Virus record (IMG/VR): IMGVR_UViG_3300032893_000058
Location: 1 to 56,288 of that record
Reading direction: 5' to 3' (one strand)
From: a virus
Length of the DNA stretch: 56,288 bases
Shown: positions 1 to 56,288 of the stretch, piece by piece
How positions within the stretch are numbered: position 1 is the first letter of the stretch
Layout: each line of letters starts with the position of its first letter
Translations under genes and position numbers: made by a program
Notes under the pieces: model-generated
Seen by the model: the letters and a program-made list of their open reading frames with translations, nothing else
What the model was told of the DNA's origin: nothing
Databases searched by the model: none

Positions 1-2058
1 CTGTGTGCCTGCCGATGCCTGGGCCGTACAGCCCGTGCCGCCTTCCTGTGCGCTCGTTAGCGCCCCTGTGCTCGTGTTGACGAAAATACAATAAGAGCCG
101 TTGGAACCTGAACTTGACGCCGTCAACCCACTAATCGTGCCGCCGGCAACCGTCACAGTATTGCCGGCAACGTTGATATGGCCGGACGAAAAATTGATCG
201 CATTCAACGCCACAGTCACGTACACCGTGCCGCCACTGCCCGTACTATCAGTAATAGCAACTTGCGGCAGCGTGGTGTATGTTCCACCTGAAGCCGAACA
301 AGCCGTAATGGCATTGCCGCTTACGGTCAGGCCGACCGAACCACCGCCCGAACCGCCAAGATAATTATTGGCAGCTTGCAATGTCGCGGTCGGCGACCCG
401 CTATAACTGCCGCCCCCGGTGTTGACCGTGCAGCCCGATAACGCAACGGGTGTAACCGTGGCCACTAAGCCATCGATGATACTGGCCGTCCCAAAGAAGT
501 TCGAATCTGGTGTCGATGCCGGCACCACCGGCATTTGAGACACTGCGATTATGCCCGAAATGTCGCCGAATGCGGGCTGGCTTTGCGTGAATAACCCCGT
601 CGTCGACGTGTAGCTGTCCAAAAACTGATGCGACACTTTGGCCAGCGTAGCCGGGGGCGGGCCGCCGCTATCAGCCAGCAGCGAACCCAACGTGTTGTTC
701 CATGTCGCAATATGACCGGAAGTCGAACTTCCAGGCCCGGTGACGCCGAAGCTTGAACTTACGGAAACGGTGTTAACTGGGGGCGAACCAACCGGCCCGC
801 AGACAAGGCCCACGCCGCAAATGATGTCGCCGATCATGCCACCGAACGAGACGACGCCACCCGCGCCGCTCGAATTCGGCAATGCTTTGACGATGTAATT
901 AATCGTGATGGTTGGCTGAATGACGCCAAAATTGGCGCTAACCACGGGCGTGCCTGACCCGCCAGACGCCGCCGTACCGGTGACCGCGCTCGATGAAGCC
1001 GAAATACTTAATACACCTGGCCCAATTACAGCATTAAAACTACCACCATTGGCAACAAAAGCGGAGCTACCGCCCGCATTAAGCGGCGCATTTGCGTAAG
1101 TAATTGTCTGCGGCGCTGCCGTGCCTACTACCGTAAAATTGACGTTTGGCAAGTTGGCCTGCGCCAGCGTGGTAGTGGCAGCATCACTCTGATTGCCGCC
1201 AGCAATGGCCGGCGCTGCGGCGCTCGCGCCATAATAAGTGCTCGTCAGACGATTGGCCGCCGTGCCGCCCATTGCGTCGGCACCGGCAAACGTCCGGCCG
1301 CGCAAATCAGGTAAATTGAAAGTCGACACGCCGTTGCCATTACCCCACGGAAATACGGTAGCCGTAACCGTAGCGGTCAATGTTGCCGCCGCCGACACTG
1401 TCACCGAATTGGCGGACGGAATCGTCGCAATCGTCGTGCCGGGCGACAGGCAAGTCGCTTCAATTGGTTCACCGACCGCCATCTGCGACGTGTCAATAAA
1501 GCCGTTCAACGTGGTTGAAGACGACGTACACGAAATTCCGGTGCTGGCAATCGTGATGGCGGCCAATAATTGCGCGTAGGTCGTGCGCGACACCGGTTGC
1601 CCAGCCGCAATGAGCCAATTAGTCGGCACTGCAAATCCGGCCCACGGCATTACGGTGCCCAACGGCGCGGTATCGGTGCCGGTGGCGCCGGACGGGGCCG
1701 ATGCACCATACGCGGTGGTGATCGCGCTCCATTGTTGAACGCCGTTCGAATCCTTAACGGTCTGTTGGTAATTACCTTGGCCGTAGATGACGGCGCGGCC
1801 GGCGGCGTCCAGGACCACGGGGTCGGTATTCGGCGTCGTCTCACCGGAATCCTGCCACGTCGTCTTCGGCGTGTTGGTATTCGGAACGGTCAACGTCACT
1901 GTGCCGTTCGACAGCGGGGCGCCGTTCTGGTCGACGAACGTTTGCTTGGCATTCGGCAACAGCGCCGCGGTCTGCGCCCATGACGGCATGACGCCAAGGA
2001 TCAGCGACCAGCCAATTAGCCAAGTCGCGGTATTTAAGCGGTTCAACCAGGTTTTCAT
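1..2058 (-). CDS. Tail fibre / receptor-binding protein, N-terminal 686 residues (continues at 56161)
   Basis: This is the 5' part of a 1,554-residue gene cut by linearisation; the frame is open from the ATG at 2058 to base 1 and continues in phase at 56161 down to the stop at 53555. The protein begins with a Sec-type signal peptide (charged start, hydrophobic core about residues 12-24, likely cleavage after PSWA at 28). Next comes a beta-rich domain (TFVDQNGAPL, then VVLDAAGRA) of the kind found at phage fibre N-termini. A phage tail collar-like region follows, with PWAGFAVP, NWLIAAGQPVSRTTYAQLL and later FNLPDLRGRTFAG. The rest is low-complexity Gly/Ser/Thr-rich fibre sequence. The start overlaps the stop of the upstream gene (ATGA). 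It is presumably the host-recognition fibre; a signal peptide on such a protein is unusual. Confidence 0.85.
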   Translation of the reverse strand, partial: MKTWLNRLNTATWLIGWSLILGVMPSWAQTAALLPNAKQTFVDQNGAPLSNGTVTLTVPNTNTPKTTWQDSGETTPNTDPVVLDAAGRAVIYGQGNYQQTVKDSNGVQQWSAITTAYGASAPSGATGTDTAPLGTVMPWAGFAVPTNWLIAAGQPVSRTTYAQLLAAITIASTGISCTSSSTTLNGFIDTSQMAVGEPIEATCLSPGTTIATIPSANSVTVSAAATLTATVTATVFPWGNGNGVSTFNLPDLRGRTFAGADAMGGTAANRLTSTYYGASAAAPAIAGGNQSDAATTTLAQANLPNVNFTVVGTAAPQTITYANAPLNAGGSSAFVANGGSFNAVIGPGVLSISASSSAVTGTAASGGSGTPVVSANFGVIQPTITINYIVKALPNSSGAGGVVSFGGMIGDIICGVGLVCGPVGSPPVNTVSVSSSFGVTGPGSSTSGHIATWNNTLGSLLADSGGPPPATLAKVSHQFLDSYTSTTGLFTQSQPAFGDISGIIAVSQMPVVPASTPDSNFFGTASIIDGLVATVTPVALSGCTVNTGGGSYSGSPTATLQAANNYLGGSGGGSVGLTVSGNAITACSASGGTYTTLPQVAITDSTGSGGTVYVTVALNAINFSSGHINVAGNTVTVAGGTISGLTASSSGSNGSYCIFVNTSTGALTSAQEGGTGCTAQASAGTQ

Positions 2059-2471
2059 TGGTAGCTCACCGTGATGTCGCTGGCTGCGGTCGCCGTCACG
2101 ATGGTCAGCCCGGTCGTGAATGCAACATCATAAAACATCGTGACCGGTTGCGGTGACGCCGGCACTGTGATCGTGGCAATCTTGGTGCCCGACCCCGCGG
2201 TGTTGTCATAAACCGTCACCACCGTGGTCGCGACCGGCGTATTGAACGAAAGGGAATGCAGGATACCGGCCCCGGTCTTCAGCGTCGTCGTGGTGTCGGT
2301 CGTGATGTTGCCGTATTTAAATATATGAGCAACCACCAGCGGGTTGGTCTGTGAATACGGCTGCCACTTCGGATAACCGGTGCCGGGGAAGACCGGCTCT
2401 GCGGCGAAGGCTGCGACGCCGAACCAGGCGAGGACTGCGGCGACGAGCGACGTTCTGATCAGACTGAGCAT
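2055..2471 (-). CDS. Small secreted protein upstream of tail fibre
   Basis: 138-residue protein of unknown function. It begins with a clear Sec signal peptide (MLSLIRTSLVAAVLAWFG, likely cleavage after AAFA at residue 23). The mature part is Thr/Val-rich and looks like a small beta-sandwich (VTVYDNTAGSGTKIATI), a fold common in fibre-associated proteins. Its stop overlaps the fibre start by 4 bp, so the two are translationally coupled, which suggests a fibre partner or adaptor. There is no catalytic motif that I recognise. Confidence 0.75.
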   Translation of the reverse strand: MLSLIRTSLVAAVLAWFGVAAFAAEPVFPGTGYPKWQPYSQTNPLVVAHIFKYGNITTDTTTTLKTGAGILHSLSFNTPVATTVVTVYDNTAGSGTKIATITVPASPQPVTMFYDVAFTTGLTIVTATAASDITVSYQ

Positions 2472-2555
2472 CTTGCCCCTCCGGTGGAAGGAAGCGCGGG
2501 CGTTGTTCAGGCGCCCGCGCCAAGTCTAGGGAGGTTCACTTCACGCGCACTAAAT

Positions 2556-3893
2556 TCAGAGGCCAGTCCAGGCGTTGATAATGCCGGAACCAGCGTCGTC
2601 CATCAGCAAGGTCGCGGAACCCGCGGCCGGGAAGCCGGCAGACGACGTGCAATCGATCGGAACGCGGACGTTGGTGGCCGCGAAGCCGGATTGCAGCGTC
2701 GACGTGCGGGTCACGGTGCACGCGGTCTGCGCCGAGCACGCCGTAGTCGAGCACGACCCAAAGCCGGACGTGTACGACATGGTCGGGGTCTTGTACATCG
2801 GCACCGGGAACTGCAGGATGCAGGTTTCGAGCGAAGTGGTTGAGGACGTGCACGGCGCATGAACCGCACCGACCGCGCCTTCAACGATGCGATAAAAATA
2901 CTGCAGCGCATCCCTGTTTTCATCAGCCTTGGCCCGCACTTCAAACAGTGACGCGCCGGGGGCCTTTTCCAACTGGGCGCCGGTCCAGGCAAAACCGTCA
3001 GTCGCGCCGGAACCAGTCGCAGTCGGAGTGAAGCACAACATGACGCCGATTTCGGTCGCGGTCGACGGAATGGTCGCCGTGGTCGAATAACGCGCAAACG
3101 TGGTCGACAGGTTGATCGTCGTGTTGACCAGCGTCGCGATGCCGGTCCAGGCCGGCGTGATCGCAGGCGACGCCGTCCACGACTGCGTCAGACCTTCGTC
3201 GGTGCCGGTGCCAGTGATGATCACCAGGTTGGCCGTGCCGCCGTTGTCCGCGGCCAGACCCGCCAGCGCCGCCACGTAGGCCGACAGCGTGACCTGCTGG
3301 CCGGCAAGCATCGCCGACTGGGTCGCCGGCACCGCCTGCATCACGCACACCGGCTGGGTCAGCGCGCCGGAATTACGCCACACCTTCATCGCATTGGTAA
3401 AGCCGGTCGGCGGCGTCGGCGACGACGTCACGATGGCAGTGCGCCCGACGCCGGACCCAACGTTGGCGTCACAGCCCCAGCGATCCGCACTGAGCGCCGC
3501 GACGGTCATCGCCGACGTAGTGGCACAGGTCACGGTCGACGTGCCGTTGGTATTGGTGATATTGAGCGCGCCGTTACCGAGGAAATTGCGCGGCGTGCCC
3601 CAGGTCGAGCCGGCGGCCTGAGACAACGGCACCAGCACCGTTTGCGGGCCGCCCCCGGTGGTGCGGGTATCGGCCGGCACCTGTTCGAGGCCAGTCATCG
3701 GCGGGCCGGCAGGCACGGTGTTCGTGCACTGTTGCGGCGTACCGGGGCCGCCCGGCTGGTTGAATGACGAGCAATACGACGCGCCGCCGACGATGGGGAA
3801 GTTCGGCCACAATCCGGCCGCGTGAACGGCGAGCGGCACCAGCAACGCAGCAACGGCCGCCCCCGCGATAACCTTAACGTAGTTCCTATTCAT
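2556..3893 (-). CDS. Tail protein with carbohydrate-binding-type domain and signal peptide
   Basis: 445-residue protein. Residues 1-25 form a Sec signal peptide (hydrophobic core IAGAAVAALLVPLAVHA). The middle has the pattern of phage structural sugar-binding domains: FLGNGALNI, then a DRW motif, a Thr/Ser-rich beta region, and GAQLEKAPGASLFEVRAK followed by ALQYFYRIV. That last signature (QLE, then FE-R, then the Q-YFYR motif) is common at the end of such domains in many phage tail proteins. The C-terminus is Cys-rich (CSTTACSAQTAC), which would suit oxidised disulphides if the protein is really exported. It lies between the small terminase and the fibre. Probably a receptor-binding or virion decoration protein. 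Confidence 0.75.
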   Translation of the reverse strand: MNRNYVKVIAGAAVAALLVPLAVHAAGLWPNFPIVGGASYCSSFNQPGGPGTPQQCTNTVPAGPPMTGLEQVPADTRTTGGGPQTVLVPLSQAAGSTWGTPRNFLGNGALNITNTNGTSTVTCATTSAMTVAALSADRWGCDANVGSGVGRTAIVTSSPTPPTGFTNAMKVWRNSGALTQPVCVMQAVPATQSAMLAGQQVTLSAYVAALAGLAADNGGTANLVIITGTGTDEGLTQSWTASPAITPAWTGIATLVNTTINLSTTFARYSTTATIPSTATEIGVMLCFTPTATGSGATDGFAWTGAQLEKAPGASLFEVRAKADENRDALQYFYRIVEGAVGAVHAPCTSSTTSLETCILQFPVPMYKTPTMSYTSGFGSCSTTACSAQTACTVTRTSTLQSGFAATNVRVPIDCTSSAGFPAAGSATLLMDDAGSGIINAWTGL

Positions 3894-3923
3894 AGTCAGT
3901 CTCCCTTGCGAAAGCGCGCCGCG

Positions 3924-4217
3924 TCACTTGCCGGCCGGCGCTCCGGTTGCCGGCGCTTCATTCTTGGCCTGCGCCGCGGCCAACTGTCGTCGCAGATCGG
4001 CGATAACGCCCGCCGCCGCGAGATTCTGTTGCGAACACTGCGTGTTGTTGACGATGAGCGCACCCAGCGTGGCTTCGAGGCTCTTCTGCGTCGCCTGGGC
4101 AATATCAACCTGCGGCTGTGCCTGAACCTGTGCTGCCTCAGCCGGCGGCAAAGTGTCCGCCGCCATCGCGACCGAACTGAAGGCCAGCATCATCGCAACC
4201 AAAACTGATACACGCAT
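3924..4217 (-). CDS. Small secreted coiled-coil protein
   Basis: 97 residues, unknown function. The ATG at 4217 is preceded by a strong Shine-Dalgarno (AGGAGAG), which decides this start over upstream in-frame codons. Signal peptide MRVSVLVAMMLAFSSVAMA, then an Ala/Gln-rich stretch likely to form a coiled coil (about residues 35-85). One cysteine sits in the mature part and there is no lipobox, so it is not an obvious lipoprotein outer spanin, though a periplasmic spanin-like role cannot be excluded. It sits directly downstream of the small terminase gene. Confidence 0.7.
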   Translation of the reverse strand: MRVSVLVAMMLAFSSVAMAADTLPPAEAAQVQAQPQVDIAQATQKSLEATLGALIVNNTQCSQQNLAAAGVIADLRRQLAAAQAKNEAPATGAPAGK

Positions 4218-4231
4218 CGTTCTCTCCTGGT

Positions 4232-4693
4232 TTAAACAAACTCGACTTCGATCTTGTGTGGAATCGGCTGGCCGTTCGGCCCGGAATGTTCGACCTGCTG
4301 CTTGCGGTACTTGTTGCGCCGACCGCCGAGGATCATCTGCATCAGCGCGTCGCTGTATTCCTGAACATGACCAACGCACTCACCGCCTTGATAGACTGGC
4401 TTCGACACGCCGTCGACGGCACGGCGCCGCGCCTCGTCCTCGATCACGTCGGTGCCGCGCTCGATGGCCTGCTCGACCCGCGCATTAAAATTCTGGTCCT
4501 TCCGCCATTCAAGCAGCGTCTGGCGCGAAATGTTGGCCTTGTCCGCCGCATAACCGACCGTGTAGCCTTTTTCGAGCCACGACACCACGCAGTCTTCGGC
4601 TTCCCGGCTGCGCTTGTGTTGAAACGGATTGCCGTTCGACTTGTCGCCGGTCGCCGGCATCTGAGGCTTGCGCGGAGGGCGGGGCTTCTTCAT
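4232..4693 (-). CDS. terS: Terminase small subunit
   Basis: 153 residues. It has the small-terminase layout: a basic N-terminus, a helix-turn-helix DNA-recognition region (AADKANISRQTLLEWR, about residues 50-65), then the conserved part found in many phage small terminases (VSKPVYQGGECVGHVQEYSD, then a MILGGRRNKYR motif). It would recognise the packaging site and deliver DNA to TerL and the portal. It overlaps the NusG-like gene by 4 bp. The large terminase is not adjacent but about ten genes downstream in the same leftward operon, which is unusual. Confidence 0.85.
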   Translation of the reverse strand: MKKPRPPRKPQMPATGDKSNGNPFQHKRSREAEDCVVSWLEKGYTVGYAADKANISRQTLLEWRKDQNFNARVEQAIERGTDVIEDEARRRAVDGVSKPVYQGGECVGHVQEYSDALMQMILGGRRNKYRKQQVEHSGPNGQPIPHKIEVEFV

Positions 4694-5097
4694 GCCGGCA
4701 ATCCCAGGCTGGCATCGATCACCATCGCCGTAAACAGCGTGGCGCGCGTCTCGTTGTCCATCGGCCGCAGCACGCCGGGGTCGTCGGCCCGCAGCATGAC
4801 GAAGCCGTCATCGTCCTCACGCTTCAATAACCGGTTGACGAGAGACTGCGGCAAGCGCACCGGCTGATTACCACGATGGACGACGCGCACCACGCCTGAA
4901 GTCTGTCGGATCGGGTCGATGCCGCGGCCATCATCGGCAACCAGCAGCGTGCGAGCCAGCAGCGGGCGCTCGATCACCCGGTCACGCCGCGTGTAGCGCG
5001 TCAACAACAGGAGCACGTCAAACGAGCGTGCCGCCAGGCTGCGCCTGACGCGCTCTTCACACTGGGGTGCGGTACGGACGATGAAGAACGACGGCAT
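4690..5097 (-). CDS. NusG N-terminal-domain (NGN)-like transcription factor
   Basis: 135 residues from the ATG at 5097, which has a GAGGGG Shine-Dalgarno; an in-frame codon at 5235 is possible but less likely. The sequence follows the NGN pattern: a beta strand FFIVRTAPQCEERVRRSL, a central segment with RPLLARTLLVADD at the place of the NusG 'PLFPGYvFv' strand, then SGVVRVVHRGNQPVRLPQSLV (the 'vr-fl...g.p..v' segment). There is no KOW domain, so it is a stand-alone NGN module. NGN proteins bind RNA polymerase at its clamp. Being first in the leftward late operon, it may modify host polymerase to read through the very long late transcript (inference). Confidence 0.65.
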   Translation of the reverse strand: MPSFFIVRTAPQCEERVRRSLAARSFDVLLLLTRYTRRDRVIERPLLARTLLVADDGRGIDPIRQTSGVVRVVHRGNQPVRLPQSLVNRLLKREDDDGFVMLRADDPGVLRPMDNETRATLFTAMVIDASLGLPA

Positions 5098-5177
5098 CCA
5101 ACCCCTCAACCTAAAGTCGAGCCGTGCGGCCGGTATTTCGATTGACGCGCCGGCCCGCGACGATTGTTTCGAACCGC

Positions 5178-5207
5178 CCCATATCACGCCGCGGGGGGTT
5201 TCGTCAA
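5178..5207 (-). promoter_or_regulatory. Putative leftward late promoter
   Basis: On the minus strand TTGACG (5207-5202) is followed after 17 nt by ATATGG (or after 18 nt by TATGGG). This sigma70-like pair lies about 80 bp upstream of the NusG-like start and would drive the whole leftward late operon. It was found by inspection only. Confidence 0.5.
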
Positions 5208-5264
5208 GTTCCCGGAACCGAGGCGGCGAGGCCATGAATGTGGAGTGCGGTGAGACGGGCCTAC

Positions 5265-5511
5265 GTCCGACCTGTCGACCCGTTGATGAAAAGTCGGACG
5301 CTCTCGAGCCCCGTCCGACGCGGGTCTGTCCTACCTGTCTTATATGTAACTACTTTTTCTTCTTCTTCGGAAAGAAAAAAGGGAAGATCGCCGCGACGCC
5401 GCCCCTCCCGCGTACGCGCGCGACCCCGCCAAGTAAGACAGGTCGGACACAGGCCCGTCCCGCGGGCCTCGAGTGAGGCTGGCTTGTCTTCGAGAAGTGG
5501 ACAGGTCGGAC
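5265..5511. repeat. 247-bp imperfect palindrome with operator-like boxes
   Basis: Two 78-bp arms (5265-5342 and 5434-5511) match as inverted repeats without gaps at about 57 of 78 positions. Each arm has a 12-bp box at both ends: GTCCGACCTGTC at 5265, GTCCTACCTGTC at 5328, and the reverse complement GACAGGTCGGAC at 5437 and 5500. Boxes within an arm are 63 bp apart start to start, and a CTCGAG lies at the same offset in both arms. Two further GTCSGAC heptamers lie at 5293 and 5313. The central 91 bp holds a T-rich then A-rich tract (about 5351-5379). The region lies between the divergent early and late promoters. No convincing gene is seen here. Confidence 0.75.
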
Positions 5512-5518
5512 TTTCGAC

Positions 5519-5547
5519 TTGTGTCCGGGGTTCGGCTGTGTTAGCCT
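5519..5547 (+). promoter_or_regulatory. Putative rightward early promoter
   Basis: TTGTGT, 17 nt, then TAGCCT (5542-5547) just downstream of the right arm of the palindrome. Transcripts would begin near 5555, immediately before a strong stem-loop. This is a weak match to consensus. Confidence 0.35.
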
Positions 5548-5557
5548 TACCCCCTTC

Positions 5558-5618
5558 GCCAAGGGGCGCGAAACCTGACCGGTCCTGGTCACAGGTTTCG
5601 CGGAGCAGTCCCCTTGGC
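5558..5618 (+). promoter_or_regulatory. Two-part stem-loop in the early leader
   Basis: Perfect outer stem GCCAAGGGG (5558-5566) with CCCCTTGGC (5610-5618), and a perfect inner stem GCGAAACCTG (5568-5577) with CAGGTTTCGC (5592-5601), separated by a bulge on the 3' side. No T-tract follows, so it is more likely a structured 5' leader or protein-binding element than an intrinsic terminator. Confidence 0.6.
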
Positions 5619-5680
5619 TACTGGGCGTGACCAAAGCACATCGCTGGCCGCGACACAAGATGAAAAGTGGTGAGCACCGC

Positions 5681-6193
5681 ATGTATTTACCCCCGTCTCG
5701 CATCGACGCTCGTCGGCTTCGTTCGCCAACTTATCGTGGCATGTTATGTCCTGGTCATGGGCGAGAACGCTACACTCGTAATGGTAAGTGTGTTGTCTGC
5801 TGGGATAAAAAAGTAAGAGACGCCGACCAGCGAATATCTCGTTGCGCTTCAGTAAGCGCCAATAATGCTAAACGTAACGCTCAACCTGGCGCTTATGCGC
5901 AACGAGATATTAAACTTTTATTTGAAAAACAACGTGGCCGATGTTTGTGCGGTGTTGGTTTAAAGACCGGCTATCACGTGGACCACATCATGCCGCTTAG
6001 TCGGGGCGGCACACATTGGCCTCATAATTTACAATTGTTGTGTGAGGCGTGTAACACCAGTAAAGGCAGTAAGACAATGAAAGAGTGGAGGCCAGATTTG
6101 ACACGTGATTTAACGCCGGATGAGATCAATCCTATGCCTCCTGAAGTCGTGACTGTTGTCGTTTCAGTACGGCAAAAAGGAGCTTCTCTATGA
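5681..6193 (+). CDS. HNH endonuclease
   Basis: 170 residues from ATG 5681; alternative in-frame starts are ATG 5660 and GTG 5627. It has an N-terminal Cys pair region (CPGHG, CVVC) and a C-terminal HNH core: CLCGVGLKTG, YHVDHIMPLSRGGTHWPHNL, LLCEACNTSKG. The paired CxC and CxxC motifs bind Zn, and the H-D-H and N residues form the nuclease site. It is more AT-rich than its neighbours, as is usual for free-standing homing-type HNH genes. It is the first gene of the rightward half. Confidence 0.8.
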   Translation: MYLPPSRIDARRLRSPTYRGMLCPGHGRERYTRNGKCVVCWDKKVRDADQRISRCASVSANNAKRNAQPGAYAQRDIKLLFEKQRGRCLCGVGLKTGYHVDHIMPLSRGGTHWPHNLQLLCEACNTSKGSKTMKEWRPDLTRDLTPDEINPMPPEVVTVVVSVRQKGASL

Positions 6194-6288
6194 CTTCGTT
6201 TCTTCTCGTTCTCATTATCATCGAACTCGGTATTGCTGCCTTCGTCGAGCTTATTGCTGCCGCGCCCGAATTGCCATGGCACGACTGA
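6190..6288 (+). CDS. Small single-TM peptide
   Basis: 32-residue open frame whose ATG overlaps the HNH stop (ATGA). Almost the whole peptide is hydrophobic (FLLVLIIIELGIAAFVELIAAA), a single membrane helix. Function unknown. Confidence 0.45.
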   Translation: MTSFLLVLIIIELGIAAFVELIAAAPELPWHD

Positions 6289-6372
6289 CATGACCCTGGC
6301 CCATCACCACTGTTCTCAAGATTCCCGTGTCGCGCCGGTTCTGGCGCCGTTGACGTTCCTCGCGTTTCCTAC

Positions 6373-6401
6373 TTGACGCCCCGTCCCAGTTGCGTTACGC
6401 T
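6373..6401 (+). promoter_or_regulatory. Putative promoter before the primase operon
   Basis: TTGACG, 17 nt, then TACGCT. A Shine-Dalgarno GGGAGGG follows at 6424-6430, before the GTG start at 6437. Confidence 0.5.
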
Positions 6402-6436
6402 TGCGTCCTTGGTCTTTCAAATAGGGAGGGTTTTTC

Positions 6437-6610
6437 GTGCGCTATTCTTTCCGCAATACCGGCGGCACGCTGGTGACCGTTGTGGCTGACGACGAGAATC
6501 GTGCCCGCTTCCTCGCGATGGTCAAGCTGCACGGGCCGGTCCCGCCGCCCGTGCTTGGTATCATTCGCTGGACCGGCACCGGCCTCGACCTGATCGCCGC
6601 TGATGCCTAA
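6437..6610 (+). CDS. Small conserved-looking protein before primase-helicase
   Basis: 57 residues from GTG 6437, preceded by GGGAGGG. It looks like a compact beta-alpha-beta fold (MRYSFRNTGGTLVTVVADD, then a helix, then GIIRWTGTGLDLI). It overlaps the primase-helicase start by 8 bp. Function unknown. Confidence 0.55.
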   Translation: MRYSFRNTGGTLVTVVADDENRARFLAMVKLHGPVPPPVLGIIRWTGTGLDLIAADA

Positions 6611-8837
6611 GCCGCGCCCGGTCGTCGTCGGCGCTTCTTCGCTGCCCGTGCTGCAGACGCTGGCCTGGCTGCGCCGCTTTAACTTCCGTCCCGTCGCGCT
6701 GCACCCGCGCCGCAAGGCCGCCGTGTCTCGCGCCTACGTCGATCTCGATTACAAGCCGCCGGACGACGAACTGTGGCAGCACAACGATTATGGCGTCGGC
6801 GTCGTCACCGGGCCGGCGCATTCGGGGCCGGTCGACGTCGATCTCGACTGCGAGGAAGCCGTCTATTTTGCCTCCGTGTTCTTGCCGCCGACGCCGGCCG
6901 TGTTCGGCAGAGAGTCCAAACGTGCGTCGCATTATTTATATCGTGTTGAAACGCCGACATTTGAAAAAAAAGCATTCAACGATCCGCGCAACAACGAATC
7001 CACCATCGTCGAAATGCGGGGCGATGCCGGCCATCAAACAGTGATGCCGGGCTCGATCCACGAGCAGACCGGCGAACTGATCCGCTGGGACAGCGACGAG
7101 AACCCCGACGTGCCGATGGTCGACGCCGCCGAACTCATTCGCGCCGTGCGCAAAGTCGCCGTCGCGGTGCTGGTGGTGCGTCACATCTGGCAGCCGGGCT
7201 TTCATAATTCTCCGTGTTTGAGTTTGTCCGGGCTGTTCTACTATCTTGACTGGTCGCTGGATGAAGCCGAGCAATTCATCGCCGCGGTGTGCGACTACAC
7301 CGACGATCGCGACAAGTCGCGGCTGCCCACGGTGCGCGCCACTTACAAGCGCGGCGAAGCCGGCAAGAAGGTGTCGGGTGCCGGCGTGCTGCGCAAACAA
7401 TTGAACGACGACAAGCTGGTCGATCGGCTGCTCGAGTGGGCCGGCTCGCCGTCAGTAAATTTGATCAACGATTACAATTCGCGCTGGGCGGTGGTGCCGG
7501 TCGGCGGCAAATTTCGCATTGCCGACACCGACGTGCTGCCGGGCCAGCCGCCGCTGTTCTACGGCAAGGAGGACTGGCTCAACCTGGTCGGCACCGACTT
7601 CACCGACATCGAAGGCAAGCCGGTGTTGCGCGGTAAGTTGTGGCTCACCAATCCGCGGCGCCGCGCTTACCGCGGCATCGACTTCGTGCCCGGCGCCGAC
7701 GACGGCCAGACTTTAAACCTGTGGACCGGCTGGGCGGTAGAGCCCAAGGCCGGCGACTGCAGCGCCTGGATCGAACTTTCGCGCGACGTTATTTGCGGTG
7801 GCGACAAACATTTGTTTCGCTGGCTGGCGCACTGGTTCGCCAACATCGTGCGCGAACCGTGCAACAAGTCGCTCACCGCGCTGGTTGTAATCAGTTCGCT
7901 CGAGGGCGCCGGCAAGACGCTGATGTTCGAATATTTCGGACGGATTCTCGGGCCGTCCTACGTCACCGTCACCAAGGAAAACCACATCGTCGGGCAGTTC
8001 AACCGGCATCTAGGCGGCGCGCTACTGCTACACTCCGAGGAAGCACTGTACGGTGGTGACGTCAAGCATGCCGGCATCATTCGCTCACTGATCACCGACC
8101 CGTGGCACATGATCGAGCCCAAAGGCGTCGACAGCCAGAAAGTGCGCAATTATCTGCGGCTGGCCTTGACCAGCAATAACATTCACGCGGCGCCGGCCCG
8201 GCCCAGCGACCGCCGCTACACCGTGATCGACATGAAGGAACGCCGCGCCAGCGACGATCTCATTACGCGGGTGTTGAAGGAATTGGACGGCGACGGGCCG
8301 GCGGCATTGTTCCAGGCGCTGCTCGATCTCGACTATGACCCGGCGCTCCCACGCGTCAACGTCAAGAACGACGCGCTGCTGAGCCTGAAATCGATCAACC
8401 TGCAGCCGATGGAGGCATGGTGGCTCGAGACGTTGCAGGACGGCTTGCTGCTGCCGGATTGCCTGAACTGGGCACAGAAGCCGGAAAAGGACGAGTGGCC
8501 GGAAACGGCGGCCGTGCCGGCGCTGCACGTCGCCATGGCGCTCAACCTGCGTGCCCGCAACGTGCGGTCGGTGCCGTCGGCACAGGCGCTGGCATTCAAC
8601 TTGGAGAAGTTCATCGGCCGGCCGTTTCACCGCTCGAAGCTGAGTTTCGATAATCCGCTGCTTGATGACTATCCGCCGGCAGTCAAGCAACTTAACGGCC
8701 GCATGACCAGCATCGTCAACGTGCCGGACCTGAACTCTTGCCGCGAGGCGTTCGAGCGGTTCATCGGCCAGGATTTCGACTGGCCGGACGAAGGGGAGAG
8801 GAACGATGGACGACGTGAGCCACACCGCGACTTCTGA
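6603..8837 (+). CDS. Primase-helicase (archaeo-eukaryotic-type primase fused to SF3 helicase)
   Basis: 744 residues. The N-terminal part has the bifunctional primase/polymerase pattern, with an acidic metal site in GPVDVDLDCEEA (about residues 75-86) and later VEMRGDAGHQTVMPGS typical of these primases. The C-terminal part is a D5-like superfamily 3 helicase: Walker A ISSLEGAGKT (about residues 428-437), Walker B-like ALLLHSEEALYGG, then an arginine-finger region SDRRYTVIDM. It would unwind and prime phage DNA for the family A polymerase encoded further down the same strand. In some aminoadenine phages a PrimPol takes part in replication, so its nucleotide preference is of interest. Confidence 0.85.
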   Translation: MPKPRPVVVGASSLPVLQTLAWLRRFNFRPVALHPRRKAAVSRAYVDLDYKPPDDELWQHNDYGVGVVTGPAHSGPVDVDLDCEEAVYFASVFLPPTPAVFGRESKRASHYLYRVETPTFEKKAFNDPRNNESTIVEMRGDAGHQTVMPGSIHEQTGELIRWDSDENPDVPMVDAAELIRAVRKVAVAVLVVRHIWQPGFHNSPCLSLSGLFYYLDWSLDEAEQFIAAVCDYTDDRDKSRLPTVRATYKRGEAGKKVSGAGVLRKQLNDDKLVDRLLEWAGSPSVNLINDYNSRWAVVPVGGKFRIADTDVLPGQPPLFYGKEDWLNLVGTDFTDIEGKPVLRGKLWLTNPRRRAYRGIDFVPGADDGQTLNLWTGWAVEPKAGDCSAWIELSRDVICGGDKHLFRWLAHWFANIVREPCNKSLTALVVISSLEGAGKTLMFEYFGRILGPSYVTVTKENHIVGQFNRHLGGALLLHSEEALYGGDVKHAGIIRSLITDPWHMIEPKGVDSQKVRNYLRLALTSNNIHAAPARPSDRRYTVIDMKERRASDDLITRVLKELDGDGPAALFQALLDLDYDPALPRVNVKNDALLSLKSINLQPMEAWWLETLQDGLLLPDCLNWAQKPEKDEWPETAAVPALHVAMALNLRARNVRSVPSAQALAFNLEKFIGRPFHRSKLSFDNPLLDDYPPAVKQLNGRMTSIVNVPDLNSCREAFERFIGQDFDWPDEGERNDGRREPHRDF

Positions 8838-9297
8838 TGACATCAAGACCGTGCGGCGCATGTTGTTACGCGGCGACATTCCGTTCAGCACCAAAATACC
8901 GGTAGTGGTCGGTGCGGTGCGCGCGTTGGCGGCGCAAAAGTTGACTTCTGCTGAGATCAGCCATGAACTGGGGCTGGGCGGCAACAAGAGCCAGATGATA
9001 AGTTTTTGCCGCCGCGCCAAAATTCCGCTGCAATACCCGCAGGGCGTCCATCGCATCAAGGAAGATCGAGAGCGAAATTTCAGCGTCAGGCGCAGCAGGA
9101 CCGCTTCTGCGCCGGCTCCTGCCCCGGTTTGGTTGTTGCCCACCAACGTGCCATATAGGTCGGCGGCCGGTCAACGCATCGCCAAGCGTCATCGCATGAC
9201 GCCGCGCTGCATGTGGGCCGGCTGCAGCGAAGACCCGGTGGCGCCGGGCAAGCCGTACTGCTGGGCGCACATGAAGGCCAACGGAGCAGTGACGTGA
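8806..9297 (+). CDS. GcrA-like transcriptional regulator
   Basis: 163 residues. The N-terminal half has a helix-turn-helix pattern resembling GcrA (LTSAEISHELGLGGNKSQMI, then FCRRAKIPL). The C-terminus PRCMWAGCSEDPVAPGKPYCWAHM resembles the GcrA C-terminal Cys/His segment that contacts sigma70. A variable Pro/Ala-rich linker joins them. GcrA is an alphaproteobacterial cell-cycle factor that works at promoters with GANTC sites methylated by CcrM, so this protein points to an alphaproteobacterial host and may redirect its transcription. It overlaps the primase-helicase by 32 bp and the next gene by 4 bp. Confidence 0.6.
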   Translation: MDDVSHTATSDDIKTVRRMLLRGDIPFSTKIPVVVGAVRALAAQKLTSAEISHELGLGGNKSQMISFCRRAKIPLQYPQGVHRIKEDRERNFSVRRSRTASAPAPAPVWLLPTNVPYRSAAGQRIAKRHRMTPRCMWAGCSEDPVAPGKPYCWAHMKANGAVT

Positions 9298-9914
9298 ACA
9301 AATCAGATAAGGCCCGACATGTTCGGCGCCGTTCTAATTACGATGAAGTCAAGGACGATTTTCCCACGCCGCCATGGGCAGTGCGCGCGTTTTTTAAATA
9401 TGTGGCGCCCTTTAATTCGGGCGCGTCGTTAATTTTTAAAGAACCGGCGGCTGGACGCGGCCACATGGTGCGCGTATTGAAGGAGCAACGGTTTAAAGTA
9501 AGCGCGTCTGATCTTGTTGATTATGGCGTTAATTTCAAGGTCGCGAATTATTTGACGTCATCGCTAAACCGATGCGACGTAGTGTTAACCAATCCACCAT
9601 ATAAGCACGCGAATGCCTTCGTGGCCAAAGCACTCAGGGAGGCAGAAGTCGGCGTTGCGATGTTGTTGCGCACCATATGGTTGGAATCCGTGACGCGTTA
9701 TGACACGTTGTTTTCTATAACGCCGCCGTCCGTTGTCGCGGTCTTTTCGCGTCGAATGCAAGCGGCACAAGGCCGCGTCGTGCGTCAAAACGGAGCGATG
9801 TTTTCGCATAGTTGGTTTTGGTGGGATTTGCGACGAAAGGACAAAACGACACGATTAATTTGGATACCGCCGCAGGCGCAAGCCGAACTCGAACGGGACG
9901 ACGATTATGACTAA
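9294..9914 (+). CDS. SAM-dependent DNA (adenine-N6) methyltransferase-like protein
   Basis: 206 residues from the GTG at 9294, which overlaps the previous stop (GTGA). It has a motif I-like FKEPAAGRGHMVRVL and the catalytic motif IV NPPY (about residue 100), the signature of amino-methyltransferases acting on adenine N6 or cytosine N4. DDFPTPPW near the N-terminus is typical of phage methyltransferases of this type. The gene is clearly more AT-rich than its neighbours, which suggests recent acquisition. In a genome predicted to contain 2-aminoadenine, its substrate (phage Z bases or host adenines) is an open question. Confidence 0.75.
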   Translation: MNKSDKARHVRRRSNYDEVKDDFPTPPWAVRAFFKYVAPFNSGASLIFKEPAAGRGHMVRVLKEQRFKVSASDLVDYGVNFKVANYLTSSLNRCDVVLTNPPYKHANAFVAKALREAEVGVAMLLRTIWLESVTRYDTLFSITPPSVVAVFSRRMQAAQGRVVRQNGAMFSHSWFWWDLRRKDKTTRLIWIPPQAQAELERDDDYD

Positions 9915-10170
9915 GGACTGGGGCGCGCTGCGCGAGGACTTCTACGTCGGCGACGCGCACCCGGCCGACCGCCTCATTGCGATGAATTGCGGCTGCATCC
10001 TGGTGGCGCCGCGCTGCGACCAGGTGTGGGGGTCGCGCGCCGCGCTCAACACCCGGCTGTGGCACCAATGCGGCACCAAGCTGGTCGGGCCGAACCTGCT
10101 CGACTGGGTTATAGCGTCCACTTATCACTTTTACCAAGGCGAAGACGGAAGGGGGTTCAGATGGCAATGA
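9907..10170 (+). CDS. Hypothetical small protein
   Basis: 87 residues, overlaps the methyltransferase stop by 8 bp. It has two Cys in MNCGCILVAPRC and no recognised motif. GC-rich and in the same operon. Confidence 0.6.
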   Translation: MTKDWGALREDFYVGDAHPADRLIAMNCGCILVAPRCDQVWGSRAALNTRLWHQCGTKLVGPNLLDWVIASTYHFYQGEDGRGFRWQ

Positions 10171-10274
10171 CATTGAAGCAGCAATTGGAACGTCGATGGC
10201 AGGAGGGCGGTTGTATGTCTTCGTTACGCGCCGCCCGGTGGGAATGGGTGTGGGGGGTAGTGTGGCTTGCCTAA
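10161..10274 (+). CDS. Very small Trp-rich protein
   Basis: 37-residue frame with a good Shine-Dalgarno (GAAGGGGG) and 10-bp overlap with the previous gene. Amphipathic start then WEWVWGVVWLA. Unknown function. Confidence 0.4.
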   Translation: MAMTLKQQLERRWQEGGCMSSLRAARWEWVWGVVWLA

Positions 10275-10494
10275 GGCCGTTCCCAAGTCTGCCGCGCACC
10301 GCGTCAAGGGCGTCGAAGTCGCGCCGCCCGCCAACTTGCGCGGCAGGCTCGACCTATGGCACAAGCGCATCAACCTAATGTCCGGGGGCATGGTGTTGAT
10401 TCGCAACGGGTCCGGCATCCCGCGCGACACGCTGCGCGGCTGGATAATGGAACTGCGGCTGATGGCCGATGAAATGGAGAAGCATCTCGGCTGA
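10267..10494 (+). CDS. Hypothetical small protein
   Basis: 75 residues from a TTG start overlapping the previous stop. Basic N-terminus, helical C-terminus (IMELRLMADEMEKHLG). Unknown function. Confidence 0.5.
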   Translation: MPKAVPKSAAHRVKGVEVAPPANLRGRLDLWHKRINLMSGGMVLIRNGSGIPRDTLRGWIMELRLMADEMEKHLG

Positions 10495-10720
10495 TTTCAC
10501 GCACTTCGTCTGGCTGCGCAACGCGCGCGGCGATTTCGACCCGCAACTATGGACCGAGGACCTGACTGTGACGATGCCGGCGTCGGGCACCAAGTATCGC
10601 GGCGATTGCATGCGCCCAATTGCCGAGCGCGTCGCATTCAAGGTCGAATTGCCGTCGGACATCGGCGCGGTGACGCTCGACAGTTGCATCCGGATGTGGC
10701 CGGCGCCAGTTCGGACTTGA
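10469..10720 (+). CDS. Hypothetical small protein
   Basis: 83 residues, overlapping the previous gene by 26 bp. The region after residue 10 looks like a folded domain (HFVWLRNARGDFDPQLW). Its end coincides with a TTGACA box (10717-10722). Unknown function. Confidence 0.5.
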   Translation: MKWRSISADFTHFVWLRNARGDFDPQLWTEDLTVTMPASGTKYRGDCMRPIAERVAFKVELPSDIGAVTLDSCIRMWPAPVRT

Positions 10721-10760
10721 CAGACAGGTGCGCGGCGTGGTTGGGTGCGGCAGATAGGAG
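10717..10760 (+). promoter_or_regulatory. TTGACA box and CAGATAGGAG leader motif
   Basis: TTGACA at 10717-10722 (the -10 is poor, GTTGGG after 17 nt), followed by CAGATAGGAG at 10751-10760, six bases before the ATG at 10767. The decamer recurs before several early genes and contains their Shine-Dalgarno. Confidence 0.4.
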
Positions 10761-10766
10761 ACGCGC

Positions 10767-11018
10767 ATGACCGATCATCCCGACGCCCCCGTCATTCTGC
10801 GTATGGCTGAATATCCTTTGCAGCCCGGCCAGATGTTGCTGCTCGGCCCATTGTCATGCGCCTACTTGCGCGGCGACTGGCGCAAGGCGCCGTGGGTGAT
10901 TCCGGGTGAAAAGGCGCCGGGCGGCAAGCTGCTGCCCGACAAGTTCGTGATCGACAAGGAGGACTGGCATGGCAAGCCACAACGACGGCAAGAAGGACAA
11001 GACCGCCGCCGACGTTAA
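10767..11018 (+). CDS. Hypothetical small protein
   Basis: 83 residues with the repeated CAGATAGGAG element as its ribosome-binding site. N-terminal half Leu/Pro-rich, C-terminus very basic and Arg-rich. It overlaps the next gene by 50 bp in another frame. Unknown function. Confidence 0.55.
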   Translation: MTDHPDAPVILRMAEYPLQPGQMLLLGPLSCAYLRGDWRKAPWVIPGEKAPGGKLLPDKFVIDKEDWHGKPQRRQEGQDRRRR

Positions 11019-11184
11019 GTACGGGCGCGGCCATCCGGGGCGTTATTGCAAAGACTGTCACTTCTTCCTGCCGAAGCTGTTCGTGCACCCCAATGCCTGC
11101 CAACTTGTCGCCGGGCTGATTGACCCGCTGGCCTGGTGTAAACTGTTCGAGCCCAAGACCGCACCGCAAGGACGACGATCATGA
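10969..11184 (+). CDS. Small Cys-containing protein
   Basis: 71 residues with Cys spacing YCKDCHFF, ACQL, WCKLF, a four-Cys pattern like small phage or high-potential-iron-like proteins that bind metal. A metal-binding role is inferred only from the Cys spacing. It overlaps both neighbours. Confidence 0.55.
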   Translation: MASHNDGKKDKTAADVKYGRGHPGRYCKDCHFFLPKLFVHPNACQLVAGLIDPLAWCKLFEPKTAPQGRRS

Positions 11185-11546
11185 ATTACCAATGGATGAG
11201 GGACATGAGCAACTGGGGCATAGGTAACGCCGTGCAAGAAATAAAGCCCGGCGACGAGATAAGTTGCAGCCACGCTAAATTGACGGACAGCGCCGTGTTG
11301 GTGCACGTCAATGGTGCGTGGGTCGAATTTAGGCCGCGGCAATGGAGCGACATGCAGACCACGGTTGCCGAACAGAACAAGCTGCTTGCCGCCGCCTACG
11401 CCGCGCTGCTCGAGGCGCGCGATACCTTCAACCTGGTGCAGTCGAACACGGCGCTGGCGTCGCAGCGCTCGACCGCCGCCACGCTGCCATTGACGCTCGC
11501 CATTGATGACATCGAGCGTTGGAAGCAGAAGGGCGTCAAGTCATGA
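11181..11546 (+). CDS. Hypothetical protein with coiled-coil C-terminus
   Basis: 121 residues. The N-terminal 50 residues form a small beta-rich domain; the rest is helical (TTVAEQNKLLAAAYAALLEA). It overlaps both neighbours by 4 bp, indicating coupled translation. Unknown function. Confidence 0.6.
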   Translation: MNYQWMRDMSNWGIGNAVQEIKPGDEISCSHAKLTDSAVLVHVNGAWVEFRPRQWSDMQTTVAEQNKLLAAAYAALLEARDTFNLVQSNTALASQRSTAATLPLTLAIDDIERWKQKGVKS

Positions 11547-11992
11547 CCTATCCGCGCGTCTGTTGGGCCGATGATCCGCGCTGTCTCGGCCGTCTCGTTA
11601 AGGAAGGCCCGGAACAGAGCGTCGTCAAGTGGGACAACGGCAACGAGACTGTCGTCATTAACAAATGGATCGAGCGCGTCGAAGATGAGCGCATACTGGG
11701 AAAGGGTGACGTGGCGGTAGCTGCGGTTGCGTCACCTAGGGTGGCGGAGCCGAGAGGCGCAGCTATTGACTCGGCTCCGCCGCCTGCGCCTAAAGAGCGC
11801 CGTGAACCTGACGAACTGGTCGAGCGGCTCAAAAAGTACGACGCCGCCGAACTCAAAAATTTCGCCGTAGTCAACGGCGTGTGGGATGACAAGTACACGT
11901 CGCTGCCGAACCCCGGCCTAGTGCGCATGAACATCATAAATCGCACCAGGGCGAAAGTGAAGAAGGGGTACAAAGTCAAATGGCCGAGATAG
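11543..11992 (+). CDS. Early-region paralogue A with C-terminal N-x-G-x2-R-M domain
   Basis: 149 residues. The N-terminal domain (VKWDNGNETVVI) looks like a small SH3-like barrel; a Pro/Ala linker follows. The C-terminal 50 residues (FAVVNGVWDDKYTSL, then PNPGLVRMNIINRTRAKVK) match the C-termini of the genes at 12430 and 13111. The basic conserved end suggests nucleic-acid binding (inference). Starts at ATG 11543, overlapping the previous stop. Confidence 0.65.
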   Translation: MTYPRVCWADDPRCLGRLVKEGPEQSVVKWDNGNETVVINKWIERVEDERILGKGDVAVAAVASPRVAEPRGAAIDSAPPPAPKERREPDELVERLKKYDAAELKNFAVVNGVWDDKYTSLPNPGLVRMNIINRTRAKVKKGYKVKWPR

Positions 11993-12156
11993 GTGAAACC
12001 CGCCGCATCCGGTTCCTGTACGGCGGGACCTGGACCCGCTGGTATGACGACACTGACGCCGCGTTGCTCGAAATGGACAACGTCGAGGTAGAAGCCGTCG
12101 AAATTCAAGAGACGATGACCAGGGCAGAATTTGAGAGACGCTATGGAGATAAGTGA
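11980..12156 (+). CDS. Hypothetical small protein
   Basis: 58-residue frame overlapping both neighbours. Compact beta-rich start (RRIRFLYGGTWTRWYDD) then an acidic helix. Unknown function. Confidence 0.5.
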   Translation: MAEIGETRRIRFLYGGTWTRWYDDTDAALLEMDNVEVEAVEIQETMTRAEFERRYGDK

Positions 12157-12355
12157 ACTAGTGATGGAATGTCTTGACCGCGGCCCGATGACCCGACGTG
12201 AGATAGCTGTCGCATTGGGACGGGAACGTCAGAGTGCCGGTGCACTTGAAGTGGTCCTTATCAATTTGGCGCGTCGGGGTAAAGTGGTGCGGGAAGAGCG
12301 GGTTCCCGGCATAGGCAAAACTTACGCCGATCTGAAGTGGAACGCGTGCAAATAA
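12143..12355 (+). CDS. Winged-helix DNA-binding protein
   Basis: 70 residues. The pattern is a winged helix: GPMTRREIAVALGRERQSAG (helix-turn-helix), then VLINLARRGKVV and a beta-hairpin wing (REERVPGIGKTYAD). It is probably a small transcription regulator. Start chosen at ATG 12143, overlapping the previous stop by 14 bp. Confidence 0.6.
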   Translation: MEISELVMECLDRGPMTRREIAVALGRERQSAGALEVVLINLARRGKVVREERVPGIGKTYADLKWNACK

Positions 12356-12356
12356 C

Positions 12357-12385
12357 TTGACAAGCGTTTCGCCGCATGTTTTAGT
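12357..12385 (+). promoter_or_regulatory. Putative early promoter
   Basis: TTGACA, 17 nt, then TTTAGT; starts 2 bp after the previous stop codon and drives the gene at 12430. Confidence 0.6.
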
Positions 12386-12426
12386 TGCTCCATCGGCCGC
12401 GACCGGCCGTTCAGATAGGAGCAACT
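12383..12426 (+). promoter_or_regulatory. Leader stem-loop that buries the Shine-Dalgarno
   Basis: AGTTGCTCC (12383-12391) is perfectly complementary to GGAGCAACT (12418-12426), which contains the GGAG ribosome-binding site of the gene starting at 12430. A smaller GC-rich palindrome (CGGCCG) lies in the loop. If formed, it would lower translation. Confidence 0.55.
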
Positions 12427-12429
12427 GCC

Positions 12430-13017
12430 ATGAAGATTCATCACAACACGCTGAAGAAGGCCAAGGCGCACGGGCTGATCGTCGAATGGTCGGAGCCGGA
12501 TAACGTCTTTGTTGTTAGCAAAGACGGCGATCCAGTTGTGGAAGCGAAGGACCCCAAGGACGCGCTCGATCTCGCCATTCTTGAATTGAGCGGCGGGGGT
12601 GTCGGGACAACGAAACCAAAGCCGACGACGCGCAAAGCGAAGAAGGCCGAGGCGCCGCGCAAGCGCGCCGACGACGAGGACGAGAGCGAGAATGGCGACG
12701 ACGAGGGCGACGCCTCCCGTTCGGTGGTCAAGGCCAAGTACCGCGCCCGCTATCTGCCAAACAAGGGTCACTGCGGTGACGATCTCGCCAAGAAGCTGCG
12801 CGACGCGTTCATGACCGAGAAGGATGAGGACACCGGCAAGCCGCGGCTCGATTTCGAGGCGTTCGTCGAATTCGCCAAAGCCAACGGCGTGTGGGTCGAG
12901 GGTTACCGCCGGCTGAAGGACCGCCATGGCAACCGCAATGACGGCCTGATCCGCATGAATTGCGCGAACCGCCTCCGTGCCAAGGTGCGGCGCGACAAAC
13001 ACAAGATCGTGTGGTAA
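12430..13017 (+). CDS. Early-region paralogue B with acidic linker
   Basis: 195 residues. N-terminal domain (residues 1-60), then a basic stretch (KPKPTTRKAKKAEAPRKR) directly followed by an acidic one (DDEDESENGDDEGD), then a C-terminal domain with FAKANGVWVEGY and RNDGLIRMNCANRLRAKVR, shared with the genes at 11543 and 13111. The charged linker and basic end suggest a DNA- or RNA-associated protein. It has its own promoter and a leader hairpin. Confidence 0.65.
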   Translation: MKIHHNTLKKAKAHGLIVEWSEPDNVFVVSKDGDPVVEAKDPKDALDLAILELSGGGVGTTKPKPTTRKAKKAEAPRKRADDEDESENGDDEGDASRSVVKAKYRARYLPNKGHCGDDLAKKLRDAFMTEKDEDTGKPRLDFEAFVEFAKANGVWVEGYRRLKDRHGNRNDGLIRMNCANRLRAKVRRDKHKIVW

Positions 13018-13026
13018 CATTTCGAC

Positions 13027-13055
13027 TTGACACCATCAGGCCCGCCGTGCTTTTC
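13027..13055 (+). promoter_or_regulatory. Putative early promoter
   Basis: TTGACA, 17 nt, then CTTTTC (weak -10). It lies directly after the stop at 13017 and before the gene at 13111. Confidence 0.4.
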
Positions 13056-13110
13056 CTGGCGCAGCGGGCCTAACCATGTGTGGGCTTCAGCACAAGGACA
13101 GGAGTTTGTC

Positions 13111-13572
13111 ATGGCAAAGCGTAAGACCAAAGGCGCGACCATCGATACCGGCGCCTACGATTATAAGACCCTAAAGGTCCGCGGCAAGGACGGCAAGATT
13201 CACTATTCGCGCGGCAATGCCGACGCCGTCGCCAAGGCGACGCTGTTACATTTCGCTAATGGCGGTACGCTCGACCAGGTGGTTAAGGCGAACAAGCTGG
13301 ACATCGACATTTCCGCCGCGGCGAACGCCGGCCAGGCCCGCATGACGGTTGGCGGCGTGTTGCGCGCCAAGATCAGGGCCGGCGACACGGTCAAGATCGG
13401 CTCGATTACCATCAAGTCGCTGAAACAGCACATTGACCTGCCGAAGGTCGAGGCGATCGATCCGTCACGGAAGAAGAAGGCCAAGAGCGCCAAGACCAAG
13501 AAGCCGGTCCGGCGCATCCGGCGCCGCGACGTGCCGGCCCCCGCCGAATCGCCGCAGCCCGAAGCGGCCTAA
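13111..13572 (+). CDS. Early-region paralogue C, basic protein
   Basis: 153 residues, strongly basic at both ends (MAKRKTKG; KKKAKSAKTKKPVRRIRRRD). The central part has ANAGQARMTVGGVLRAKI, the same N-x-G-x2-R-M-x5-R-A-K motif as the genes at 11543 and 12430. A nucleoid- or DNA-binding role is likely by composition only. Start at ATG 13111 with GGAG upstream. Confidence 0.65.
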   Translation: MAKRKTKGATIDTGAYDYKTLKVRGKDGKIHYSRGNADAVAKATLLHFANGGTLDQVVKANKLDIDISAAANAGQARMTVGGVLRAKIRAGDTVKIGSITIKSLKQHIDLPKVEAIDPSRKKKAKSAKTKKPVRRIRRRDVPAPAESPQPEAA

Positions 13573-13594
13573 AAAGTAGGCGTAGCGTAGAGTA

Positions 13595-13630
13595 GCCCCC
13601 GCGCCAGCGGCCTTCCCACGGCGCGGGGGC
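13595..13630 (+). terminator. GC-rich stem-loop, terminator-like
   Basis: Perfect 11-bp stem GCCCCCGCGCC / GGCGCGGGGGC with a 14-nt loop, between two genes. No T-tract follows, so it may be a transcription pause or RNA-stability element. The CAGATAGGAG motif (13640-13649) comes 10 bp later. Confidence 0.5.
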
Positions 13631-13656
13631 ATCAAATTCCAGATAGGAGCACGTCT

Positions 13657-13971
13657 GTGACCGTCTTCGCCGTCAATCCGACCGATAACGACATAAGCGC
13701 TGCCGCCGAGTACGGCGACGTGCATTACATCAACACCCGCTACGTCTACGGCGACGAAATCAACGACCAAAAGCTGCCGCATGAAGTCTACATGATGCTG
13801 TGGCGCGCGGCCAAGGAATTTGACCAGGACACCGATTATCTGCTGCTGATTGGCGATCATTTACAGATGGTGACGTTTGCCGCACTGGTGCAGCGGGAGC
13901 ACGGCGAATTTCGCGTGCTGCGCTGGGATCGGCAGGCTAAGGGCTACGTCGTGTGCTGGGTGAGAGGATAA
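13657..13971 (+). CDS. Hypothetical protein
   Basis: 104 residues from a GTG start with CAGATAGGAG upstream. Acidic, alpha/beta-like (VHYINTRYVYGDEI; DYLLLIGDHLQMVTFAAL). Unknown function. Confidence 0.6.
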   Translation: MTVFAVNPTDNDISAAAEYGDVHYINTRYVYGDEINDQKLPHEVYMMLWRAAKEFDQDTDYLLLIGDHLQMVTFAALVQREHGEFRVLRWDRQAKGYVVCWVRG

Positions 13972-13983
13972 CAGGAGAAACCG

Positions 13984-14358
13984 ATGAGCATTATCGAACA
14001 AGCGAAGACCGAACTAGCCGCGGCTAATTTTGGTGACGAGGATAGCCGAGTGATGATCGAGATACTCGAAAAGTTTTTCGACCAATGGGACAGTGGCGGC
14101 GCCGTTGCGTTTGCTACACCGGTTTTGATGCGTTTAATCGCAGGCAAGCCTATTACTGCGCTTACTGGCGATGACGGTGAATGGGTCATTCATGATCAAG
14201 AGGGCTGTTACGCTCAGAACAAGCGTTGCGGTACTGTCTTCAAAGCGACCAAAGATGGGCCGGCTTACGACATTGACGTGCCAGGCCGACCGCCCATAAT
14301 TTTTCCTTATTGGCCGATATCGGCTGAGGTAAGAATGCCGGTCGTCGAAATCGGTTAG
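13984..14358 (+). CDS. Conserved phage hypothetical protein
   Basis: 124 residues. The layout (LIAGKPITALTGDDGEWV, then QNKRCGTVFK, then YDIDVPGRPPIIFP) resembles a small family often found in phage early regions whose role is unknown. AT-richer than neighbours. Good Shine-Dalgarno (CAGGAG). Confidence 0.6.
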   Translation: MSIIEQAKTELAAANFGDEDSRVMIEILEKFFDQWDSGGAVAFATPVLMRLIAGKPITALTGDDGEWVIHDQEGCYAQNKRCGTVFKATKDGPAYDIDVPGRPPIIFPYWPISAEVRMPVVEIG

Positions 14359-14366
14359 GTTCCGAC

Positions 14367-14413
14367 TTGACCGCTTGTCCTTCTCGTGCTTCGCTACCCG
14401 CATCATATAGGAG
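14367..14413 (+). promoter_or_regulatory. Putative early promoter with leader motif
   Basis: TTGACC, 17 nt, TTCGCT, then CATATAGGAG at 14404-14413 (variant of CAGATAGGAG), before the ATG at 14420. Confidence 0.45.
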
Positions 14414-14419
14414 ACACCG

Positions 14420-14956
14420 ATGCCTGCCGAAACCCTGCCGAAGTCCATTGTCAACGCGCTGCCCAGTTTTGTCAAGGTGATGGAGCACCTGGTCGCGATA
14501 TCCAAGTTGTTGCCGACGCTTGACAAGGAACTTGAGCGCGCCAAGAAGTCCGGCGCCCCGTCGCTGGCGCGGTCTTACGTCGCGCTGCACCGGATGAAGG
14601 AACGCGCCGACGAACTGCTGAAGCCGCTGTTCGGCGACGAGGGCCTTTATAAGCGCGTCAAGGAACTGGATTTTCCGGCGCTATGCGAGCAGGAGGGCAT
14701 CAAGAACGTACCGCTGGCCGAGGGCTTCCGGGTCGGCGTGTCGGCCCGCTTCCTGGCTTCGATCAAGCCCGGCAAGAAGGACGAAGCTTATCGATGGCTG
14801 CGCGAAGTTGACCTGGGCGACATCATTCAGGCCGTCGTCAACTCGTCGACGCTGAGCGCGTCACTGCGCAAGGAACTGGAAGACAATAACCGCGACATTC
14901 CGGACGAACTGTTCAATGTGGCGTTCGTGCCGAACACGTCGGTGACGAAAATATGA
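14420..14956 (+). CDS. Conserved phage helical protein of replication region
   Basis: 178 residues, largely helical. A coiled-coil N-terminal half (LDKELERAKKSGAPSLARSY) is followed by a domain with LAEGFRVGVSARFLASI and VNSSTLSASLRKELEDNN. The arrangement resembles a phage family of unknown function found near replication genes, with a terminal segment like 'fN-sfvpntsvtk'. No catalytic residues recognised. Confidence 0.6.
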   Translation: MPAETLPKSIVNALPSFVKVMEHLVAISKLLPTLDKELERAKKSGAPSLARSYVALHRMKERADELLKPLFGDEGLYKRVKELDFPALCEQEGIKNVPLAEGFRVGVSARFLASIKPGKKDEAYRWLREVDLGDIIQAVVNSSTLSASLRKELEDNNRDIPDELFNVAFVPNTSVTKI

Positions 14957-14989
14957 GACGCGCAGGTCGACAGCTTAGCGGCTGCTCGC

Positions 14990-15005
14990 AAGCCCGAGGG
15001 CTTTT
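14990..15005 (+). terminator. Probable intrinsic terminator
   Basis: Short stem AAGCC-CGAG-GGCTT followed by TT, located 34 bp after the stop at 14956. A second stem-loop follows. Confidence 0.45.
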
Positions 15006-15015
15006 CCTGCTCGTC

Positions 15016-15049
15016 GCTCCGCATAGGTCCTAGGGCAACTATGCGGAGC
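15016..15049 (+). promoter_or_regulatory. Perfect 11-bp stem-loop in intergenic leader
   Basis: GCTCCGCATAG (15016-15026) pairs perfectly with CTATGCGGAGC (15039-15049) around a 12-nt loop. It lies in the 149-bp gap before the gene at 15106, followed by AT-rich sequence and a CAGATAGG element at 15068. A terminator/attenuator or protein-binding site is possible. Confidence 0.5.
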
Positions 15050-15105
15050 GTAAATTTGTAGTGCGTTCAGATAGGTAACTTCAACCAGCAACCAGGAGAC
15101 TTGAA

Positions 15106-16122
15106 ATGCCGAAAGCACAAGCAGCAAAGAAGTCGACCAAGCCGGCGGCGCCGCAGCGTCAGGCCGCCCAGCCCGCCCGTACCGCCACCAAGGCCGCGCA
15201 GACCGCGGCGCACCAGGGGCGCGAAGAAGAGCGCCGCCCGGTGCAGCAAGCCCAGCAGCGCGCCCAGGTTCCCGCGCGCCGCGAGCCGGCGCCGCTGCCG
15301 TCCGCTGCCGTCGTTTCCCTGCCCGCGTTCATGCGGCAGGACGCCGATCTCGGCAAGGAGAACATCGGCAAGGACGATATCGAAATTCCGCGGCTGAAAT
15401 TGATGCAAGGTTTGTCGCCGGAACTGATGGAATACGACGGCCTCAAGGCTGGCTACTTCTTCCACCCGGCGGCCGAGTTCATCTTTGACGGCCCGTTCCG
15501 CGCCGTGCCGATCTTTATGGACCAGCGCTACATCTTGTGGCGTCCGCGCGATGCCGGCGGCGGCATCTTGGCCCGCGCCGACGACGGCGTGCACTGGTCG
15601 CCGGCCGGTGGTGATTTCACCGTCCAACTCGACAAGAAGGACGGCGGTCATACCGTCAAGTGGAAGCTGGCGCCGACCGTCGCCCAGTCCGGGCTGGCTA
15701 ACTGGGGCACTATGAACCCGGCCGACCCCAACTCGCCGCCGGCCGCGACGCTGATGTATAATTTCCTGCTGGCGTTCCCGGACGAACCCGACCTGATGCC
15801 GGCGGTGCTGTCGTTCCAGCGCTCGTCGATCAAGATGGGGCGCCGGTTCAACACCAAGCTTAAGACGGTGCGCGCGCCGATCTTTGGCACCATCTGGGAA
15901 TTCCGGTCGGCGGAGGATCACAACAATTCCGGCCAGACGTTCTTCAACATCGACGTCAAGTCGGCCGGGCTGGTCGAGGACCAGGATCAATACTCGCAGT
16001 ACCGGGCGATGTACGAGACGTTCAGCCAGAAGGGCCTGAACATCAAGGATTTGGAGTCAATCGGCGATGAAGAAAGCGCAATCGGTGGCGCCCCTGACAA
16101 TACTGACAGCCCTGCTATCTAG
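15106..16122 (+). CDS. Conserved phage protein of replication module, possible ssDNA-binding role
   Basis: 338 residues. The first 65 residues are low-complexity, basic and Ala/Gln/Arg-rich. The folded part begins with EIPRLKLMQGLSPELMEYDG and includes VPIFMDQRYILWRPRD, AVLSFQRSSIKMGRRFN and ESIGDEESAIGG near an acidic C-terminus. This pattern recurs in phage replication modules in proteins of uncertain role. Position, beta-rich core and acidic tail would fit a single-strand binding or recombination protein (inference, not shown). Confidence 0.6.
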   Translation: MPKAQAAKKSTKPAAPQRQAAQPARTATKAAQTAAHQGREEERRPVQQAQQRAQVPARREPAPLPSAAVVSLPAFMRQDADLGKENIGKDDIEIPRLKLMQGLSPELMEYDGLKAGYFFHPAAEFIFDGPFRAVPIFMDQRYILWRPRDAGGGILARADDGVHWSPAGGDFTVQLDKKDGGHTVKWKLAPTVAQSGLANWGTMNPADPNSPPAATLMYNFLLAFPDEPDLMPAVLSFQRSSIKMGRRFNTKLKTVRAPIFGTIWEFRSAEDHNNSGQTFFNIDVKSAGLVEDQDQYSQYRAMYETFSQKGLNIKDLESIGDEESAIGGAPDNTDSPAI

Positions 16123-16128
16123 GAAGCA

Positions 16129-16620
16129 ATGAGCCGCATCGACAAACACAGTAGGCGCGAATACAATCGCGCCTACAATATCAAGAACCGGGATAAAGTC
16201 CTGGCGCAGCGTGCTGTGTATTATAAACAAAACAAGAAACGACTAAACGCCCGAAGCCGAGTTTACTATGTGGCGAATAGACAGCGCTTGCTTAAGCAAG
16301 CGCGCGTTTATGCTGAGAAAAACTTAGCTAGGATTCTGCTACGTAAGGCTAGGGAGCGTGCAAAAAAGTTTGGCCTTGAATTTAATTTGACTCTTTCCGA
16401 TATCGTTATTCCCGACATGTGTCCAGTATTTGGGCACAAGCTTTCAATGGGTGTAGGTAAAGTACATCATTTCAGTCCAACACTCGACCGAATCAATTCA
16501 TTGCGCGGTTATGTTAAGGGCAATATTGCGGTTATTTCGCAAATGGCGAATGATATGAAAGCCAACGCGACCGCTGCACAACATCGACGCATCGCAGAAT
16601 GGATGGAATCAGTGTCATGA
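16129..16620 (+). CDS. HNH-type homing endonuclease
   Basis: 163 residues, AT-rich compared with its neighbours. N-terminal Lys/Arg/Tyr-rich repeats (YYKQNKKRLNARSRVYY) form a DNA-binding helical array. The C-terminal catalytic block SPTLDRINSLRGYVKGN, then IAVISQMANDMKAN matches phage HNH-related homing endonucleases. It is inserted between two replication-region genes with only short spacing and overlap, as free-standing mobile endonucleases often are. Confidence 0.75.
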   Translation: MSRIDKHSRREYNRAYNIKNRDKVLAQRAVYYKQNKKRLNARSRVYYVANRQRLLKQARVYAEKNLARILLRKARERAKKFGLEFNLTLSDIVIPDMCPVFGHKLSMGVGKVHHFSPTLDRINSLRGYVKGNIAVISQMANDMKANATAAQHRRIAEWMESVS

Positions 16621-16913
16621 CCCCCGATCAGTTTGAACGTCTCCAACAGCAGCTTGCCGCGCTTGAACCCGAAATCAAAAACATGGTCGGCGCGTCGCCC
16701 GGCTTCGTGCGCGACCAGATCGAGCGCATGAACAACTACGGCATCAACATTCGCGTCAGCGTCAAGCAGCAGAAGTGGCTCGACGACCTGTACCAGGAAT
16801 ACGTCGGCGAACTGGACGCGCTGCCCGGCGGCGACGGGCGCGATCTTGGTGCCGAGCGCGGCGAAGTGCTGGGCGACGACTTCAACGACAAGGACGACGA
16901 GATACCATTCTGA
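16617..16913 (+). CDS. Small protein with SSB-like acidic C-terminal tip
   Basis: 98 residues. The N-terminal two thirds are helical (FERLQQQLAALEPEIKNM, SVKQQKWLDDLYQEYVGEL) and resemble small phage proteins of unknown role. The end is DDFNDKDDEIPF, very close to the DDDIPF tip with which bacterial SSB recruits its partner proteins. There is no OB fold. It may bind the SSB-partner pocket of host replication or repair proteins (inference). It lies shortly upstream of the DNA polymerase. Confidence 0.7.
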   Translation: MTPDQFERLQQQLAALEPEIKNMVGASPGFVRDQIERMNNYGINIRVSVKQQKWLDDLYQEYVGELDALPGGDGRDLGAERGEVLGDDFNDKDDEIPF

Positions 16914-16925
16914 AAGGAGAAACCC

Positions 16926-17135
16926 ATGGACTGGATTTTAATAGCGGTCGTCTCTGGTTCGATCATCGTCAGCGGACATAGCACGGAGGAAGCGTGCCTT
17001 GGTCGCGCGGCAATGTTGAAGAAAGACCAGAAAATCGAGGCCAAATGTGTGTCGTCGCCGACGAGGTACGGCAGTGTTACACTCTACGACAATGGCTGCA
17101 GAATCCTCCGTTTAGACGGATCGCCGGCTTGCTGA
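16926..17135 (+). CDS. Small protein with hydrophobic N-terminus
   Basis: 69 residues with a strong Shine-Dalgarno (AAAGGAG). Hydrophobic start MDWILIAVVSGSIIVSG, possibly a membrane anchor or buried strand, then a Cys-containing domain. Unknown function. Confidence 0.6.
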   Translation: MDWILIAVVSGSIIVSGHSTEEACLGRAAMLKKDQKIEAKCVSSPTRYGSVTLYDNGCRILRLDGSPAC

Positions 17136-17395
17136 CGCAGCGCCAGTTCCGCGCCCTCAAGTGGCGCGAAGTCTACCGTGACGACCGCATCGTCGTCTTC
17201 TCAGGGGGTCTAGATGGCTTCAGCCTCGTCCACGTCAAGCAAGGCCAAAAAGTTACTAACATGTACCGTGTACGAGGACGTTGGTATGACAGCCCGTCCG
17301 AAGCGGTCCTGGCCTACAACGGGCGCCCCCGACGAGACGCTGCAGACCGTGCTAAATCGGTTGAAGGACCCGACCCAGTCGACGCGCTGCCTTGA
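17129..17395 (+). CDS. Possible overlapping small gene before the polymerase
   Basis: 88 residues from a TTG overlapping the previous stop; an ATG at 17045 in the same frame is an alternative. The translation looks protein-like (YRDDRIVVFSGGLDGFSLV, MYRVRGRWYDSPSEAVLAYN). Its 3' end overlaps the polymerase start region by 110-182 bp in another frame, so either this gene or the longer polymerase N-terminus may not be used. Confidence 0.4.
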   Translation: MLTQRQFRALKWREVYRDDRIVVFSGGLDGFSLVHVKQGQKVTNMYRVRGRWYDSPSEAVLAYNGRPRRDAADRAKSVEGPDPVDALP

Positions 17396-19214
17396 CGTCG
17401 AAACGTCCGGGCTTGACTGGCGTAACAACGCCATCGTCGGCTACGTCGTCACGTTCAGCGGCGACCCGCGCGATTCCTATTACGTGCCGTTTCGCCACGC
17501 CGGTAATGCCAACGTCGGGGGTCGCGACGGTCTGAAATCGCCGACCGGCTGGGATGGCAAGCTGTTGCCGGGCGAAAAGGAACTGGTGACGGCGCTCGAC
17601 CAGCCGGGCACGCTGATGTTCGGACACAATCTGGCGTTTGATTTGCGGTTCAAGGCGCGCGTCGGCTTTAAGTTTCAACCGAAGTTCGAAGATACCATAA
17701 TCAACGAACCGCTGCTCGACGAGTATGCGACGTTCTCGCTGGTGGCCTGTGCCGCGCGCCACAACGTGCAGGCCAAGAAGGGCACCGAACTTTATGCTTA
17801 CATGGCTGACAAGCTGGGCGAGAAGAACGACAAGAACATTATGGGCCATTTCTGGCGTCTGTCCGGTGACGATCCGATGGCGGTCGAATATGCCTGCGGC
17901 GACGGCACGTCGACCTGGCAATTGCGCGACGCGCAGATGGTTGAAATTCAGGCGCAGGAATTAGGCCGCGTTCATGCTGTCGAAAGTCGCCTGATCCCGG
18001 TGCTGGCGCGCATGATGGTGCGCGGCGTCAAGGTCGACGAGGAACGCCTGGAATGGCTGATCGGGCACATCGACGATGAAGTCGAAAAACTGAAGAACGA
18101 ATTTCCGCCCGATTTCAACGCACTGTCGCCGACCGACGTGCAGGCGTGGATGGAGAAGCACGGCCATACCGACTGGCCACGCACGGCGCCGTCGCGGACC
18201 CGGCCGCAAGGCTCGCCGTCGTTCACGTCGCACTGGCTCGAGACGCACGAGGCCGGCCGCAAGATCATCAAACTACGCAAGTGGGAGAACCTCAATTCGA
18301 CCTTTTGCCATCCGCTGCGCGATCGGCACCTGTGGCACGGGCGGGTGCACTGCACCTTTAACCAGCTTCGCAACGACGAGTTCGGCACCGTGACCGGGCG
18401 ATTGTCGAGCAACGACCCCAACATGCAACAGGTGCCCAAGCACGACGAGGACTTGGGCCGGCTGTACCGGTCGGTGTTCGTGCCGGATTACGGATTGTGG
18501 GGCGAGCGCGACTACAGTCAGATCGAGCCGCGGCTGATGGCCTGGTATACGCGGGCGCGGGTGTTCCTCGACGACTATCGCAACAACCCGGACGCCGACA
18601 GCCACACCGCAGTGGCCAAGGATGCCAAGGGCGCGGCGTGGGACGACATGTCGCCGGCCGAGCAAAAGCACTTCCGCAACACTTGGGCCAAGCGCGTCAA
18701 TCAGACCGTGATCACGGGGGGCGGTAAGAACGCGCTGATCAAAAAATACAAGATGTCCGAGCAAGAAGCGATGCAGGCGCTGGTGCGCTATTTCAGGACC
18801 GTGCCTGAATTGAAGCCATTTCAGAAGAAGGCGGCGCGGTTGTTCCGCGAGCGCGGCTACGTGCGCGACGTGCTGGGGCGCCGGGCGCACTTGCGCGATC
18901 CGGACAAGGACTACACCGCGATGAACCGGCTGCTGCAGATGAGCAACGCCAGCATGCTCAAACTTAAGATGGCCGAAGTGCAGGAGTATCTGGACAGCGA
19001 GCCACAGGCGCAGGTCGAACTGCTTTTAAATTGTCACGACGCGCTGTCGTTCCAGTTTGCACTTGACAAGCGGTCGCGGGCCGCGTATGCTGAGTGCAAG
19101 CATATCATGGAGGACTTCTCAAGTGACGCGGCGATGGTCAAGATCGACCTGCCGATCAAGGTCGACGAGGGCGACGGCCCGAATTGGAGCGTCGCAACAT
19201 ACGGGGAAGATTGA
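17214..19214 (+). CDS. dpoZ: Family A DNA polymerase with 3'-5' exonuclease, DpoZ-like
   Basis: 666 residues from ATG 17214 (AGGGGG upstream); ATG 17286 with GAGGA is an equally possible start. Exonuclease motifs are intact: I LDVETSG (D61, E63), II FGHNLAFD, III YACGDGTSTW. Polymerase motif A is DYSQIEPR (D433). Motif B reads AKRVNQTVITGGG (K493), where the two usual aromatic positions of the O-helix appear to be Gln and Thr. Motif C is CHDALSF (D609), with Ala after HD instead of the usual Glu. There is no 5' nuclease domain. In the company of purZ, mazZ and datZ it is best read as the polymerase that copies 2-aminoadenine DNA; the DpoZ assignment is by context plus unusual active-site residues. 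Its stop overlaps the methyltransferase start. Confidence 0.85.
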   Translation: MASASSTSSKAKKLLTCTVYEDVGMTARPKRSWPTTGAPDETLQTVLNRLKDPTQSTRCLDVETSGLDWRNNAIVGYVVTFSGDPRDSYYVPFRHAGNANVGGRDGLKSPTGWDGKLLPGEKELVTALDQPGTLMFGHNLAFDLRFKARVGFKFQPKFEDTIINEPLLDEYATFSLVACAARHNVQAKKGTELYAYMADKLGEKNDKNIMGHFWRLSGDDPMAVEYACGDGTSTWQLRDAQMVEIQAQELGRVHAVESRLIPVLARMMVRGVKVDEERLEWLIGHIDDEVEKLKNEFPPDFNALSPTDVQAWMEKHGHTDWPRTAPSRTRPQGSPSFTSHWLETHEAGRKIIKLRKWENLNSTFCHPLRDRHLWHGRVHCTFNQLRNDEFGTVTGRLSSNDPNMQQVPKHDEDLGRLYRSVFVPDYGLWGERDYSQIEPRLMAWYTRARVFLDDYRNNPDADSHTAVAKDAKGAAWDDMSPAEQKHFRNTWAKRVNQTVITGGGKNALIKKYKMSEQEAMQALVRYFRTVPELKPFQKKAARLFRERGYVRDVLGRRAHLRDPDKDYTAMNRLLQMSNASMLKLKMAEVQEYLDSEPQAQVELLLNCHDALSFQFALDKRSRAAYAECKHIMEDFSSDAAMVKIDLPIKVDEGDGPNWSVATYGED

Positions 19215-19363
19215 TGTGGTATCTTGGCGGAAAGATGCGACAGTCGAAGCAAATCGTCGCGGCGATCGACAATTTTAGTTTGTACGTTGAGCCATTCTGC
19301 GGGGCGTTATGGTCGGCTACCGCCGTAATGAAGACTTTTCCGGGGCGCCGATACCTATTAAAC
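19214..19363 (+). pseudogene. D12-class adenine methyltransferase, 5' fragment (split by IS)
   Basis: First 50 codons of a Dam/D12-type adenine-N6 methyltransferase, with motif I-type start MWYLGGKMRQSKQI and YVEPFCGALWSA. The reading frame runs into the insertion sequence and stops after 12 foreign residues. Removing the IS and one target duplicate joins YLLN to DINPYLINMW in frame, restoring a typical family segment and a 232-residue protein. The start overlaps the polymerase stop. Confidence 0.9.
19356..19363. repeat. Target site duplication, left copy (TATTAAAC)
   Basis: Eight bases identical to 21093-21100, immediately outside the left inverted repeat of the IS. An 8-bp duplication is characteristic of the IS1595 family. 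Confidence 0.9.
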
Positions 19364-19376
19364 CATGCTTATCCGG

Positions 19377-19405
19377 TTGACACATGCAGACACTTGTGCT
19401 AGTAT
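19377..19405 (+). promoter_or_regulatory. Promoter inside the left end of the IS
   Basis: TTGACA, 17 nt, then TAGTAT, overlapping the left inverted repeat; a close match to consensus. It would drive the passenger genes and transposase, so transposase binding at the repeat could repress it. Confidence 0.65.
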
Positions 19406-19450
19406 CATGGGCGTTGGTGGCGATCACGCCACCCTCCTTGGAGGGTAAAA

Positions 19451-19774
19451 ATGGCAAACGCTCTGGTACATCCGACTAAAGTTATTGATGCGATTAATTG
19501 CGCCACGGCTGCTGAAGTTATGGCCGCAATTGAGCAGATGGGCATGAGTCTCGATTTGGCTTGCACGGTTAAAGTCAGCCTCATCGAAGAAACGCTTTCT
19601 GATGGCTCTAAAGCCCAAAGCATCGTCCTTCGTTCGGAGGATGACGCCGATTTCGCGAGAAATGTCGCGGGGTTGAATGAAGATATTTTCTTCCGGGCTG
19701 ACCTGCGCCTTCTGCGGTCTACCCTTCGCGAGTATCGACGAGAGGCAATAGCCTTGGTCGAGAAGGGGGTCTGA
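19451..19774 (+). CDS. IS passenger protein 1
   Basis: 107 residues with GGAGGG before the ATG. Mixed alpha/beta, no recognised motif. Passenger genes are known in some IS1595 subgroups; whether this one is typical of a named subgroup would need a database search. Confidence 0.6.
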   Translation: MANALVHPTKVIDAINCATAAEVMAAIEQMGMSLDLACTVKVSLIEETLSDGSKAQSIVLRSEDDADFARNVAGLNEDIFFRADLRLLRSTLREYRREAIALVEKGV

Positions 19775-19777
19775 ACC

Positions 19778-20008
19778 ATGACCAAGGCTACCGAAGGTGC
19801 GCACGAAGAAATCGACCTGTTGGGCCGTGAAATCGAGGGCCTCAATGATCAGTGCAATGAATTGGAGGCTGCCCTTCGAGAGTCGTTGAAATTGCAAAGC
19901 CACTACGCTGCGCTGCTGAATGACTATGACGGCGGCAAAAGAATGGGATTTAGCTCCGTCGAGGCGTGGCTCAATCGGCTTCGCTCTCTTAAAAGTGGGG
20001 AGGCATAG
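19778..20008 (+). CDS. IS passenger protein 2, coiled coil
   Basis: 76 residues, strongly helical with heptad-like spacing (LLGREIEGLNDQCNELEAAL). Three bases after passenger 1 and ending one base before the transposase start; probably one operon. Unknown function. Confidence 0.55.
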   Translation: MTKATEGAHEEIDLLGREIEGLNDQCNELEAALRESLKLQSHYAALLNDYDGGKRMGFSSVEAWLNRLRSLKSGEA

Positions 20009-21052
20009 ATGCCTCCCCATGCCGATGTTCTCCAATGGGAACATCTGCCGTTCCCCAAGTCGCTCCGGGATTTCCAGCGGCTTTTCCCGACTGATACTGC
20101 CTGCGCCCGCTGGCTTGAGGGTGCTAAGTGGCCGAAGGGCTTTGAGTGCCCGCATTGCCACGAAAAGGGCGACCCGCAACGGCTGGAATCCCGTCCGGGC
20201 GTCTTGGCTTGCCGATCCTGCCGTAAGCAAACGTCGCTGACGGTCGGCACGGTGATGGAGCGGACACATACGCCGCTCGCAACATGGTTTTGGGCGGCCT
20301 ACCTCGTTTCCAGCCTGACACCCGGCATTTCGGCCGTTCAACTGCAACGGCAGGTCGGACTTACAAGGTACGAGACGGCCTTCCAAATCCTGCACAAGCT
20401 CCGCGCTGGCATGGTGCGGCCAAACCGCGACCAGATCGGCGGCAATCTGGCGCGCGGCGATCATGTCGAGGTCGATGAATGTTATATCGGCGGCGAGACG
20501 CGCGGTAAGGGCAAAGGCGTGCACGCCGACGAAAAGACCCTGGTTGTTGCTGCGGTCGAAGTCCGCACGCGACCGGCCAAGAAGGGCGATAAGCCTATGC
20601 GGCGCGGCGGCCGATATGCTGGCCGTCTGCGGCTGGAAATCGCGCCGACACGTGGCGAGAAATCCCTCTGCGGCTTTGTGGAGGCTGCCGTCGCGCCGGG
20701 CGCAATCGTCATCACGGATGCGGCCCCGGCTTATAGGAACCTCGAAAAGCTCGGCTATGCCCATCTGCCGGTGATTGAAGGCGGCAATCCGGAAGTCGCC
20801 GAAGAATATCTGCCCATCGTCCACTTGGTTTTCAGCAACCTGAAAGCTTGGCTGCAGGGCACCCATCACGGTCGCGTCGAGCCCAAGCACCTGCAGACTT
20901 ATCTCAACGAGTTCACCTTCCGCTTTAACCGGCGGTTCTACCCATTCAACGCTTTCCGCTCGTTGCTCGGCATCGGGGCAAACGGCGAAGCTCCGACCTA
21001 TGATGGGCTCTATAGCGGGAAGTGGAAGCATCGGACGCTCGATCATGACTGA
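20009..21052 (+). CDS. IS1595-family transposase
   Basis: 347 residues. An N-terminal zinc ribbon (CPHCHEKGDP, then CRSCRKQ) is followed by a DDE/DDN-type catalytic domain: VEVDECYIGG (first acidic residue), IVITDAAPAYRNL (second), and STDH-like NLKAWLQGTHHGRVEPKHLQ with FTFRFNRRF near the end. Layout and length fit the ISXO2-like transposase family of IS1595 elements. It appears intact. Confidence 0.92.
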   Translation: MPPHADVLQWEHLPFPKSLRDFQRLFPTDTACARWLEGAKWPKGFECPHCHEKGDPQRLESRPGVLACRSCRKQTSLTVGTVMERTHTPLATWFWAAYLVSSLTPGISAVQLQRQVGLTRYETAFQILHKLRAGMVRPNRDQIGGNLARGDHVEVDECYIGGETRGKGKGVHADEKTLVVAAVEVRTRPAKKGDKPMRRGGRYAGRLRLEIAPTRGEKSLCGFVEAAVAPGAIVITDAAPAYRNLEKLGYAHLPVIEGGNPEVAEEYLPIVHLVFSNLKAWLQGTHHGRVEPKHLQTYLNEFTFRFNRRFYPFNAFRSLLGIGANGEAPTYDGLYSGKWKHRTLDHD

Positions 21053-21092
21053 TCAACCAATAGAGGCTGCATGTTCAAACCGGATAAGCATG

Positions 21093-21100
21093 TATTAAAC
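21093..21100. repeat. Target site duplication, right copy (TATTAAAC)
   Basis: Identical to 19356-19363, directly after the right inverted repeat. Confidence 0.9.
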
Positions 21101-21649
21101 GATATAAACCCGTACTTGATAAACATGTGGCACGCCGCTTATGACGGATGGAACCCCCCGGAAAAGGTGACGGAACGCGATTATATTTATTACAATAAAA
21201 CACGCCCGATAAATGATCCAATGACAGGTTATGTTGGGTTTGCGTGGTCATTTGGGGGTAAATTCTTTGGTGGCGCGGCACGCACCAATGGCAGGATAAA
21301 AGGATCATATAAATCAACGCGCGATAAGATCGATGTCATACGCGCGAATAATGTGCGGTTCACATGCGGGCATTTTTCCTTGGTTAAACCGCAATCGCAG
21401 TCAGTTGTTTATCTGGACCCACCTTATGAGGCCCGCACCCATCAATCACATTTGAGCAAAAGGTTCAATTACGACGAATATTTTATCTACGCCGAGAATC
21501 TTGCAAAACGTCACGTGGTGATTGCTACGTCGTTTACCAACGAACGCAAATGGAAGGTGTTGCACAATTATGGCGATACTGTCGTGCGCCATCACGCCGG
21601 AAAAGCCCCCGATGGTACAATAGAGCTGCTGTTACGGGTAGGAAAATGA
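21101..21649 (+). pseudogene. D12-class adenine methyltransferase, 3' fragment (split by IS)
   Basis: The remaining 182 residues, starting with DINPYLINMW directly after the target duplication. It contains the catalytic motif IV DPPY (VVYLDPPYEARTH). The segment is AT-rich compared with the polymerase. An ATG inside the right end of the IS (21071) could start a truncated protein, but motif I would be missing. Its stop overlaps the next start by 4 bp. Confidence 0.88.
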
Positions 21650-22149
21650 AGGAAACCGCCATTCAAGCCATCGTCTGCGACGTGGTCAACGAGGCCGGCG
21701 GCTTCGCCATGAAGATGGACAACGCGTTCGTCGGCGGCGTGGCGGACCTGCTGATAAAATTGCCGAATTACAGGCAATTTAAAGGTTGGCGCGGTCGTGG
21801 TGACGCAGCTAGTTTTCTTGAAGTTAAGCAACGGGTCCGTCCGCGCACCGGCAATGCGACGTTCTCGCTCGACGTGACGCACCTGCAGGACAAGTTCTTG
21901 CGCCGAGCCGACGCCGCCGGCATCCCGTGCGGTGTGGCATCGTTCATGCAAGAAGGCACCGGGTCGGGGCTGAAATTGTGGCTGCACGTGATGACCTGGC
22001 GCGTCGCTAGCTACGAGGACGGTGTCGGTGCCAAAGCGTACACGACCTGTCCGGACGCACACATCCTGCTGGGGCGCAAGGGCGAGCGCGAAGGCCCGCT
22101 GCTCAGCGCACTATATGACTGGCACCAAAAATGGAGGGAAGAGCGATGA
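21646..22149 (+). CDS. VRR-NUC-like nuclease
   Basis: 167 residues. The core has the PD-(D/E)XK/VRR-NUC pattern: a helix with AGGFAMKMDN, the G-x-x-D motif GGVADLLIKL, and the strand ASFLEVKQ carrying E and K. The tail end (LQDKFLRRADAAGIPCGVA) matches the family's final helix-strand. Such proteins act as Holliday-junction resolvases or structure-specific nucleases in replication and packaging. It is translationally coupled to the broken methyltransferase. Confidence 0.65.
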   Translation: MKETAIQAIVCDVVNEAGGFAMKMDNAFVGGVADLLIKLPNYRQFKGWRGRGDAASFLEVKQRVRPRTGNATFSLDVTHLQDKFLRRADAAGIPCGVASFMQEGTGSGLKLWLHVMTWRVASYEDGVGAKAYTTCPDAHILLGRKGEREGPLLSALYDWHQKWREER

Positions 22150-22655
22150 CCTTGGGAACCGTCGACTATCGCTGCGACGAGTGCAACGCTGACTATAAGA
22201 ATTGCGGCGGTGGCGACCTGATACAATGTCCCAAGAACCGCGGCCCTAATAAAGGGTGCGGGTTGCGCATGGTGCGTCACACGGACGAAATCGTAGCCGG
22301 TAATGCCGAAACTGCGGCGCTGTTGTCGCAGCCAGAAATTACCGCCAAAGCGTCGTGGTTATTGGCCGAAGGCGGCCAGTCTTTGGCCTCCATCCTGTCC
22401 GACCGCGGCAAGACCCACGGCGATTTCGGCGACAACGCTGAAATTGCGCTGCAGATTCGCGACGTGATGCGCAGTGCCAAGCCGCACTGGTCGAACCTGT
22501 CAGCCGAGCAGCGACTGGCGCTTGAAGAGATCGCGCTCAAGATCGCCCGCATCTGTAGCGGCGGCAACTGGGAGGCGGAACACTGGCGCGACATCCAAGG
22601 CTACGCTAAGCTGGGCGAAAACGTGTGCAACAGCAGGAACGCGGCGCAAGAATGA
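22146..22655 (+). CDS. Zinc-ribbon plus DUF6378-like protein
   Basis: 169 residues from ATG 22146 (overlapping the previous stop). The N-terminus has Cys pairs (YRCDECNADY, GGDLIQCP, GCGLRM) like an RNA polymerase subunit-type zinc ribbon. The C-terminal domain has DRGKTHGDFGDN, EIALKIARICSGG and DIQGYAKL, a pattern of a phage family of unknown function (DUF6378-like). Just upstream of purZ. Confidence 0.6.
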   Translation: MTLGTVDYRCDECNADYKNCGGGDLIQCPKNRGPNKGCGLRMVRHTDEIVAGNAETAALLSQPEITAKASWLLAEGGQSLASILSDRGKTHGDFGDNAEIALQIRDVMRSAKPHWSNLSAEQRLALEEIALKIARICSGGNWEAEHWRDIQGYAKLGENVCNSRNAAQE

Positions 22656-22798
22656 AACTGCTTTGTTATTGGTTTGGTCATAAATGGAAATGGTCAGAGT
22701 GGTGGACACCGCCAACTGTACCGCCTAGTCCGTGTCTTTATCGCTGGAAAACGTGCCAGCGATGCGGAGAATCTTATCGTCAGCACGTTTTAAAATAG
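22652..22798 (+). CDS. Small Cys/Trp-rich phage protein (DUF1660-like)
   Basis: 48 residues, coupled to the previous gene (ATGA). Layout CYWFGHKWKW, then CQRCGESY matches small phage proteins with one Cys near GHKW and a CxxC, probably metal-binding. Function unknown. Confidence 0.55.
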   Translation: MKLLCYWFGHKWKWSEWWTPPTVPPSPCLYRWKTCQRCGESYRQHVLK

Positions 22799-22809
22799 GA
22801 GATCAGATC

Positions 22810-23901
22810 ATGTGGCTCGATCAATTCTGTCAGCGCGGCAAGGCCGACGTGATCGTCGGCGGGCAATGGGGCTCGGAAGGCAAGGGCGCCGCGGCGGCCT
22901 ATCTGGCGCGGCGGTTAGCCGAAGGTTTTCGCTCCTACGATGTTTACAGCACCAATGCCGGCGCCCAGGCCGGACACACATCGGTTCACAGGGGACGCAA
23001 GCGCGTCGTGTTTCATTTGCCGACCGCGGCACTGATCGCGCGGGATCACGATTTTCCTGGACTGATCCACTTGAACGGCGGGTCGATCATCGACCCCGAC
23101 GTGTTGGAACAGGAACTTAAGGACAACGACCTGACCACCACCGACGTTCAAATTCACGCCAATGCCGCGGTGATCACGCAGGACTGCAAGGACGCCGAGG
23201 GCTTGGCTCATTCAGTGCAGACCAAGATTGCTTCGACCCGCAAGGGCGTCGGCGAGGCGCTGGCGCGCAAGGTGCTGCGATCCGGCGTGATCGCCAAGGA
23301 CCACCCGTTCCTGCGCCAGTTCGTGCGCCCGATACCGTGGCGCATGTTGAGCATTGACCGGGTCCTGGTTGAAGTGCCGCAAGGCATCGGGCTGTCGGTC
23401 GACGGGCAATTTTACCCGCACTGCACGTCGCGCAATTGCACGCTGCAGCAGGGGCTGGCCGATGCCGGCATTCACCCGCGCCAGTTCGGCGCCTCGATGT
23501 TGGTGCTGCGTACCACGCCGATCAGAGTCGGCAACATTGTCGAATCGTTGAGTATTGACACGCCATTTGGCGCGGTACGCAGTAAACCCACTGTGCTTGG
23601 CACGTCCGGCGGCTACTATGCTGACCAGCGGGAATTGTCGTGGAACGAATTAGGCGTGCCGCCGGAAATTACCACCGTGACCAAGCGCGTGCGCCGCGTG
23701 TTCTCGTTCTCGGGTCGGCAGGCGCGTGAAGCCATAATGCTGACGCGCCCTGACGTGGTACATCTGACGTTCTGCGATTACCCGGTTAACGTGGCTGAAA
23801 TCACGATCAGCATTATCAACACGGCGGAGCATTTCAGGCTTGAGCCTAAGGTGTTGTTCCAATACGGGCCGACGACTGACGACGTTCAGGAGGAAATGTG
23901 A
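22810..23901 (+). CDS. purZ: PurZ, 2-aminoadenylosuccinate synthetase
   Basis: 363 residues from ATG 22810 with AGGAGA upstream; an in-frame codon at 22732 overlaps the upstream small gene. It belongs to the adenylosuccinate synthetase family: P-loop GGQWGSEGKG (residues 17-26), NAGAQAGHT with the conserved His56, TRKGVGEA, and GTSGGYYADQ near the end. In PurA the P-loop reads GDEGKG with a catalytic Asp; here it is Ser22, the change known to mark PurZ, which joins aspartate to dGMP to make the precursor of 2-aminoadenine. It is shorter than typical PurA (about 430). Followed by mazZ and datZ, it commits this phage to a Z-genome (function by family knowledge). Confidence 0.93.
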   Translation: MWLDQFCQRGKADVIVGGQWGSEGKGAAAAYLARRLAEGFRSYDVYSTNAGAQAGHTSVHRGRKRVVFHLPTAALIARDHDFPGLIHLNGGSIIDPDVLEQELKDNDLTTTDVQIHANAAVITQDCKDAEGLAHSVQTKIASTRKGVGEALARKVLRSGVIAKDHPFLRQFVRPIPWRMLSIDRVLVEVPQGIGLSVDGQFYPHCTSRNCTLQQGLADAGIHPRQFGASMLVLRTTPIRVGNIVESLSIDTPFGAVRSKPTVLGTSGGYYADQRELSWNELGVPPEITTVTKRVRRVFSFSGRQAREAIMLTRPDVVHLTFCDYPVNVAEITISIINTAEHFRLEPKVLFQYGPTTDDVQEEM

Positions 23902-24212
23902 GCCGCACCACGCTGTCCGACCGCCGGTTGTCAATAACGGCCAAACTGACACACATCAAGGCTGACGGCGGCGAATTGCACGTCATCGCTACCTTCGGAC
24001 TTGACAGAGGACAGGTGCGTGAAGTTTTTTGCAGTTCATTCAAGGACGGTGCCGACGTGCGGGGCCTGGTCATCGACGCCTGCGTCTGCATGTCGTTGTT
24101 GCTGCAACACGGGTATTCGGTGCGGGACCTGAAGGGCAAGTTGATCCCGGCGCCGCAGTCGGTGCTGGCGACGCTGGTCGACGCGGCGATAGAGATAGAG
24201 GGTGAAAAATGA
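23898..24212 (+). CDS. TSCPD-domain-like protein coupled to purZ
   Basis: 104 residues from a GTG overlapping the purZ stop (GTGA). The pattern RGQVREVFCSSFKDGADVRG, then IDACVCMSLLLQHGYSV resembles the TSCPD domain found at the C-terminus of some ribonucleotide reductases and as stand-alone alphaproteobacterial proteins. Its biochemical role is unknown. Its overlap with both purZ and mazZ (4 bp each) suggests it belongs to the Z pathway, perhaps in nucleotide sensing or scaffolding (inference). Confidence 0.6.
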   Translation: MSRTTLSDRRLSITAKLTHIKADGGELHVIATFGLDRGQVREVFCSSFKDGADVRGLVIDACVCMSLLLQHGYSVRDLKGKLIPAPQSVLATLVDAAIEIEGEK

Positions 24213-24598
24213 GCGAACCATCAGCCAGACAACAATTTGAAAATAAATACGGCGTGCCGACTGAAGTGTATTGCATGAAATGTGACAATTGTTGCTTACG
24301 TATTGACGGTTCAGTAATTTCACCTGAACGCATCCGGCCGACAGTGGCTGCTTTTGCTGTTGCTATGGAGGCCAAACTTCGCAAAAATGACCACAAGACC
24401 GCGTGGCGCGACTTGCCGGTCGAGGCGCTGTTTCGGCAGTTGCTGATTGAACTTGAGGAATTCAAGGTCGCTGACGAGTTTCTCAACGTGTCCGAGGCCC
24501 GTAAGGAACTGGTCGATCTGGCCAATTTTTGCCTCATCCTGCACGACCGTCTCGGCATGCTCGACCAGGATAAGAACCGCCATGCCCAACCAAAGTGA
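24209..24598 (+). CDS. mazZ: MazZ-like (d)GTP pyrophosphohydrolase
   Basis: 129 residues. MazG/DUF550-type all-alpha NTP-PPase: FAVAMEAKLRKND, then LLIELEEFKVA (acidic residues 81, 83, 84) and EARKELVDLANFCLILHDRL (E100, D103), the metal-binding ExxE...ExxD arrangement. In known Z phages MazZ cuts (d)GTP to (d)GMP, the PurZ substrate. An N-terminal Cys cluster (C22, C25, C28, C29) is an extra feature that may bind a metal. Coupled to its neighbours; overlaps datZ by 17 bp. Confidence 0.82.
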   Translation: MSEPSARQQFENKYGVPTEVYCMKCDNCCLRIDGSVISPERIRPTVAAFAVAMEAKLRKNDHKTAWRDLPVEALFRQLLIELEEFKVADEFLNVSEARKELVDLANFCLILHDRLGMLDQDKNRHAQPK

Positions 24599-25223
24599 AC
24601 TGATCCAGATGTTTCCGCCCGAACTGCGCACGGCGTCGGTCGTGCCGCGTTGGTCGGTGTTGTGGACGCTGACGCGCGATACCATCGCCAACCACAGTTT
24701 TTATGTGGCGATATATGCGCGGTCCATCGCCCGGCTGATCAAGTGGCGCAGCTCAAATTACGCTATGTTGATATATTTGGCGTTGACCCACGATCTGGAC
24801 GAGACGATCACGGGCGATATCGTGTCGCCGATCAAGTCGGAAATCGTGGACCGCGACCGCTATGACGCGCTGGTGGCGCGCAAGATGCGCGAGCGGCTGC
24901 CTGACATCGAGGCCGAACTGTCGGTATGGGCTAATACGACTGGCCGGGGCGCCTCCTTCGGCCACGTCGGGGCGGAGCAACAATATGACGAAGCCTGGAA
25001 AATCATCGCCGTGGCCGATCGCCTTGACGCGCTGCTGTTTCTGATCGGCGAGCAGCGCATGGGCAACGGCGTCATTGCGCCGCGCATTCCGGACGCGCAA
25101 AACCGTCTGCACGCGGCGTTCATGGAACTGCCGAAGGTCAAGCAGGAACTGGAAGCATTGTGGCAGTGCGTAATGCTGCCGGTGATCCGGGAACACGGCG
25201 ACACGGGAGGGAACGGCGTTTAA
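24582..25223 (+). CDS. datZ: DatZ-like HD-domain dATP triphosphohydrolase
   Basis: 213 residues from ATG 24582. The HD phosphohydrolase site is intact: RW at 23-24, IANHSF (H38), LTHDLDE (H70, D71), and AVADRLDALL (D146). The size and motif spacing fit YfbR/DatZ-like enzymes. In Z phages DatZ removes dATP so that only dZTP is available for replication. It lies directly after mazZ and overlaps the following helicase start (TAATG). Confidence 0.87.
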   Translation: MPNQSELIQMFPPELRTASVVPRWSVLWTLTRDTIANHSFYVAIYARSIARLIKWRSSNYAMLIYLALTHDLDETITGDIVSPIKSEIVDRDRYDALVARKMRERLPDIEAELSVWANTTGRGASFGHVGAEQQYDEAWKIIAVADRLDALLFLIGEQRMGNGVIAPRIPDAQNRLHAAFMELPKVKQELEALWQCVMLPVIREHGDTGGNGV

Positions 25224-26647
25224 TGCGCTGGCACCTGAACCACGCCGTACACGGCACGAAGCCTTGGGCCGTGCAGCATGCCTATCTCGACGCTGCGGCC
25301 GGACGCCAGCGCTACGGCAATTTTTCGCAGCAGGGGCTGGGCAAGACCGCCGACACGCTCAACGAATTCATTGACTTCGAGGACGTGGACCTGTGCGTCG
25401 TGCTGGCGCCGTCCAGCTTCATGGCCGACTGGCCGCTGGCGCCGGCCGAGTGGGGCGCCGGTTTCTTGCGCACCGGCATGTGGGGGCGCGACGACTTGCC
25501 CTTCGACTGGGACTGCGGCCTGTACTCCATCGCGCACGAGACGCTGCGCGGGTCGAAGCGCGCTCGCGACGAACTGCTGGAATTATTTGAAAAGCGACGC
25601 TGCATGCTGGTGTTCGACGAGGGCACCGGTATCAAGGATGCAAATTCAGTGTTGGCGCGGTACGTTGTCGGCGCCCTGTCCAAGGAAGCCGTATACACGC
25701 GGGTGCTCAACGGCACGCCAATAGTGCAGGACGCGCTCGACTACTTTGCACAACTGCGCCTGCTGGGCGAATGCAACGGCATGAATCCTTACGCCTTCCG
25801 CAACCGGTTTTGCCAGATGGGGGGCTTCAAGGGTAAACAGGTCAAAGGCATTCGCAACGAAGACGAATTGGGCCGCATCCTCGACCGCTGCTCGTTCCGA
25901 GCGCTGAAACGCGACTGGCGCAAGGACCTGCCGCCGCAGATCGACCAGCCCATTCATCTTGAAATGACCGACAGCCAGCGCAAGCACTATCATACGATGA
26001 TGGAAGAGTTTTATGCGCTGGTCGGCGACGACGAAGAAGTCAGCGCTGAACTGGTGTTGACCCAGCGCCTTAAACTGCAACAAATCTCATCCTGCATGCT
26101 GATGGACAAGGGTAAGGTGCACTGGCTGGAATTGCCGAAGAACAATCCGAAACTGCGCGCCGCGTTCGACCTGATGGAGACGGGCAACGGCAAGATGATC
26201 GTCGTCTATTACTTCGACCCGTCCGGCCGCATGCTGATCGAACAATTTCAAGAAGCCGGATATGCCCCGGCCTGGATCACGGGCGGCATGACGGCCGAGG
26301 ACATCGTGGTACAGAAGGCAAAGTTCAACAACGATTCGTCGTGCCGGGTGCTCATCGGACAGATTGACCAGACCAGCCGCGGTCACACGCTCGTCGGCAA
26401 GCCGGGCAACGACCGCTGCTCGCGCACCTATTATTACGAGACGGACCTGAGCCTGATGCACCGGCTGCAGATGAACGACCGCAATCATCGTGGCGAGCAG
26501 GACGAGACGTGCTACATTTACGATCCCATCGCGTCGCCAATCGACCAGTTAAACGTCGACATCTTGACGCGTAAGAAGACCCAGGCCGACGGAATGGACG
26601 AACTGGTGCGATTGATAAGGGAGCAAAAGCATGGCCGAGCAGCTTAA
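25223..26647 (+). CDS. SNF2-type superfamily 2 helicase
   Basis: 474 residues from ATG 25223. Motif I GLGKTADTL (about residue 40), motif Ia LAPSSFMADW, II LVFDEGTGI (DEGx instead of the usual DEAH), III LNGTPI, IV KMIVVYYFDP, V IDQTSRGHTL, VI MNDRNHRGEQ. This matches phage SNF2-like helicases. It probably acts in replication or recombination, or in displacing proteins from DNA. Confidence 0.83.
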   Translation: MRWHLNHAVHGTKPWAVQHAYLDAAAGRQRYGNFSQQGLGKTADTLNEFIDFEDVDLCVVLAPSSFMADWPLAPAEWGAGFLRTGMWGRDDLPFDWDCGLYSIAHETLRGSKRARDELLELFEKRRCMLVFDEGTGIKDANSVLARYVVGALSKEAVYTRVLNGTPIVQDALDYFAQLRLLGECNGMNPYAFRNRFCQMGGFKGKQVKGIRNEDELGRILDRCSFRALKRDWRKDLPPQIDQPIHLEMTDSQRKHYHTMMEEFYALVGDDEEVSAELVLTQRLKLQQISSCMLMDKGKVHWLELPKNNPKLRAAFDLMETGNGKMIVVYYFDPSGRMLIEQFQEAGYAPAWITGGMTAEDIVVQKAKFNNDSSCRVLIGQIDQTSRGHTLVGKPGNDRCSRTYYYETDLSLMHRLQMNDRNHRGEQDETCYIYDPIASPIDQLNVDILTRKKTQADGMDELVRLIREQKHGRAA

Positions 26648-26738
26648 AATCTACGAAGTGGCAAAAGACGAATTTCGCCCAGCTACGCAGGACGACATTG
26701 ATTTGGGAAGGACACGCCATGAATATCGTCGACCCTGA
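26631..26738 (+). CDS. Very small protein between helicase genes
   Basis: 35 residues overlapping both neighbours by about 17-20 bp. Start ATG has AAGGGAG upstream. Unknown function. Confidence 0.4.
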   Translation: MAEQLKIYEVAKDEFRPATQDDIDLGRTRHEYRRP

Positions 26739-26982
26739 CGACGTGCCTGAGTTGCTGTGCGACGGCGCTTTCAACATTTCTGTCGCCAGAACCGGCGTTG
26801 CGACTATCACTTTCACGCACGAACGCACGGCGCCGGACGTGCTATTTCAAGGCAAGGACAACCCGGACCGTATTGTGCGCGCCCGCATTGCGATGAGCGT
26901 GCCAGTGCTTATTGCGCTTCGCAATGCGTTGAACGGCCTTGAATTCGAGCCGCCGGACAAGCCGCGGCAATTGTCGTCTTGA
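26719..26982 (+). CDS. Hypothetical protein, possibly DUF3467-like
   Basis: 87 residues from ATG 26719 with GGAAGG upstream. It has VARTGVATITFTHE and VRARIAMSVPVLIALRNAL, which faintly resembles the DUF3467 pattern (a strand, then 'rI-ms' and a helix). Unknown role. Confidence 0.5.
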   Translation: MNIVDPDDVPELLCDGAFNISVARTGVATITFTHERTAPDVLFQGKDNPDRIVRARIAMSVPVLIALRNALNGLEFEPPDKPRQLSS

Positions 26983-27260
26983 TGTCGCGTCGTCCGCGCC
27001 GCTACGACTGGTTGAAGACCAAGGCGCCCGACCCGCCGATTGACGAGTATCACCTCAATGACGGTTACTACAACCCGCGCCCGGCGCCGGGCATGCCGAA
27101 GGGCTGCTCCGACTTTGTGTTTTGGCGCTGGTTCGACAGCCTGCCGCCCGAAGTCCGGGAAGTATTGAATCTAGTGCCACGGACCGGGACGGAATTTCAG
27201 TGGCTGATGAACCAGGCCGCGCAGAGATATCCCTTGACAGATGATATGACGCGTGGTTAA
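26982..27260 (+). CDS. Hypothetical protein
   Basis: 92 residues, ATG overlapping the previous stop. Pro/Arg-rich with WRWFDSLPPEVREVLNLV. A promoter (27234-27262) overlaps its 3' end. Confidence 0.5.
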   Translation: MSRRPRRYDWLKTKAPDPPIDEYHLNDGYYNPRPAPGMPKGCSDFVFWRWFDSLPPEVREVLNLVPRTGTEFQWLMNQAAQRYPLTDDMTRG

Positions 27261-27280
27261 ATGTGGGCCTCAGATAGGAG
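27234..27280 (+). promoter_or_regulatory. Strong early promoter with leader motif
   Basis: TTGACA, 17 nt, TTAAAT (27257-27262), then CAGATAGGAG at 27271-27280 nine bases before the ATG of the UvrD-like helicase. This is the best promoter match of the CAGATAGGAG set. Confidence 0.65.
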
Positions 27281-27288
27281 CAGCCGAT

Positions 27289-28848
27289 ATGACCACCGGA
27301 AAACGCACCCCTTCCCCCCAGCAGCAGGCCGTCATCGACTTCGTCGCCAGCGGCGCCGGCTCTGCCTTCGTCGAGGCCGTGGCCGGCGCCGGCAAGACTA
27401 CTACGCTGGTCGACGCGCTTGGCGTCACCAAAGGTTCGGTGGCCTTCGTCGCTTACAACAAGAAGATCGCCGACGAGATCAAGGCGCGCATCGCGCCGCT
27501 CAATCTCGGCAACCGCGTGCAGGCCGGTACGTTCCATTCGTTCGGGCTGCGCACTTGGCGCCGCGCTTATCCGCAGGTGAAATGCGGGCCGGACGCCGCC
27601 AATGAGAAGGCCGAACGCACCGTCAAGGCGCTGGCCATCGGCAAGCCGCTCGAATCGTTCGTGCTCAACCTGATGTCGCTCGCCAAGCAACGCGCCATCG
27701 GGCTGTTCGGCGCCATCGACGACCAGAAGCTATACTGGGACATCATCGAGCATTTCGACATGCTGTACGACCTTGAAGACGAGAGCCTCGCGCAGCAAGG
27801 CGTCGATCTGGCGATCAAGGGGCTGCGGCTACACGCCAAGCACGCGCCTGAAATTATCGACTTCGACGACATGATCTGGATGCCGGTCATCAGCGGCATT
27901 CGCATGTGGCAGAACGACATGGTGTTCGTCGACGAGGCCCAGGACACCAACCCGGCGCGGCGTGCATTCGTGCGCAAGATGTTGAACCAGCGCACCGGCC
28001 GCGCGGTGTTCGTCGGCGACCGCCACCAGGCGATCTACGGTTTTACCGGCGCCGACAACGATGCCGTCGACCAGATCATCCGGGACTTCAAGTGCACGTC
28101 GCTGCCGCTGACTGTCACCTACCGCTGCCCGAAGGCCGTCGTCACCAAGGCGCAGGAACTGGTGTCACACATTCAGGCGCACGAGACGGCGCCGGACGGC
28201 GAAGTGCACCGGCTGTATTGGGACGAATTTGTGCAGCGTGCGACGGCGCCCGTCGGCATGACGCCCGTAGGAACTGAAGGTTGGTATGGCCTGCACCACA
28301 GCGACGCCATTCTGTGCCGCAAGACCAAGCCGCTGATCGACACCGCGTTCATGCTGATCAAAGCCGGCGTACCGTGTCACGTCGAGGGCCGCGACATCGG
28401 CACCGGGCTGATCAAGCTGATCAACAAGTTCAGCAACGCAGCGTCGCTCGACGCGATGTTGACGCGGCTCGACGCCTATGGCGAGCAGCAATGCGAGAAG
28501 CTGAAATCCAAGGGCCGCAACGGGCAGGCCGAGTCATTAATGGACCGCATCGCCTGCATCCACGTCATTGCCGACAAATTCCAGACCATCGATCAGGTCA
28601 AGACGCAGATCATGTCGCTGTTCGAGGACGACGACAATCGCAAGAAGCCGACCGTGACGTTGTCGACGGTGCACAAGTCGAAGGGCCGCGAGTGGCCGCG
28701 TGTGTTCATTCTCGGCGCCAACGCCTGGATGCCAGGGCCGTGGGCGCGGCAACAATGGGAGCAGGACCAGGAATTTAACTTGATGTACGTTGCTTACACG
28801 CGGACGCAGCGGGAACTGCACTTCATTGACGTGCCGGCCGACGCATAG
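27289..28848 (+). CDS. UvrD/Rep-like superfamily 1 helicase
   Basis: 519 residues from ATG 27289. All SF1 motifs are visible: I AVAGAGKTTTL (about residue 32), II VFVDEAQDTN, III GDRHQAIYGFTGAD, IV TYRCPK, V STVHKSKGREW, VI VAYTRTQRELHF. An intact UvrD-like enzyme for replication or recombination. It has its own strong promoter. Confidence 0.88.
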   Translation: MTTGKRTPSPQQQAVIDFVASGAGSAFVEAVAGAGKTTTLVDALGVTKGSVAFVAYNKKIADEIKARIAPLNLGNRVQAGTFHSFGLRTWRRAYPQVKCGPDAANEKAERTVKALAIGKPLESFVLNLMSLAKQRAIGLFGAIDDQKLYWDIIEHFDMLYDLEDESLAQQGVDLAIKGLRLHAKHAPEIIDFDDMIWMPVISGIRMWQNDMVFVDEAQDTNPARRAFVRKMLNQRTGRAVFVGDRHQAIYGFTGADNDAVDQIIRDFKCTSLPLTVTYRCPKAVVTKAQELVSHIQAHETAPDGEVHRLYWDEFVQRATAPVGMTPVGTEGWYGLHHSDAILCRKTKPLIDTAFMLIKAGVPCHVEGRDIGTGLIKLINKFSNAASLDAMLTRLDAYGEQQCEKLKSKGRNGQAESLMDRIACIHVIADKFQTIDQVKTQIMSLFEDDDNRKKPTVTLSTVHKSKGREWPRVFILGANAWMPGPWARQQWEQDQEFNLMYVAYTRTQRELHFIDVPADA

Positions 28849-28854
28849 GAGGAA

Positions 28855-28971
28855 ATGATGCGCTGGGTTCTTTTTCTTTTACGCTCCGCGACTGAACTGG
28901 TCGTGGTCGTCGCGTTCCTGGTCGTGCTGGCCGGGGCGCTGGCCACGGTAACCGGCACGGTGCAGTGGTGA
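28855..28971 (+). CDS. Small membrane peptide
   Basis: 38 residues with AGGAGG directly before two consecutive ATG codons (28855, 28858). One long hydrophobic helix (ELVVVVAFLVVLAGALATV). Unknown function. Confidence 0.5.
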   Translation: MMRWVLFLLRSATELVVVVAFLVVLAGALATVTGTVQW

Positions 28972-29222
28972 CAACTACCGCACCGGTTTCGCCGCACGCA
29001 ATGACCCATTTAGACATATGGGTGCCCACCAAATTGCGCGAAGCGGCCTGGAATGCTGCTTTTAACGTGTATTTGATACGCGCCACTACGACGGACGGCA
29101 GTGAACGTAAGTGGGCGGCTGAACGGGCAGACCGCTTCTGGCCAATTTATATTCCGCGCACTTCGTACGCTGCGCTATGGTTGGAAATTCACAGCGCAGT
29201 TAAAGAAGGAAAAATCGCGTGA
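28968..29222 (+). CDS. Hypothetical protein
   Basis: 84 residues from GTG 28968 overlapping the previous stop. Compact, Trp-rich (LDIWVPTKLREAAW; FWPIYIPRTSYAALW). More AT-rich at the 5' end. Unknown function. Confidence 0.55.
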   Translation: MTTTAPVSPHAMTHLDIWVPTKLREAAWNAAFNVYLIRATTTDGSERKWAAERADRFWPIYIPRTSYAALWLEIHSAVKEGKIA

Positions 29223-29611
29223 TGTCATACTGGTTCTGGCTGCTGATCACCGCGTCCGTCGTCGAGGGCGTTTATCTTGGCCTGTGTGACCTGTTCGGCC
29301 GCCCACTATGGCGAAGCATCATTTTATACCGCAACGTGCAGCGTCAGTTGCGGCGTGACTGGGACGAAGCTATGGCGAGGGCTGCTGAACTGCAAGGCGG
29401 CGACGCGCCGTCGTCGTGCCCGGCCCAGCAACTAAACCTGCCACCCCTGGCGCCGCCCGGTTCGCCGCTGCCGCCCATGGCGCCCGGCGCTGGCCCTCAT
29501 TTACTAACGCACGAAGAAGCGCGCCGTGCCGCGGATCGGCGGCAGGCAAGGTTACGAGCGGAGCGAGTTCTTCGGCCGCCCGCGCCGCGTTCTGACCGCG
29601 CCAAGCGTTGA
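29222..29611 (+). CDS. Membrane-anchored hypothetical protein, last rightward gene
   Basis: 129 residues; N-terminal membrane helix (FWLLITASVVEGVYLGL), then a basic helix and a Pro-rich then Arg-rich tail. Its final 242 bp overlap the end of the leftward ejection-protein gene on the other strand. Either both C-termini are used or the tail of one is dispensable. Confidence 0.5.
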   Translation: MSYWFWLLITASVVEGVYLGLCDLFGRPLWRSIILYRNVQRQLRRDWDEAMARAAELQGGDAPSSCPAQQLNLPPLAPPGSPLPPMAPGAGPHLLTHEEARRAADRRQARLRAERVLRPPAPRSDRAKR

Positions 29612-32036
29612 CCAGCCCGTGCACCGTAAACTGCTCACGCATGCTGGGCGGCAGGTAGGTCATCGGCTTGGTAACGTCCAAGTCCCATGGCTGCATTGCC
29701 GGCGCCGCCAGCGCGTTGACGCGTTCTTTTTTCGGTGTCGTCTGTGACCCGCCGACCACGTTCTGATACTGGTCACCCAAGTATTTTTCCTGTTCGAGTG
29801 CTTGAATCAGCGATTGTGCCTTGTTTTTACCCAGCGTCAATTCTAGCTTCTTGATGTTGTTCGGCGCCAACAGCTTGTTGCGCAACGTGGTGTCGCCACG
29901 CAGCGTGTCGCCCATCGCCTGCTCGATTGCCGCGCGCTGCCCAACCATGCGGGCCGACAATTCGGGGCCGCGCAACGTCGACAGTTCGTCGGCCAGTTCA
30001 TCGGCGCTCAGCCCGGATCGCCCGCCGATGAAGTCGTCGCGGCCGGCATCGATCTGGTCGAGGATCGCGGAGCGGTCGGCGAATTCGGTGCGCGCCTGCT
30101 TCCACACTTTGCCGGCATCGGTCTTCTCGATTTCATCGATCAGTTCTTGCTTCAGATTGGTAAGCTCGCGTCCCAGCGTCTTGTCGCCGCCGGTGTACGC
30201 CTGATCGATGCGCCGGTCAAGGCCGCGCTTGACGTAATCCCAGCCTTCGGCGGTCGGGAACGACTCCTGGTCGCCGGACGTGAAATAATTCTTGTTGATC
30301 GGACGCCCGCTGATGCCGCTCAGTTCCTCCGCCATGTTGAACGCGCCGGCCGCGTCGAGCCGCGGTATCAGGTCTTTCAGTTCGTCGGTCGGGTGCACCG
30401 GCATCGACCGGTATTGTTCGTACAGCGGATCGGCCGCTGCGGCGCGCGTCTCGGTCAGGAAATTCTTGAACTGATTGACATTGACGCCGGCCGGAATGCC
30501 GTAGGCGTCGGTGATCGCTTGATCGACCCGGTTGCGCTGGTCACGCGCTCGCGCCTGATACGCCTCGCGCACCACCTGCTTGCCGGGGCCGGGCGTGTCG
30601 GCGATGCCGCCCGCGATGTCGGTAAACGCCGGGTTGATGTCGCCGACGAAGCCGGACGGCCCCATGCGGGCGGCGTTCTCAGTCATCGATTGCGGCGTCT
30701 CGCCTTCCATCGCCGCGATCAGACGGTCGACGGCGTTGCCGGTAAGATTGCGCAGTGCCGCGGTCTTTGGCAACACATAGCGCCCAACTGCATTAATAGC
30801 GCCGCGGGCGCCTTCCCCCACGATGGGACCCGCGGCGCCCCCGACTGCGCCCAGTTCGGCAGCAGAGCCGGGATTCTCGCCCCGAAGAAGCGCGTCGAGG
30901 GCGCTTAGCGTCGCCCCGCCGCCTGCACCGCCCAGCACGCGGGAAGCCGCGGACGGCCCTCGCGTGCCCAGGAGCAGGCCGCCGAGCGACGTATCGGCGA
31001 CCGGCCCCAATATCATGGCTCCGCCGGTCAGGTTGGCGATGGTCGAGCCGACCGGGTTGTCGGCAGCAAATTGCTTGCTTTCGCCCTGGGCGCCGGCTAA
31101 GTTTGCAGCGTAGCGCTCACCGAATGTCGGTGCGACAGGAAGAGGCGCCTTTCCCATCCAGCCCCTCGCGACGTTGACCGCGGGTTCGATGGCCGCATTG
31201 CTGGCCGCTATCGCCTTTTGCGCCAGCGGCGCGACGACCGGCATGCCTTCAAGAATTTGACCTTCATACCCCATCGGTCCAAGCGGCGACGGCGACGGCG
31301 TCGAGGGCGCGGCTGGCGTTCCCGTCGTTGCCGGCGGCTGATTGGCCGGTGCAGCGTTGTCCAGTTTCAACCCCAGCGTCTTGGCCGTGGCGTTGATGTC
31401 GTCATCGGTGATGGCCGGCGAATTTTGCCCGGCAGCCGCCGCCGGCACGCTCACGGTCACGCCGCCGCCCGACGACACCGGAACGTAGCCGGATTTCGAT
31501 TGCGGCGCCGCCAATTCCGGGACGTTAAGCCCGAGGACCTTCGCGGTGGCAGCAGCGTCCTCGTCCGTGACTACCGGCGCCGCCGCTCCGGATTTTTCCG
31601 GTGCGTTCTGAGCCACTTTTTGGTCCTCCGGGCCGAAGAAAAATTGATGCTGTCCAATCGTGACGGACCGTCCGGACGCCCAGGAAGGCAGCGTGCCGCC
31701 GCGCCGGGCACGGACGATGGACGGGTTGAGAAAGTAGGTTGCCCCGCCGGTCGGGTCCGGTATTTCGCCCGACGCCACCTTGTCGACGACCTGCCCGACG
31801 CCCTGATATTCGGGCGAATCTGGCGCGTATGACAATAGTTGCCGCGCCCTGGTCTGCCACGGCTCGAACTGCCCCGGCGCCAACACCACTTTCGACGGCG
31901 AGCCGCCCCATTGCGGCGACTGCGCGCGATTGAATATGACGGACGCTACCGCGGCCTGACCGGCAAGTGGCTGGTCGCCGGCTTCGCCGAGCACGGTACG
32001 GATGGTCAGATCGCGATCTTGCGGCGATAGGTCCAT
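29370..32036 (-). CDS. Ejection protein with SleB-type cell-wall hydrolase domain
   Basis: 888 residues. Residues 1-120 resemble the SleB/hydrolase_2 fold: TIRTVLGEAGDQPLAGQAAV, VASVIFNRAQ, LAPGQFEPWQTR, DPTGGATYFLNP. This domain breaks peptidoglycan bonds and would let the DNA channel pass the cell wall. The rest is long, Ala/Gly-rich and helical, as in podovirus internal virion (ejection) proteins such as P22 gp16. It is the last gene of the ejection set and ends inside the opposite-strand gene. Confidence 0.75.
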   Translation of the reverse strand: MDLSPQDRDLTIRTVLGEAGDQPLAGQAAVASVIFNRAQSPQWGGSPSKVVLAPGQFEPWQTRARQLLSYAPDSPEYQGVGQVVDKVASGEIPDPTGGATYFLNPSIVRARRGGTLPSWASGRSVTIGQHQFFFGPEDQKVAQNAPEKSGAAAPVVTDEDAAATAKVLGLNVPELAAPQSKSGYVPVSSGGGVTVSVPAAAAGQNSPAITDDDINATAKTLGLKLDNAAPANQPPATTGTPAAPSTPSPSPLGPMGYEGQILEGMPVVAPLAQKAIAASNAAIEPAVNVARGWMGKAPLPVAPTFGERYAANLAGAQGESKQFAADNPVGSTIANLTGGAMILGPVADTSLGGLLLGTRGPSAASRVLGGAGGGATLSALDALLRGENPGSAAELGAVGGAAGPIVGEGARGAINAVGRYVLPKTAALRNLTGNAVDRLIAAMEGETPQSMTENAARMGPSGFVGDINPAFTDIAGGIADTPGPGKQVVREAYQARARDQRNRVDQAITDAYGIPAGVNVNQFKNFLTETRAAAADPLYEQYRSMPVHPTDELKDLIPRLDAAGAFNMAEELSGISGRPINKNYFTSGDQESFPTAEGWDYVKRGLDRRIDQAYTGGDKTLGRELTNLKQELIDEIEKTDAGKVWKQARTEFADRSAILDQIDAGRDDFIGGRSGLSADELADELSTLRGPELSARMVGQRAAIEQAMGDTLRGDTTLRNKLLAPNNIKKLELTLGKNKAQSLIQALEQEKYLGDQYQNVVGGSQTTPKKERVNALAAPAMQPWDLDVTKPMTYLPPSMREQFTVHGLVNAWRGQNAARAAEELAPLVTLPAADPRHGALLRALVNEGQRRAPWAAAANRAAPGVAGLVAGPGTTTARRRLAVQQPSP

Positions 32037-33535
32037 TATTGCAAGTTCACCCAGTTTTGCTTCATAGCGTAGGTCAAATCGTGCATGAAGCGCTTGCGCT
32101 CATTCGGGTCCATCTTGTCGATGTACGCCTGCCGCTCTTTCGGCGGAACGTACTGAAACTGGAAGGTGCGCGGGTCGAAGTGCGAGTTGAAATCGGCCGA
32201 GAACTGGGAATAGGTCTGCGGGCCGTTGCCGGCCTTCAGCCAATTCTGCCATTCGCGATTTTTGACCTGGATGGCGTCTTCGTTGCCCTTGAGCAGCGCG
32301 ATGATCTGCTTGTTGCCCAGCGACGACAGATATTCGTTCGGGCTGGTAGTAAACGCCGAATTGAACTTGGCATCAGTGCCGGTGCCGCCGATAGCCTGAA
32401 ACTGCGACTGCGCCAGCATCGACGCCTGCTTGTTGAACTCTTCCTGACTGGCGACCGACTTCAGGTCGAGCACGCCACCTTCAGCCTGCCACGACGGCGG
32501 CACCGGGAAATTGCGGTTGACGAACGATTTCGCCACCTTGGTCCATTCGGCGCCGGGGCCGGACGTGAATTTGCCGAGTTCGTCTTCGAGGTTGCCGAGG
32601 ATCGCCTTGCGCCCCATAGACGTATCGTTGGCGGCGAGCAGCGAGTTGGCGCCGGCCGCGCTAGCCTGTGCCAGACCTTGTGCGGCCTCAGTATAGCCGG
32701 GCGGCAACGTGGCTGCGGGGCCGGACGGAGCGCCGGGTGCGGCGCCGGGTGCAATCTGGGCGGCTCTACCGGGGGCACTTGGCACGGCAGGCTGGCCGGT
32801 CGGCCCCACGGCGCCGCCGCCCGGCACTGCCGGTTGTGCGCCGAGATATTGCGTGCCCTGCGGCGTGGCGACGGGCGTCGTCGGCGGCAAGCCCAGCGGC
32901 ACGGCAGTGCCCATGGCCGGGTTGGCTTCGGTGCCCGTCGGCACCAGCGTCATCTGGCCGCCCTGGTTGACCCACTGGTAGCGCGGCGAGTGTTGTTGCA
33001 GGATTTCGCTGGTCGTCGCCGCCTGCGTCTGAATAGCCAACGCCTTTTTCTTGATCTGCTGCGGCGTCATGCCACGGAATTGCTGCACGGCATTCATGAT
33101 CACGGGCAACGTGATGCCATAGCTCTTGGCGTTGAGAGCCGGGTCAAGTGCCGTTGCCGCCACATCATACACGTCATCCATCGTCGGGTTGTCCTTCGAC
33201 GCCAATTGCCCGAACAGATGATACGTCGTCGCCATTCGCTTTTGGAACGTCTCAAGCCCTGCCTGATCGGCGGCGTAACCGGCCGACCGTAATTGCTGCA
33301 GCGCGGTGAGCGTGGCCGGGGCCGCGGCGGCGCCGACCGGGTTTTGGCTGAGCAGGCGCAACACATTGTTGGGGTCGATCTGCCCAGTGTCCGGGTTGGC
33401 GCTTTGCTGAATGGCGCGGCCGGTGAGCAGCGGTGTGACGCTCTCCGCCGCCTTCGCCATGTCGCCGATTTGCTGAAACGCGCCCGGCGGCTGCGTCAGC
33501 TTGTTGTAGATGCTGGTGTCAATGCCGTCTGGCAT
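32036..33535 (-). CDS. Ejection / internal virion protein
   Basis: 499 residues, helical ends with a Pro/Ala/Gly-rich centre (about residues 215-280). No catalytic motif. Placement between two other ejection proteins and overall composition fit a P22 gp20-like injected protein. Overlaps its upstream neighbour by 17 bp and abuts the next gene. Confidence 0.6.
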   Translation of the reverse strand: MPDGIDTSIYNKLTQPPGAFQQIGDMAKAAESVTPLLTGRAIQQSANPDTGQIDPNNVLRLLSQNPVGAAAAPATLTALQQLRSAGYAADQAGLETFQKRMATTYHLFGQLASKDNPTMDDVYDVAATALDPALNAKSYGITLPVIMNAVQQFRGMTPQQIKKKALAIQTQAATTSEILQQHSPRYQWVNQGGQMTLVPTGTEANPAMGTAVPLGLPPTTPVATPQGTQYLGAQPAVPGGGAVGPTGQPAVPSAPGRAAQIAPGAAPGAPSGPAATLPPGYTEAAQGLAQASAAGANSLLAANDTSMGRKAILGNLEDELGKFTSGPGAEWTKVAKSFVNRNFPVPPSWQAEGGVLDLKSVASQEEFNKQASMLAQSQFQAIGGTGTDAKFNSAFTTSPNEYLSSLGNKQIIALLKGNEDAIQVKNREWQNWLKAGNGPQTYSQFSADFNSHFDPRTFQFQYVPPKERQAYIDKMDPNERKRFMHDLTYAMKQNWVNLQ

Positions 33536-34592
33536 GTGCGCCTTCCTTGACCAATCGCCGTACGCCTTGCTGGCCGCGGCGGGGGTCCTGATGTAGCAGT
33601 TCGTGCAGTCGGTTATTGGGGATGACGGTGCCGGGGCGCCGCAGCATGATCAATTCGGGGCCGTGGCGTCCGACCATGTAGCGGTCGGAATGATCGAATT
33701 TGACGGCTTCCGGGCCACGCTCGCCAACGACGATTGGCCTGCCGACCGGCGGGCGCCCGCCTCTGGCGTAATACGAGCCAGTAACGTTGAACGGATTGCC
33801 GCCCGCGCCCCCGCCACTGCCGCCGCTGTAGAAATTGCCCCCGCCACCACCGCCGCCTCCGCCACCGCCCAGCAATTGCGCCAGTGCGCCATAACCGGCC
33901 AGACTGTTGATGCCGCCCTGCGCCGCGCTGGCGACGCCGGTCGTGCCCGCGGCTGCCGCATTACCGGCGCCGACGATGTTGCCGGCGATGTTGGCGCCGG
34001 TCTGCGTCGCGTTGGACGCCAACCCGCTTGCCGCATTGGACCCGGTGTTGACCAGGTTTTGCACCGCGTTGACAGACGTGCCCAGCCCCGTCGTGCCGGC
34101 GCCGTATGCGCTCAGCATTGCCTGCAGTACATTTTGCCAGGTGTTGCTGGCCAGCCCGGTAGCATAATTAGCACTGGCAGTGGCCAGCGGGCCGCCCGGC
34201 CCGGCCAGACCTTGTGCGGCCAATGAATTGTTGACCGCCATCTGGCCCATTTGCTGCGTAAATTGATAACCGGGCGTCTGCTGTAGCGTCGACGTCATAT
34301 TCTGCGGACCGTTCAGGCCGGCGAGATTGCCGATGGCGGTCATCGCGCCGCCGGTCGGACTGGTGTAATTGGTCAATGTCGACAACAGCGTGTTGAGATT
34401 AGGAATCTGTCCGGCGCCGCCCTGGATGAACGGCTGCAGATTTTGCTGCGTGATGTCGAACATCTGGCGTTGTTCGGCAATGGCATTGTTTTCAGCCGCG
34501 ACCTGCTGTGACGATGCCTTGCCAGATGCATAAGCGCCGATGCCGGCCGCGCCCAGGGCACCCACTCCGCCGATCACTGCTGCTGCGACCAT
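33519..34592 (-). CDS. Ejection protein with poly-Gly and tape-measure-like C-terminus
   Basis: 357 residues from ATG 34592 (GGAG upstream); a TTG at 34604 is possible. N-terminal glycine-rich membrane-like helix (AAAVIGGVGALGAAGIGAY), then repeats of the phage DNA-transfer protein type (QTPGYQFTQQMGQMAV, GLAGPGGPLATASANYATG). A run of about 12 glycines precedes RGGRPPVGRPIVVGERGPEA, the motif seen at the end of many tape-measure-type proteins. Probably P22 gp7-like. Confidence 0.65.
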   Translation of the reverse strand: MVAAAVIGGVGALGAAGIGAYASGKASSQQVAAENNAIAEQRQMFDITQQNLQPFIQGGAGQIPNLNTLLSTLTNYTSPTGGAMTAIGNLAGLNGPQNMTSTLQQTPGYQFTQQMGQMAVNNSLAAQGLAGPGGPLATASANYATGLASNTWQNVLQAMLSAYGAGTTGLGTSVNAVQNLVNTGSNAASGLASNATQTGANIAGNIVGAGNAAAAGTTGVASAAQGGINSLAGYGALAQLLGGGGGGGGGGGNFYSGGSGGGAGGNPFNVTGSYYARGGRPPVGRPIVVGERGPEAVKFDHSDRYMVGRHGPELIMLRRPGTVIPNNRLHELLHQDPRRGQQGVRRLVKEGAHARRH

Positions 34593-34593
34593 C

Positions 34594-35061
34594 TCAGTCT
34601 CCAATCCACTTTACGGCGTGAATGTCTGCCGGCTCAAAACCCCACAGATCGTGCAGATATTCCATGCCTTGCGATTTACCGGCCTTCCATCCTGAATACC
34701 ACACCTTAACGTGGCGACGCTTCAATTCGCGCTCGACGCAACGCAACAGCGGAAACGCCAGGCCCCGGCCCTTCATATTTTCGACGATGTACATCATGTC
34801 CATATGCGCGGTGAGCGTCTGGCTGTAGTGTAGCCCCGGCGCGATCTGGACCGTGTAGTACGCGACGATGCCGCCGTCCTTACGCACCGTCGCCAGCGTC
34901 ATGCTGCCTTCGCGCTCACGCCGTATATACTCGCCATATTGAGGCGCGAGCGGCACTCGGTTTTGCATCAAGGCAAGATCGCGCCAATGCTGCTCGAACA
35001 GCGGCGTCAATTCCGGCAGTGCTCGCTCGAACGACTCAATCTGTGCCGTAATCATCGACAT
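34594..35061 (-). CDS. GNAT-family N-acetyltransferase
   Basis: 155 residues. GNAT fold with motif A-type MMYIVENMKGRGLAFPLLRC (acetyl-CoA loop about residues 89-108), and HDLWGFEPADIHAVKWI at the end. Such acetyltransferases occur in many podovirus structural modules; the target (host or virion protein) is not known. Overlaps the hydroxylase-like gene by 26 bp. Confidence 0.75.
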   Translation of the reverse strand: MSMITAQIESFERALPELTPLFEQHWRDLALMQNRVPLAPQYGEYIRREREGSMTLATVRKDGGIVAYYTVQIAPGLHYSQTLTAHMDMMYIVENMKGRGLAFPLLRCVERELKRRHVKVWYSGWKAGKSQGMEYLHDLWGFEPADIHAVKWIGD

Positions 35062-35599
35062 GTATATCTACGATCAGATGAACGCGATCATCCTTGCTGT
35101 TGTTGGATACGGAATGCTGAAGGCGGTGATTAAACCACCAGATTTCGCCTGTCAGCATCTGCACCGCCTCGTCGCCGCACTCGAATACCGAACCGGGCAG
35201 GCCCTGCAGCACGACGTGAAAGCGATTGTAGTATTCAGCATAAGGGCCTTCGTCGGCGTGCGGCGTAATCTTATCGCCGGACGCCAGCCGCGTCGCCACG
35301 ACGCGTCCCAGCCTGCTGCCCCCAACCAGCCGCATCAGGTCGAGCGCCGTGCGTTTGACGTCGGGCATCAGGTGCAGCACTTCGCGGTCGCTGGCTTCAA
35401 GATCGCCGTGCATTTCCATCAGCGACCGCCCGATAGTGACGCACGACCGCAGCAGGATGTCGTCCGACTGCGCATGCGGCGAACCGTCGAATCCGGTGCG
35501 CGTCCGGTCGGCGTTCCACCATTCAGGGTGACGTTGCAATATGTTCAACATCGGCGTCACCATGGCATTATTTTCCGAAATCTTCTGAAAGTGTCTCAT
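35036..35599 (-). CDS. Aspartyl/asparaginyl beta-hydroxylase-like dioxygenase
   Basis: 187 residues. 2-oxoglutarate/Fe(II) oxygenase features: KITPHADEGPYAEYYNRFHV (HxD-type HAD for iron), EIWWFNHRLQHSVSN (second His) and DRVHLIVDIHV (Arg for 2-oxoglutarate). This matches the Asp/Asn hydroxylase family, members of which are found beside structural genes in phages. Target unknown. Confidence 0.75.
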   Translation of the reverse strand: MRHFQKISENNAMVTPMLNILQRHPEWWNADRTRTGFDGSPHAQSDDILLRSCVTIGRSLMEMHGDLEASDREVLHLMPDVKRTALDLMRLVGGSRLGRVVATRLASGDKITPHADEGPYAEYYNRFHVVLQGLPGSVFECGDEAVQMLTGEIWWFNHRLQHSVSNNSKDDRVHLIVDIHVDDYGTD

Positions 35600-35602
35600 G
35601 AC

Positions 35603-36040
35603 TTACCCCAACTGAAGCGACCGCCACTCAGTCGCGGACAACTGACTGAACACCTGTGCCTTACCAGCTGCCAACGCATATGGCGCGTTGGCGGCGCCCC
35701 CGTCGATTGAACAACCTATCGGCGGGTAAACTTTGAGCGAATTTGCACCCGCATTCCACACTCTGCTGTCGAAGCCGGTGCCGAACGCAAACAACGCGAC
35801 GCCGGTATTGGCAGCAACCGTCGTCACTTCGTTCCATTCAGCTTCAAGCTGCAACGCAGTTCCCTGCGTCGTGCCGGTCGCAGTCAGGCCCAACGCCACC
35901 AAATACGGAATGGTGGCCGCCGAGCGCGTGAATAACCCCTGCCAAAACCGCCACCACACCCATGTCGGCAGGCCGTCGGCCTGGATCAGCGGCTGTTCCG
36001 GCGTCGGCATCGATAACTGTGATTGATCAAGTTGGGGCAT
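35603..36040 (-). CDS. Virion-associated protein with beta domain
   Basis: 145 residues. Helical start (IQADGLPTWVWWRFWQGLF), then a beta domain (ALQLEAEWNEVTTVA, VWNAGANSLKVYPPIGCSID) of a type common in phage structural genes and also seen in the gene at 37682. Role probably in tail or decoration. Confidence 0.55.
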   Translation of the reverse strand: MPQLDQSQLSMPTPEQPLIQADGLPTWVWWRFWQGLFTRSAATIPYLVALGLTATGTTQGTALQLEAEWNEVTTVAANTGVALFAFGTGFDSRVWNAGANSLKVYPPIGCSIDGGAANAPYALAAGKAQVFSQLSATEWRSLQLG

Positions 36041-36203
36041 CTTCCCACACTATGGTAAGGTTGCGTCGCGCAGCTTCGGCAATGAGCGCCTGCTGCGTGT
36101 CATACACGTTGGCCGGACGCACACCGCCCTTCCATCTGGCCGATGGGCCAAGTATCGACAGGCACCAGTTGCCGTCCTTGTTCTTGAAAGCGTAACCGTT
36201 CAT
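36027..36203 (-). CDS. Hypothetical small protein
   Basis: 58 residues from ATG 36203 with GAGG upstream, overlapping both neighbours. MNGYAFKNKDGNWCLSILG then a helix (QQALIAEAARRNLTIVW). Unknown function. Confidence 0.5.
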   Translation of the reverse strand: MNGYAFKNKDGNWCLSILGPSARWKGGVRPANVYDTQQALIAEAARRNLTIVWEDAPT

Positions 36204-37678
36204 GTTTCGCTTTCCTCGCTGTCGTCGACGTACACGCCGTTCAGCGCGGTCTTCAAGTTTTCGGCCCACGATAGTTCATAGACGCGGTCGCGGCACATGC
36301 CCAGCCGCGTGAACTGTGGACTTTCATCGAACTGACCGGTTTGGCCCATAGTGGTGGACAGCGGGTCGCTGAAGGTCCGGCCGCGGTCGTCGCTGTAGCG
36401 CATGAATAGTTGCGGGTCGTAGCTTTCTTGCGCCACTTCACCGCACTGAATGTCCACCACCATGCGCCAGTGCGTGATCCGGTTCATTTCGTCAAGCACG
36501 TGCGGGAAGCCGCGGACGCACAAGATCGGCTGGCCATTGTCGGTAAAAGTATCCATGTCAAGCTGATACAGCGCCCCGGTCTGCCAGTCCTGCGCTATTA
36601 CCATGCCGTAGGCATTGGCGTAGAACGTGGCGCGGTCGCGGTTCAGATTGCCGTCATTATCCAGCCACGCTTGCTGGTGCCATTGGCGCGTCGCCAGATC
36701 GAATGCCCACGACTTGTTGGCGGTCGGGAAATGCAGCACATAGAACGTATGACCATCCAACTGATAAGTGCCGGCGATGGCGTCAGCAAGCGTCGCGTAG
36801 CTCTGCCATTCCTGTTCGAGCGCGTGCGTCGAAATGCGTTCGACCGCGTAACCGCTCGACATCACCGCGATGCCCTGCCCCTTCAAATCCTGCGACAGCC
36901 AACACAGGCTCACGTCGAGCGACGCCAGCGAATAGGGCGCGACGCAGCCGTACGGAATGAAGGTCGACGCGACCGGGGCAAACGGAAACACCGCGCCGCC
37001 GGCCAGATACCAGGGTTCGGTCGTCAACTGGCCGATCAGCCAGATTTCGCGCTGCCGCATCGCCAACGTCGCCACGTTGTCGGCGTAGCCTGATTTCGAG
37101 GCGATGTCGAGTGCGTTAAACGACACTGAATTGAGCAGCGAAGAATAAAAATACGGGGTTCCCGGCGCGTTGAACACGAAAAAGCCGCCGTCATATTCGA
37201 CGCGCGTCGCTCCGACGAATGTTCCAGTGCCATCGACCAACGCCGCCATGTTGTTGGTCGTCATGTTGATGGTCCAACCGTTCGTCGTGTTGTCGACCAC
37301 GACGATGTCGTTGCCTACGTCCATGCCGTTGTCGGCAAAGCTGATCGGCGTGGTCTGGCCGGCGGTGACGTTGCCCAGTGCGTGGAACACCAAATTGATA
37401 TCGACGTAATAGAGCGTCGTACCGACGACGGCGTACAGATTGCCGTTAGTGGCGCGATACAGACCGCGGCCTATGCCTTGTACCGGCGGTATGGCAAGCA
37501 ATTTCTTTCCCGGCCGCGGGTAGTGCGTGACCGGAACCGGCGGCTGCGTCTGACCCAGCGTCTTGGTGCCCGGCACTGGGCTGTGGGGGTTGTCCTCAGG
37601 GTACAAGTTCACGCAGCGTTGCGCGTTCGCAATGACGCTGCGTGAACTATAAGCACCGCTGAGTAACGGTAGCAGCAT
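36200..37678 (-). CDS. P22 gp10-like packaged-DNA stabilisation protein
   Basis: 492 residues. The family layout is clear: LLSGAYSSRSVIANAQRCVN and LYPE at the start, then beta-propeller-like strands (GLYRATNGNLYAVVG, YDGGFFVFNAPGTPYFYSS), and YALEQEW/HGLS-type end RLGMCRDRVYELSWAEN. It forms part of the tail hub that plugs the portal. Confidence 0.75.
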   Translation of the reverse strand: MLLPLLSGAYSSRSVIANAQRCVNLYPEDNPHSPVPGTKTLGQTQPPVPVTHYPRPGKKLLAIPPVQGIGRGLYRATNGNLYAVVGTTLYYVDINLVFHALGNVTAGQTTPISFADNGMDVGNDIVVVDNTTNGWTINMTTNNMAALVDGTGTFVGATRVEYDGGFFVFNAPGTPYFYSSLLNSVSFNALDIASKSGYADNVATLAMRQREIWLIGQLTTEPWYLAGGAVFPFAPVASTFIPYGCVAPYSLASLDVSLCWLSQDLKGQGIAVMSSGYAVERISTHALEQEWQSYATLADAIAGTYQLDGHTFYVLHFPTANKSWAFDLATRQWHQQAWLDNDGNLNRDRATFYANAYGMVIAQDWQTGALYQLDMDTFTDNGQPILCVRGFPHVLDEMNRITHWRMVVDIQCGEVAQESYDPQLFMRYSDDRGRTFSDPLSTTMGQTGQFDESPQFTRLGMCRDRVYELSWAENLKTALNGVYVDDSEESET

Positions 37679-37681
37679 TTG

Positions 37682-38092
37682 TTACGCCGTCTTAATGGCC
37701 GCCCATGAGCCGTTTTTACTGCAAAAAAATAGCGCCGCTTGCGTGGTTGTCAAAGCGTAAGCATTGGCCGTCGCCGCGGTGTTGATGGTGTCAGTGCCCT
37801 GACCATAAAGATCAAGCGTATGTGCACCGGCATTGTACACCATCAACGCCGTACCGGCGATCGCTTTCGGCAACAAGCAGCTATCGGCGTCAGCCGCGAC
37901 CGTGTCCACTTCTAATAGATGCACGTTAGACGGAAGCTGCAGCGCCGCCGCCTTGGTGCCGCCCGCATGTGCAGTGAAACCGTTTTGATAGGTGAAATTG
38001 ATGCCGCCGGCCAGGCCGCGGAGCCATTTCCCATCAATCAGGCCGAAGCCGATGCCCTTGGGGGCGTTACCTGAATTCTGCGTCGTCGCCAT
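37682..38092 (-). CDS. Small virion-associated beta protein
   Basis: 136 residues. GLAGGINFTYQNGFTAHAG, LQLPSNVHLLEVDTVA, MVYNAGAHTLDLYGQG: the same beta pattern as the gene at 35603, suggesting a duplicated fold. Ala-rich. Likely a decoration or tail protein. Confidence 0.55.
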   Translation of the reverse strand: MATTQNSGNAPKGIGFGLIDGKWLRGLAGGINFTYQNGFTAHAGGTKAAALQLPSNVHLLEVDTVAADADSCLLPKAIAGTALMVYNAGAHTLDLYGQGTDTINTAATANAYALTTTQAALFFCSKNGSWAAIKTA

Positions 38093-38146
38093 AGCTTTGC
38101 TCCTGGTTCTAAGGTTAGTCGAAGGGTGAAGACGCCTTTACGCGAA

Positions 38147-38440
38147 CTAATGCTGCTGCGGGGGCGGCGGTGCCGGCGATTGCGTCATTCCCGCCATCTG
38201 CGCTTTGAGCGCCTCGATCTCCTGGTCGCGCTCCGCCATCTGCGCTTTGAGCGCCTCGATCTGTTCTTCCGGCGTGGGTTCCGGCACGTATTCCGGCACT
38301 TTCACGGCGTCATCGTGCGTGGCGTAAAAGTCGTCTTCCTCGTGCTTGTCGCGCACGACGATGATGTTGCCGGCTGTGTCGCGGTAAGGGTGACCAGCCT
38401 CGTTGCGCGGCATCAGGGGGTAGCGTTGCGGTGCGTCCAT
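38147..38440 (-). CDS. Small protein sharing a domain with the gene at 39195
   Basis: 97 residues. QRYPLMPRNEAGHPYRDTAG, NIIVVRDKHEEDDFYATH parallels the first domain of the 39195 gene. A Leu/Lys/Gln coiled coil follows, with two copies of IEALKAQMA encoded by a 30-bp direct repeat (38191-38220, 38233-38262). Ends Pro/Gln-rich. Likely virion-associated. Confidence 0.55.
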   Translation of the reverse strand: MDAPQRYPLMPRNEAGHPYRDTAGNIIVVRDKHEEDDFYATHDDAVKVPEYVPEPTPEEQIEALKAQMAERDQEIEALKAQMAGMTQSPAPPPPQQH

Positions 38441-38454
38441 GTCAAGTCCTCCTG

Positions 38455-39183
38455 TTAGAATTGATCGCTCAAGATGTTATACCCCGGCGAGTTGGAAGTC
38501 AGTTCCTTTGGAATAACCAGTTCGGGAATCTGCAAATTGGCGTTCTTGATCACGTTGAGCGAGTAAGTCGCAAGCCGGTTCAATTCGGTGTCGGGCTTCA
38601 TGCCCTTGCCGTATGCCTGTCTGTACCAGCGCGCCAGATTAAATTTCATGCCCGGCAGATATTCGGCCGGAACGGTGCTCATGTCGGTGTTGAGCGTCAC
38701 TACCGGTAGCACGTCGGCAAACGACAGTCCGAGTGCGTAAAGGTTGGCCTGCGGCACCGGGTAAGCATTGACGATGGCCAGCGGATATGCGGTTTGCAAG
38801 AACACGTACTGAGTGAACGAAATGAGCGACGGCAGCGCGATGCGATCCCATTCTTCTTGCGACGACACCACCGTGACCGGTTGCCGGACCTGAAGATTGG
38901 GTGGGTAGGTCAAAATCTTGATGTAGGCCGCCTTAATGCGGTTCGGGCGCGGCGTTATGTTGTAATCACCACCGGGGCCGGCGGTGTAAGTCAGCGCGCC
39001 GGTTGCTACTTTCTCAATGGTGACCTGATCCCACACCATCCAGCGCTCGCGGTTCCAGAGCGCCAGCATATCGTTGAAGTCGGCCAGCCCGTCGCTGATA
39101 TCATCGGCCGACGCCGGACGGCCCACGCCCAGCACGCCGCTCTTCTTGAGAGCGAAGGTGATGATGTCGCGGGCCGTCGTCAT
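38455..39183 (-). CDS. P22 gp4-like tail accessory factor
   Basis: 242 residues. It has the head-completion pattern MTTARDIITFALKKSGVL, DGLADFNDMLALWNRER, then a beta domain and PGMKFNLARWYRQAYG. The family ring sits on the portal after packaging and starts tail assembly. Follows the coat gene cluster. Confidence 0.75.
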   Translation of the reverse strand: MTTARDIITFALKKSGVLGVGRPASADDISDGLADFNDMLALWNRERWMVWDQVTIEKVATGALTYTAGPGGDYNITPRPNRIKAAYIKILTYPPNLQVRQPVTVVSSQEEWDRIALPSLISFTQYVFLQTAYPLAIVNAYPVPQANLYALGLSFADVLPVVTLNTDMSTVPAEYLPGMKFNLARWYRQAYGKGMKPDTELNRLATYSLNVIKNANLQIPELVIPKELTSNSPGYNILSDQF

Positions 39184-39194
39184 GCGTCAATATC

Positions 39195-39710
39195 TCAGTC
39201 GAGCTTAGAGCCAGGCTTCGGCTTCGGTGGTTCGCTGCGCGCCAGCCCGGCGACGCCGCCCTTTGCCGGCTTGGTGTCGGGGGCCGCCGCATTCTTGGCC
39301 GGCGGATCGTCGTTTTTGGCTGGTTCGTTGCTCTTGGGGTTGCCCTTGGGGTCGTCGGCGATATCGGCCTTGGCCTTGAGCCGCGCGTTCTCGTCGCGCA
39401 GCCGCTGCAATTCGTCACGCATGTCCTCCGGATCGCGGATGCGCTCAAGTTCCGGGTGTTCGGCGTAAAACGCGTCTTCGTCGTCCGGCCCGCGCAGAAC
39501 GATGGCGCGACCGACCGAATCGAAGAACGGTTTGCCTTCCTTGGTGTGCGGCATCAGCGGATAGCGCCGGTATTCGTAAGCCGGGAATTCGTTGGGGTCC
39601 ATCTGCTTGGTCTGCGACTGAGCGATGAACTTCCGAATGTCACGCAGCGGCCCGCGGCCCTTTTGCGGGGGCGGCGCCACCTGATCACGATAACCGATTA
39701 AGCCAGTCAT
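39195..39710 (-). CDS. Virion-region protein with acidic and coiled-coil segments
   Basis: 171 residues. YRRYPLMPHTKEGKPFFDS, VGRAIVLRGPDDEDAFYAEH (domain shared with 38147), a coiled coil (DELQRLRDENARLKAK) and a Pro/Lys-rich tail. Downstream of the coat gene; possibly an assembly or decoration factor. Function unknown. Confidence 0.55.
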   Translation of the reverse strand: MTGLIGYRDQVAPPPQKGRGPLRDIRKFIAQSQTKQMDPNEFPAYEYRRYPLMPHTKEGKPFFDSVGRAIVLRGPDDEDAFYAEHPELERIRDPEDMRDELQRLRDENARLKAKADIADDPKGNPKSNEPAKNDDPPAKNAAAPDTKPAKGGVAGLARSEPPKPKPGSKLD

Positions 39711-39724
39711 TGTACTGCCTCCTG

Positions 39725-39750
39725 CACGGGTATTGTTACCGCCCGGACGG
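39725..39750 (-). promoter_or_regulatory. Capsid-operon hairpin repeat, copy 1
   Basis: CCGTCCGGGCGG, 8 nt, CCCGTG on the minus strand, just before the ribosome-binding site of the gene at 39710. The 12-mer folds back on itself. Also found at 41082-41110 and 42051-42072. Confidence 0.5.
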
Positions 39751-39796
39751 GACTAGAAGAATGGGGCGGGCGTTATTGCCCGCCCCCAACGCAACT

Positions 39797-41008
39797 TTAA
39801 ATCTTGTCCGGAACGATGCAGCCCCACTCGCCGCGCACCACCAGCGCGCCGAACAGAACATCGAGCCGGGTCACTTCCTGGTCGGTGCCGATCAGATAAT
39901 CGGTCACCGAACGCATCGACACGTTGTCGTACTTGTGACGTGCCGTGACCTTGTTCGCCGGCAATGGCAGGTCGCCGGTCGCCATCGTCACCATTTGCGG
40001 CGCGTAGCGGAACGACTTGCGATAGACCGACGACGCCACGAAATATGGCGTGATCACTGCGTTGTTGGCCGGCGACGCGGTCACGGTCTGATATTGGACC
40101 GGGTTGCCGAGATTGTCGGCCGGGATCAGCGACGGGTACACGCTCAACTGCACCGCGCCATTGGCCGCCGCCACCGTGACGACGAATTGACGAAGTTCGC
40201 CAGTGTCCAGCTTGGTAACGCGGTTCACGGCGTCGACGCCGGCAATCGTCACGATGTCGCCGACGTTGAACGTGCCGACCAGCGCGTTGATCGCGATGTT
40301 CGGTCCGGTCTGCCCGGCGCCGTTGACGGTCGCGGTCGTGGCCGTGCCGCAGGTGTGCTTGATTACGGTCTGGTCCGAGAACCAGGTCGCGCCGAGGGCC
40401 TTGTACATCGTGCCCTCGTAATATTGGTCGCTGATCGCCGTGGACGGGTTGAGCAGCCCGGACAGCGATTGCACGACGCGCGCCTCTTGACGCGGGTCGT
40501 TGATGATCTTGTGATTGACCATCGGCGCCGAGTTCAAGGCGAGCGTCGCTTGCGCGTCCAGATAAGTCCCGGAATCCGGGGTCTGAACGTTGCCGTTGCC
40601 GTCGAGACTTGCCGAGACGTTGCAGATCGCCTCGACAGTGTTGCCCATGATGGTCGACGCCACGTCGCCGGCCAGATTGTTCATCATCGGCAGCAAGATG
40701 CGCTCCGAAAAATCGTCCAACGACAGCAGCAGGTCGGCGGTCGTGAAGTTGACGTCGACGCCGTCCTGTGTCGCCATGGTGAGGACGGTCTGCTGTTCGG
40801 AAGTGTCCTGCAGATTGACTGCCGGGCCGTGACGGACGATGTAGTCGTTCGGCAGACGGATGCGCAAGGTCGAGCCGATCTTGGCATTGGTCTTACCGAA
40901 TTCCGGGTCGTACTGCTTGTCGATGTTCCGAATGTACATGTTCGAGTTGACGAACAGTTCGATCGCCTCGCGGGTAATCATGCTGATCGTCAGAAGGTTG
41001 TTGGCCAT
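39797..41008 (-). CDS. Major capsid protein, P22 coat type
   Basis: 403 residues. N-terminus MANNLLTISMITREAIELFV, then QYDPEFGKTNAKIGSTLRIR, SDDFSERILLPMMNNLAGDV, matching the P22 coat protein family (HK97 fold with insertion). An insertion-like beta region (GPNIAINALVGTFNVGDIVT) corresponds to the domain inserted in P22-type coats. It has its own sigma70-like promoter just upstream. Confidence 0.88.
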   Translation of the reverse strand: MANNLLTISMITREAIELFVNSNMYIRNIDKQYDPEFGKTNAKIGSTLRIRLPNDYIVRHGPAVNLQDTSEQQTVLTMATQDGVDVNFTTADLLLSLDDFSERILLPMMNNLAGDVASTIMGNTVEAICNVSASLDGNGNVQTPDSGTYLDAQATLALNSAPMVNHKIINDPRQEARVVQSLSGLLNPSTAISDQYYEGTMYKALGATWFSDQTVIKHTCGTATTATVNGAGQTGPNIAINALVGTFNVGDIVTIAGVDAVNRVTKLDTGELRQFVVTVAAANGAVQLSVYPSLIPADNLGNPVQYQTVTASPANNAVITPYFVASSVYRKSFRYAPQMVTMATGDLPLPANKVTARHKYDNVSMRSVTDYLIGTDQEVTRLDVLFGALVVRGEWGCIVPDKI

Positions 41009-41066
41009 GGAAATGTCTCCGTGCTGACCGTTTCAATTCGATGGCAGCGTCCATAGACCGCCTCTG

Positions 41067-41095
41067 AATTAAATGGACCAGCACGGGATAGTCAA
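41067..41095 (-). promoter_or_regulatory. Putative coat-gene promoter
   Basis: On the minus strand TTGACT (41095-41090), 17 nt, TTAATT (41072-41067), about 60 bp before the coat start. It overlaps a hairpin repeat. A separate coat promoter would raise capsid supply. Confidence 0.55.
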
Positions 41096-41110
41096 GTTCC
41101 GCCCGGACGG
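41082..41110 (-). promoter_or_regulatory. Capsid-operon hairpin repeat, copy 2
   Basis: CCGTCCGGGCGG, 11 nt, CCCGTG on the minus strand, between scaffold and coat genes. Confidence 0.5.
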
Positions 41111-41151
41111 AATCGCACTGCATTACCCGGCAGGACGGGCTGTTCGGTACT

Positions 41152-42033
41152 CTAGCCGGCGCGGCCCGCTTGCCGCGCCTCGAAACGGGCCTTCTTTTGC
41201 GCGGCACGCCGTGCGTACCACGTATCGTCGTCAAGTTCGTCGTTCAGCGCGGTCGGATCGCCGCGGTTGGCGCCACGCACACCCTCAGTCGGGGCCGGTG
41301 CGTCGGACGGCTTCGGGCTCGACTTCTTGGTAGGTATGCCCATCTTGACGATTTCAGCGAAGCGCTTGGCTGCCGGCAAGTCCATGATGCGCTGGTATTC
41401 TTCCGGGTTGGTGCCCAGCTTGTGCAACACTTGCGCCGGGTCATCGGCCGCCAAGATGTTGTTCATGGTGTCGATGTCGAAGCCGCCCAGCGTCGCCAAT
41501 GTGTCGGTGGCCTTCTGCCATTCGGCGCCGTAGCGCTCGCGGCCGGCGGCATCGGTATCGTTGGAACTGCGCTCAAAATTTTGCTGCGCTACTATCTTGG
41601 CCGCTTCAGCACGGACTGCGTCGGGGTCTGTAACTGGGGGGGCTTGGCGCGGGGCGGGGCGAGCCGCGGGCGCAGCCGCCGGATCGGGGGCCGCTGCGCC
41701 GCCGTCGCCAGCCGGCTGATCGCCACTGAGCCGCTGCAACATGGCGTTGGCGGCGGCGAGCGACCCTTCCAGTTCGGCGCGTTGGCGTCGCTCTTCCTGT
41801 AGCTGGGCGTGCTTGCGGCGGATTTCCTTGTCGCGCCAGTCAGGCCCGGCGCCGGCCGGGGCCGCTGCACCACCGTCGCCGGCAGCGGGATCGGCCGCCG
41901 CTGCAGCGCCACCATCGCCGGCTGCGGGATCGGTCGCCGCGCCGCCATTGTCGGCCGGCGGGTCAGCCGCAGCGCCGCCGTCATTCTCGCCCGCGTAAAA
42001 CGGCAACGTTTGCCATAGGAATTGCTTCAACAT
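41152..42033 (-). CDS. Capsid scaffolding-like protein
   Basis: 293 residues directly before the coat gene. N-terminal third low-complexity with repeats of PAAGDGGAAA, central coiled coil (QEERRQRAELEGSLAAANAM), and a basic helical C-terminus (DTWYARRAAQKKARFEARQ). Position, composition and basic end fit P22-like scaffolds. No sequence motif is decisive. Confidence 0.65.
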   Translation of the reverse strand: MLKQFLWQTLPFYAGENDGGAAADPPADNGGAATDPAAGDGGAAAAADPAAGDGGAAAPAGAGPDWRDKEIRRKHAQLQEERRQRAELEGSLAAANAMLQRLSGDQPAGDGGAAAPDPAAAPAARPAPRQAPPVTDPDAVRAEAAKIVAQQNFERSSNDTDAAGRERYGAEWQKATDTLATLGGFDIDTMNNILAADDPAQVLHKLGTNPEEYQRIMDLPAAKRFAEIVKMGIPTKKSSPKPSDAPAPTEGVRGANRGDPTALNDELDDDTWYARRAAQKKARFEARQAGRAG

Positions 42034-42050
42034 GTCGTCACTCCTTCATG

Positions 42051-42072
42051 CACGGGTTTACCGCCCGGACGG
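42051..42072 (-). promoter_or_regulatory. Capsid-operon hairpin repeat, copy 3
   Basis: CCGTCCGGGCGG, 4 nt, CCCGTG on the minus strand. It spans the stop codon of the upstream gene and precedes the scaffold ribosome-binding site (GAAGGAGTG). Confidence 0.45.
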
Positions 42073-42300
42073 TTTCGCGACTTTCTGCAAAGTCTTCATT
42101 TGTTCCTTAGCGACTACCTTGACGTCCCGCATCAAGGTCCGGTCGCATTGAATCTCGGCGGCGCGCGTCAAAGTGCGCAGCGCATCTTCGGCACGATAGC
42201 GACGCTCGCGTGCGTCCATCTGACTGCGCGAGCCGGGCGCCGTCGTCGGGACGGCGGTGGCGCTGGGGCTAATTAACCGCTGCAACCGATTTTTCGCCAT
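42058..42300 (-). CDS. Small basic protein before scaffold
   Basis: 80 residues, helical and basic (ARERRYRAEDALRTLTRAAE; VVAKEQMKTLQKVA). Overlaps its upstream neighbour by 32 bp. Unknown function, probably capsid-associated by position. Confidence 0.5.
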   Translation of the reverse strand: MAKNRLQRLISPSATAVPTTAPGSRSQMDARERRYRAEDALRTLTRAAEIQCDRTLMRDVKVVAKEQMKTLQKVAKPSGR

Positions 42301-42637
42301 AGTCGTCTTTCTCCATCTTTTGATGGACGCGTTTGCCGAATTTTTCCGAAGCGCCGCGGTCGCGGATCAGCGCTTCGGCGATCTGATCTTTCATGTAAGT
42401 CGAGACGCGCGCTTCCGGCGCCTTTAGCATTTCGACCAGCAGGCGCCGCGCCAATACCACAAAGTGAACCCACCCTGGCGGAATTTTTTTAGCCTGGTTC
42501 TCTCCTACGATTCGCCAGCCACTTTTATAATGCTTCCAAGTAGGAAAAGCAGCGCGAAAGCGCTCGCTACGATTGCGCTCGTAAAATTGACCGGCTAATT
42601 CCACGGCCATTGATTTAATGAGCGGTTCTATCGACAT
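42269..42637 (-). CDS. Conserved phage hypothetical protein
   Basis: 122 residues. ELAGQFYERNRSERFRAAFPTWKHY and GWVHFVVLARRLLVEML resemble a hypothetical family of phage structural modules. Unknown role. Overlaps the homing endonuclease by 23 bp. Confidence 0.55.
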   Translation of the reverse strand: MSIEPLIKSMAVELAGQFYERNRSERFRAAFPTWKHYKSGWRIVGENQAKKIPPGWVHFVVLARRLLVEMLKAPEARVSTYMKDQIAEALIRDRGASEKFGKRVHQKMEKDDYGEKSVAAVN

Positions 42638-43121
42638 TAAGCCGCCCTTTCTTATTAAGTTTGTTCATTTGGCTTTTATACCAAGCGTCTTTCTTTAAAG
42701 TCTCTGTGGTGCGAAAATAATTACCATTAACTAATTTACACCGCAGAGACTTTGGAAGAGTAACGTGAGTCTCCCAAAATTCGATGGCTAATTTAGCCCG
42801 TTCTGCTTTAACAATTAAATACGGGTACATTTCGCACAACAAATTGTATGCAGCTTCTCCATTCCATGTTAAACGACCAGCTACCTTGCATTGGGCTGGG
42901 CGATTACATCGGTCGTTTAAATAAAAGCAACCGCCATAAACCCCGTGGATTAGCCTTAACACTGTCATATCAGTATTAACGACTGATACGCGGAGAGTGC
43001 TGCGCTTATATTTTCCTAACCGAGCAATCGTAATGTTACCTTCACCGTCAAAAAATCCGGCTAAGTATACGAGCGACAAAACTTGTCGCAATAGCCGTTT
43101 ATTTTTAGTTTTAGGTATCAT
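42615..43121 (-). CDS. LAGLIDADG homing endonuclease
   Basis: 168 residues from ATG 43121 (overlapping the previous stop). The single LAGLIDADG motif reads YLAGFFDGEGNITI (about residues 19-32), and the C-terminal half has the matching fold (LYLIVKAERAKLAIEF-like). It is much more AT-rich than its neighbours and sits between two virion genes, as a free-standing mobile endonuclease. A single motif suggests it works as a homodimer. Confidence 0.85.
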   Translation of the reverse strand: MIPKTKNKRLLRQVLSLVYLAGFFDGEGNITIARLGKYKRSTLRVSVVNTDMTVLRLIHGVYGGCFYLNDRCNRPAQCKVAGRLTWNGEAAYNLLCEMYPYLIVKAERAKLAIEFWETHVTLPKSLRCKLVNGNYFRTTETLKKDAWYKSQMNKLNKKGRLNVDRTAH

Positions 43122-43327
43122 CAACGCTTACCACGCTTGCCGTGAAAATTTTTCTGTCCGGGCGCCGCGTGCTTCTTGCGGGCGATTTCGCCGATCACGC
43201 CGCCCGGCACACCTTCAGCCTTGAGTTGCGCCGCCCGGCCGCCGTGGCCCAGCTTGTTCGACTTGCCGCGAAACGACCCGGTCTTCCGGGTGCCGTGACG
43301 ATGCAACTTTCCTGCCGGCTGTGCCAT
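43121..43327 (-). CDS. Small basic Gly-rich phage protein
   Basis: 68 residues from ATG 43327 (GGAGGG upstream). GTRKTGSFRGKSNKLGHGGR, GVIGEIARKKHAAPGQKNF. Similar small basic proteins occur in many phage structural modules. Unknown function. Confidence 0.55.
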   Translation of the reverse strand: MAQPAGKLHRHGTRKTGSFRGKSNKLGHGGRAAQLKAEGVPGGVIGEIARKKHAAPGQKNFHGKRGKR

Positions 43328-43403
43328 TTCGACGCCCTCCATGGGGGATTGTGGCGCCCCGCCGCAATTTATATCACGACGGGGCCGGTGTCAATTTCCG
43401 AAG

Positions 43404-43673
43404 CTATTTATTGTGCTTCGGCTCGGGTCCGATGTGCGGGTAATTCGAACCCTGCCGCGGCCCGATATTCGGGCCACGCATCGACATGCCGCCCTCATGG
43501 TGATGCGGCTCGGTGTGCGCCGAATGCATGTGCGGGCCATGATGCTCTTCGTGATGGTTCCGATGATGTGACGACACATCGGGGTGGTGATGGCCTTTGC
43601 CGTGCTTGTGACCCTCTTCGTGATGGTGATGAGTCCGAGTATGCTTGGTGTGGGGCTTCGTATGCTTCGCCAT
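43404..43673 (-). CDS. Histidine-rich small protein
   Basis: 89 residues, about a quarter of them His (THHHHEEGHKHGKGHHH, HRNHHEEHHGPHMHS), with AGGAG before the start. Likely to bind divalent metals such as Zn or Ni, but function is not known. The gene lies in the structural module. Confidence 0.6.
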   Translation of the reverse strand: MAKHTKPHTKHTRTHHHHEEGHKHGKGHHHPDVSSHHRNHHEEHHGPHMHSAHTEPHHHEGGMSMRGPNIGPRQGSNYPHIGPEPKHNK

Positions 43674-43697
43674 GGTTGCATTCTCCTGTGGTGGTCC

Positions 43698-43847
43698 TTA
43701 GCGCCGCTTGGATTTGGTCTTGCGCCCGGCGCGACGCTGAACGGCATAGCCAATGGCCGCCGCCTGCTTGGGAGGCTTACCAGCCTCGATCTCGGTGCGA
43801 ATGTTCTGTCGCAAGGCTTTCTTGGATTTTGATTTAATGAGCGGCAT
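43698..43847 (-). CDS. Small conserved phage protein (DUF6496-like)
   Basis: 49 residues, [35 protein letters not shown], ending in Lys/Arg. This pattern is common to very small basic proteins of many phages. Function unknown. Its start shares 1 bp with the stop of the upstream gene. Confidence 0.65.
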
Positions 43848-46171
43848 CAGCGCTTCTCCTGATCTTGAAACGGATTGCCGTTAACCGGCGTGAACATGAA
43901 TGGCGAGCCGTGCATGAATAGCGGGAAGCCTTTGCGCTGCGCCACGTCCTTCATCTTGGGCGTGAGGCGAAGGACAGGAACGCGCACACCCTCAGCATCA
44001 ACATCCATGAACCGCTTGGCTGCGTCCAGGTCCTTGAAATAGCGAATTCCTTCCGGGTGCTCAACCATGAACTTATAATCGTTGGAACGCATCAAATTGG
44101 CGACGTGCGGCGCCAAATCGGGATCGTCATGCGTGCGCAAATGAAAATTGGCGGATTCGGGCGGCAGGCTCTTATATTCCACCTTAGCTCCAAACTTCTT
44201 TCCTATCGCGTTGGCCTTGTCGACCAGCATCTTGTCGTAGAATTTCTTCATGCCTTCGCCGCCGACCTTGAGATCGGGCGTGTCCAATTCAACGTTGCGG
44301 TCGCCGAATTTAAAGTCTGGCCCGGCTTTGTTGATTAATTTTTGTGCTGGTTCTTTGCCGATCACTCCTTCTAACTTATCAAGCGACTCCAAATCATGTG
44401 TCAATACAGTATGACCACCTTTGTCGTATGCGATTATATTGTACGGAAGGCGCGGATTGTTGCTAGCGCCCAGTGACACTTTGCTGAGTTTTTTGCTCAG
44501 ATCATATCGCTCCGCCTGCTGCTCGCCCGGCGTCCAGCTTATCGCGTCGTAGCCTTCACGCGCCGCCTTGGTAATGGCGCGCTTGAGAGCAAGATCGGCC
44601 CAAGTGGTCTTAAACGGAGCGTCGGGAACACCTTCCTGCATTAATTGTTGCTGAGCAGCACGAACATATTCGTCACGACGTGTCCTGTCTAGTTGGTCAA
44701 AGGTTGGTTCATCCGCTTGTTTATGATTATTCCAGAAATCAGAAGCTTTAGCTTCTATTTCTTGCTGAGTGGGCGGCGTTGTACGCCGATATCCTTGCTT
44801 CCTTCCCGCTTGGTGCCAGTCGCTCTGCACTTCTTCCAGGTGAAGGGACTTACCGACGTCGGGAATGACTCTGTCATTCATCCGCATATGGACAAGCACG
44901 TTAGGCTCGTCCCAGTGGGAAGACTGAAATATATCGCCTGTCACATGACCTGCACCTTGATGAACTAAGGCGCGTTCCAACCCCACCATTTCATTGGATT
45001 CAGCATCGGTCAGACTGCGCTGATCTGCAATGCGGGTTAGCGCGTCATAACGCGCAGTTGCGTTTTGTGCGCCATTCGGCATCGTCAACAGCAGTTCGCG
45101 ATAGTTGTCGCCGCCCGGCAACTGATAATCGGAATATTTAGGGGCGCCGCCCGCGTAATACCGCAAATTATGTTCAGCCGATTCGTGCGACCAATCAAAT
45201 AAGACGTCGGGGTTTTGCTCCTGCACTGCTTGGCGAAATTCGGAAGCTATATTGCTAGCTTCTTGCGGCGTGTTGCCTACGCCCAAAATATTATTGTTGC
45301 CATCAACCGCGTGAAACATTCCGTCGTTACGAGGTTCGACACGCACCGAAGTATTCGGATGCCATTGCCCATAAATATGGTCGGCTTCTTCTCCGATACT
45401 ATCTTCGTGTAATGGTGTTCCGCTCTTTTCCACTTCCTGTAGCTGCGGCCCGTGGCCCTGTGCGTGCGCCAGCATGTCGGACTTCGTCATGGCCTGCTTG
45501 CCGGCCGGGAAGTTGAGCCAGTCGAGTTCTTCCTGCTTGACGCCGGGTTGATTGCGTAGCCAGCCTTGCCATTGGTCGGCAGTCATTTTGTCCTGCGGCG
45601 CGCTGGTCAGCGCGTGCTCGACGGCGGAATGAAACGCGCCGCCCGCCGGCAATTCCGGTTGCACTGCTCGACCGCCGCCCATGCCTAACGCCGTTCCTTC
45701 GCGCGCCATCGCCGCCGGCATGCTACCAAGCCCGGCGAATGCCGACAAGTCCTGAACGCGCTGGACGGCAGCTTCGCTCGGGTAACCGGTGCGCGGGTCG
45801 ATTTCGGGCTGCATCGATGTGACGTTGCCGTACGGGTCGCGCGTCGTCACTTGCCCGGTTTGATACACTTCACCTGGCAACGTCAGGGCCGACCGCACCA
45901 GCCGTTCCGGCCACGTCTCGTAGCGTAGGCCATTGAGGCCGAGCAATTTGTCGAGAATGCCGCGTTGCTGGGGCTGCGGCTGGGCTTGCGTCAATTGCTG
46001 CACGGCGTTGGGCGCCCCGACCGGCTGCGGGCTAATCAGTGACCGGATATCGGTGCCGTCGCCGGGCGACGGCGGCATATAATTAGCCGGCATGATCGCA
46101 ATACGCGGCACGCCTTCCGCCGTCCGCGGAACGGTCGACCAGTCATCGTCTTGGTAATAAGCGTCGCTCAA
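43847..46171 (-). CDS. Large polyvalent-type virion protein
   Basis: 774 residues from a TTG start. The N-terminal 180 residues are Pro/Gln/Ala-rich. The core contains [38 protein letters not shown] and [20 protein letters not shown], a domain found in phage 'polyvalent' proteins that are probably injected with the DNA. The C-terminus [18 protein letters not shown] belongs to the same domain type. It may act early in the infected cell. No enzymatic role can be assigned. Confidence 0.6.
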
Positions 46172-46174
46172 ACC

Positions 46175-46624
46175 TTACTCCCAACGTATTGCGATGGCGC
46201 CGGCAATGGAACGGGCGCGGCTACGCAGCGCATGACCGTCATTACCGGATTCCACCACCCACTGGCCGTTCTGCTGGCCGACGATCTTGCCGACGTGGTG
46301 TGGCCATACTACCACGGCGCCGATGCCGACCGGTCCTGGATGGCCCCAGCGCGCCCAGTTGCGCGCGAGGTTATACGAACTACCGGGGTCGCTGCTGACC
46401 AATTGACGCATTGCCCAGCCGCACCAGGCGGCGGGCCGCGGGCCGGCGTGAGCGCTGTTCAACATGTGGAGCAGCCCGGCGCCCAGCCCTTCGGCAAAAT
46501 TGTGCGCCACGACGACATAATGATGGTGCGAACGGTGCGCGTGATGACGTGCGTGATGTCGGCCGTGCGCCGAAGCCGGCGTGGCCAACACGACGAGCAA
46601 TGCTGCGATCAAAATATGTCTCAT
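46175..46624 (-). CDS. Secreted NlpC/P60-like (TIGR02594-type) peptidoglycan enzyme
   Basis: 149 residues. Sec signal peptide (MRHILIAALLVVLATPASA), a His-rich linker (HGRHHARHHAHRSHHH), then PAAWCGWAMRQL (catalytic Cys68), SYNLARNWARWGHPGPVGIG, VVVWPHHVGKIVG (His110) and VVESGNDGHAL. The Cys-His arrangement and the order 'WC - ArnW - wG - pvGa - HVG - GN' match TIGR02594/CHAP-like enzymes that cut peptidoglycan. Located next to the portal gene, so it may be a virion or lysis enzyme. Confidence 0.65.
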   Translation of the reverse strand: MRHILIAALLVVLATPASAHGRHHARHHAHRSHHHYVVVAHNFAEGLGAGLLHMLNSAHAGPRPAAWCGWAMRQLVSSDPGSSYNLARNWARWGHPGPVGIGAVVVWPHHVGKIVGQQNGQWVVESGNDGHALRSRARSIAGAIAIRWE

Positions 46625-48981
46625 TGTGGAGTCTCCGTGCCGTTACTAATCGGGGTCGCCTGCAAAAATTCACCAGTGTCCGGGTGCTGCGTATACAAAT
46701 TGCCGTCGCCGGCCTTGACCAGCCGCCCGGCCAGATTGCCGTTGGCCTTCAGGCCGCCGCGCCACGCGCCGAGGCCGACGTCCGGAATGTCCATCGGCTC
46801 GCCGCCGCCCTGCTCCACTGCTTGCGAAATGTCTTCGCCGCCCAGCTTGGCGATGCGGTTCGGCAGGTCGATGCCGAGCATGTCAGACAACGTCTGCCTG
46901 ATCTGGTCGTCCAAGTCCTCACGCTCGCCGAGAATCTTGACCGCCTCCGCAGTACCCTTGAGCCGCCGGGTTTCAGCATCGTACGCCTCGATGTCGCGCA
47001 ACTGTTCCTTGCCGACCAGTTTGAGCCGCTTCTCGGCCAGCGACTGCATCGCTTCGCCGACTTGCTGCGTCAGTTCCTTGACCTGATTCTGCAGTTGCAT
47101 CATCATCGGCGTCGGCGCCTGATCGTCGAACAGATAAGGCTTCTCGACTTTGATCTTGCGCATCAGCCGTTCGGCGATCTTGTCGGCCAGCGGGAAGTCG
47201 GCCGAACGGAACATCAGGTCGCCGATTTCGTTGATCAGTTCCGGCGCCCCGGTCACGATCTGCACGAACGCATTCCAAGCTTCCTGACGCTGCGTGCCAT
47301 ACGCCGGGCCGACATCGGCCTCGACGATGTAACGCCCGATCTTCGGGTTAAACATCACCTGAATGGCGTCGCCGTCCTTCTTTTCGTCGATCGCCTTTTC
47401 CAGGTCAGGCTTAATCGTAATTTTGCTTTCAACGCCATCGCGCCCCATGATCTGAATGATGCGCTCACGGTCGTAAATATGCGGCACCAGGTCGAGGATG
47501 ATCATGCCGGTGTAGCGAATCGCCGCCGCCTGATGATCGACGAAATGATAAGTCGACTTCTCGGCCGGGCGCTGGCGTTCCTGAATGGCCTTACCGGAGC
47601 GCTCGTTGCCGGTGCGTCCCTCGTAAGCTTCATACTGGCCGCTTGCCATGTCCATTTCGTGATCGGCAATGCGCATGCCGTCCAAGAAAGCCGGCGACGT
47701 GCCGGGTGGTTCCGGGCGCTGCGGCATCGGGATCGGCCGATCGTTTTCGTCAAAGGCATTGACAGGCAGGTACGCGTAATTTTGTATGTTGGCCCGGTTC
47801 CACATGTCCTCGTTACCAGCAAACGCTTCCTTCGGCCCGACCCACGGCACCTTGGTCTGCAGCGCGCCAAATTCGACCTGACCCGAACTATTATAGTTGT
47901 ACATGCGCTGCGGGTCCTTGAGGCGCCGCACGTGCCCGCACCGGTAAAGCTCCCCATCGATCACGCGCTCGACGCCGACCGTGCGCACCAGTGGGATATA
48001 CTTGCCCTTCAGCTTGCGCCGGTCGACGATGACGTTGCCGACGATCTTGTACCATTCGAGCGTGCGCTTGACCACCTTGCGGCGCCGCACTTCGTTGCCG
48101 GCCTCTTCTTCCCGCTTCAGCGCGTCGATGAACTGCTTCGGCACGTCGGACCGCAAAAATACGGTGCCGGTGCCGCCTTCATCTTCCATGTAGATAAGTT
48201 CGTCGTCCTTTTCCAAGATGCGGTAATATTCGGCCTCGCGCACGCTGTCGAGCCTGATCCAGGTGTCCGGCCCGCTGAGCGTCGAGCCGGCGGCCGTGAA
48301 ATCGACGTTCGGATATTCGCGCTCCATTTCGTCCTTCGGCTTGTCGCTGAAGACGAAGCCATATCGCGCGTCCGACCCGTCAAACTGTTCGATATCCGGG
48401 TCGAGGTAGACGCCAAGCTGGTTCTTGACCGGCGCAATGTAAATGCTCTGGTTGAACCAACTGATGTCGGGACGGTCGAATTGATTAACCTCTTCGCTGT
48501 CGAACTTGGTGATGACGCGCCACCAGCCGATGCCGCCTTCGACCGCGCTTTCAAGCGAATTGTCGTAAATGGTTTGGGCCTTCGACACGTACTCGATGTG
48601 CCGGACGATGCCTTCCTGAATCTGCGCCGCGCGAAATGTCGTGTCGTCGCCGACCGGCTTGACCGTAATCGACGCCTTGTTTTCCCGTGCGTCATTGACG
48701 ATCAGATTGACCTTTTGTACCACTTTGTTGATGGTCAACGACGGGCGCTTGTTTTTTTCGCGCTCTTTTTTCAAGTCATGCGGCCATTGCCAGCCGTTGT
48801 CGGCGTCGGCGTTGGCAAACTTCACGTCGGCCTTATACAGCGTCTGAAACTGGCTTTCCCAGTCGACGCACCGGTTGAAACGCTGCTGCGCTTCCTGGAC
48901 GATCCTGTCGTCTTCGGATAATTCGAGCGACGACGTGCGCTTGTCGGTGCTCTGGTCCTTGGTCGTGGGGCGCTTGGCCAT
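46621..48981 (-). CDS. Portal protein, P22 type
   Basis: 786 residues, the usual size. P22-portal features: DGWQWP-like NGWQWPHDLKKEREKNKRPS, LTINKVVQKVNLIVNDAREN, ITVKPVGDDTTFRAAQI and the later helical barrel region (LQNQVKELTQQVGEAMQSL). It forms the dodecameric channel for packaging and ejection. Follows the large terminase by 1 bp. Confidence 0.9.
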   Translation of the reverse strand: MAKRPTTKDQSTDKRTSSLELSEDDRIVQEAQQRFNRCVDWESQFQTLYKADVKFANADADNGWQWPHDLKKEREKNKRPSLTINKVVQKVNLIVNDARENKASITVKPVGDDTTFRAAQIQEGIVRHIEYVSKAQTIYDNSLESAVEGGIGWWRVITKFDSEEVNQFDRPDISWFNQSIYIAPVKNQLGVYLDPDIEQFDGSDARYGFVFSDKPKDEMEREYPNVDFTAAGSTLSGPDTWIRLDSVREAEYYRILEKDDELIYMEDEGGTGTVFLRSDVPKQFIDALKREEEAGNEVRRRKVVKRTLEWYKIVGNVIVDRRKLKGKYIPLVRTVGVERVIDGELYRCGHVRRLKDPQRMYNYNSSGQVEFGALQTKVPWVGPKEAFAGNEDMWNRANIQNYAYLPVNAFDENDRPIPMPQRPEPPGTSPAFLDGMRIADHEMDMASGQYEAYEGRTGNERSGKAIQERQRPAEKSTYHFVDHQAAAIRYTGMIILDLVPHIYDRERIIQIMGRDGVESKITIKPDLEKAIDEKKDGDAIQVMFNPKIGRYIVEADVGPAYGTQRQEAWNAFVQIVTGAPELINEIGDLMFRSADFPLADKIAERLMRKIKVEKPYLFDDQAPTPMMMQLQNQVKELTQQVGEAMQSLAEKRLKLVGKEQLRDIEAYDAETRRLKGTAEAVKILGEREDLDDQIRQTLSDMLGIDLPNRIAKLGGEDISQAVEQGGGEPMDIPDVGLGAWRGGLKANGNLAGRLVKAGDGNLYTQHPDTGEFLQATPISNGTETPQ

Positions 48982-48982
48982 C

Positions 48983-50326
48983 TTACAGGTTCATCCATCC
49001 GTTGGGGCTGTCGCCCGACCGCAGCGAACTTTCACGTTCGATGGCGGCGCCTTCGTCGCCTGTGTCCTGTTCTTTTTCCTTTTTGTTGCCCTCGCGTAGT
49101 TCTACCGCGTAATAGCCGAAGGCTTTCGCACCGTGCGACGCCCAGTTATGCTTCGGGGTCTTTGACCGCTGGTTGGTGTGCGGGTCGACGTCGTATTGGT
49201 AATGTTGCAACGACAGCACGCCTTGCGAACAGTCGACTTCATTGATGTTGATGCGCGGAAATAGCGCGCGGGTCGCGCTGATCTGATTGACTTCCGGAAT
49301 GTTCGGCACGATGCGCACGATGCCGGGCGTCGGCAACAGTGCCTTGACCTGCTTTTCGATGGTGTTGTGCACCAGCCCGCGCGCTGCTTGGTGCGCCTGC
49401 CGGGCGTCATGGGGTAACAGCACCCGCTTGATGATGTAGCCGCGGGCCTGAAGCTCTTTGATGAAGTAGCCGATGTCCTTCGCCACGTCTTCCATGTAGA
49501 AGATGGCGTTGTGATCCATGCTGATTTGCTGAAACACCCAGCAGGCGCAGGCGTCCGAATCGCCGAGATCAAATACGACGGTAACGCCGCGCCCGGCGTC
49601 GTGCTTGATGCGCGGCGACACGCGACCATCTTCGATGGCCTTGCCCAGTTCCTTGGCATAAATGGCGCCGCTTAATGCGCGCCGCGGCCTGCCTTCCCAT
49701 ACGTTCAAATATTCGTCATAGTCCTTGGCCCGCATATCGAGCATCTGGCGTTCCGACGTTTTCGGGAAGAACGGATTGTCCTTATAGTTCATGACGATGA
49801 CGATGGCGCCTTCCGGCGGGTCAATCACGAACATCTTGTAAGTATCATCGGTGACCAATTCCGGGTTGAGATCAATCCAGATTTCCGACCCCTGTTTGAA
49901 CGGTCCGGCCGGCGGGTCGCGCCGCACGGTCGGCAGCAGCACGCGCCACTTGGCCTTCGACACGTGGGCCGCTTCCATTACCCACAAGATGTCGATGCCC
50001 TCGGTCGAGCGGACCGAATTAATGTTGTTCAGGCCTGTAAATACGAACGTCGTGCCGTTGACACCCCGAATTTCGGTTTCGAGCGTCTGATAAAAACCGC
50101 CCAGTCCGATCTGCTCCGACTGCTCGGAAATGACGCGGTGCAACGAGTCCTTGATCGAGCGTTGCACTTCACGAGCACATACGATGAACAGCTTCCGGTG
50201 AGAGCCGAGAATGAGAGCGGCGCGGGCAAACGACCACGACGCCCCTTTGCTGCGCCCGCCGCAGATTACCTTGTACGGCGCGGGCGTAAAGATCGGCTTG
50301 ACTTTATCGGGAAACTGAACCTTCAA
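48983..50326 (-). CDS. terL: Terminase large subunit
   Basis: 447 residues from TTG 50326 overlapping the previous stop. ATPase motifs: Walker A-like CGGRSKGASWSFA (residues 22-34) where the Lys stands earlier than in the usual GxGKS/T, and Walker B ILWVMEAAHV. Nuclease part: VVFDLGDSDACACW (metal-binding Asp), later LLPHDARQAH and the final SHGAKAFGYYAVE. The C-terminal tail is acidic/basic and disordered. PBSX/terminase_3-like. Confidence 0.87.
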   Translation of the reverse strand: MKVQFPDKVKPIFTPAPYKVICGGRSKGASWSFARAALILGSHRKLFIVCAREVQRSIKDSLHRVISEQSEQIGLGGFYQTLETEIRGVNGTTFVFTGLNNINSVRSTEGIDILWVMEAAHVSKAKWRVLLPTVRRDPPAGPFKQGSEIWIDLNPELVTDDTYKMFVIDPPEGAIVIVMNYKDNPFFPKTSERQMLDMRAKDYDEYLNVWEGRPRRALSGAIYAKELGKAIEDGRVSPRIKHDAGRGVTVVFDLGDSDACACWVFQQISMDHNAIFYMEDVAKDIGYFIKELQARGYIIKRVLLPHDARQAHQAARGLVHNTIEKQVKALLPTPGIVRIVPNIPEVNQISATRALFPRININEVDCSQGVLSLQHYQYDVDPHTNQRSKTPKHNWASHGAKAFGYYAVELREGNKKEKEQDTGDEGAAIERESSLRSGDSPNGWMNL

Positions 50327-50682
50327 CGCGGCACCTTTTCTGCCCGCAACGTCTGAATTGCGGCTTCATGGTCCTTCACTTGCTGCTTCATTTCGTTAAA
50401 CTGCAGTATATGATCGGCAAATGAAGTCGTAATCCGCGTGAGAGCGACAGTCGTCTTATCCTGGTTTTCCGCGATCCGGCTCATGGCTTGCCAGACGCGC
50501 GTATTGTCGCCGTCGACCTTGGTCTTGATGTCGGAAAGCTGGGCCTGAGCCAGCCATAACGCAATCGCACCCAACGCACTGATGGCGAGCAACAGACCGC
50601 GCATTGCCCACGCGGCAGTGCGTTCTTTCGTCTCGGTAATCGATTTGAGCAGTGACAATGACCCGTTTCCAGCTTCCGACAT
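50323..50682 (-). CDS. Membrane-anchored coiled-coil protein, holin or inner-spanin candidate
   Basis: 119 residues. One membrane helix (AMRGLLLAISALGAIALWLA, residues 26-45), then a coiled coil up to the C-terminus (QQVKDHEAAIQTLRAE). This layout fits an inner spanin or a one-helix holin. It lies between a holin-like gene and TerL. Confidence 0.55.
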   Translation of the reverse strand: MSEAGNGSLSLLKSITETKERTAAWAMRGLLLAISALGAIALWLAQAQLSDIKTKVDGDNTRVWQAMSRIAENQDKTTVALTRITTSFADHILQFNEMKQQVKDHEAAIQTLRAEKVPR

Positions 50683-50722
50683 CGCGTATCTCCGTCTTCT
50701 TGGGTCTGACGACTACGTGCCT

Positions 50723-51433
50723 CTAGGGCACAATTGGCACCAGGGGCGCCACCGATGCCCCCGAAATGATCGCACTGACGATCTGCAGTACGGACTTTTT
50801 CGATGCGTCCGCCATGGCCGCGCAGTTAATCTGAATGTCGCCGCCGGTCTGCAGCGACTGAATAAGTTCGCTCACCTTCTCGGCGTCGGTAAAGACATGA
50901 ACTGGCGGTAGGGGCGGCGTCGTGCCGCCGGTCGTCGATGCCGGTGGATTGAGGACCGCTTGCTGCTTCTGCACCATGTTCACAACGGCGGTCCAGCACG
51001 GCGCCGTCACCTTGTTCGGCATCGCATTGGCGAGCGCCTGAGCATTTTGCAGGTCGGCCAGTGCGATGTTGTTGATGTTCTTGATCAGATTGGCGACAGC
51101 GGTTGCCGGCGTCGTCGAACCATTCTGCGCGCGGGCCGGCGTGCCGAACAGGACGAACAAGATGAACAGCGGCAACAGCAGCCAGGCCAGAACCGCCTTC
51201 GTACCGGTCGGCAGCGTCGCACTGGTCAGCGGACCGGCTTTGCTTGACGCAATGCCGGTAAGCGCCGTCAGCACGACGCCGTTGATCTGCGCGGCAAGAC
51301 CAGCAAACCATTGAACGTCGGGCGCGTATTGCGCGATGATGGGCGGCGCTTGCTGCACGCCGTAGCCGGCGATGAGAATCAAGACGTTGGTCAAAACCCC
51401 GAACCAGAACGTGAACTTGGCGTCGACTTGCAT
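50723..51433 (-). CDS. Holin-like membrane protein with extended C-terminus
   Basis: 236 residues. Hydrophobic helices near residues 9-26 (FWFGVLTNVLILIAGYGV), 50-62 and 80-101 (AVLAWLLLPLFILFVLFG). A 130-residue soluble C-terminus with two Cys follows. Position next to endolysin and hydrolase genes suggests a holin or lysis membrane protein, but the long tail is not typical. Confidence 0.55.
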   Translation of the reverse strand: MQVDAKFTFWFGVLTNVLILIAGYGVQQAPPIIAQYAPDVQWFAGLAAQINGVVLTALTGIASSKAGPLTSATLPTGTKAVLAWLLLPLFILFVLFGTPARAQNGSTTPATAVANLIKNINNIALADLQNAQALANAMPNKVTAPCWTAVVNMVQKQQAVLNPPASTTGGTTPPLPPVHVFTDAEKVSELIQSLQTGGDIQINCAAMADASKKSVLQIVSAIISGASVAPLVPIVP

Positions 51434-51434
51434 T

Positions 51435-52121
51435 TTACCCTCCGTTTAGTTCCAACAGTGCAAGGCCCGCGGCCACGTCAGCGTGTGCCGCACCGAGTGA
51501 GTGGCCGGTAAAAACGACGGCATCTAGCCCGGCGAGCAGAGGCTTGATTGCCTTCCATGTCTCGGCCATGCCGATGACGAAGCCGTCCCACATTCGGCCA
51601 AACTTGTCGTGATCGACCACGCCTTCTGCCGCGTGGTCAATGCCAGTCAGATCGCGCAGCCAGTCGAGCTTGTCGTCCGAACCGCGAAACACGACATAGG
51701 CCGTTTTATCTTGGAACTTCAGCCCCCAGCACACGCCGGCCGTGACCTGGAATTCGTCCCACGTCTGCGGCGCACTGCTGTCCAGGACGTAGATGTCGCG
51801 ACACAGCCCGACGCAAAATTGGTGCTGCTCCGGAATGCAGCCGTCCTTGGCCCCGGTCACGTACAGTTCGACGTGATGCCATGCAAACATGCCCCAGTGA
51901 TCGCCGGTCGCGGGCGGTGCCGATATCAACTTCAAGTCAGTAGGGTGGCGAAAATTTAATCCGAGAATGGGCACGGTCAACGGCACATCGGTGACACGGT
52001 CGTGCTGCAGCGGCCCGGTGTAATTGCAATAAGATATGCTCTCGTCCAAACCCTTAAGTAGGGTTGCGAACACCGGGCCGCCAGGTTTTGGCTCGCCGAA
52101 GACGATGCGTTGCAGCTTCAT
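51435..52121 (-). CDS. Class 3 lipase-like hydrolase with circularly permuted order
   Basis: 228 residues. Residues 2-100 look like the C-terminal part of a class 3 lipase: KLQRIVFGEPKPGGPVFA, DRVTDVPLTVP, HPTDLKLISA, HHVELY. Residues 105-228 look like the N-terminal part: AYVVFRGSDDKLDWLRDL, MWDGF and the nucleophile elbow VFTGHSLGAAHADVAAG with Ser208. The end LALLELNGG fits directly onto KLQRIVFGEP at the start, as it would in an ordinary lipase. It likely hydrolyses lipids during lysis or entry. The permutation is my reading of motif order. Confidence 0.7.
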   Translation of the reverse strand: MKLQRIVFGEPKPGGPVFATLLKGLDESISYCNYTGPLQHDRVTDVPLTVPILGLNFRHPTDLKLISAPPATGDHWGMFAWHHVELYVTGAKDGCIPEQHQFCVGLCRDIYVLDSSAPQTWDEFQVTAGVCWGLKFQDKTAYVVFRGSDDKLDWLRDLTGIDHAAEGVVDHDKFGRMWDGFVIGMAETWKAIKPLLAGLDAVVFTGHSLGAAHADVAAGLALLELNGG

Positions 52122-52122
52122 C

Positions 52123-52683
52123 TTATTGTCGTGCTTTCCAGCACTCTATGACCGTGTTGAACATGGTATCTTGCGCCTCACCGAAGTCGCCGGGGTGCGC
52201 GTCTTGCCGCTTGATCGTCTCGATCTTGGTCGTCTTGTTGCCGGGCGCTGGCACGTAGGTCGCATGACCAAGGGCGCCCGTCTCAAAGATGACCGGGTTG
52301 CGGAAGCACAACGCCCGTACGACGTTCGCCGGCACGTTGACGGCGCGCGTGATGAGATCGTCGCCATCCGGGATCGACACTTCATGCATGACCGGGTCCC
52401 AGTCCGAAGGCTGAAAACCGCCAACGAAGTCGACCTTCTGCGGGTTAAGGTAGCCGGCGAAGATCGGCGCTGCGCCTGCGCCGAGGCTGGCGCCGACGAT
52501 GCCGCAAAATCCGACGAAACGGTGTAAAAAATCGTAAGTCTTCTGGCTGTCGGTATGTTGCACCAAGATCGTCTCGATTCCTTCCTTACTGAGGCGTTGC
52601 TGAAATGCGGGTAGATTGATCGGATCAGCCGCGGCGCCGAACTGCCCGAACACGACCGAAACGCGTGCAGGGACGAGGGTCAT
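52123..52683 (-). CDS. Alpha/beta-hydrolase-like protein
   Basis: 186 residues. FCGIVGASLGAGAAP contains a GxSxG-type nucleophile elbow (Ser66), and a His lies near the end (DAHPGDFGEAQ). The order fits an alpha/beta-hydrolase fold. It lies between the endolysin and the lipase-like gene, so an esterase role in lysis is plausible. No specific family recognised. Confidence 0.55.
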   Translation of the reverse strand: MTLVPARVSVVFGQFGAAADPINLPAFQQRLSKEGIETILVQHTDSQKTYDFLHRFVGFCGIVGASLGAGAAPIFAGYLNPQKVDFVGGFQPSDWDPVMHEVSIPDGDDLITRAVNVPANVVRALCFRNPVIFETGALGHATYVPAPGNKTTKIETIKRQDAHPGDFGEAQDTMFNTVIECWKARQ

Positions 52684-53558
52684 TGCGTTACTCCCTGATG
52701 TTGCTTCATTGCCGCGGTAAGTGCGGCGTCGGTCTTTTCCCCGAACAGCCCGTCCGGCACCAGCTTATTGAACCGCTGGAATGAGCGCACCGCTTCACGC
52801 GTCCGGCGCCCATACGAACCGTCCACCTTCAACGCGTCGGCCGCCGGCAGATAGCAGGTGTTAAGTGCCTGCTGCACCCAGCGCGTGTCATGCGGCCCGA
52901 TCACCGAGACGCCGACTGCCGGGCCGCCGACGCCATGCGGTAACGGTTGCGGCGGCGGGACGATGGCAAGCGTGTCATGTGCCGGTAAATTATCAAACGC
53001 AAGATCGGGCCGCAACGCGATCAGCCGGCGCATCACCGGAATGATGCCAAGCTGCTTGTCGGTTTCCCGCGCGTCCCATTCGTTGTCGGCCACATATTTT
53101 CCGCGCACGTATAGGCTGGTGCCGGACCATAAATAACCGGTGCGGATGCCGTGACTGCGCGGGCCAAACCCGTTCCACGCTTCGCCCTTCCAGCACACAT
53201 AAGACCACGACCATGGCGCCGAATTGTCGTCCAGGTGATCGTACCGAATGTAAAAGATGTCGGCGTCGAACTTGGACGACCATGGCCCCTTGCCGCGCGG
53301 CACGTTGCGCGATACTCGATTCCATGGATCGCCCTGTCCGATGGCGCAGTGCGGGTTGGCATCATCCTCACGCTGATCGAGCGCTGCCAGGAACGCCGCC
53401 GGCACCTTAACCACTTCCTGCTCGCGCAGATATAAGTCCATCTTGGGCAACAGCGACTGCGCCACCTTGTCTACTTCGATGGGGCGCGTTACTTTCATTG
53501 CCGCGAGATCGGCTTCGTATTCGGGGCGCAGGACTTGATATGGGTGCTGCATGGTCAT
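52680..53558 (-). CDS. Endolysin with peptidoglycan-binding C-terminus
   Basis: 292 residues from ATG 53558 (overlapping the fibre stop). The N-terminal 190 residues match phage/rhizobial lysozyme-family proteins: PAAFLAALDQREDDANPHCA, WNGFGPRSHGIRTGYLWSG, GKYVADNEWD. Two Glu/Asp-rich motifs (QREDDA) are likely catalytic. The C-terminal 65 residues form a PG_binding_1 domain (WVQQALNTCYLPAADALKVD, GSYGRRTREAVRSFQ, LFGEKTDAAL). It degrades peptidoglycan at lysis. Confidence 0.8.
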   Translation of the reverse strand: MTMQHPYQVLRPEYEADLAAMKVTRPIEVDKVAQSLLPKMDLYLREQEVVKVPAAFLAALDQREDDANPHCAIGQGDPWNRVSRNVPRGKGPWSSKFDADIFYIRYDHLDDNSAPWSWSYVCWKGEAWNGFGPRSHGIRTGYLWSGTSLYVRGKYVADNEWDARETDKQLGIIPVMRRLIALRPDLAFDNLPAHDTLAIVPPPQPLPHGVGGPAVGVSVIGPHDTRWVQQALNTCYLPAADALKVDGSYGRRTREAVRSFQRFNKLVPDGLFGEKTDAALTAAMKQHQGVTQ

Positions 53559-56288
53559 TGCCAAGTTGTACTCGACATTGCACTTTGTAAGTATGACACG
53601 CCTTGCGTACCATAAAAGGTGCAGCCGGTGGTGGTGCTGGAAAATTCCAAGGCCGCCAGCGTATGAAAGCCTAACGGAGCGACGCCTTCATAGCGGCCCA
53701 CTACCTGGGTAAATTGCCCAACAAACGAACTGAACAGGAATGCGCCACTGGGCGCCGTCGTGCTGTCCAACCCGACGCCGACGGAACAATTGGTAGCAGT
53801 TCCCGCTGCCGTTTCGCCGTTGTACACCGCATCGATGGCGTCTTCTGACACGCCCTCCAAAAATTGAGTTTGCATACCGGCCGAAGCATTAACTTGGTGC
53901 CAGGAAGCAGTATTCCAGGTCCAACTGGCGGCATTATCGCCGACCATCGTCTTGATCGAAACGCGATTGTAATAATTATACAGTGCATAAAGCCCAGCTG
54001 TGGCATGGCCCCCCGACGTGCCTATCGCGCCGAATGTAAAGCTAGTCTGGCCGTTGGCCGTCGCGTATAATGAACCAAGATAAGTACCTTGGTCAGCCGC
54101 AACAGTGCCGAAATCGGTCGTCCCGCTGGCACCGCCATAACAATGTGTCAGCGAATTCTGGTTAGTCAGGAACCCCACAGTCATATTGACGTGAATTTGC
54201 GTCGTGCCGGCACCCGTGCCACGCGTGCTGGTGGTGCTCCACGCCGGACCGGCGCAGATCGCGAGCGTTCCTGAATTGTTGATCGCGAATACGTCATAAA
54301 CGCTGCCGCTGGCAATGTGCGGCGTGACGGCATCCAACCCCATCGAAATTTCGCAACTGCCGATGGCCAGGAACGTTGCCTGAGTGCCGTTGTACACCGC
54401 GACGTTCGGACCTTTATAACAATCTAAGAAGACCGTGGTCTTGGCCGATTGCGTGGTGGTCATGACCGGCGTAGCACTCTGCAGCGTCAACCGGCCTTGA
54501 CTTGCCGACAAGTTGCTCAGGACCCAGGCGGGCAGGCCGCCGGAATTTCCCAATACTTGACCTGCGCTGCCAACTGCTAGGCGCGCAAGATGCGTGCCTG
54601 AATCGCGATAATAAGTGTCGCCGGTCGCATCGGAACCTAGCGACATCGTCACTGTGCCGAGCGTGTCGGTATTTGAGGTAATGGTCTTGTTCGTCAGCGT
54701 GTCTGTCGTTGCTTTACCAACCAGCGTGTCCGTGGCCGCAGGGAACGTCAGCGTGCCGCTCGCTGTGGCGCTAGCGTTCAGCGTGGTCGAGCCACTGGAC
54801 GACCCGTTCAAAATCAAATCGCTGGAATTAAAACTCTGCGCCGCGGACCACGTCTGCGCCAGATTAAGTTCTGCAACGATGCCGGTGTTCGCAGGCAACG
54901 TTGCCGTTCCGCTTGCCGTGGCGCTGGCATTCAACGTCGTCGAGCCGCTAGACGAACCGTTCAAAACCAGGTCGCTGGAATTGAAGCTCTGCGCCGCGGA
55001 CCAGGTCTGAGCGAGATTTAATTCGGCGATTATGCCGGTGTTGGCTGGCAACGTTGCCGTACCACTGGCAACCGCAGTGGCATTCAGTATAGTGTTACCC
55101 GAGGAAGAACCGCCCAGGAACAGATTATTGGAGGCAATGACGATGTTTGAGCCGTTGCTCGTCACCCCGGCCACGCAGCCAAAGGCGCCGGCGGCGTTGT
55201 ATTGCAGCGAAAGAGCCGTAGTTGTACACGGCGTACCTGAACCGCCACTGACGTTGGTCCAACTCATCACGCCAGCCGTGGTCGAAGTCAGCGAATAACC
55301 ATTGCCGGCCGGCGGCGCCGCGGGCAACGTATAAGTGCCGCTGACGGTGGTGGGGGTGGCAAACGAAACTGAGCCGCTGTTTGCGTACAACGTCAGCGAC
55401 TGCGTCGTAAGCATTTTCTTATTATCCAGGTAATAGCCCATGGCATTACCCAGATTGTTGGTTCCGTTGCCGCACATATTGATCGTGCTGGGGCCTTGAT
55501 CGGCCATCGTCACGCCGCCACTCGGCAACGCAAACTGGCCGCAATGCGCCGTAATACCGCCAGTTTCTTCACCCGCCATCAGACCAGAGCGAATTTCAAA
55601 GCGTGGCACGACCGAAGGGACCGACAGTGCCTGCGTATCGATACCCACGGTCGAGAAGATTTGTGCGGCTTTTACGTCCTTATAGCTATTACCAGCCGTA
55701 CCGACTGACACAATCTTGTTTAGCCACTGGGTGTAGCCAAATTCCAGTGTCGTGTTACCGTTGAGCGCGAAGGCGTTGATGCCCAGCAGATAGTCACCCG
55801 ATTGTTGCGTACGTGCAGTGTTTACTCGATAGTAGGAGAGAACCGGCCCCACATCAAGCGTTGTCCCATACGGAATGGGCGTGATATCGGCGGAGAAAAT
55901 TTCCTGGAAGTTGCTGTTAGAGAAACAGCCGGTATTAAGCTTTGGCGCCCCGACAGGGCAATTGTTGGGCGGCCCTGCAGGACCAGGTAAGCCGGTCTGA
56001 TCCAGATAACTAGATGATACAATGGGAAAATCCTTCGAAGTAGTCCAGAAATCGAAGCTACCCGCCCCCGAGCGCTTCATCACGCCTTTATAGGCAATAA
56101 TGTCTGTATTAGTCGCAGGCGGGCCGCCAAAATGAGCGCTCGTCACGATTTCTGCCAGGGCCTGTGTGCCTGCCGATGCCTGGGCCGTACAGCCCGTGCC
56201 GCCTTCCTGTGCGCTCGTTAGCGCCCCTGTGCTCGTGTTGACGAAAATACAATAAGAGCCGTTGGAACCTGAACTTGACGCCGTCAAC
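53555..56288 (-). CDS. Tail fibre / receptor-binding protein, C-terminal 868 residues
   Basis: Continuation of the gene starting at 2058; bases 56162-56288 repeat 1-127. The sequence is Gly/Ser/Thr-rich. Three tandem 51-residue repeats (NLAQTWSAAQSFNSSDL, LNASATASGTATLPANTGI) lie at DNA about 54753, 54906 and 55059. Further on comes TLTNKTITSNTDTLGTV, a motif common in phage fibre shafts. The last 300 residues (from about DCYKGPNVAVYNGTQATF) look like a globular beta tip for receptor binding. No chaperone or peptidase domain is visible. Confidence 0.85.
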   Translation of the reverse strand, partial: LTASSSGSNGSYCIFVNTSTGALTSAQEGGTGCTAQASAGTQALAEIVTSAHFGGPPATNTDIIAYKGVMKRSGAGSFDFWTTSKDFPIVSSSYLDQTGLPGPAGPPNNCPVGAPKLNTGCFSNSNFQEIFSADITPIPYGTTLDVGPVLSYYRVNTARTQQSGDYLLGINAFALNGNTTLEFGYTQWLNKIVSVGTAGNSYKDVKAAQIFSTVGIDTQALSVPSVVPRFEIRSGLMAGEETGGITAHCGQFALPSGGVTMADQGPSTINMCGNGTNNLGNAMGYYLDNKKMLTTQSLTLYANSGSVSFATPTTVSGTYTLPAAPPAGNGYSLTSTTAGVMSWTNVSGGSGTPCTTTALSLQYNAAGAFGCVAGVTSNGSNIVIASNNLFLGGSSSGNTILNATAVASGTATLPANTGIIAELNLAQTWSAAQSFNSSDLVLNGSSSGSTTLNASATASGTATLPANTGIVAELNLAQTWSAAQSFNSSDLILNGSSSGSTTLNASATASGTLTFPAATDTLVGKATTDTLTNKTITSNTDTLGTVTMSLGSDATGDTYYRDSGTHLARLAVGSAGQVLGNSGGLPAWVLSNLSASQGRLTLQSATPVMTTTQSAKTTVFLDCYKGPNVAVYNGTQATFLAIGSCEISMGLDAVTPHIASGSVYDVFAINNSGTLAICAGPAWSTTSTRGTGAGTTQIHVNMTVGFLTNQNSLTHCYGGASGTTDFGTVAADQGTYLGSLYATANGQTSFTFGAIGTSGGHATAGLYALYNYYNRVSIKTMVGDNAASWTWNTASWHQVNASAGMQTQFLEGVSEDAIDAVYNGETAAGTATNCSVGVGLDSTTAPSGAFLFSSFVGQFTQVVGRYEGVAPLGFHTLAALEFSSTTTGCTFYGTQGVSYLQSAMSSTTWQ
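56162..56288. repeat. 127-bp end overlap identical to bases 1-127
   Basis: Every base from 56162 to 56288 equals 1 to 127, within the fibre gene. The length of 127 matches a common assembler k-mer, so this is most likely an assembly overlap of a circular (circularly permuted) genome rather than a real terminal repeat. Confidence 0.9.

Follow-up and report, generated by a model that had tools for sequence, protein, structure and literature searches.

The 56,288-bp virus genome analyzed here (the window) carries a box-bearing inverted repeat at positions 5265–5511, which we interpret, with a probability of roughly two in three, as a replication origin recognized by the PrimPol-helicase that the phage itself encodes. 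Comparison with other phages further suggests, at slightly less than an even chance in our judgement, an undescribed modular class of phage origins common to podo- and siphophages with a 2-aminoadenine module. In this class, short-period boxes read by the primase would lie in inverted arms together with a CCCGT-NNN-ACGGG hairpin, and box and primase helix bundle would diversify together, giving each lineage a specificity of its own. If this is true, related phages or satellites may be unable to use each other's replication proteins.

Four 12-bp boxes stand in mirror order, as the earlier note on this DNA had described: GTCCGACCTGTC at 5265–5276 (+ strand, outer) and GTCCTACCTGTC at 5328–5339 (+ strand, inner) in the left arm, and GTCCGACCTGTC at both 5437–5448 (− strand, inner) and 5500–5511 (− strand, outer) in the right arm. 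The start-to-start distance is 63 bp in both arms. A search of the whole genome allowing one mismatch returned just two further box matches (20349 and 48370), each within an ORF. The region had been called a 247-bp palindrome; the inverted arms are confirmed, but the symmetry does not extend over the full length: an asymmetric spacer of 91 nt separates two arms of 78 nt each that are 73% complementary. With a score of 31.8, the element is the strongest inverted repeat of the 56-kb genome (maximum score in 200 dinucleotide-shuffled genomes: mean 14.2, highest 19.6). CTCGAG is common to both arms (5303–5308 and 5468–5473), as claimed, whereas the additional GTCSGAC sites, although present, are confined to the left arm. 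Alignment of 17 units placed a hairpin or palindrome of the CCCGTNNNACGGG type in each arm: an imperfect left copy with one inserted base (5309–5324, − strand) and a right copy with an altered loop (GGCCCG-TCCCG-CGGGCC; 5452–5468, + strand). In a nearest-neighbour scan, the genome's least stable 40-bp duplex stretch (5340–5379), a candidate DNA-unwinding site, fell within the 91-nt centre between the arms (5343–5433). Folded as a single DNA strand, the region is far more structured than its shuffles (z −5.8), as expected because the element is a long inverted repeat. Rfam contained no match for the element. The DnaA box TTWTNCACA does not occur in the window genome, and a DnaA-dependent theta origin was rejected on this basis. 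GC skew reaches a minimum close to the element in the window (at 8.3 kb) and in the relative G001, but not in the relative G006; these minima are confounded by gene direction.

The window record ends in a 127-bp terminal repeat and is therefore probably a circular assembly. The phage is podovirus-like and encodes a P22-like portal, terminase, PolA (17214–19214), a PrimPol-helicase, a PurZ-type adenylosuccinate synthetase (22732–23901), and a dATPase-like protein (24447–25223). By this gene content, it probably carries 2-aminoadenine replacing adenine; ordinary PurA proteins of control genomes are matched by the PurZ profile as well, and 'Z phage' is therefore a status that we infer for the metagenomic members, including the window. 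The PrimPol-helicase (6603–8837, + strand) matches Pfam Prim-Pol (E 2.8e-8) and DUF5906, and its NrS-1-like SF3 helicase part matches the NrS-1 structure (PDB 6k9c/6k9e, E 2.4e-9). Between these, a structure model predicts a bundle of six helices at residues 175–282, after the Prim-Pol domain. A fold search with the N-terminal model retrieved the PrimPols of pRN1 (Z 11) and NrS-1, the best match spanning residues 13–282; the model was built on four sequences, and its helicase half is of low confidence. Pfam PriCT was matched by the primases of relatives (phiVC8, K300, G034, and SH-Ab15497) and not by that of the window. On the other side of the element, the leftward (late) block begins with a NusG-like protein (4690–5097, − strand; Pfam NusG, E 1.2e-9), whose start is likely at 5097 rather than in the longer ORF from 5235, and continues with the terminase small subunit (4232–4693, − strand; phrog_4044), also a conserved neighbour. 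Homologues of the NusG-like protein adjoin the element in G001 and in contig L200, where they head the terminase operon. We regard the NusG-like protein as a conserved neighbour of the element, and any part in the mechanism as putative.

Relatives were reached through a capsid protein search of IMG/VR; neither the NusG-like protein nor the primase, each used as a single query, gave matches there. The exact window box was absent from all 21 capsid relatives, and conservation was therefore sought as architecture. At that level, the conservation on which the earlier note had staked its proposal is present. Two capsid relatives that also share the primase, G001 (72% identical primase) and G006 (58%), each carry an extensive inverted repeat at a comparable location. 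It comprises two units per arm in G001, spaced 65 and 64 bp, and one unit per arm in G006, with arms 90% complementary. The exact 63-bp spacing was rejected as a conserved trait, given the 65/64 bp of the nearest relative (G001) and the single unit per arm of others. In contig L200, an element of this layout is flanked by the primase gene on one side and the NusG-like/TerS/TerL genes on the other, and a scan for the shared palindrome added two further contigs (L219 and G034). Compared with phages by BLASTN, the window region returned no matches; the G001 region gave a weak match to Vibrio phages (E 0.1) that pointed to VP5/phiVC8, and phiVC8 carries the element at 38331–38560. A set of PurZ phages added Vibrio phages K300 and K226 and Acinetobacter phages 53, SH-Ab15497, 2AB-P, and JeffCo, so that carriers comprise metagenomic contigs, phages of Vibrio (phiVC8/VP5 and K300/K226), and Acinetobacter Z-phages. 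Every carrier with checkable gene content encodes a PurZ-type enzyme and an archaeo-eukaryotic primase (AEP). A motif scan of genome contigs gave four matches, and the two that were inspected look like chance matches in coding sequence. The centre of the element is the weakest duplex of the genome in the window and G006 and lies within the weakest 0.03% in G001; it is unexceptional in K300, the Acinetobacter phages, and G034. In G001, ~4 kb of small leftward ORFs, absent from the window, separate the primase from the element (L090:9100–13400). The phiVC8 record and paper give other repeats (21322, 24135, 29215, 34592, and 39251) and annotate ORF47 over the element; neither describes an origin, and the paper does not mention the element (PMC4802629). 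This ORF (L233:38093–38788) is probably not a gene.

The 17 aligned copies define a common unit: one or more boxes, often with an 8–9 bp period, followed by 3–6 nt, the palindrome CCCGT-NNN-ACGGG, and often SCTCGA. The palindrome stands outward of the inner boxes. The hairpin is conserved, whereas the boxes vary from phage to phage (GTCCGACCTGTC, TGTCCTACTTGTCC, TGTCCACCG, GTCATC, CGTCACTCT, CGGTTGCT, TGTTCC, TGTACA, and TTGGGTTTCTT); in two-armed elements, the boxes of both arms agree within one phage. Of the 18 genomes with a PurZ-type gene, 11 contain exact CCCGT-NNN-ACGGG, one to three times per genome and in the element only; it is absent from all 14 comparison genomes (expected ≤0.2 each; 13 of these were tested for PurZ and lacked it, G016 being the remaining one). 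The window is among the seven PurZ-type genomes without the exact motif, both of its own copies being imperfect. Because the hairpin sequence hardly varies, there is no covariation to distinguish strand pairing from a double-stranded palindrome. Lambda-like nut sites were rejected on the differing orientation of the unit among phages and the lack of covariation, and N4-type hairpin promoters because no matching RNA polymerase was recognized among the ORFs scanned.

The pair K300 and K226 points to a reader of the boxes. Outside three blocks, the two phages differ by 16 mismatches in ~35 kb; one block is a tail gene, another a 445-bp stretch of the primase gene, and the third the element together with small genes next to it. 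The boxes of the two phages, of GTCATC or GTCAC type, differ, and the changed primase segment lies 13 kb from the element. TerS, PolA, the main helicase, and a Pam3_gp34-like protein are identical in both phages, and none of them is therefore a likely box reader. Ten primase residues are changed, at positions 266–397, which overlap the PriCT_2/helix bundle; four of the ten (266, 267, 269, and 272) fall within seven residues inside the PriCT_2/helix-bundle domain (229–301). Four more K226-type phages, which are close kin, combine K226 boxes with the K226 primase. By a rough estimate, a random block would land in the primase gene ~6% of the time, and the K300/K226 linkage represents one event. 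We consider the coupled change good but not overwhelming evidence, at the sequence level, for reading of the boxes by the primase. Because the boxes and one short primase segment changed together, the phage's own primase seems to be the reader. There is no simple residue code, since phiVC8 and K300 share WSQRG at the key primase residues yet differ in their boxes. Neither phiVC8 nor K300 has the primase gene next to the element. Acinetobacter phages 53, SH-Ab15497, and JeffCo have diverged too far for a clean comparison of boxes and primase.

The earlier note had considered either a dimeric early/late switch or a replication origin, and the origin is the alternative that we favour. As a divergent control region, the element would hold operators for a dimeric switch protein between outward promoters. 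Its location in the window, G006, and G034, with leftward late genes on one side and rightward early genes on the other, fits this role, as does ATATAAG just inside the inner boxes in the window and G006. Co-directional genes, however, flank the element in Acinetobacter phage 53, and in phiVC8 and K300 it lies inside the early block, ~1 kb from terS. The boxes are also confined to one locus, and no sigma-70-like match was found at the element (a consensus that may not be that of the host). Such a switch is unlikely on balance. The binders that had been proposed (ORFs 12143 and 8806 and the NusG-like protein) are unsupported, the best candidate being the PrimPol-helicase.

Two other readings were considered. 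A p46-like protein (phrog_8878 family), rather than the primase, might read it as an origin or partition site: the p46-like gene adjoins the element in phiVC8 and K300, its product is 78% identical between K300 and K226, and a profile-level homologue of its C-terminal part is encoded in the window (12385–13017). The gene lies, however, inside the same replaced block as the boxes, so its change may be hitchhiking, and the window homologue is 7 kb from the element. We regard this reading, which leaves the unlinked primase change unexplained, as decidedly unlikely. Proximity to terS or the first late genes, which begin at most ~1.3 kb downstream of the element wherever the context is known, would suit a pac/cos packaging site read by the terminase small subunit. 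We hold this to be very unlikely given that TerS is 100% identical in K300 and K226 while their boxes differ, the primase having changed instead.

If the element is an origin read by the PrimPol-helicase, copies of this protein would bind the boxes with the helix bundle located C-terminal to the Prim-Pol domain, and the 63-bp spacing would set paired units on the same DNA face. The SF3-like helicase ring would open the A/T-rich centre. Since each strand carries boxes, the Prim-Pol domain would initiate primers on both, and replication forks would thus depart in both directions. The hairpins may act as single-strand priming or loading sites, which is the least certain step.

The nearest known case is NrS-1, with two priming sites on opposite strands. 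Its helix bundle binds the priming site TTTGGTTA (PMC8718748), and its origin was proposed to consist of two of these sites, one on each strand (PMC7102993). Both phages combine a Prim-Pol domain, a helix bundle (predicted in the window), and an SF3-like helicase in one protein, and both have recognition sites (putative in the window) on both strands at one place, binding in the window being suggested by the K300/K226 pair. NrS-1 differs in having two single 8-nt TTTGGTTA sites, compared with several boxes, long inverted arms, hairpins, and an A/T centre here, and the window phage additionally has PolA. TTTGGTTA does not occur in the window, and sites of this type were rejected as an explanation of the element. 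In the oriV of RSF1010, the hairpins ssiA and ssiB are read by the RepB' primase (PMC4434180), which resembles the putative recognition here in pairing an AEP-type primase with inverted hairpin sites, one per strand. Unlike in RSF1010, a conserved GTG start motif is lacking on the 3' side of the hairpin in the 17 units, and boxes and hairpins are unrelated in sequence. Iteron origins of plasmids and lambda-like phages share the repeated boxes adjoining an A/T-rich segment. Here, by contrast, the boxes lie in inverted arms in a genome lacking DnaA boxes, and the role of reader probably falls to a primase-helicase instead of a separate initiator.

A literature search found no described origin for phiVC8-like Z-genome phages; phiVC8 has the same Z replication module as the window, and the element provides a precise, testable origin candidate for this group. 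K300 and K226 form a natural pair in which a primase segment and origin boxes were exchanged together, and they offer a way to investigate which region of a PrimPol-helicase recognizes the origin sequence and how such an enzyme opens DNA whose A:T pairs bear an extra hydrogen bond. The unit also offers a search pattern for origins in uncultivated phages.

Two genomes without PurZ, G017 (L131:16259–16562) and PAKlein3 (L239:34758–35008), have a long inverted repeat that differs from this element but is likewise A/T-rich at its centre; in PAKlein3 it lies directly upstream of terS. These repeats may be origins of the same kind that use different boxes and lack the hairpin. In the PurZ-positive Ochrobactrum phage vB_OspP_OH, the strongest inverted repeat (L234:748–981), which lacks the CCCGT hairpin, lies at a divergent gene pair and overlaps a promoter-like TAAAAT. 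Within the window phage itself, an IS1595/ISXO2-type transposase ORF was found at 20009–21052, with a 77% identical copy in the relative G007.

Follow-up and report, generated by a model that had tools for sequence, protein, structure and literature searches.

A predicted 2-aminoadenine pathway beside a family A polymerase with an altered helix O in an uncultured podovirus

Introduction

Does an uncultured virus with a full set of genes resembling those for 2-aminoadenine (Z) synthesis replace adenine in its genome, and what kind of polymerase would copy such DNA? The Z pathway is established for the phages S-2L, phiVC8, and SH-Ab 15497 (PMC8342488, PMC8599892). The viral record IMGVR_UViG_3300032893_000058 is complete, with 56,288 nt and a 127-bp terminal repeat, and was analyzed at its full length, referred to here as the window. 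The source is an uncultured podovirus that probably has an alphaproteobacterial host. An original prediction, made from the letters of this DNA, proposed a complete Z pathway in a P22-like virus of a lineage without a description.

The Z cluster

All four proteins in the prediction are present on the + strand: a PolA with an exonuclease, PurZ, a MazG-like protein, and an HD phosphohydrolase. The genes of this region are the following:

17214..19214, + strand: family A DNA polymerase with 3'-5' exonuclease, Q762/T766 type in E. coli numbering (PF00476)
21646..22149, + strand: endonuclease-like protein (PHROG 93), kept between polymerase and purZ in relatives
22131..22655, + strand: DUF6378-like protein (PF19905, 24.5 bits, just below the cut-off)
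22810..23901, + strand: predicted PurZ, 2-amino-adenylosuccinate (succinoaminodeoxyadenylate) synthetase (profiles, residues, tree)
23898..24212, + strand: small TSCPD-like protein, similar to the C terminus of B12-dependent ribonucleotide reductase (NF005736, 6e-4)
24209..24598, + strand: predicted MazZ-2-like (d)GTP pyrophosphohydrolase (hhalign, acids, fold)
24582..25223, + strand: DatZ-type HD phosphohydrolase, predicted dATP triphosphohydrolase (PF12917, phrog_7076, residues)
25223..26647, + strand: SNF2-type helicase (PF00176), adjoining datZ in most relatives

The cluster had been described as coupled, and purZ, the TSCPD-like gene, mazZ, datZ, and the SNF2 helicase gene do overlap by 1-17 bases. 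mazZ lies between purZ and datZ, with one small gene separating it from purZ. The TSCPD-like protein has a 70% relative in contig L040. The DUF6378-like gene is directly upstream of purZ, a position kept in close relatives; its product was modeled as a possible second nucleotide hydrolase and gave no PDB fold match.

A scan of viral contigs with the single PurZ sequence gave no matches, and the related contigs were recovered by scans with two alignments (A1 and A2) instead. The PurZ-MazZ-DatZ-SNF2 order was found in dozens of uncultured viral contigs. The identity of the genes, their order, and their conservation were observed directly, and the three-enzyme gene set itself is of an already known kind.

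The three predicted Z enzymes

The purZ gene starts at an ATG (22810) with GGAG upstream. Its product was proposed to be a PurA-family protein with Ser in the P-loop, which agrees with the motif seen here, GSEGKG, where Ser replaces the catalytic Asp13 of PurA; the catalytic His41 is kept (AGHT). This position is Ser in 101/101 phage rows and Asp in 8/8 PurA. The best NCBIfam model was amino_Aden_PurZ (NF038379) at 197 bits, above all PurA models (the best at 136). This score is under the model's cut-off of 300 bits, which no related row scored passes, including that of Ochrobactrum phage vB_OspP_OH (OH) at 241 bits. The best PDB matches were the PurZ proteins of phiVC8 and S-2L.

Another possible explanation is that the protein is a host-like PurA serving purine salvage, as the OH authors assumed for theirs, which carries an older annotation as adenylosuccinate synthase (PMC7139368). 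We give next to no weight to this explanation. Besides the Ser at the catalytic Asp position and the higher score of the PurZ HMM, the gene stands beside MazZ and DatZ, and the tree places the window protein on the PurZ side, not with PurZ0 (99%), and PurA apart (100%). No grouping with host-like PurA was seen, and that identity was rejected on the full support for the separation of PurA. The Z pathway is well supported, as originally proposed, because PurZ groups with phage PurZ and dozens of related contigs preserve the triad.

The middle gene had been assigned to a MazG/DUF550 protein (mazZ). The MazG-like part of this assignment held, since the protein has a MazG/HisE-like fold, but the DUF550 part did not: hhalign against a MazZ-2 profile (phiVC8/ZP6/OH) gave 98.1% (E 7.5e-14), compared to 8.2% against MazZ-1 and no match to DUF550. 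A DUF550/MazZ-1 identity was therefore rejected in favor of the MazZ-2 kind. The metal-binding acids E81, E84, E100, and D103, which correspond to E35, E38, E50, and D53 of S-2L, are invariant.

The HD phosphohydrolase gene expected in the cluster as datZ was recovered with PF12917 (YfbR-like, 64 bits), with phrog_7076 'dATP triphosphohydrolase' as the best PHROG (1.1e-15), and with hhalign against the DatZ set (99.7%). The HD residues H39, H71, D72, E75, D80, and D147 (numbering from codon 24579) are invariant. In phmmer with the single DatZ sequence, and in PDB searches, YfbR-type 5'-deoxynucleotidases score above S-2L DatZ, a result that counts against the DatZ assignment.

An insertion beside the cluster

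A D12 methyltransferase gene between the polymerase and the Z cluster is interrupted by an IS1595 element:

19214..19363, + strand: D12/Dam-type adenine methyltransferase gene, 5' fragment (MWYLGGK...EPFCG..., from the sequence)
19364..21092, + strand: IS1595-family element (transposase 20009-21052, NF033547, 188.9 bits)
21093..21649, + strand: 3' fragment of the same IS-split gene (PF02086, 32.4 bits)

The inverted ends of the element are CATGCTTATCCGG/CCGGATAAGCATG, and its target duplication of 8 bp, TATTAAAC, is perfect. A transposon 1.7 kb upstream of purZ, with such a duplication and a broken methyltransferase gene, could signal that the cluster is decaying and has lost its function in this genome. 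This is very improbable, as every cluster ORF is open, the catalytic residues are invariant, and the element lies within the methyltransferase gene, outside the module conserved in relatives.

A second adenine-methyltransferase-like gene, apparently whole, is found at 9213-9914. On DNA in which Z has fully replaced adenine, such genes would serve no purpose, except if their products acted on Z itself or on the DNA of the host; this counts against a Z genome.

Lineage and host

The remaining genes identified in the window are the following:

6603..8837, + strand: primase-polymerase/helicase (PrimPol + DUF5906; PF09250, PF19263)
14420..14956, + strand: Gam-like host-nuclease inhibitor (41% to the OH Gam-like protein), the conserved start of the replication module
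15106..16122, + strand: Pam3 gp34-like protein (PF23977, 161 bits; 36% to OH), a conserved module member
27253..28848, + strand: UvrD-type helicase (PF00580, 87.7 bits)
36200..37678, - strand: P22 gp10-like packaged-DNA stabilization/head closure protein (phrog_578, 311 bits)
39797..41008, - strand: P22-type coat protein (PF11651, 97.6 bits)
46621..48981, - strand: portal protein (phrog_156, 296 bits)
48983..50326, - strand: terminase large subunit (tblastn to annotated terminases; 27% to OH TerL)

The coat protein confirms the P22-type head of the original prediction. The GcrA-like gene that it also named is weak: PF07750 has no match in the window at E <= 1, and the claim probably stems from ORF 8806-9297, which has no more than a Cys/His pattern at its C terminus. 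True GcrA genes occur in 4/13 related virus records. The inserted IS protein is 80-82% identical to copies that lie mostly in Hyphomicrobiales genomes, and no near-identical host copy of the element was found. An alphaproteobacterial host, as first suggested, is plausible because of these IS copies and the GcrA genes of relatives.

A megablast search of the window against known phages gave no match. The suggestion that the lineage lacked a description was nevertheless wrong, since OH (Wolominvirus OH), a podovirus that infects an alphaproteobacterium, shares this gene arrangement, and a 2021 publication already names it among the Z-cluster phages, with MazZ-2 (PMC8342488). Its order is PrimPol, Gam, gp34-like, PolA, nuclease, DUF6378-like, PurZ, MazZ-2, small gene, DatZ, and SNF2, which differs from the window in the small-gene order around mazZ. 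The OH genome is 41 kb compared to 56 kb, its Z-related proteins are 28-40% identical to those of the window, it has no P22 coat match, and its polymerase is M762/S766 rather than Q762/T766.

More distant systems share parts of the arrangement. Vibrio phage phiVC8 has the purZ-mazZ-datZ triad, a proofreading PolA, and the MazZ-2 type. Cyanophage S-2L has the triad and a primase-polymerase gene, but its MazZ is MazZ-1 and PrimPol is its sole polymerase, with no PolA. Gordonia phage Ghobes and Arthrobacter phage Wayne have a PurA-like enzyme with Ser and a PolA, but this enzyme is PurZ0, accompanied by DutZ/DmtZ and not DatZ.

The polymerase branch

To our knowledge, how a polymerase discriminates Z from A is unsolved, and the published DpoZ study reportedly could not locate the determinant. 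The family A polymerase with proofreading predicted upstream of the cluster is present (PF00476, 180.7 bits), with the exonuclease residues D, E, D, Y, and D intact, but its assignment as dpoZ did not hold. Its best NCBIfam model, phage_DpoZ_1 (NF038380), scored 273 bits, under the cut-off of 500. Helix-O Tyr766 is Thr, not the Phe common to both DpoZ clades, and the marks of phiVC8 DpoZ (L762/F766/G845 and insertions 2 and 3) are all missing, with Q762 and N845 in their place and both insertions absent. In the tree, the polymerase falls in its own clade (support 96-100%), outside the phiVC8-like and Wayne-like DpoZ clades.

Eight known phages served as non-Z polymerase references, and the NCBIfam model found PurZ in none of them. 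Trees rooted on the non-Z polymerases gave the window branch and phiVC8-like DpoZ as sisters, and an AU test with the two held together gave p 0.557. Given these two results, the joint grouping was not rejected, and a fully independent third origin, though considered, is not put forward. Judged by these trees, the window polymerase is part of a large unstudied branch, either sister of or separate from phiVC8-like DpoZ, with another change at the DpoZ active-site position. A published survey of viral PolA admitted a sequence only if residue 762 was F, L, or Y (PMC9069017), a filter that members of this branch with Gln762 or Met762 would not have passed.

Thr, Ser, or Asn766 was seen only together with purZ. 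In a polymerase-only scan, purZ was nearby in 12/12 Thr/Asn766 loci (some near-duplicates) compared to 0/68 Tyr766 loci, and none was found along the whole length of 14 Tyr766 records. A Fisher p for Thr/Asn766 with purZ carries no weight here, because it treats loci with common ancestry and duplicate contigs as independent. One contig, L207, keeps Gam-P34-Pol-nuclease-SNF2, lacks purZ-mazZ-datZ, and has Tyr766; its polymerase is inside the Thr766 clade (support 99/97 and 100/99). Six purZ-bearing relatives keep Tyr766 and carry DatZ, and the cluster can thus occur without Thr766. A different Z-adapted polymerase in the window virus is plausible because Thr/Asn766 goes with purZ and L207, having lost the cluster, has Tyr766. 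The changes of Tyr766 to Thr and Phe762 to Gln are probably part of the adaptation to Z. The wider proposal, that the branch is another kind of Z-adapted replicase in which helix-O Tyr became Thr, Ser, or Asn (with Gln, Met, or Leu at 762) rather than Phe and changed back to Tyr where purZ, mazZ, and datZ were lost, seems to us equally likely to be right or wrong.

Proposed pathway

By analogy with the characterized homologues, from which the enzyme activities and the presence of Z in virion DNA are drawn, MazZ-2 would convert dGTP to dGMP, and PurZ would join dGMP with aspartate. Host PurB and nucleotide kinases would complete dZTP, and DatZ would destroy dATP. From the altered pool, the genome would then be copied by the phage PolA, with the PrimPol-helicase possibly supplying the primers. 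We consider it highly likely that the cluster supplies dZTP and eliminates dATP, giving a phage genome with Z for adenine, and that it does so beside a sister or separate polymerase branch whose helix-O change is probably Z-related.

The polymerase could also lack discrimination, with dZTP made, Z content set by DatZ alone, and A and Z mixed in the DNA. The window polymerase lacks every DpoZ signature tested, the six Tyr766 relatives with purZ carry DatZ, and S-2L uses an unspecific PrimPol with exclusion by DatZ (PMC8065100, PMC8599892), all of which fit partial substitution. However, the confinement of Thr/Ser/Asn766 to purZ-bearing contigs and the Tyr766 of L207, the only relative to have lost the cluster, point to polymerase adaptation, and we regard partial substitution as unlikely, though well above negligible. 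Under the preferred reading, that of a Z genome with a probably adapted polymerase, the spread of the module suggests that uncultured phages have Z genomes more often than would be expected from the few isolates. The branch also offers natural variants at 766 (Thr, Ser, Asn, and Tyr, where DpoZ has Phe) among phages that share the Z cluster and, together with the cluster-free Tyr relative, these make the question of Z versus A directly testable.

The Z cluster of the window

The window is a complete genome of about 56.2 kb, either circular or terminally repeated, because the first 127 of its 56,288 bases recur exactly at the record end and this repeat joins one long reading frame across both ends. 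Its minus-strand late genes encode a P22-type coat protein (PF11651), as expected from the P22-type head in the original prediction, together with portal, scaffold, head-closure, and DNA-ejection proteins, a gp10-like stabilisation protein, and terminase. The coupled cluster that had been proposed for 2-aminoadenine (Z) synthesis was also found, with successive genes from purZ through the SNF2 helicase gene overlapping by 1 to 17 bases:

21646-26647: Z cluster, in the order nuclease, DUF6378-like, purZ, TSCPD-like small gene, mazZ, datZ, SNF2 helicase gene
22131-22655: DUF6378-like gene, immediately upstream of purZ and in the same place in most close relatives
23898-24212: TSCPD-like small gene, between purZ and mazZ, resembling the end of a B12-dependent ribonucleotide reductase

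PurZ starts at ATG 22810, with GGAG upstream. Its top NCBIfam model was amino_Aden_PurZ at 197 bits, compared to 136 for the best PurA model; this is below the 300-bit cut-off, as were the scores of the cultured relative Ochrobactrum phage vB_OspP_OH (OH; 241 bits) and every related contig scored. The closest solved structures were phiVC8 PurZ and S-2L PurZ. The P-loop, GSEGKG, carries the Ser that had been claimed for this PurA-family protein. In an alignment of 101 phage sequences and 8 PurA, the position of E. coli Asp13 was Ser in all the phage proteins, the window's included, and Asp in all 8 PurA. Poubanne et al. likewise found Ser in 147 of 147 phage PurZ examined (PMC12884076). In the tree of the same sequences, the check named in the original prediction, PurA split off with full support and the window protein grouped with phage PurZ, not on the side of PurZ0, the PurA-like Ser enzyme of the Ghobes and Wayne type. 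purZ occurs in much larger phages too: at L082, L091, and similar loci it stands without the surrounding module on viral contigs 111-146 kb long.

The MazG-like protein (129 residues) retains all four metal-binding acids, and its family profile matched MazZ-2 (98.1%, E 7.5e-14); MazZ-1, at just 8.2%, was rejected. The top structure matches of its AlphaFold model (pLDDT 77) were MazG- and HisE-like, with weak E-values. The DatZ candidate has intact HD residues, matches YfbR-like PF12917 and a PHROG named dATP triphosphohydrolase, and its family profile matched known DatZ at 99.7%. The substrate specificities of both candidates are putative. The DUF6378-like protein was predicted to be all-helical (pLDDT 82), and its model had no match in the PDB.

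Relatives and host

OH carries the same module in nearly identical order; its Z-related proteins are 28-40% identical to those of the window, and its terminase 27%. The OH authors assigned these genes to phosphate salvage (PMC7139368). OH had already been listed with the Z-cluster phages having MazZ-2 by Czernecki et al. in 2021 (PMC8342488) and, therefore, the idea of a lineage without description fails. The 9.4-kb polymerase-to-helicase region gave no megablast match among 50,697 phage records. At least dozens of IMG/VR contigs have the arrangement Gam, gp34-like, PolA, (nuclease, DUF6378), PurZ, MazZ-2, DatZ, SNF2. The nearest relative, L040 (a 56,393-base record), is 73-75% identical in the polymerase and 79% in the helicase, and also has the P22 coat. 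Its TSCPD-like gene is 70% identical; L200, another related locus, has a 35% match. Most of the other relatives tested gave no P22 coat match (3 of 14 did) and, thus, the replication module occurs in combination with different heads.

At 19214-21649, a D12/Dam-type adenine methyltransferase gene is interrupted by an IS1595 element (ends CATGCTTATCCGG/CCGGATAAGCATG), whose perfect 8-bp target duplication (TATTAAAC) indicates a recent insertion. No such gene was found adjoining purZ in related contigs, apart from a single weak 26% match in L196. Another methyltransferase-like gene, at 9213-9914, contains an NPPY motif (phrog_799, 179.6 bits), in a phage itself predicted to lack adenine. The gene at 13984-14358, whose product matches the Type I Thoeris inhibitor Tad3 (PF25185, 72.7 bits), is likely an anti-defence gene adjoining the Z module.

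GcrA is an alphaproteobacterial regulator. The GcrA-like gene suggested for the window received no support from Pfam:

8806-9297: ORF whose start is helix-turn-helix-like and whose C-terminal Cys/His pattern (PGKPYCWAHM) resembles that of GcrA; no match to PF07750

GcrA genes are present in 4 of 13 related virus records (G001, G004, G005, and G006). The nearest copies of the IS1595 transposase (80-82% identical) are mostly from Xanthobacteraceae, Rhodoplanes, and Pseudorhodoplanes genomes. Together with OH, these data support an alphaproteobacterial host, probably of the Hyphomicrobiales.

A distinct polymerase branch

The one change common to both clades of DpoZ, the known Z-associated family A polymerases, is from the conserved helix-O Tyr to Phe (phiVC8 F459, E. 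coli Y766), joined in the phiVC8 clade by L455, G548, and insertions (PMC8599892). The window polymerase instead has Thr766, with Gln762 and Asn845, and lacks insertions 2 and 3, whereas OH has Ser766 and Met762. Among 59 rows tallied for this branch, some of them near-duplicates, residue 766 was Thr in 48, Asn in 3, Ser in 2, and Tyr in 6. Trees built without the helix-O columns separated the branch from phiVC8-like DpoZ, from Wayne-like DpoZ, and from non-Z polymerases; its Tyr766 members fell close to the base. The dpoZ label, therefore, does not fit. A shared origin with phiVC8-like DpoZ was not rejected in our test and was preferred by the careful tree; thus, what we claim is a different change at the same helix-O site, and not a separate gene origin.

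Viral contigs were also searched by polymerase alone, which avoids PurZ-based sampling. purZ was nearby in 12 of 12 Thr/Asn766 loci versus 0 of 68 Tyr766 loci, counts that ignore relatedness, include contigs seen earlier and near-copies among the 12, and have more than 7 kb of flank on each side for 14 of the 68. PurZ was not found in 14 Tyr766 records searched in their entirety. The most informative case, L207 (9944-14023 of the 66-kb record G012), retains PrimPol, Gam, gp34-like, PolA, nuclease, and SNF2, with no purZ, mazZ, or datZ between polymerase and SNF2 and no purZ anywhere in the record. Its polymerase has Tyr766 and is nested within the Thr766 clade (support 99/97 and 100/99). The simplest reading is that the Z cluster was lost together with a reversion to Tyr766, and this is a single case. 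Six purZ-bearing relatives, all with DatZ, retain Tyr766 and, therefore, the change at 766 is not needed to carry the Z cluster.

The reactions of the Z pathway are established for S-2L, phiVC8, and SH-Ab 15497. In the window phage, MazZ-2 would make dGMP, PurZ would yield succinyl-dZMP, host PurB and kinases would finish dZTP, DatZ would remove dATP, and PolA, with any selectivity for dZTP that it may have, would copy the genome. The genes, residues, order, and conservation observed make the Z-pathway reading of the original prediction very likely correct and, by analogy, Z would be present in the virion. This gene set is a further, new member of a kind already known; the novelty lies in the polymerase branch, whose helix-O change differs from that of known DpoZ and accompanies the Z cluster.

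Follow-up and report, generated by a model that had tools for sequence, protein, structure and literature searches.

The window analyzed here is the whole 56,288-base stretch of IMG/VR record IMGVR_UViG_3300032893_000058. It has a GC content of 59.6% and ends in an exact direct repeat of 127 bases, positions 1–127 being identical to 56162–56288. Owing to this repeat, the closing part of one gene occurs at both ends, and the assembly is probably complete, being either circular or terminally redundant. A megablast search of phages with 20 kb of the window gave no match. The gene of interest, purZ, starts at an ATG preceded, eight bases earlier, by the sequence AGGAG (22797–22801). Upstream lie, in order, a DpoZ-type PolA gene, an IS1595 transposase gene, a methyltransferase remnant, a VRR-NUC-type nuclease gene and a DUF6378 gene. 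On the other side of purZ are a 104-amino acid open reading frame, MazZ-like and DatZ-like genes, and an SNF2 helicase gene (Table 1).

Table 1. Features of the purZ locus (positions are those of the window)
Feature	Position	Strand	Basis or remark
DpoZ-type family A DNA polymerase, 3'-5' exonuclease	17214..19214	+	NF038380, motifs
IS1595-family transposase	20009-21052		directly before D12-class methyltransferase
D12-class adenine-N6 methyltransferase remnant	21071-21649		DPPY kept, N-terminal part missing
DUF6378 protein	22131..22655	+	PF19905 (weak); synteny
purZ, PurA-superfamily enzyme, 363 aa	22810..23901	+	Pfam, NCBIfam, PHROG, tree, AlphaFold
P-loop GGQWGSEGKG	22858..22887	+	Ser22 codon TCG at 22873-22875, PurA Asp13 position
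Gln53, near-invariant Asn position (S-2L N49)	22966..22968	+	alignment, PMC8342488
Ser301	23710..23712	+	residue comparison across phage PurZ, PurA, PurZ0, cellular paralogs
Donor-base site T320-F321-C322-D323	23767..23778	+	alignment, PMC8342488
mazZ-like MazG-type nucleotide pyrophosphohydrolase, predicted dGTP to dGMP	24209..24598	+	profile matches
datZ-like HD phosphohydrolase, predicted dATPase	24582..25223	+	PF12917, phrog_7076 dATP triphosphohydrolase
SNF2-type helicase, 3' end of conserved block	25160..26647	+	phrog_62 E=3e-69; synteny

The purZ product belongs to the adenylosuccinate synthetase family of Pfam, and its top NCBIfam and PHROG families are both PurZ families. The NCBIfam PurZ model (NF038379) scores 197.8 bits (E=2.3e-58), below its curated cutoff of 300 though still the best family; the PurZ clade has two distant halves, one Ochrobactrum-like and the other holding phiVC8. 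Solved structures were searched with a profile built without the phages that yielded the phiVC8 and S-2L structures. This search returned phiVC8 PurZ at 4.6e-94, S-2L PurZ at 6.6e-84 and Pyrococcus PurA at 1.7e-54. An AlphaFold model made with 46 sequences from the window and the fetched loci (mean pLDDT 94.2, pTM 0.92) best matches phiVC8 PurZ bound to dGMP (Z 42.4, rmsd 1.9 over 322 residues), with Z values of 40.1 for S-2L PurZ, 38.7 for Pyrococcus PurA and 37.9 for PurZ0. This ranking of a predicted structure supports a PurZ assignment, although PurZ, PurA and PurZ0 all share one fold. The protein keeps the superfamily residues K25, H56, Q191, R239, T289, T291, R295 and R296, and among them K25, H56, Q191, R239, R295 and R296 supply the catalytic Lys, His, Gln and Arg residues. 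The catalytic Asp13 of PurA is replaced by Ser22.

Homologs were gathered from named phages, IMG/VR and GTDB genomes, and canonical and short archaeal-type PurA proteins were taken from whole genomes. Scanning viral contigs with a single sequence gave no homologs, and an alignment query of the IMG/VR contigs found 560 relatives. The search pattern was specific for Ser and biased the IMG/VR and GTDB sets toward this residue, so no frequency of Ser among cellular PurA proteins is claimed. In a 114-row tree, the phage PurZ clade that includes phiVC8, S-2L and SH-Ab15497 has an SH-aLRT value of 99. The window protein falls within a seven-row subclade (99) nested in a 54-row phage clade (99), which includes Ochrobactrum phage OH and joins the phiVC8/S-2L/SH-Ab group. 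A more careful 37-row tree gives phage PurZ a bootstrap of 100/100. Thus, the protein groups with characterized PurZ enzymes apart from PurA in both trees, and in neither does it join the actinophage PurZ0 clade. These trees give no firm branching order among PurZ, PurZ0 and the cellular clades. Separate cellular origins for PurZ0 and PurZ were considered; forcing the two into one clade costs 6 log units (p-AU 0.2), and a single origin is therefore not rejected.

The original prediction placed Ser22 at the catalytic Asp position of PurA, within the motif GGQWGSEGKG. This residue is indeed encoded there, although the coordinates proposed for the motif (22861–22890) were one codon late. The prediction also took the Asp-to-Ser change from published work as the mark of PurZ, and the literature agrees. 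Ser is present in 100% of 147 phage sequences and Asp13 is retained in 99% of the PurA group (PMC12884076), and Ser occurs among PurZ models "without exception" (PMC8515928). In our thinned set, Ser occupies this position in all 62 phage homologs and in 4/4 PurZ0 proteins, and Asp occupies it in 9/9 PurA proteins; Ser is thus not there by chance. That the protein is shorter than PurA holds for the bacterial enzymes (408–446 amino acids). However, archaeal-type PurA proteins (336–340 amino acids) are shorter than the window protein, and so protein length is not diagnostic.

The proposal that Ser22 is the strongest single piece of evidence for Z synthesis fares less well. Every phage PurZ and PurZ0 protein carries the residue, but so do large families of cellular PurA paralogs. 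Ser occurs in each of the 38 cellular rows left after thinning, a set picked partly by the Ser pattern. On the tree, five of them group with phage PurZ and may be prophages. The others come from Pseudomonadota, Acidobacteriota, Bacteroidota, Myxococcota, Planctomycetota, Actinomycetota, archaea and other groups, and the chromosomal genes include examples from Pseudomonas, Bradyrhizobium, Cupriavidus, Nostoc and Lokiarchaeota. We regard these genes as paralogs because 13 of the 15 genomes searched that hold a Ser-type gene also encode a full-length PurA. The two without one are small archaeal metagenome-assembled genomes that are probably incomplete. It follows that Ser by itself is no proof of Z synthesis. 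As a mark of PurZ, Ser22 is correct without being exclusive, and, since Ser also appears in many ordinary bacterial and archaeal genes, the best evidence for Z synthesis is the gene cluster together with the family tree. At position 301, 60/60 core phage PurZ proteins carry Ser, and PurA, PurZ0 and both cellular clades mostly carry Asp. Position 218 follows a similar pattern. As judged from the alignment, Ser301 and Asp218, both found in the window protein, are more specific for phage PurZ than Ser22 is.

The cellular Ser-type genes lie in cassettes of two kinds. In clade A (28 loci), a fusion protein of ∼540 residues joins a P-loop kinase-like domain to a Ser-type PurA and is followed by a DUF7002 gene, often with a gene for an M78 peptidase/Macro protein. 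In clade B, exemplified by three loci, a gene for an RNase_H_2/DUF429/kinase-like protein is followed by the PurA gene and by genes for a dCTP-deaminase-like protein and a deoxynucleoside kinase; in the Lokiarchaeota locus, an adenylosuccinate lyase (purB) gene is adjacent. PADLOC contains no model matching the PurA part of these cassettes, and searching the literature turned up no description of cellular Ser-type PurA cassettes. Both may be unrecognized purine-modifying or defense systems. These paralogs resemble the window protein in their GGQ[FY]GSEGKG motif and in an Asp at the donor site. They differ in being non-phage genes accompanied by fused or adjacent kinases and by DUF7002, dCTP-deaminase-like and deoxynucleoside kinase genes.

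The original prediction overlooked two further features of the protein, its donor-base site and Gln53. In S-2L PurZ, the amino group on the adenine of ATP or dATP is recognized by Asn305 and Gln308 (Asn297 in phiVC8), the latter of which reportedly clashes with a 2-amino group (PMC8342488). The aligned site reads TFCD in the window protein, TKLD in PurA, NFCN in phiVC8 and NFAQ in S-2L. Therefore, the ATP-type pair of Asn with Asn or Gln is absent, and Thr320 and Asp323 resemble the T-K-L-D of GTP-using PurA; the stacking Phe321 is kept. Asp323 recurs in 13 of 62 other phage homologs (four PurZ0 rows excluded) and in most of the window's subclade, indicating that it is a variable trait inside PurZ. 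This position has changed about 12 times on the tree, and independent contrasts of Asp323 with Glu23 or with residue 320 offer few pairs. The aligned residues suggest, less firmly than the PurZ assignment itself, that the pocket would use GTP or dGTP, or have relaxed use, instead of ATP. The simplest reading, that it accepts GTP or dGTP, has about an even chance of being right, and the pocket may be a variant within PurZ. One sentence of PMC12884076 assigns ATP to PurZ0 and GTP to PurZ, contradicting the introduction of that paper and the S-2L data; we take PurZ to be an ATP user. Gln53 replaces a near-invariant Asn, which forms part of the dGMP pocket in S-2L (N49; PMC8342488), in 13 of 101 phage sequences, all in or near the window's subclade.

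PurZ is expected to be accompanied by DatZ, by MazZ or DUF550, and usually by DpoZ; DatZ-like, MazZ-like and DpoZ-type genes flank purZ here. Without the insertion element and methyltransferase remnant, the order DpoZ, nuclease, DUF6378, PurZ, MazZ, DatZ, helicase recurs in the six closest IMG/VR contigs and is seen in Ochrobactrum phage OH; DpoZ, DatZ and the helicase recur around most other phage homologs. The polymerase matches the DpoZ model with E=4.3e-81 and 273 bits, short of the cutoff of 500. Its motif B, from residue 491 on, is AKRVNQTVITGG, with Thr at the gate position equivalent to Klenow Tyr766. A Phe replacing the Tyr gate in helix O was reported to be common to both DpoZ clades (PMC8599892), and phiVC8 DpoZ has Phe459. 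However, the window and its subclade relatives have Thr, and since relatives have Thr, Ser or Tyr, the reported Phe is not universal among the polymerases of PurZ phages. The polymerase is thus called DpoZ-type by homology and synteny only.

In profile comparisons, the MazZ-like protein matches the small proteins p33 of Ochrobactrum phage OH (99.4%) and p26 of phiVC8 (95.6%) and the MazG-like structure 2p06 (E=2e-12), and it does not match S-2L MazZ; it is therefore of the "MazZ-2" sort. In the DatZ-like protein, R23, W24, V26, H38, H70, D71, E74, P83, K85 and D146 match S-2L R19, W20, I22 and their partners. These include the HD metal ligands H38, H70, D71 and D146, as well as W24, V26 and P83, whose S-2L equivalents read the base, and K85; the S-2L counterparts of W24, P83 and K85 are Trp20, Pro79 and Lys81, and V26 is a conservative change from Ile22. 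The top match of this protein to 6ZPA was set aside, as the profile includes S-2L DatZ itself and the comparison is circular. A predicted dGTP-to-dGMP step, PurZ, a candidate dATPase and a dedicated polymerase together make a much better case for Z-DNA than one residue does.

Set against known systems, the protein resembles phiVC8 PurZ in fold, in Ser at the Asp13 position, in the Ser301 motif and in having MazZ-2, DatZ and DpoZ as neighbors. However, the two are ∼34% identical, and phiVC8 has GSTGKG instead of GSEGKG and carries Asn in place of Gln53 and at both donor-base positions. Cyanophage S-2L PurZ (PDB 7ODX) shares the fold, the Ser (Ser23) and an adjoining DatZ, but S-2L has PrimPol without DpoZ, a different MazZ and Asn/Gln at the donor site. 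The closest named phage is Ochrobactrum phage vB_OspP_OH (39.6% identity in PurZ). It has the same order of PolI, nuclease, PurZ, MazZ, DatZ and helicase, whereas its GSTGKG motif, its LNFMNY donor site and the Ser at its polymerase gate differ.

We consider it highly probable that this is an authentic phage PurZ (2-amino adenylosuccinate synthetase) and that its phage is of the Z type, and synthesis of a Z precursor is very likely, given the PurZ clade, the phiVC8-like AlphaFold model and the DpoZ/MazZ/DatZ block. Sequence, clade, predicted fold and gene cluster are the direct basis for this reading, and from them we infer the substrate, the reaction and the presence of Z in the DNA. Against it count the PurZ and DpoZ model scores, which fall short of their cutoffs, Gln53 and Asp323, which differ from the characterized enzymes, and the source of the window in an uncultivated assembly. 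A phage-borne PurA that raises host AMP synthesis from IMP would have the same fold and Pfam family, and GSEGKG retains the PurA Glu14 just as Thr320 and Asp323 are PurA-like; it is nevertheless very improbable, because Asp13 is missing, both trees put the protein inside phage PurZ and outside PurA, and the Z-cluster partner genes are present. A PurZ0-type enzyme, from the GTP-using early branch, is about as improbable. PurZ0 proteins (Gordonia phage PDB 7VF6; Arthrobacter phages) do have Ser at the Asp13 position followed by Glu, and a donor-base Asp, so Glu23 and Asp323 could be taken as PurZ0 traits. This assignment is disfavored by both trees, where the protein lies deep in PurZ and PurZ0 forms a separate clade outside it. 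PurZ0 proteins also have Asp or Glu at the Ser301 position, and their genomes carry a DutZ/DmtZ set in place of the DatZ and MazZ found here (PMC12884076).

A different question is what Ser22 itself signifies, and the answer is compatible with the gene being purZ in either case. The residue could simply have been inherited with a wider Ser-type family and have little bearing on dGMP, specificity residing elsewhere; we give this idea slightly less than an even chance. The tree shows one Asp/Ser change, at a point below PurZ, PurZ0 and two cellular clades, and the Ser hydroxyl of S-2L PurZ lies 3.7 Å from the 2-amino group, beyond the reach of the postulated hydrogen bond (PMC8342488). This distance, together with the 15 PurZ-specific residues listed for S-2L PurZ in the same study, means that Ser is not established as a single specificity switch. 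However, the cellular paralogs may use dGMP or GMP, and Ser would then mark guanine use. A more speculative and rather doubtful extension is that Ser arose once in cellular PurA paralogs that make 2-aminoadenine-type nucleotides, and that the window's subclade regained a GTP-type pocket. The neighbors of this proposed cellular family are nucleotide kinase, dCTP-deaminase-like, deoxynucleoside kinase or adenylosuccinate lyase genes.

For the preferred PurZ reading, the following pathway is proposed. The neighboring MazZ would provide dGMP, which PurZ, driven by an NTP, would join with aspartate to give N6-succino-2-amino-dAMP. Host enzymes would carry this product on to dZTP, DatZ would clear dATP, and the DpoZ-type polymerase would build DNA with Z (2-aminoadenine) replacing A. 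Ser22, in place of the general base Asp13 of PurA, would provide space for, and tolerance of, the guanine 2-amino group as one part of a larger remodeled pocket.

PurZ is in use as a marker for phages in which Z replaces A. If the Ser mark is common to chromosomal genes, then searches based on Ser will report too many Z genomes, and the cellular paralogs offer a test of how Z synthesis originated. The Thr320/Asp323 pair, in turn, would predict the energizing nucleotide for half of the PurZ family, a large group that has so far gone unstudied.

Several minor observations were made on these loci. The adenine methyltransferase remnant sits in a phage expected to be without adenine. A search for inverted repeats that would mark the ends of the IS1595 element found none, and the transposase–methyltransferase pair has no match in the related contigs. 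The DUF6378 gene is a steady neighbor of purZ, upstream in the window's group and downstream in phiVC8, ZP6 and BUCT555; its product is possibly another nucleotide pool enzyme. Homologs from gut Clostridia and Bacilli (12 loci) carry the motif GQAGSCGKG and adjoin a NUDIX hydrolase gene. In one contig (L095, ∼7200–7595), a MazZ homolog 64% identical to that of the window, with an in-frame stop, lies beside a far less similar PurZ, hinting that single Z-cluster genes are exchanged between phages.

Follow-up and report, generated by a model that had tools for sequence, protein, structure and literature searches.

A stretch of 56,288 nucleotides from an uncultured soil phage (IMG/VR record IMGVR_UViG_3300032893_000058, analysed over its full length and referred to here as the window) encodes a class 3 lipase that, judged by its sequence, is a permuted variant of the PF01764 family and not an ordinary member, because the order from VxFRG to DxVP and the catalytic His is swapped in the native protein. 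We regard it as very probable that this gene goes back to a lysis-cassette lipase that was permuted once, in frame and long ago; the new order would have arisen probably by tandem duplication and trimming, and hydrolase activity would have been retained. The gene lies exactly where the initial annotation had placed it, on the minus strand, and its motifs follow the order given there: FGEPKPGG (residue 8), DVPLTVP (45), HHVELY (82), VVFRGSDDKLDWL (143), and GHSLGAAHA (206) along the 228-residue protein. The frame opens for only 236 codons, so no missing first half lies upstream of the lipase. The junctions on both sides are tight, with the preceding gene ending at 52123 and the following one starting at 51433, and a GGAGG run is present within the last codons. 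The features of the gene and of its neighbourhood are collected in Table 1.

Table 1. Parts of the permuted lipase gene and neighbouring genes in the window
Feature	Position	Strand	Remarks
Circularly permuted class 3 lipase gene	51435..52121	minus	228 aa + stop; ATG start, TAA stop; Pfam Lipase_3
Residues 3-93, C-terminal part of normal lipases	51843..52115	minus	profile 127-213; 70.4 bits, i-E 1.8e-19
Asp41	51999-52001	minus	within residues 3-93; triad column invariant in alignment
His82	51876-51878	minus	within residues 3-93; triad column invariant in alignment
Residues 94-102, new linker from old C-terminus to old N-terminus	51816..51842	minus	
Residues 103-222, N-terminal part of normal lipases	51456..51815	minus	profile 8-120; 93.4 bits, i-E 1.7e-26
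Nucleophile Ser208 in GHSLG	51498-51500	minus	within residues 103-222
Endolysin-like, C-terminal peptidoglycan-binding domain	52680..53564	minus	homologues just upstream of unpermuted lipase in L036, L081, L082
Orphan, 186 aa, GASLGAG serine-elbow-like motif	52123..52683	minus	directly upstream of lipase
Membrane protein (possible holin/lysis protein)	50723..51433	minus	homologues directly after unpermuted lipase in L033, L027, L081
Small membrane/coiled-coil protein, weakly Rz-like spanin	50323..50682	minus	phrog_7686, E 2.7e-4
Terminase large subunit	48983..50326	minus	adjoins lysis cassette

The initial annotation had proposed comparing the protein in both orders, and the scores against Pfam and PHROG rose on rotation. 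In the native order, only residues 142-218 matched PF01764, at model positions 1-81 (32.4 bits); after rotation at residue 100, model positions 1-137 of 140 were covered (39.1 bits), and both scores exceed the gathering cut-off of 22 bits. With PHROG 21992, the score increased from 38.2 to 47.8 bits, the native protein matching the first half of the profile only and the rotated one covering most of it. We also built a lipase profile exclusively from 15 unpermuted viral relatives. The native protein gave two matches to this profile in swapped order (70.4 and 93.4 bits), whereas the protein rotated at the linker gave a single collinear match of 176 bits, compared with 93 bits for the native order. 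When all possible cuts were scanned, the score peaked at approximately 177-179 bits for rotations at residues 92-104, which correspond to the linker, and was lowest near the native order (80-93 bits). The N-terminal part alone scored 73.8 bits, as opposed to at most 7.6 bits for its 500 shuffles, and in the rotation control a shuffled N-terminal part in place of the real one yielded at most 100.6 bits. Measured against the shuffles, the score of the N-terminal part and the rotation scan place the swap far beyond chance. Taken together, the two halves are each homologous to those of normal lipases, stand in swapped order, and cover the family in full once rotated, while the collinear VxFRG, DxVP, His order of PF01764 finds no match in the native lipase. 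The assignment to class 3 lipases, which had been made from the letters of the DNA together with that of circular permutation, was borne out as well: the PF01764 match recurs in all five permuted members, and the GHSLG elbow and the Asp and His of the triad are present in columns that are invariant across the alignment. In an alignment with 14 unpermuted relatives, 25 columns are invariant, and the window lipase keeps every one of them, including Ser208, Asp41, and His82.

A search of IMG/VR for the DNA pattern HSLGA...FGxPxPG returned 17 stretches, 15 of them with lipase ORFs; the remaining two (L016 and L017) match the pattern without a lipase and were rejected. An alignment scan covered 52 viral and 9 bacterial loci, among which the order of profile domains identified L026 and L032 as permuted like the window lipase and the others as normal, the exceptions being a few contig-end fragments that hold only a part and a broken copy, L085. 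In the latter (Bradyrhizobium erythrophlei, positions 2851-3373), the lipase is split between two overlapping frames, and its first part is missing. When the permuted alignment served as the query, L087 and L089 were recovered as well, together with L090, an identical copy of L089; a final scan for further permuted members added none. Thus, in addition to the window, four distinct permuted proteins (L026, L032, L087, and L089) occur on five other IMG/VR contigs including L090, and approximately 50 other family members show the normal order. Unpermuted homologues among relatives, which the initial annotation had suggested looking for, therefore exist, as do further permuted ones, and the permutation is heritable and not an artefact. 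The permuted relatives are 52-57% identical to the window lipase, with the same cut site, and the start of the gene abuts or overlaps the end of the upstream gene in L032, L087, L089, and the window. No match came from scanning IMG/VR and GTDB contigs with the single protein, whether native or rotated. A permuted copy was absent from approximately 1,480 genome look-ups centred on Bradyrhizobium, where strong matches split as expected for the normal order, and none was found in the cultured-phage collection. Cultured phages and plasmids held no convincing relatives of the lipase, with one weak class 3 lipase match to an unpermuted query.

We inferred an unrooted tree from 54 rows, in which the permuted rows were rotated. 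The five permuted lipases form one clade (support 100/99). This clade lies within a larger group of 27 rows (97/91), whose other 22 members are unpermuted lipases of viral contigs and Pseudomonadota genomes. Trees of each half recovered the permuted clade too (SH-aLRT 98 and 99), so that no separate origin of either half is detectable. By parsimony, the permuted state is derived, since the normal order is seen in fungal lipases of known structure and in the remainder of the family. Pairwise dN among the permuted proteins was 0.25-0.45 and dS ranged from 1.0 to saturation; with dN well below dS, the permuted lipases are under purifying selection.

From the known topology of alpha/beta-hydrolases, the cut would lie after the nucleophile helix and before the strand that follows it. 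The new termini had been placed right after the nucleophile helix, and the spacings agree with this: they lie approximately 20 residues past the nucleophile serine, and the distance from Ser to FGxP, a median of 25 residues in unpermuted lipases, is 25-29 residues across the termini of the permuted ones, indicating that the cut removed almost nothing. At the other junction, each of the five permuted proteins has 26-28 residues between the catalytic His and the conserved Tyr. Normal lipases have approximately 17 residues (median) after His and 14-18 from the start to Tyr, and these lengths fit old ends that would have been joined almost directly. The permuted chain would be expected to adopt the alpha/beta-hydrolase core of its relatives, its ends presumably lying on the surface loop that connects the nucleophile helix to the following strand.

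The lipase gene sits among putative lysis genes next to the terminase gene, whose best matches are in phages with annotations for P22-like portal and coat proteins. In Bradyrhizobium prophages, an unpermuted lipase occupies this slot, flanked by homologues of the endolysin and of the downstream membrane protein; in Bradyrhizobium sp. STM 3843 (L081), endolysin, lipase, and membrane protein overlap by 4 bases. Given homologous flanking genes on both sides, the permuted gene is the positional counterpart of the normal one. The orphan immediately upstream may, from its motif, encode a second, unrecognised serine hydrolase or esterase; it has no trustworthy match in Pfam, PHROG, NCBIfam, or PDB and one weak genome relative (31%). 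Its interpretation as the remnant of a duplicated lipase was rejected, as only 21 columns align. Porin-like secreted ORFs occur near permuted lipases in L026 (1997-2803), L089 (5180-5992), and L087 (4965-5936), immediately upstream of the lipase in L026 and L089, and those of L087 and L089 share 35% identity. Elsewhere in the window, the ORF at 42615-43124 (minus strand) has a LAGFFDGEGN motif and is probably a LAGLIDADG homing endonuclease between structural genes, and an 836-codon frame at 46411-48921 (plus strand), antisense to a 786-aa ORF at 46621-48981, is probably a composition artefact.

The triad, the family, and the neighbourhood point to an enzyme that would cleave esters in membrane lipids around the time of host lysis and so aid the endolysin, holin, and spanin-like proteins, with only the neighbouring genes speaking for lysis itself. 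A doubtful but arguable alternative is that the lipase acts outside lysis, targeting esters of capsule or storage material, for instance, or altering host membrane lipids during infection: the neighbours of the permuted loci vary, which makes the cassette a mosaic, but the endolysin and membrane-protein neighbourhood is common to the window and unpermuted relatives, and in L026 the permuted lipase follows genes for a GH108 muramidase and an M15 peptidase.

As to how the order was changed, the permutation most likely arose once, in line with the duplication-and-trimming model (PMC3320104). The lipase gene would have been duplicated in frame and in tandem within the tightly packed cassette; a new start would then have arisen before FGEPKPG and a new stop after GHSLGAA..., and the joined old ends would have become the linker. 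No duplication intermediates were seen among the approximately 50 loci, and no direct repeats of lipase halves were found around the window gene. Fission followed by fusion is another known route (PMC3320104): had the lipase been split into two genes that later fused in reverse order, the end product would be the same, and the loop at which the halves meet could tolerate a split. We consider this unlikely, as no separate intact half-genes in swapped order occur among the approximately 50 loci and the length of the linker matches simple end-to-end joining. It is more improbable still that the permuted protein is no longer catalytic and is retained in lysis for binding or for some other structural function. 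Permutation could disturb an active site; however, each of the five permuted proteins retains Ser, Asp, and His in family-invariant columns, dN/dS is well below 1, and engineered permutants of Candida antarctica lipase B (CalB) stay active or improve (Qian and Lutz, as relayed in PMC3320104 and PMC3982246). Misjoining of two lipase fragments in one contig during assembly or binning, conceivable for a metagenomic virus record, is already refuted by the independent permuted contigs, which show the same order and cut in four other distinct proteins and one identical copy, and it is at odds with the intact frame and the tight gene junctions.

It is rare for a clear natural circular permutation to have close relatives in the normal order that occupy the same gene position. 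With five permuted and approximately fifty normal proteins to compare, the evolutionary step, and what it cost or gained in function, can be put to a direct test. The case is also relevant to engineering: permuting a lipase in the laboratory can increase its activity, and the window lipase is a natural example with the cut at a new place. As the chain ends would now adjoin the nucleophile helix, substrate access or lid behaviour is possibly altered. Annotation pipelines detect only half of the permuted lipase, and others may therefore be hidden. We think it likely that no natural circular permutation was known before this one for class 3 lipases or for any phage lipase, and that the permuted enzyme forms a stable clade that has replaced the normal counterpart in the same lysis-cassette slot. 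Our literature search turned up no report of natural permutation for class 3 lipases or for phages; subscription papers were mostly outside its scope, so that novelty is unproven. The earlier statement that permutation of this fold is undescribed in phages agrees with this search. For the wider fold, a fungal precedent is said to exist.

The closest known systems are the unpermuted phage and prophage Lipase_3 proteins (PF01764, PHROG 21992; Bradyrhizobium L080-L082), which share family, motifs, triad, and cassette slot with the window lipase but have the normal order of halves, with the N-terminus at the LC/IY helix and the C-terminus after HxxLY; the viral relatives are 29-40% identical to it over the rotated length. 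Their profile matches fungal class 3 lipases at E 1e-12 to 1e-18, and the permuted profile matches only the first part of these. The fungal enzymes (Rhizomucor, Penicillium, and Thermomyces; 4tgl, 1tia, and 1dt3) share GHSLG, D, and H with the window lipase and, unlike it, are unpermuted and secreted. The PHB depolymerase of Penicillium funiculosum (2d80) was reportedly described by Hisano in 2006 as a natural circular permutant of the alpha/beta-hydrolase fold. It is said to be a secreted fungal enzyme of a different hydrolase family, neither a class 3 lipase nor from a phage, and, unlike the window lipase, it reportedly lacks an unpermuted counterpart at an equivalent gene position. Permutants of CalB made by engineering are well documented (PMC3320104, PMC3982246); they belong to the same fold class and, as far as these sources relay Qian and Lutz (2005), tolerate permutation and can gain activity, but they are laboratory-made and of another lipase family, whereas the window lipase is natural. 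A survey of alpha/beta-hydrolases describes permuted or reversed strands 1 and 2 (PMC11878206), a topology change in the same superfamily that is confined to edge strands; in the window lipase, by contrast, whole halves are swapped between the nucleophile and the acid and His.
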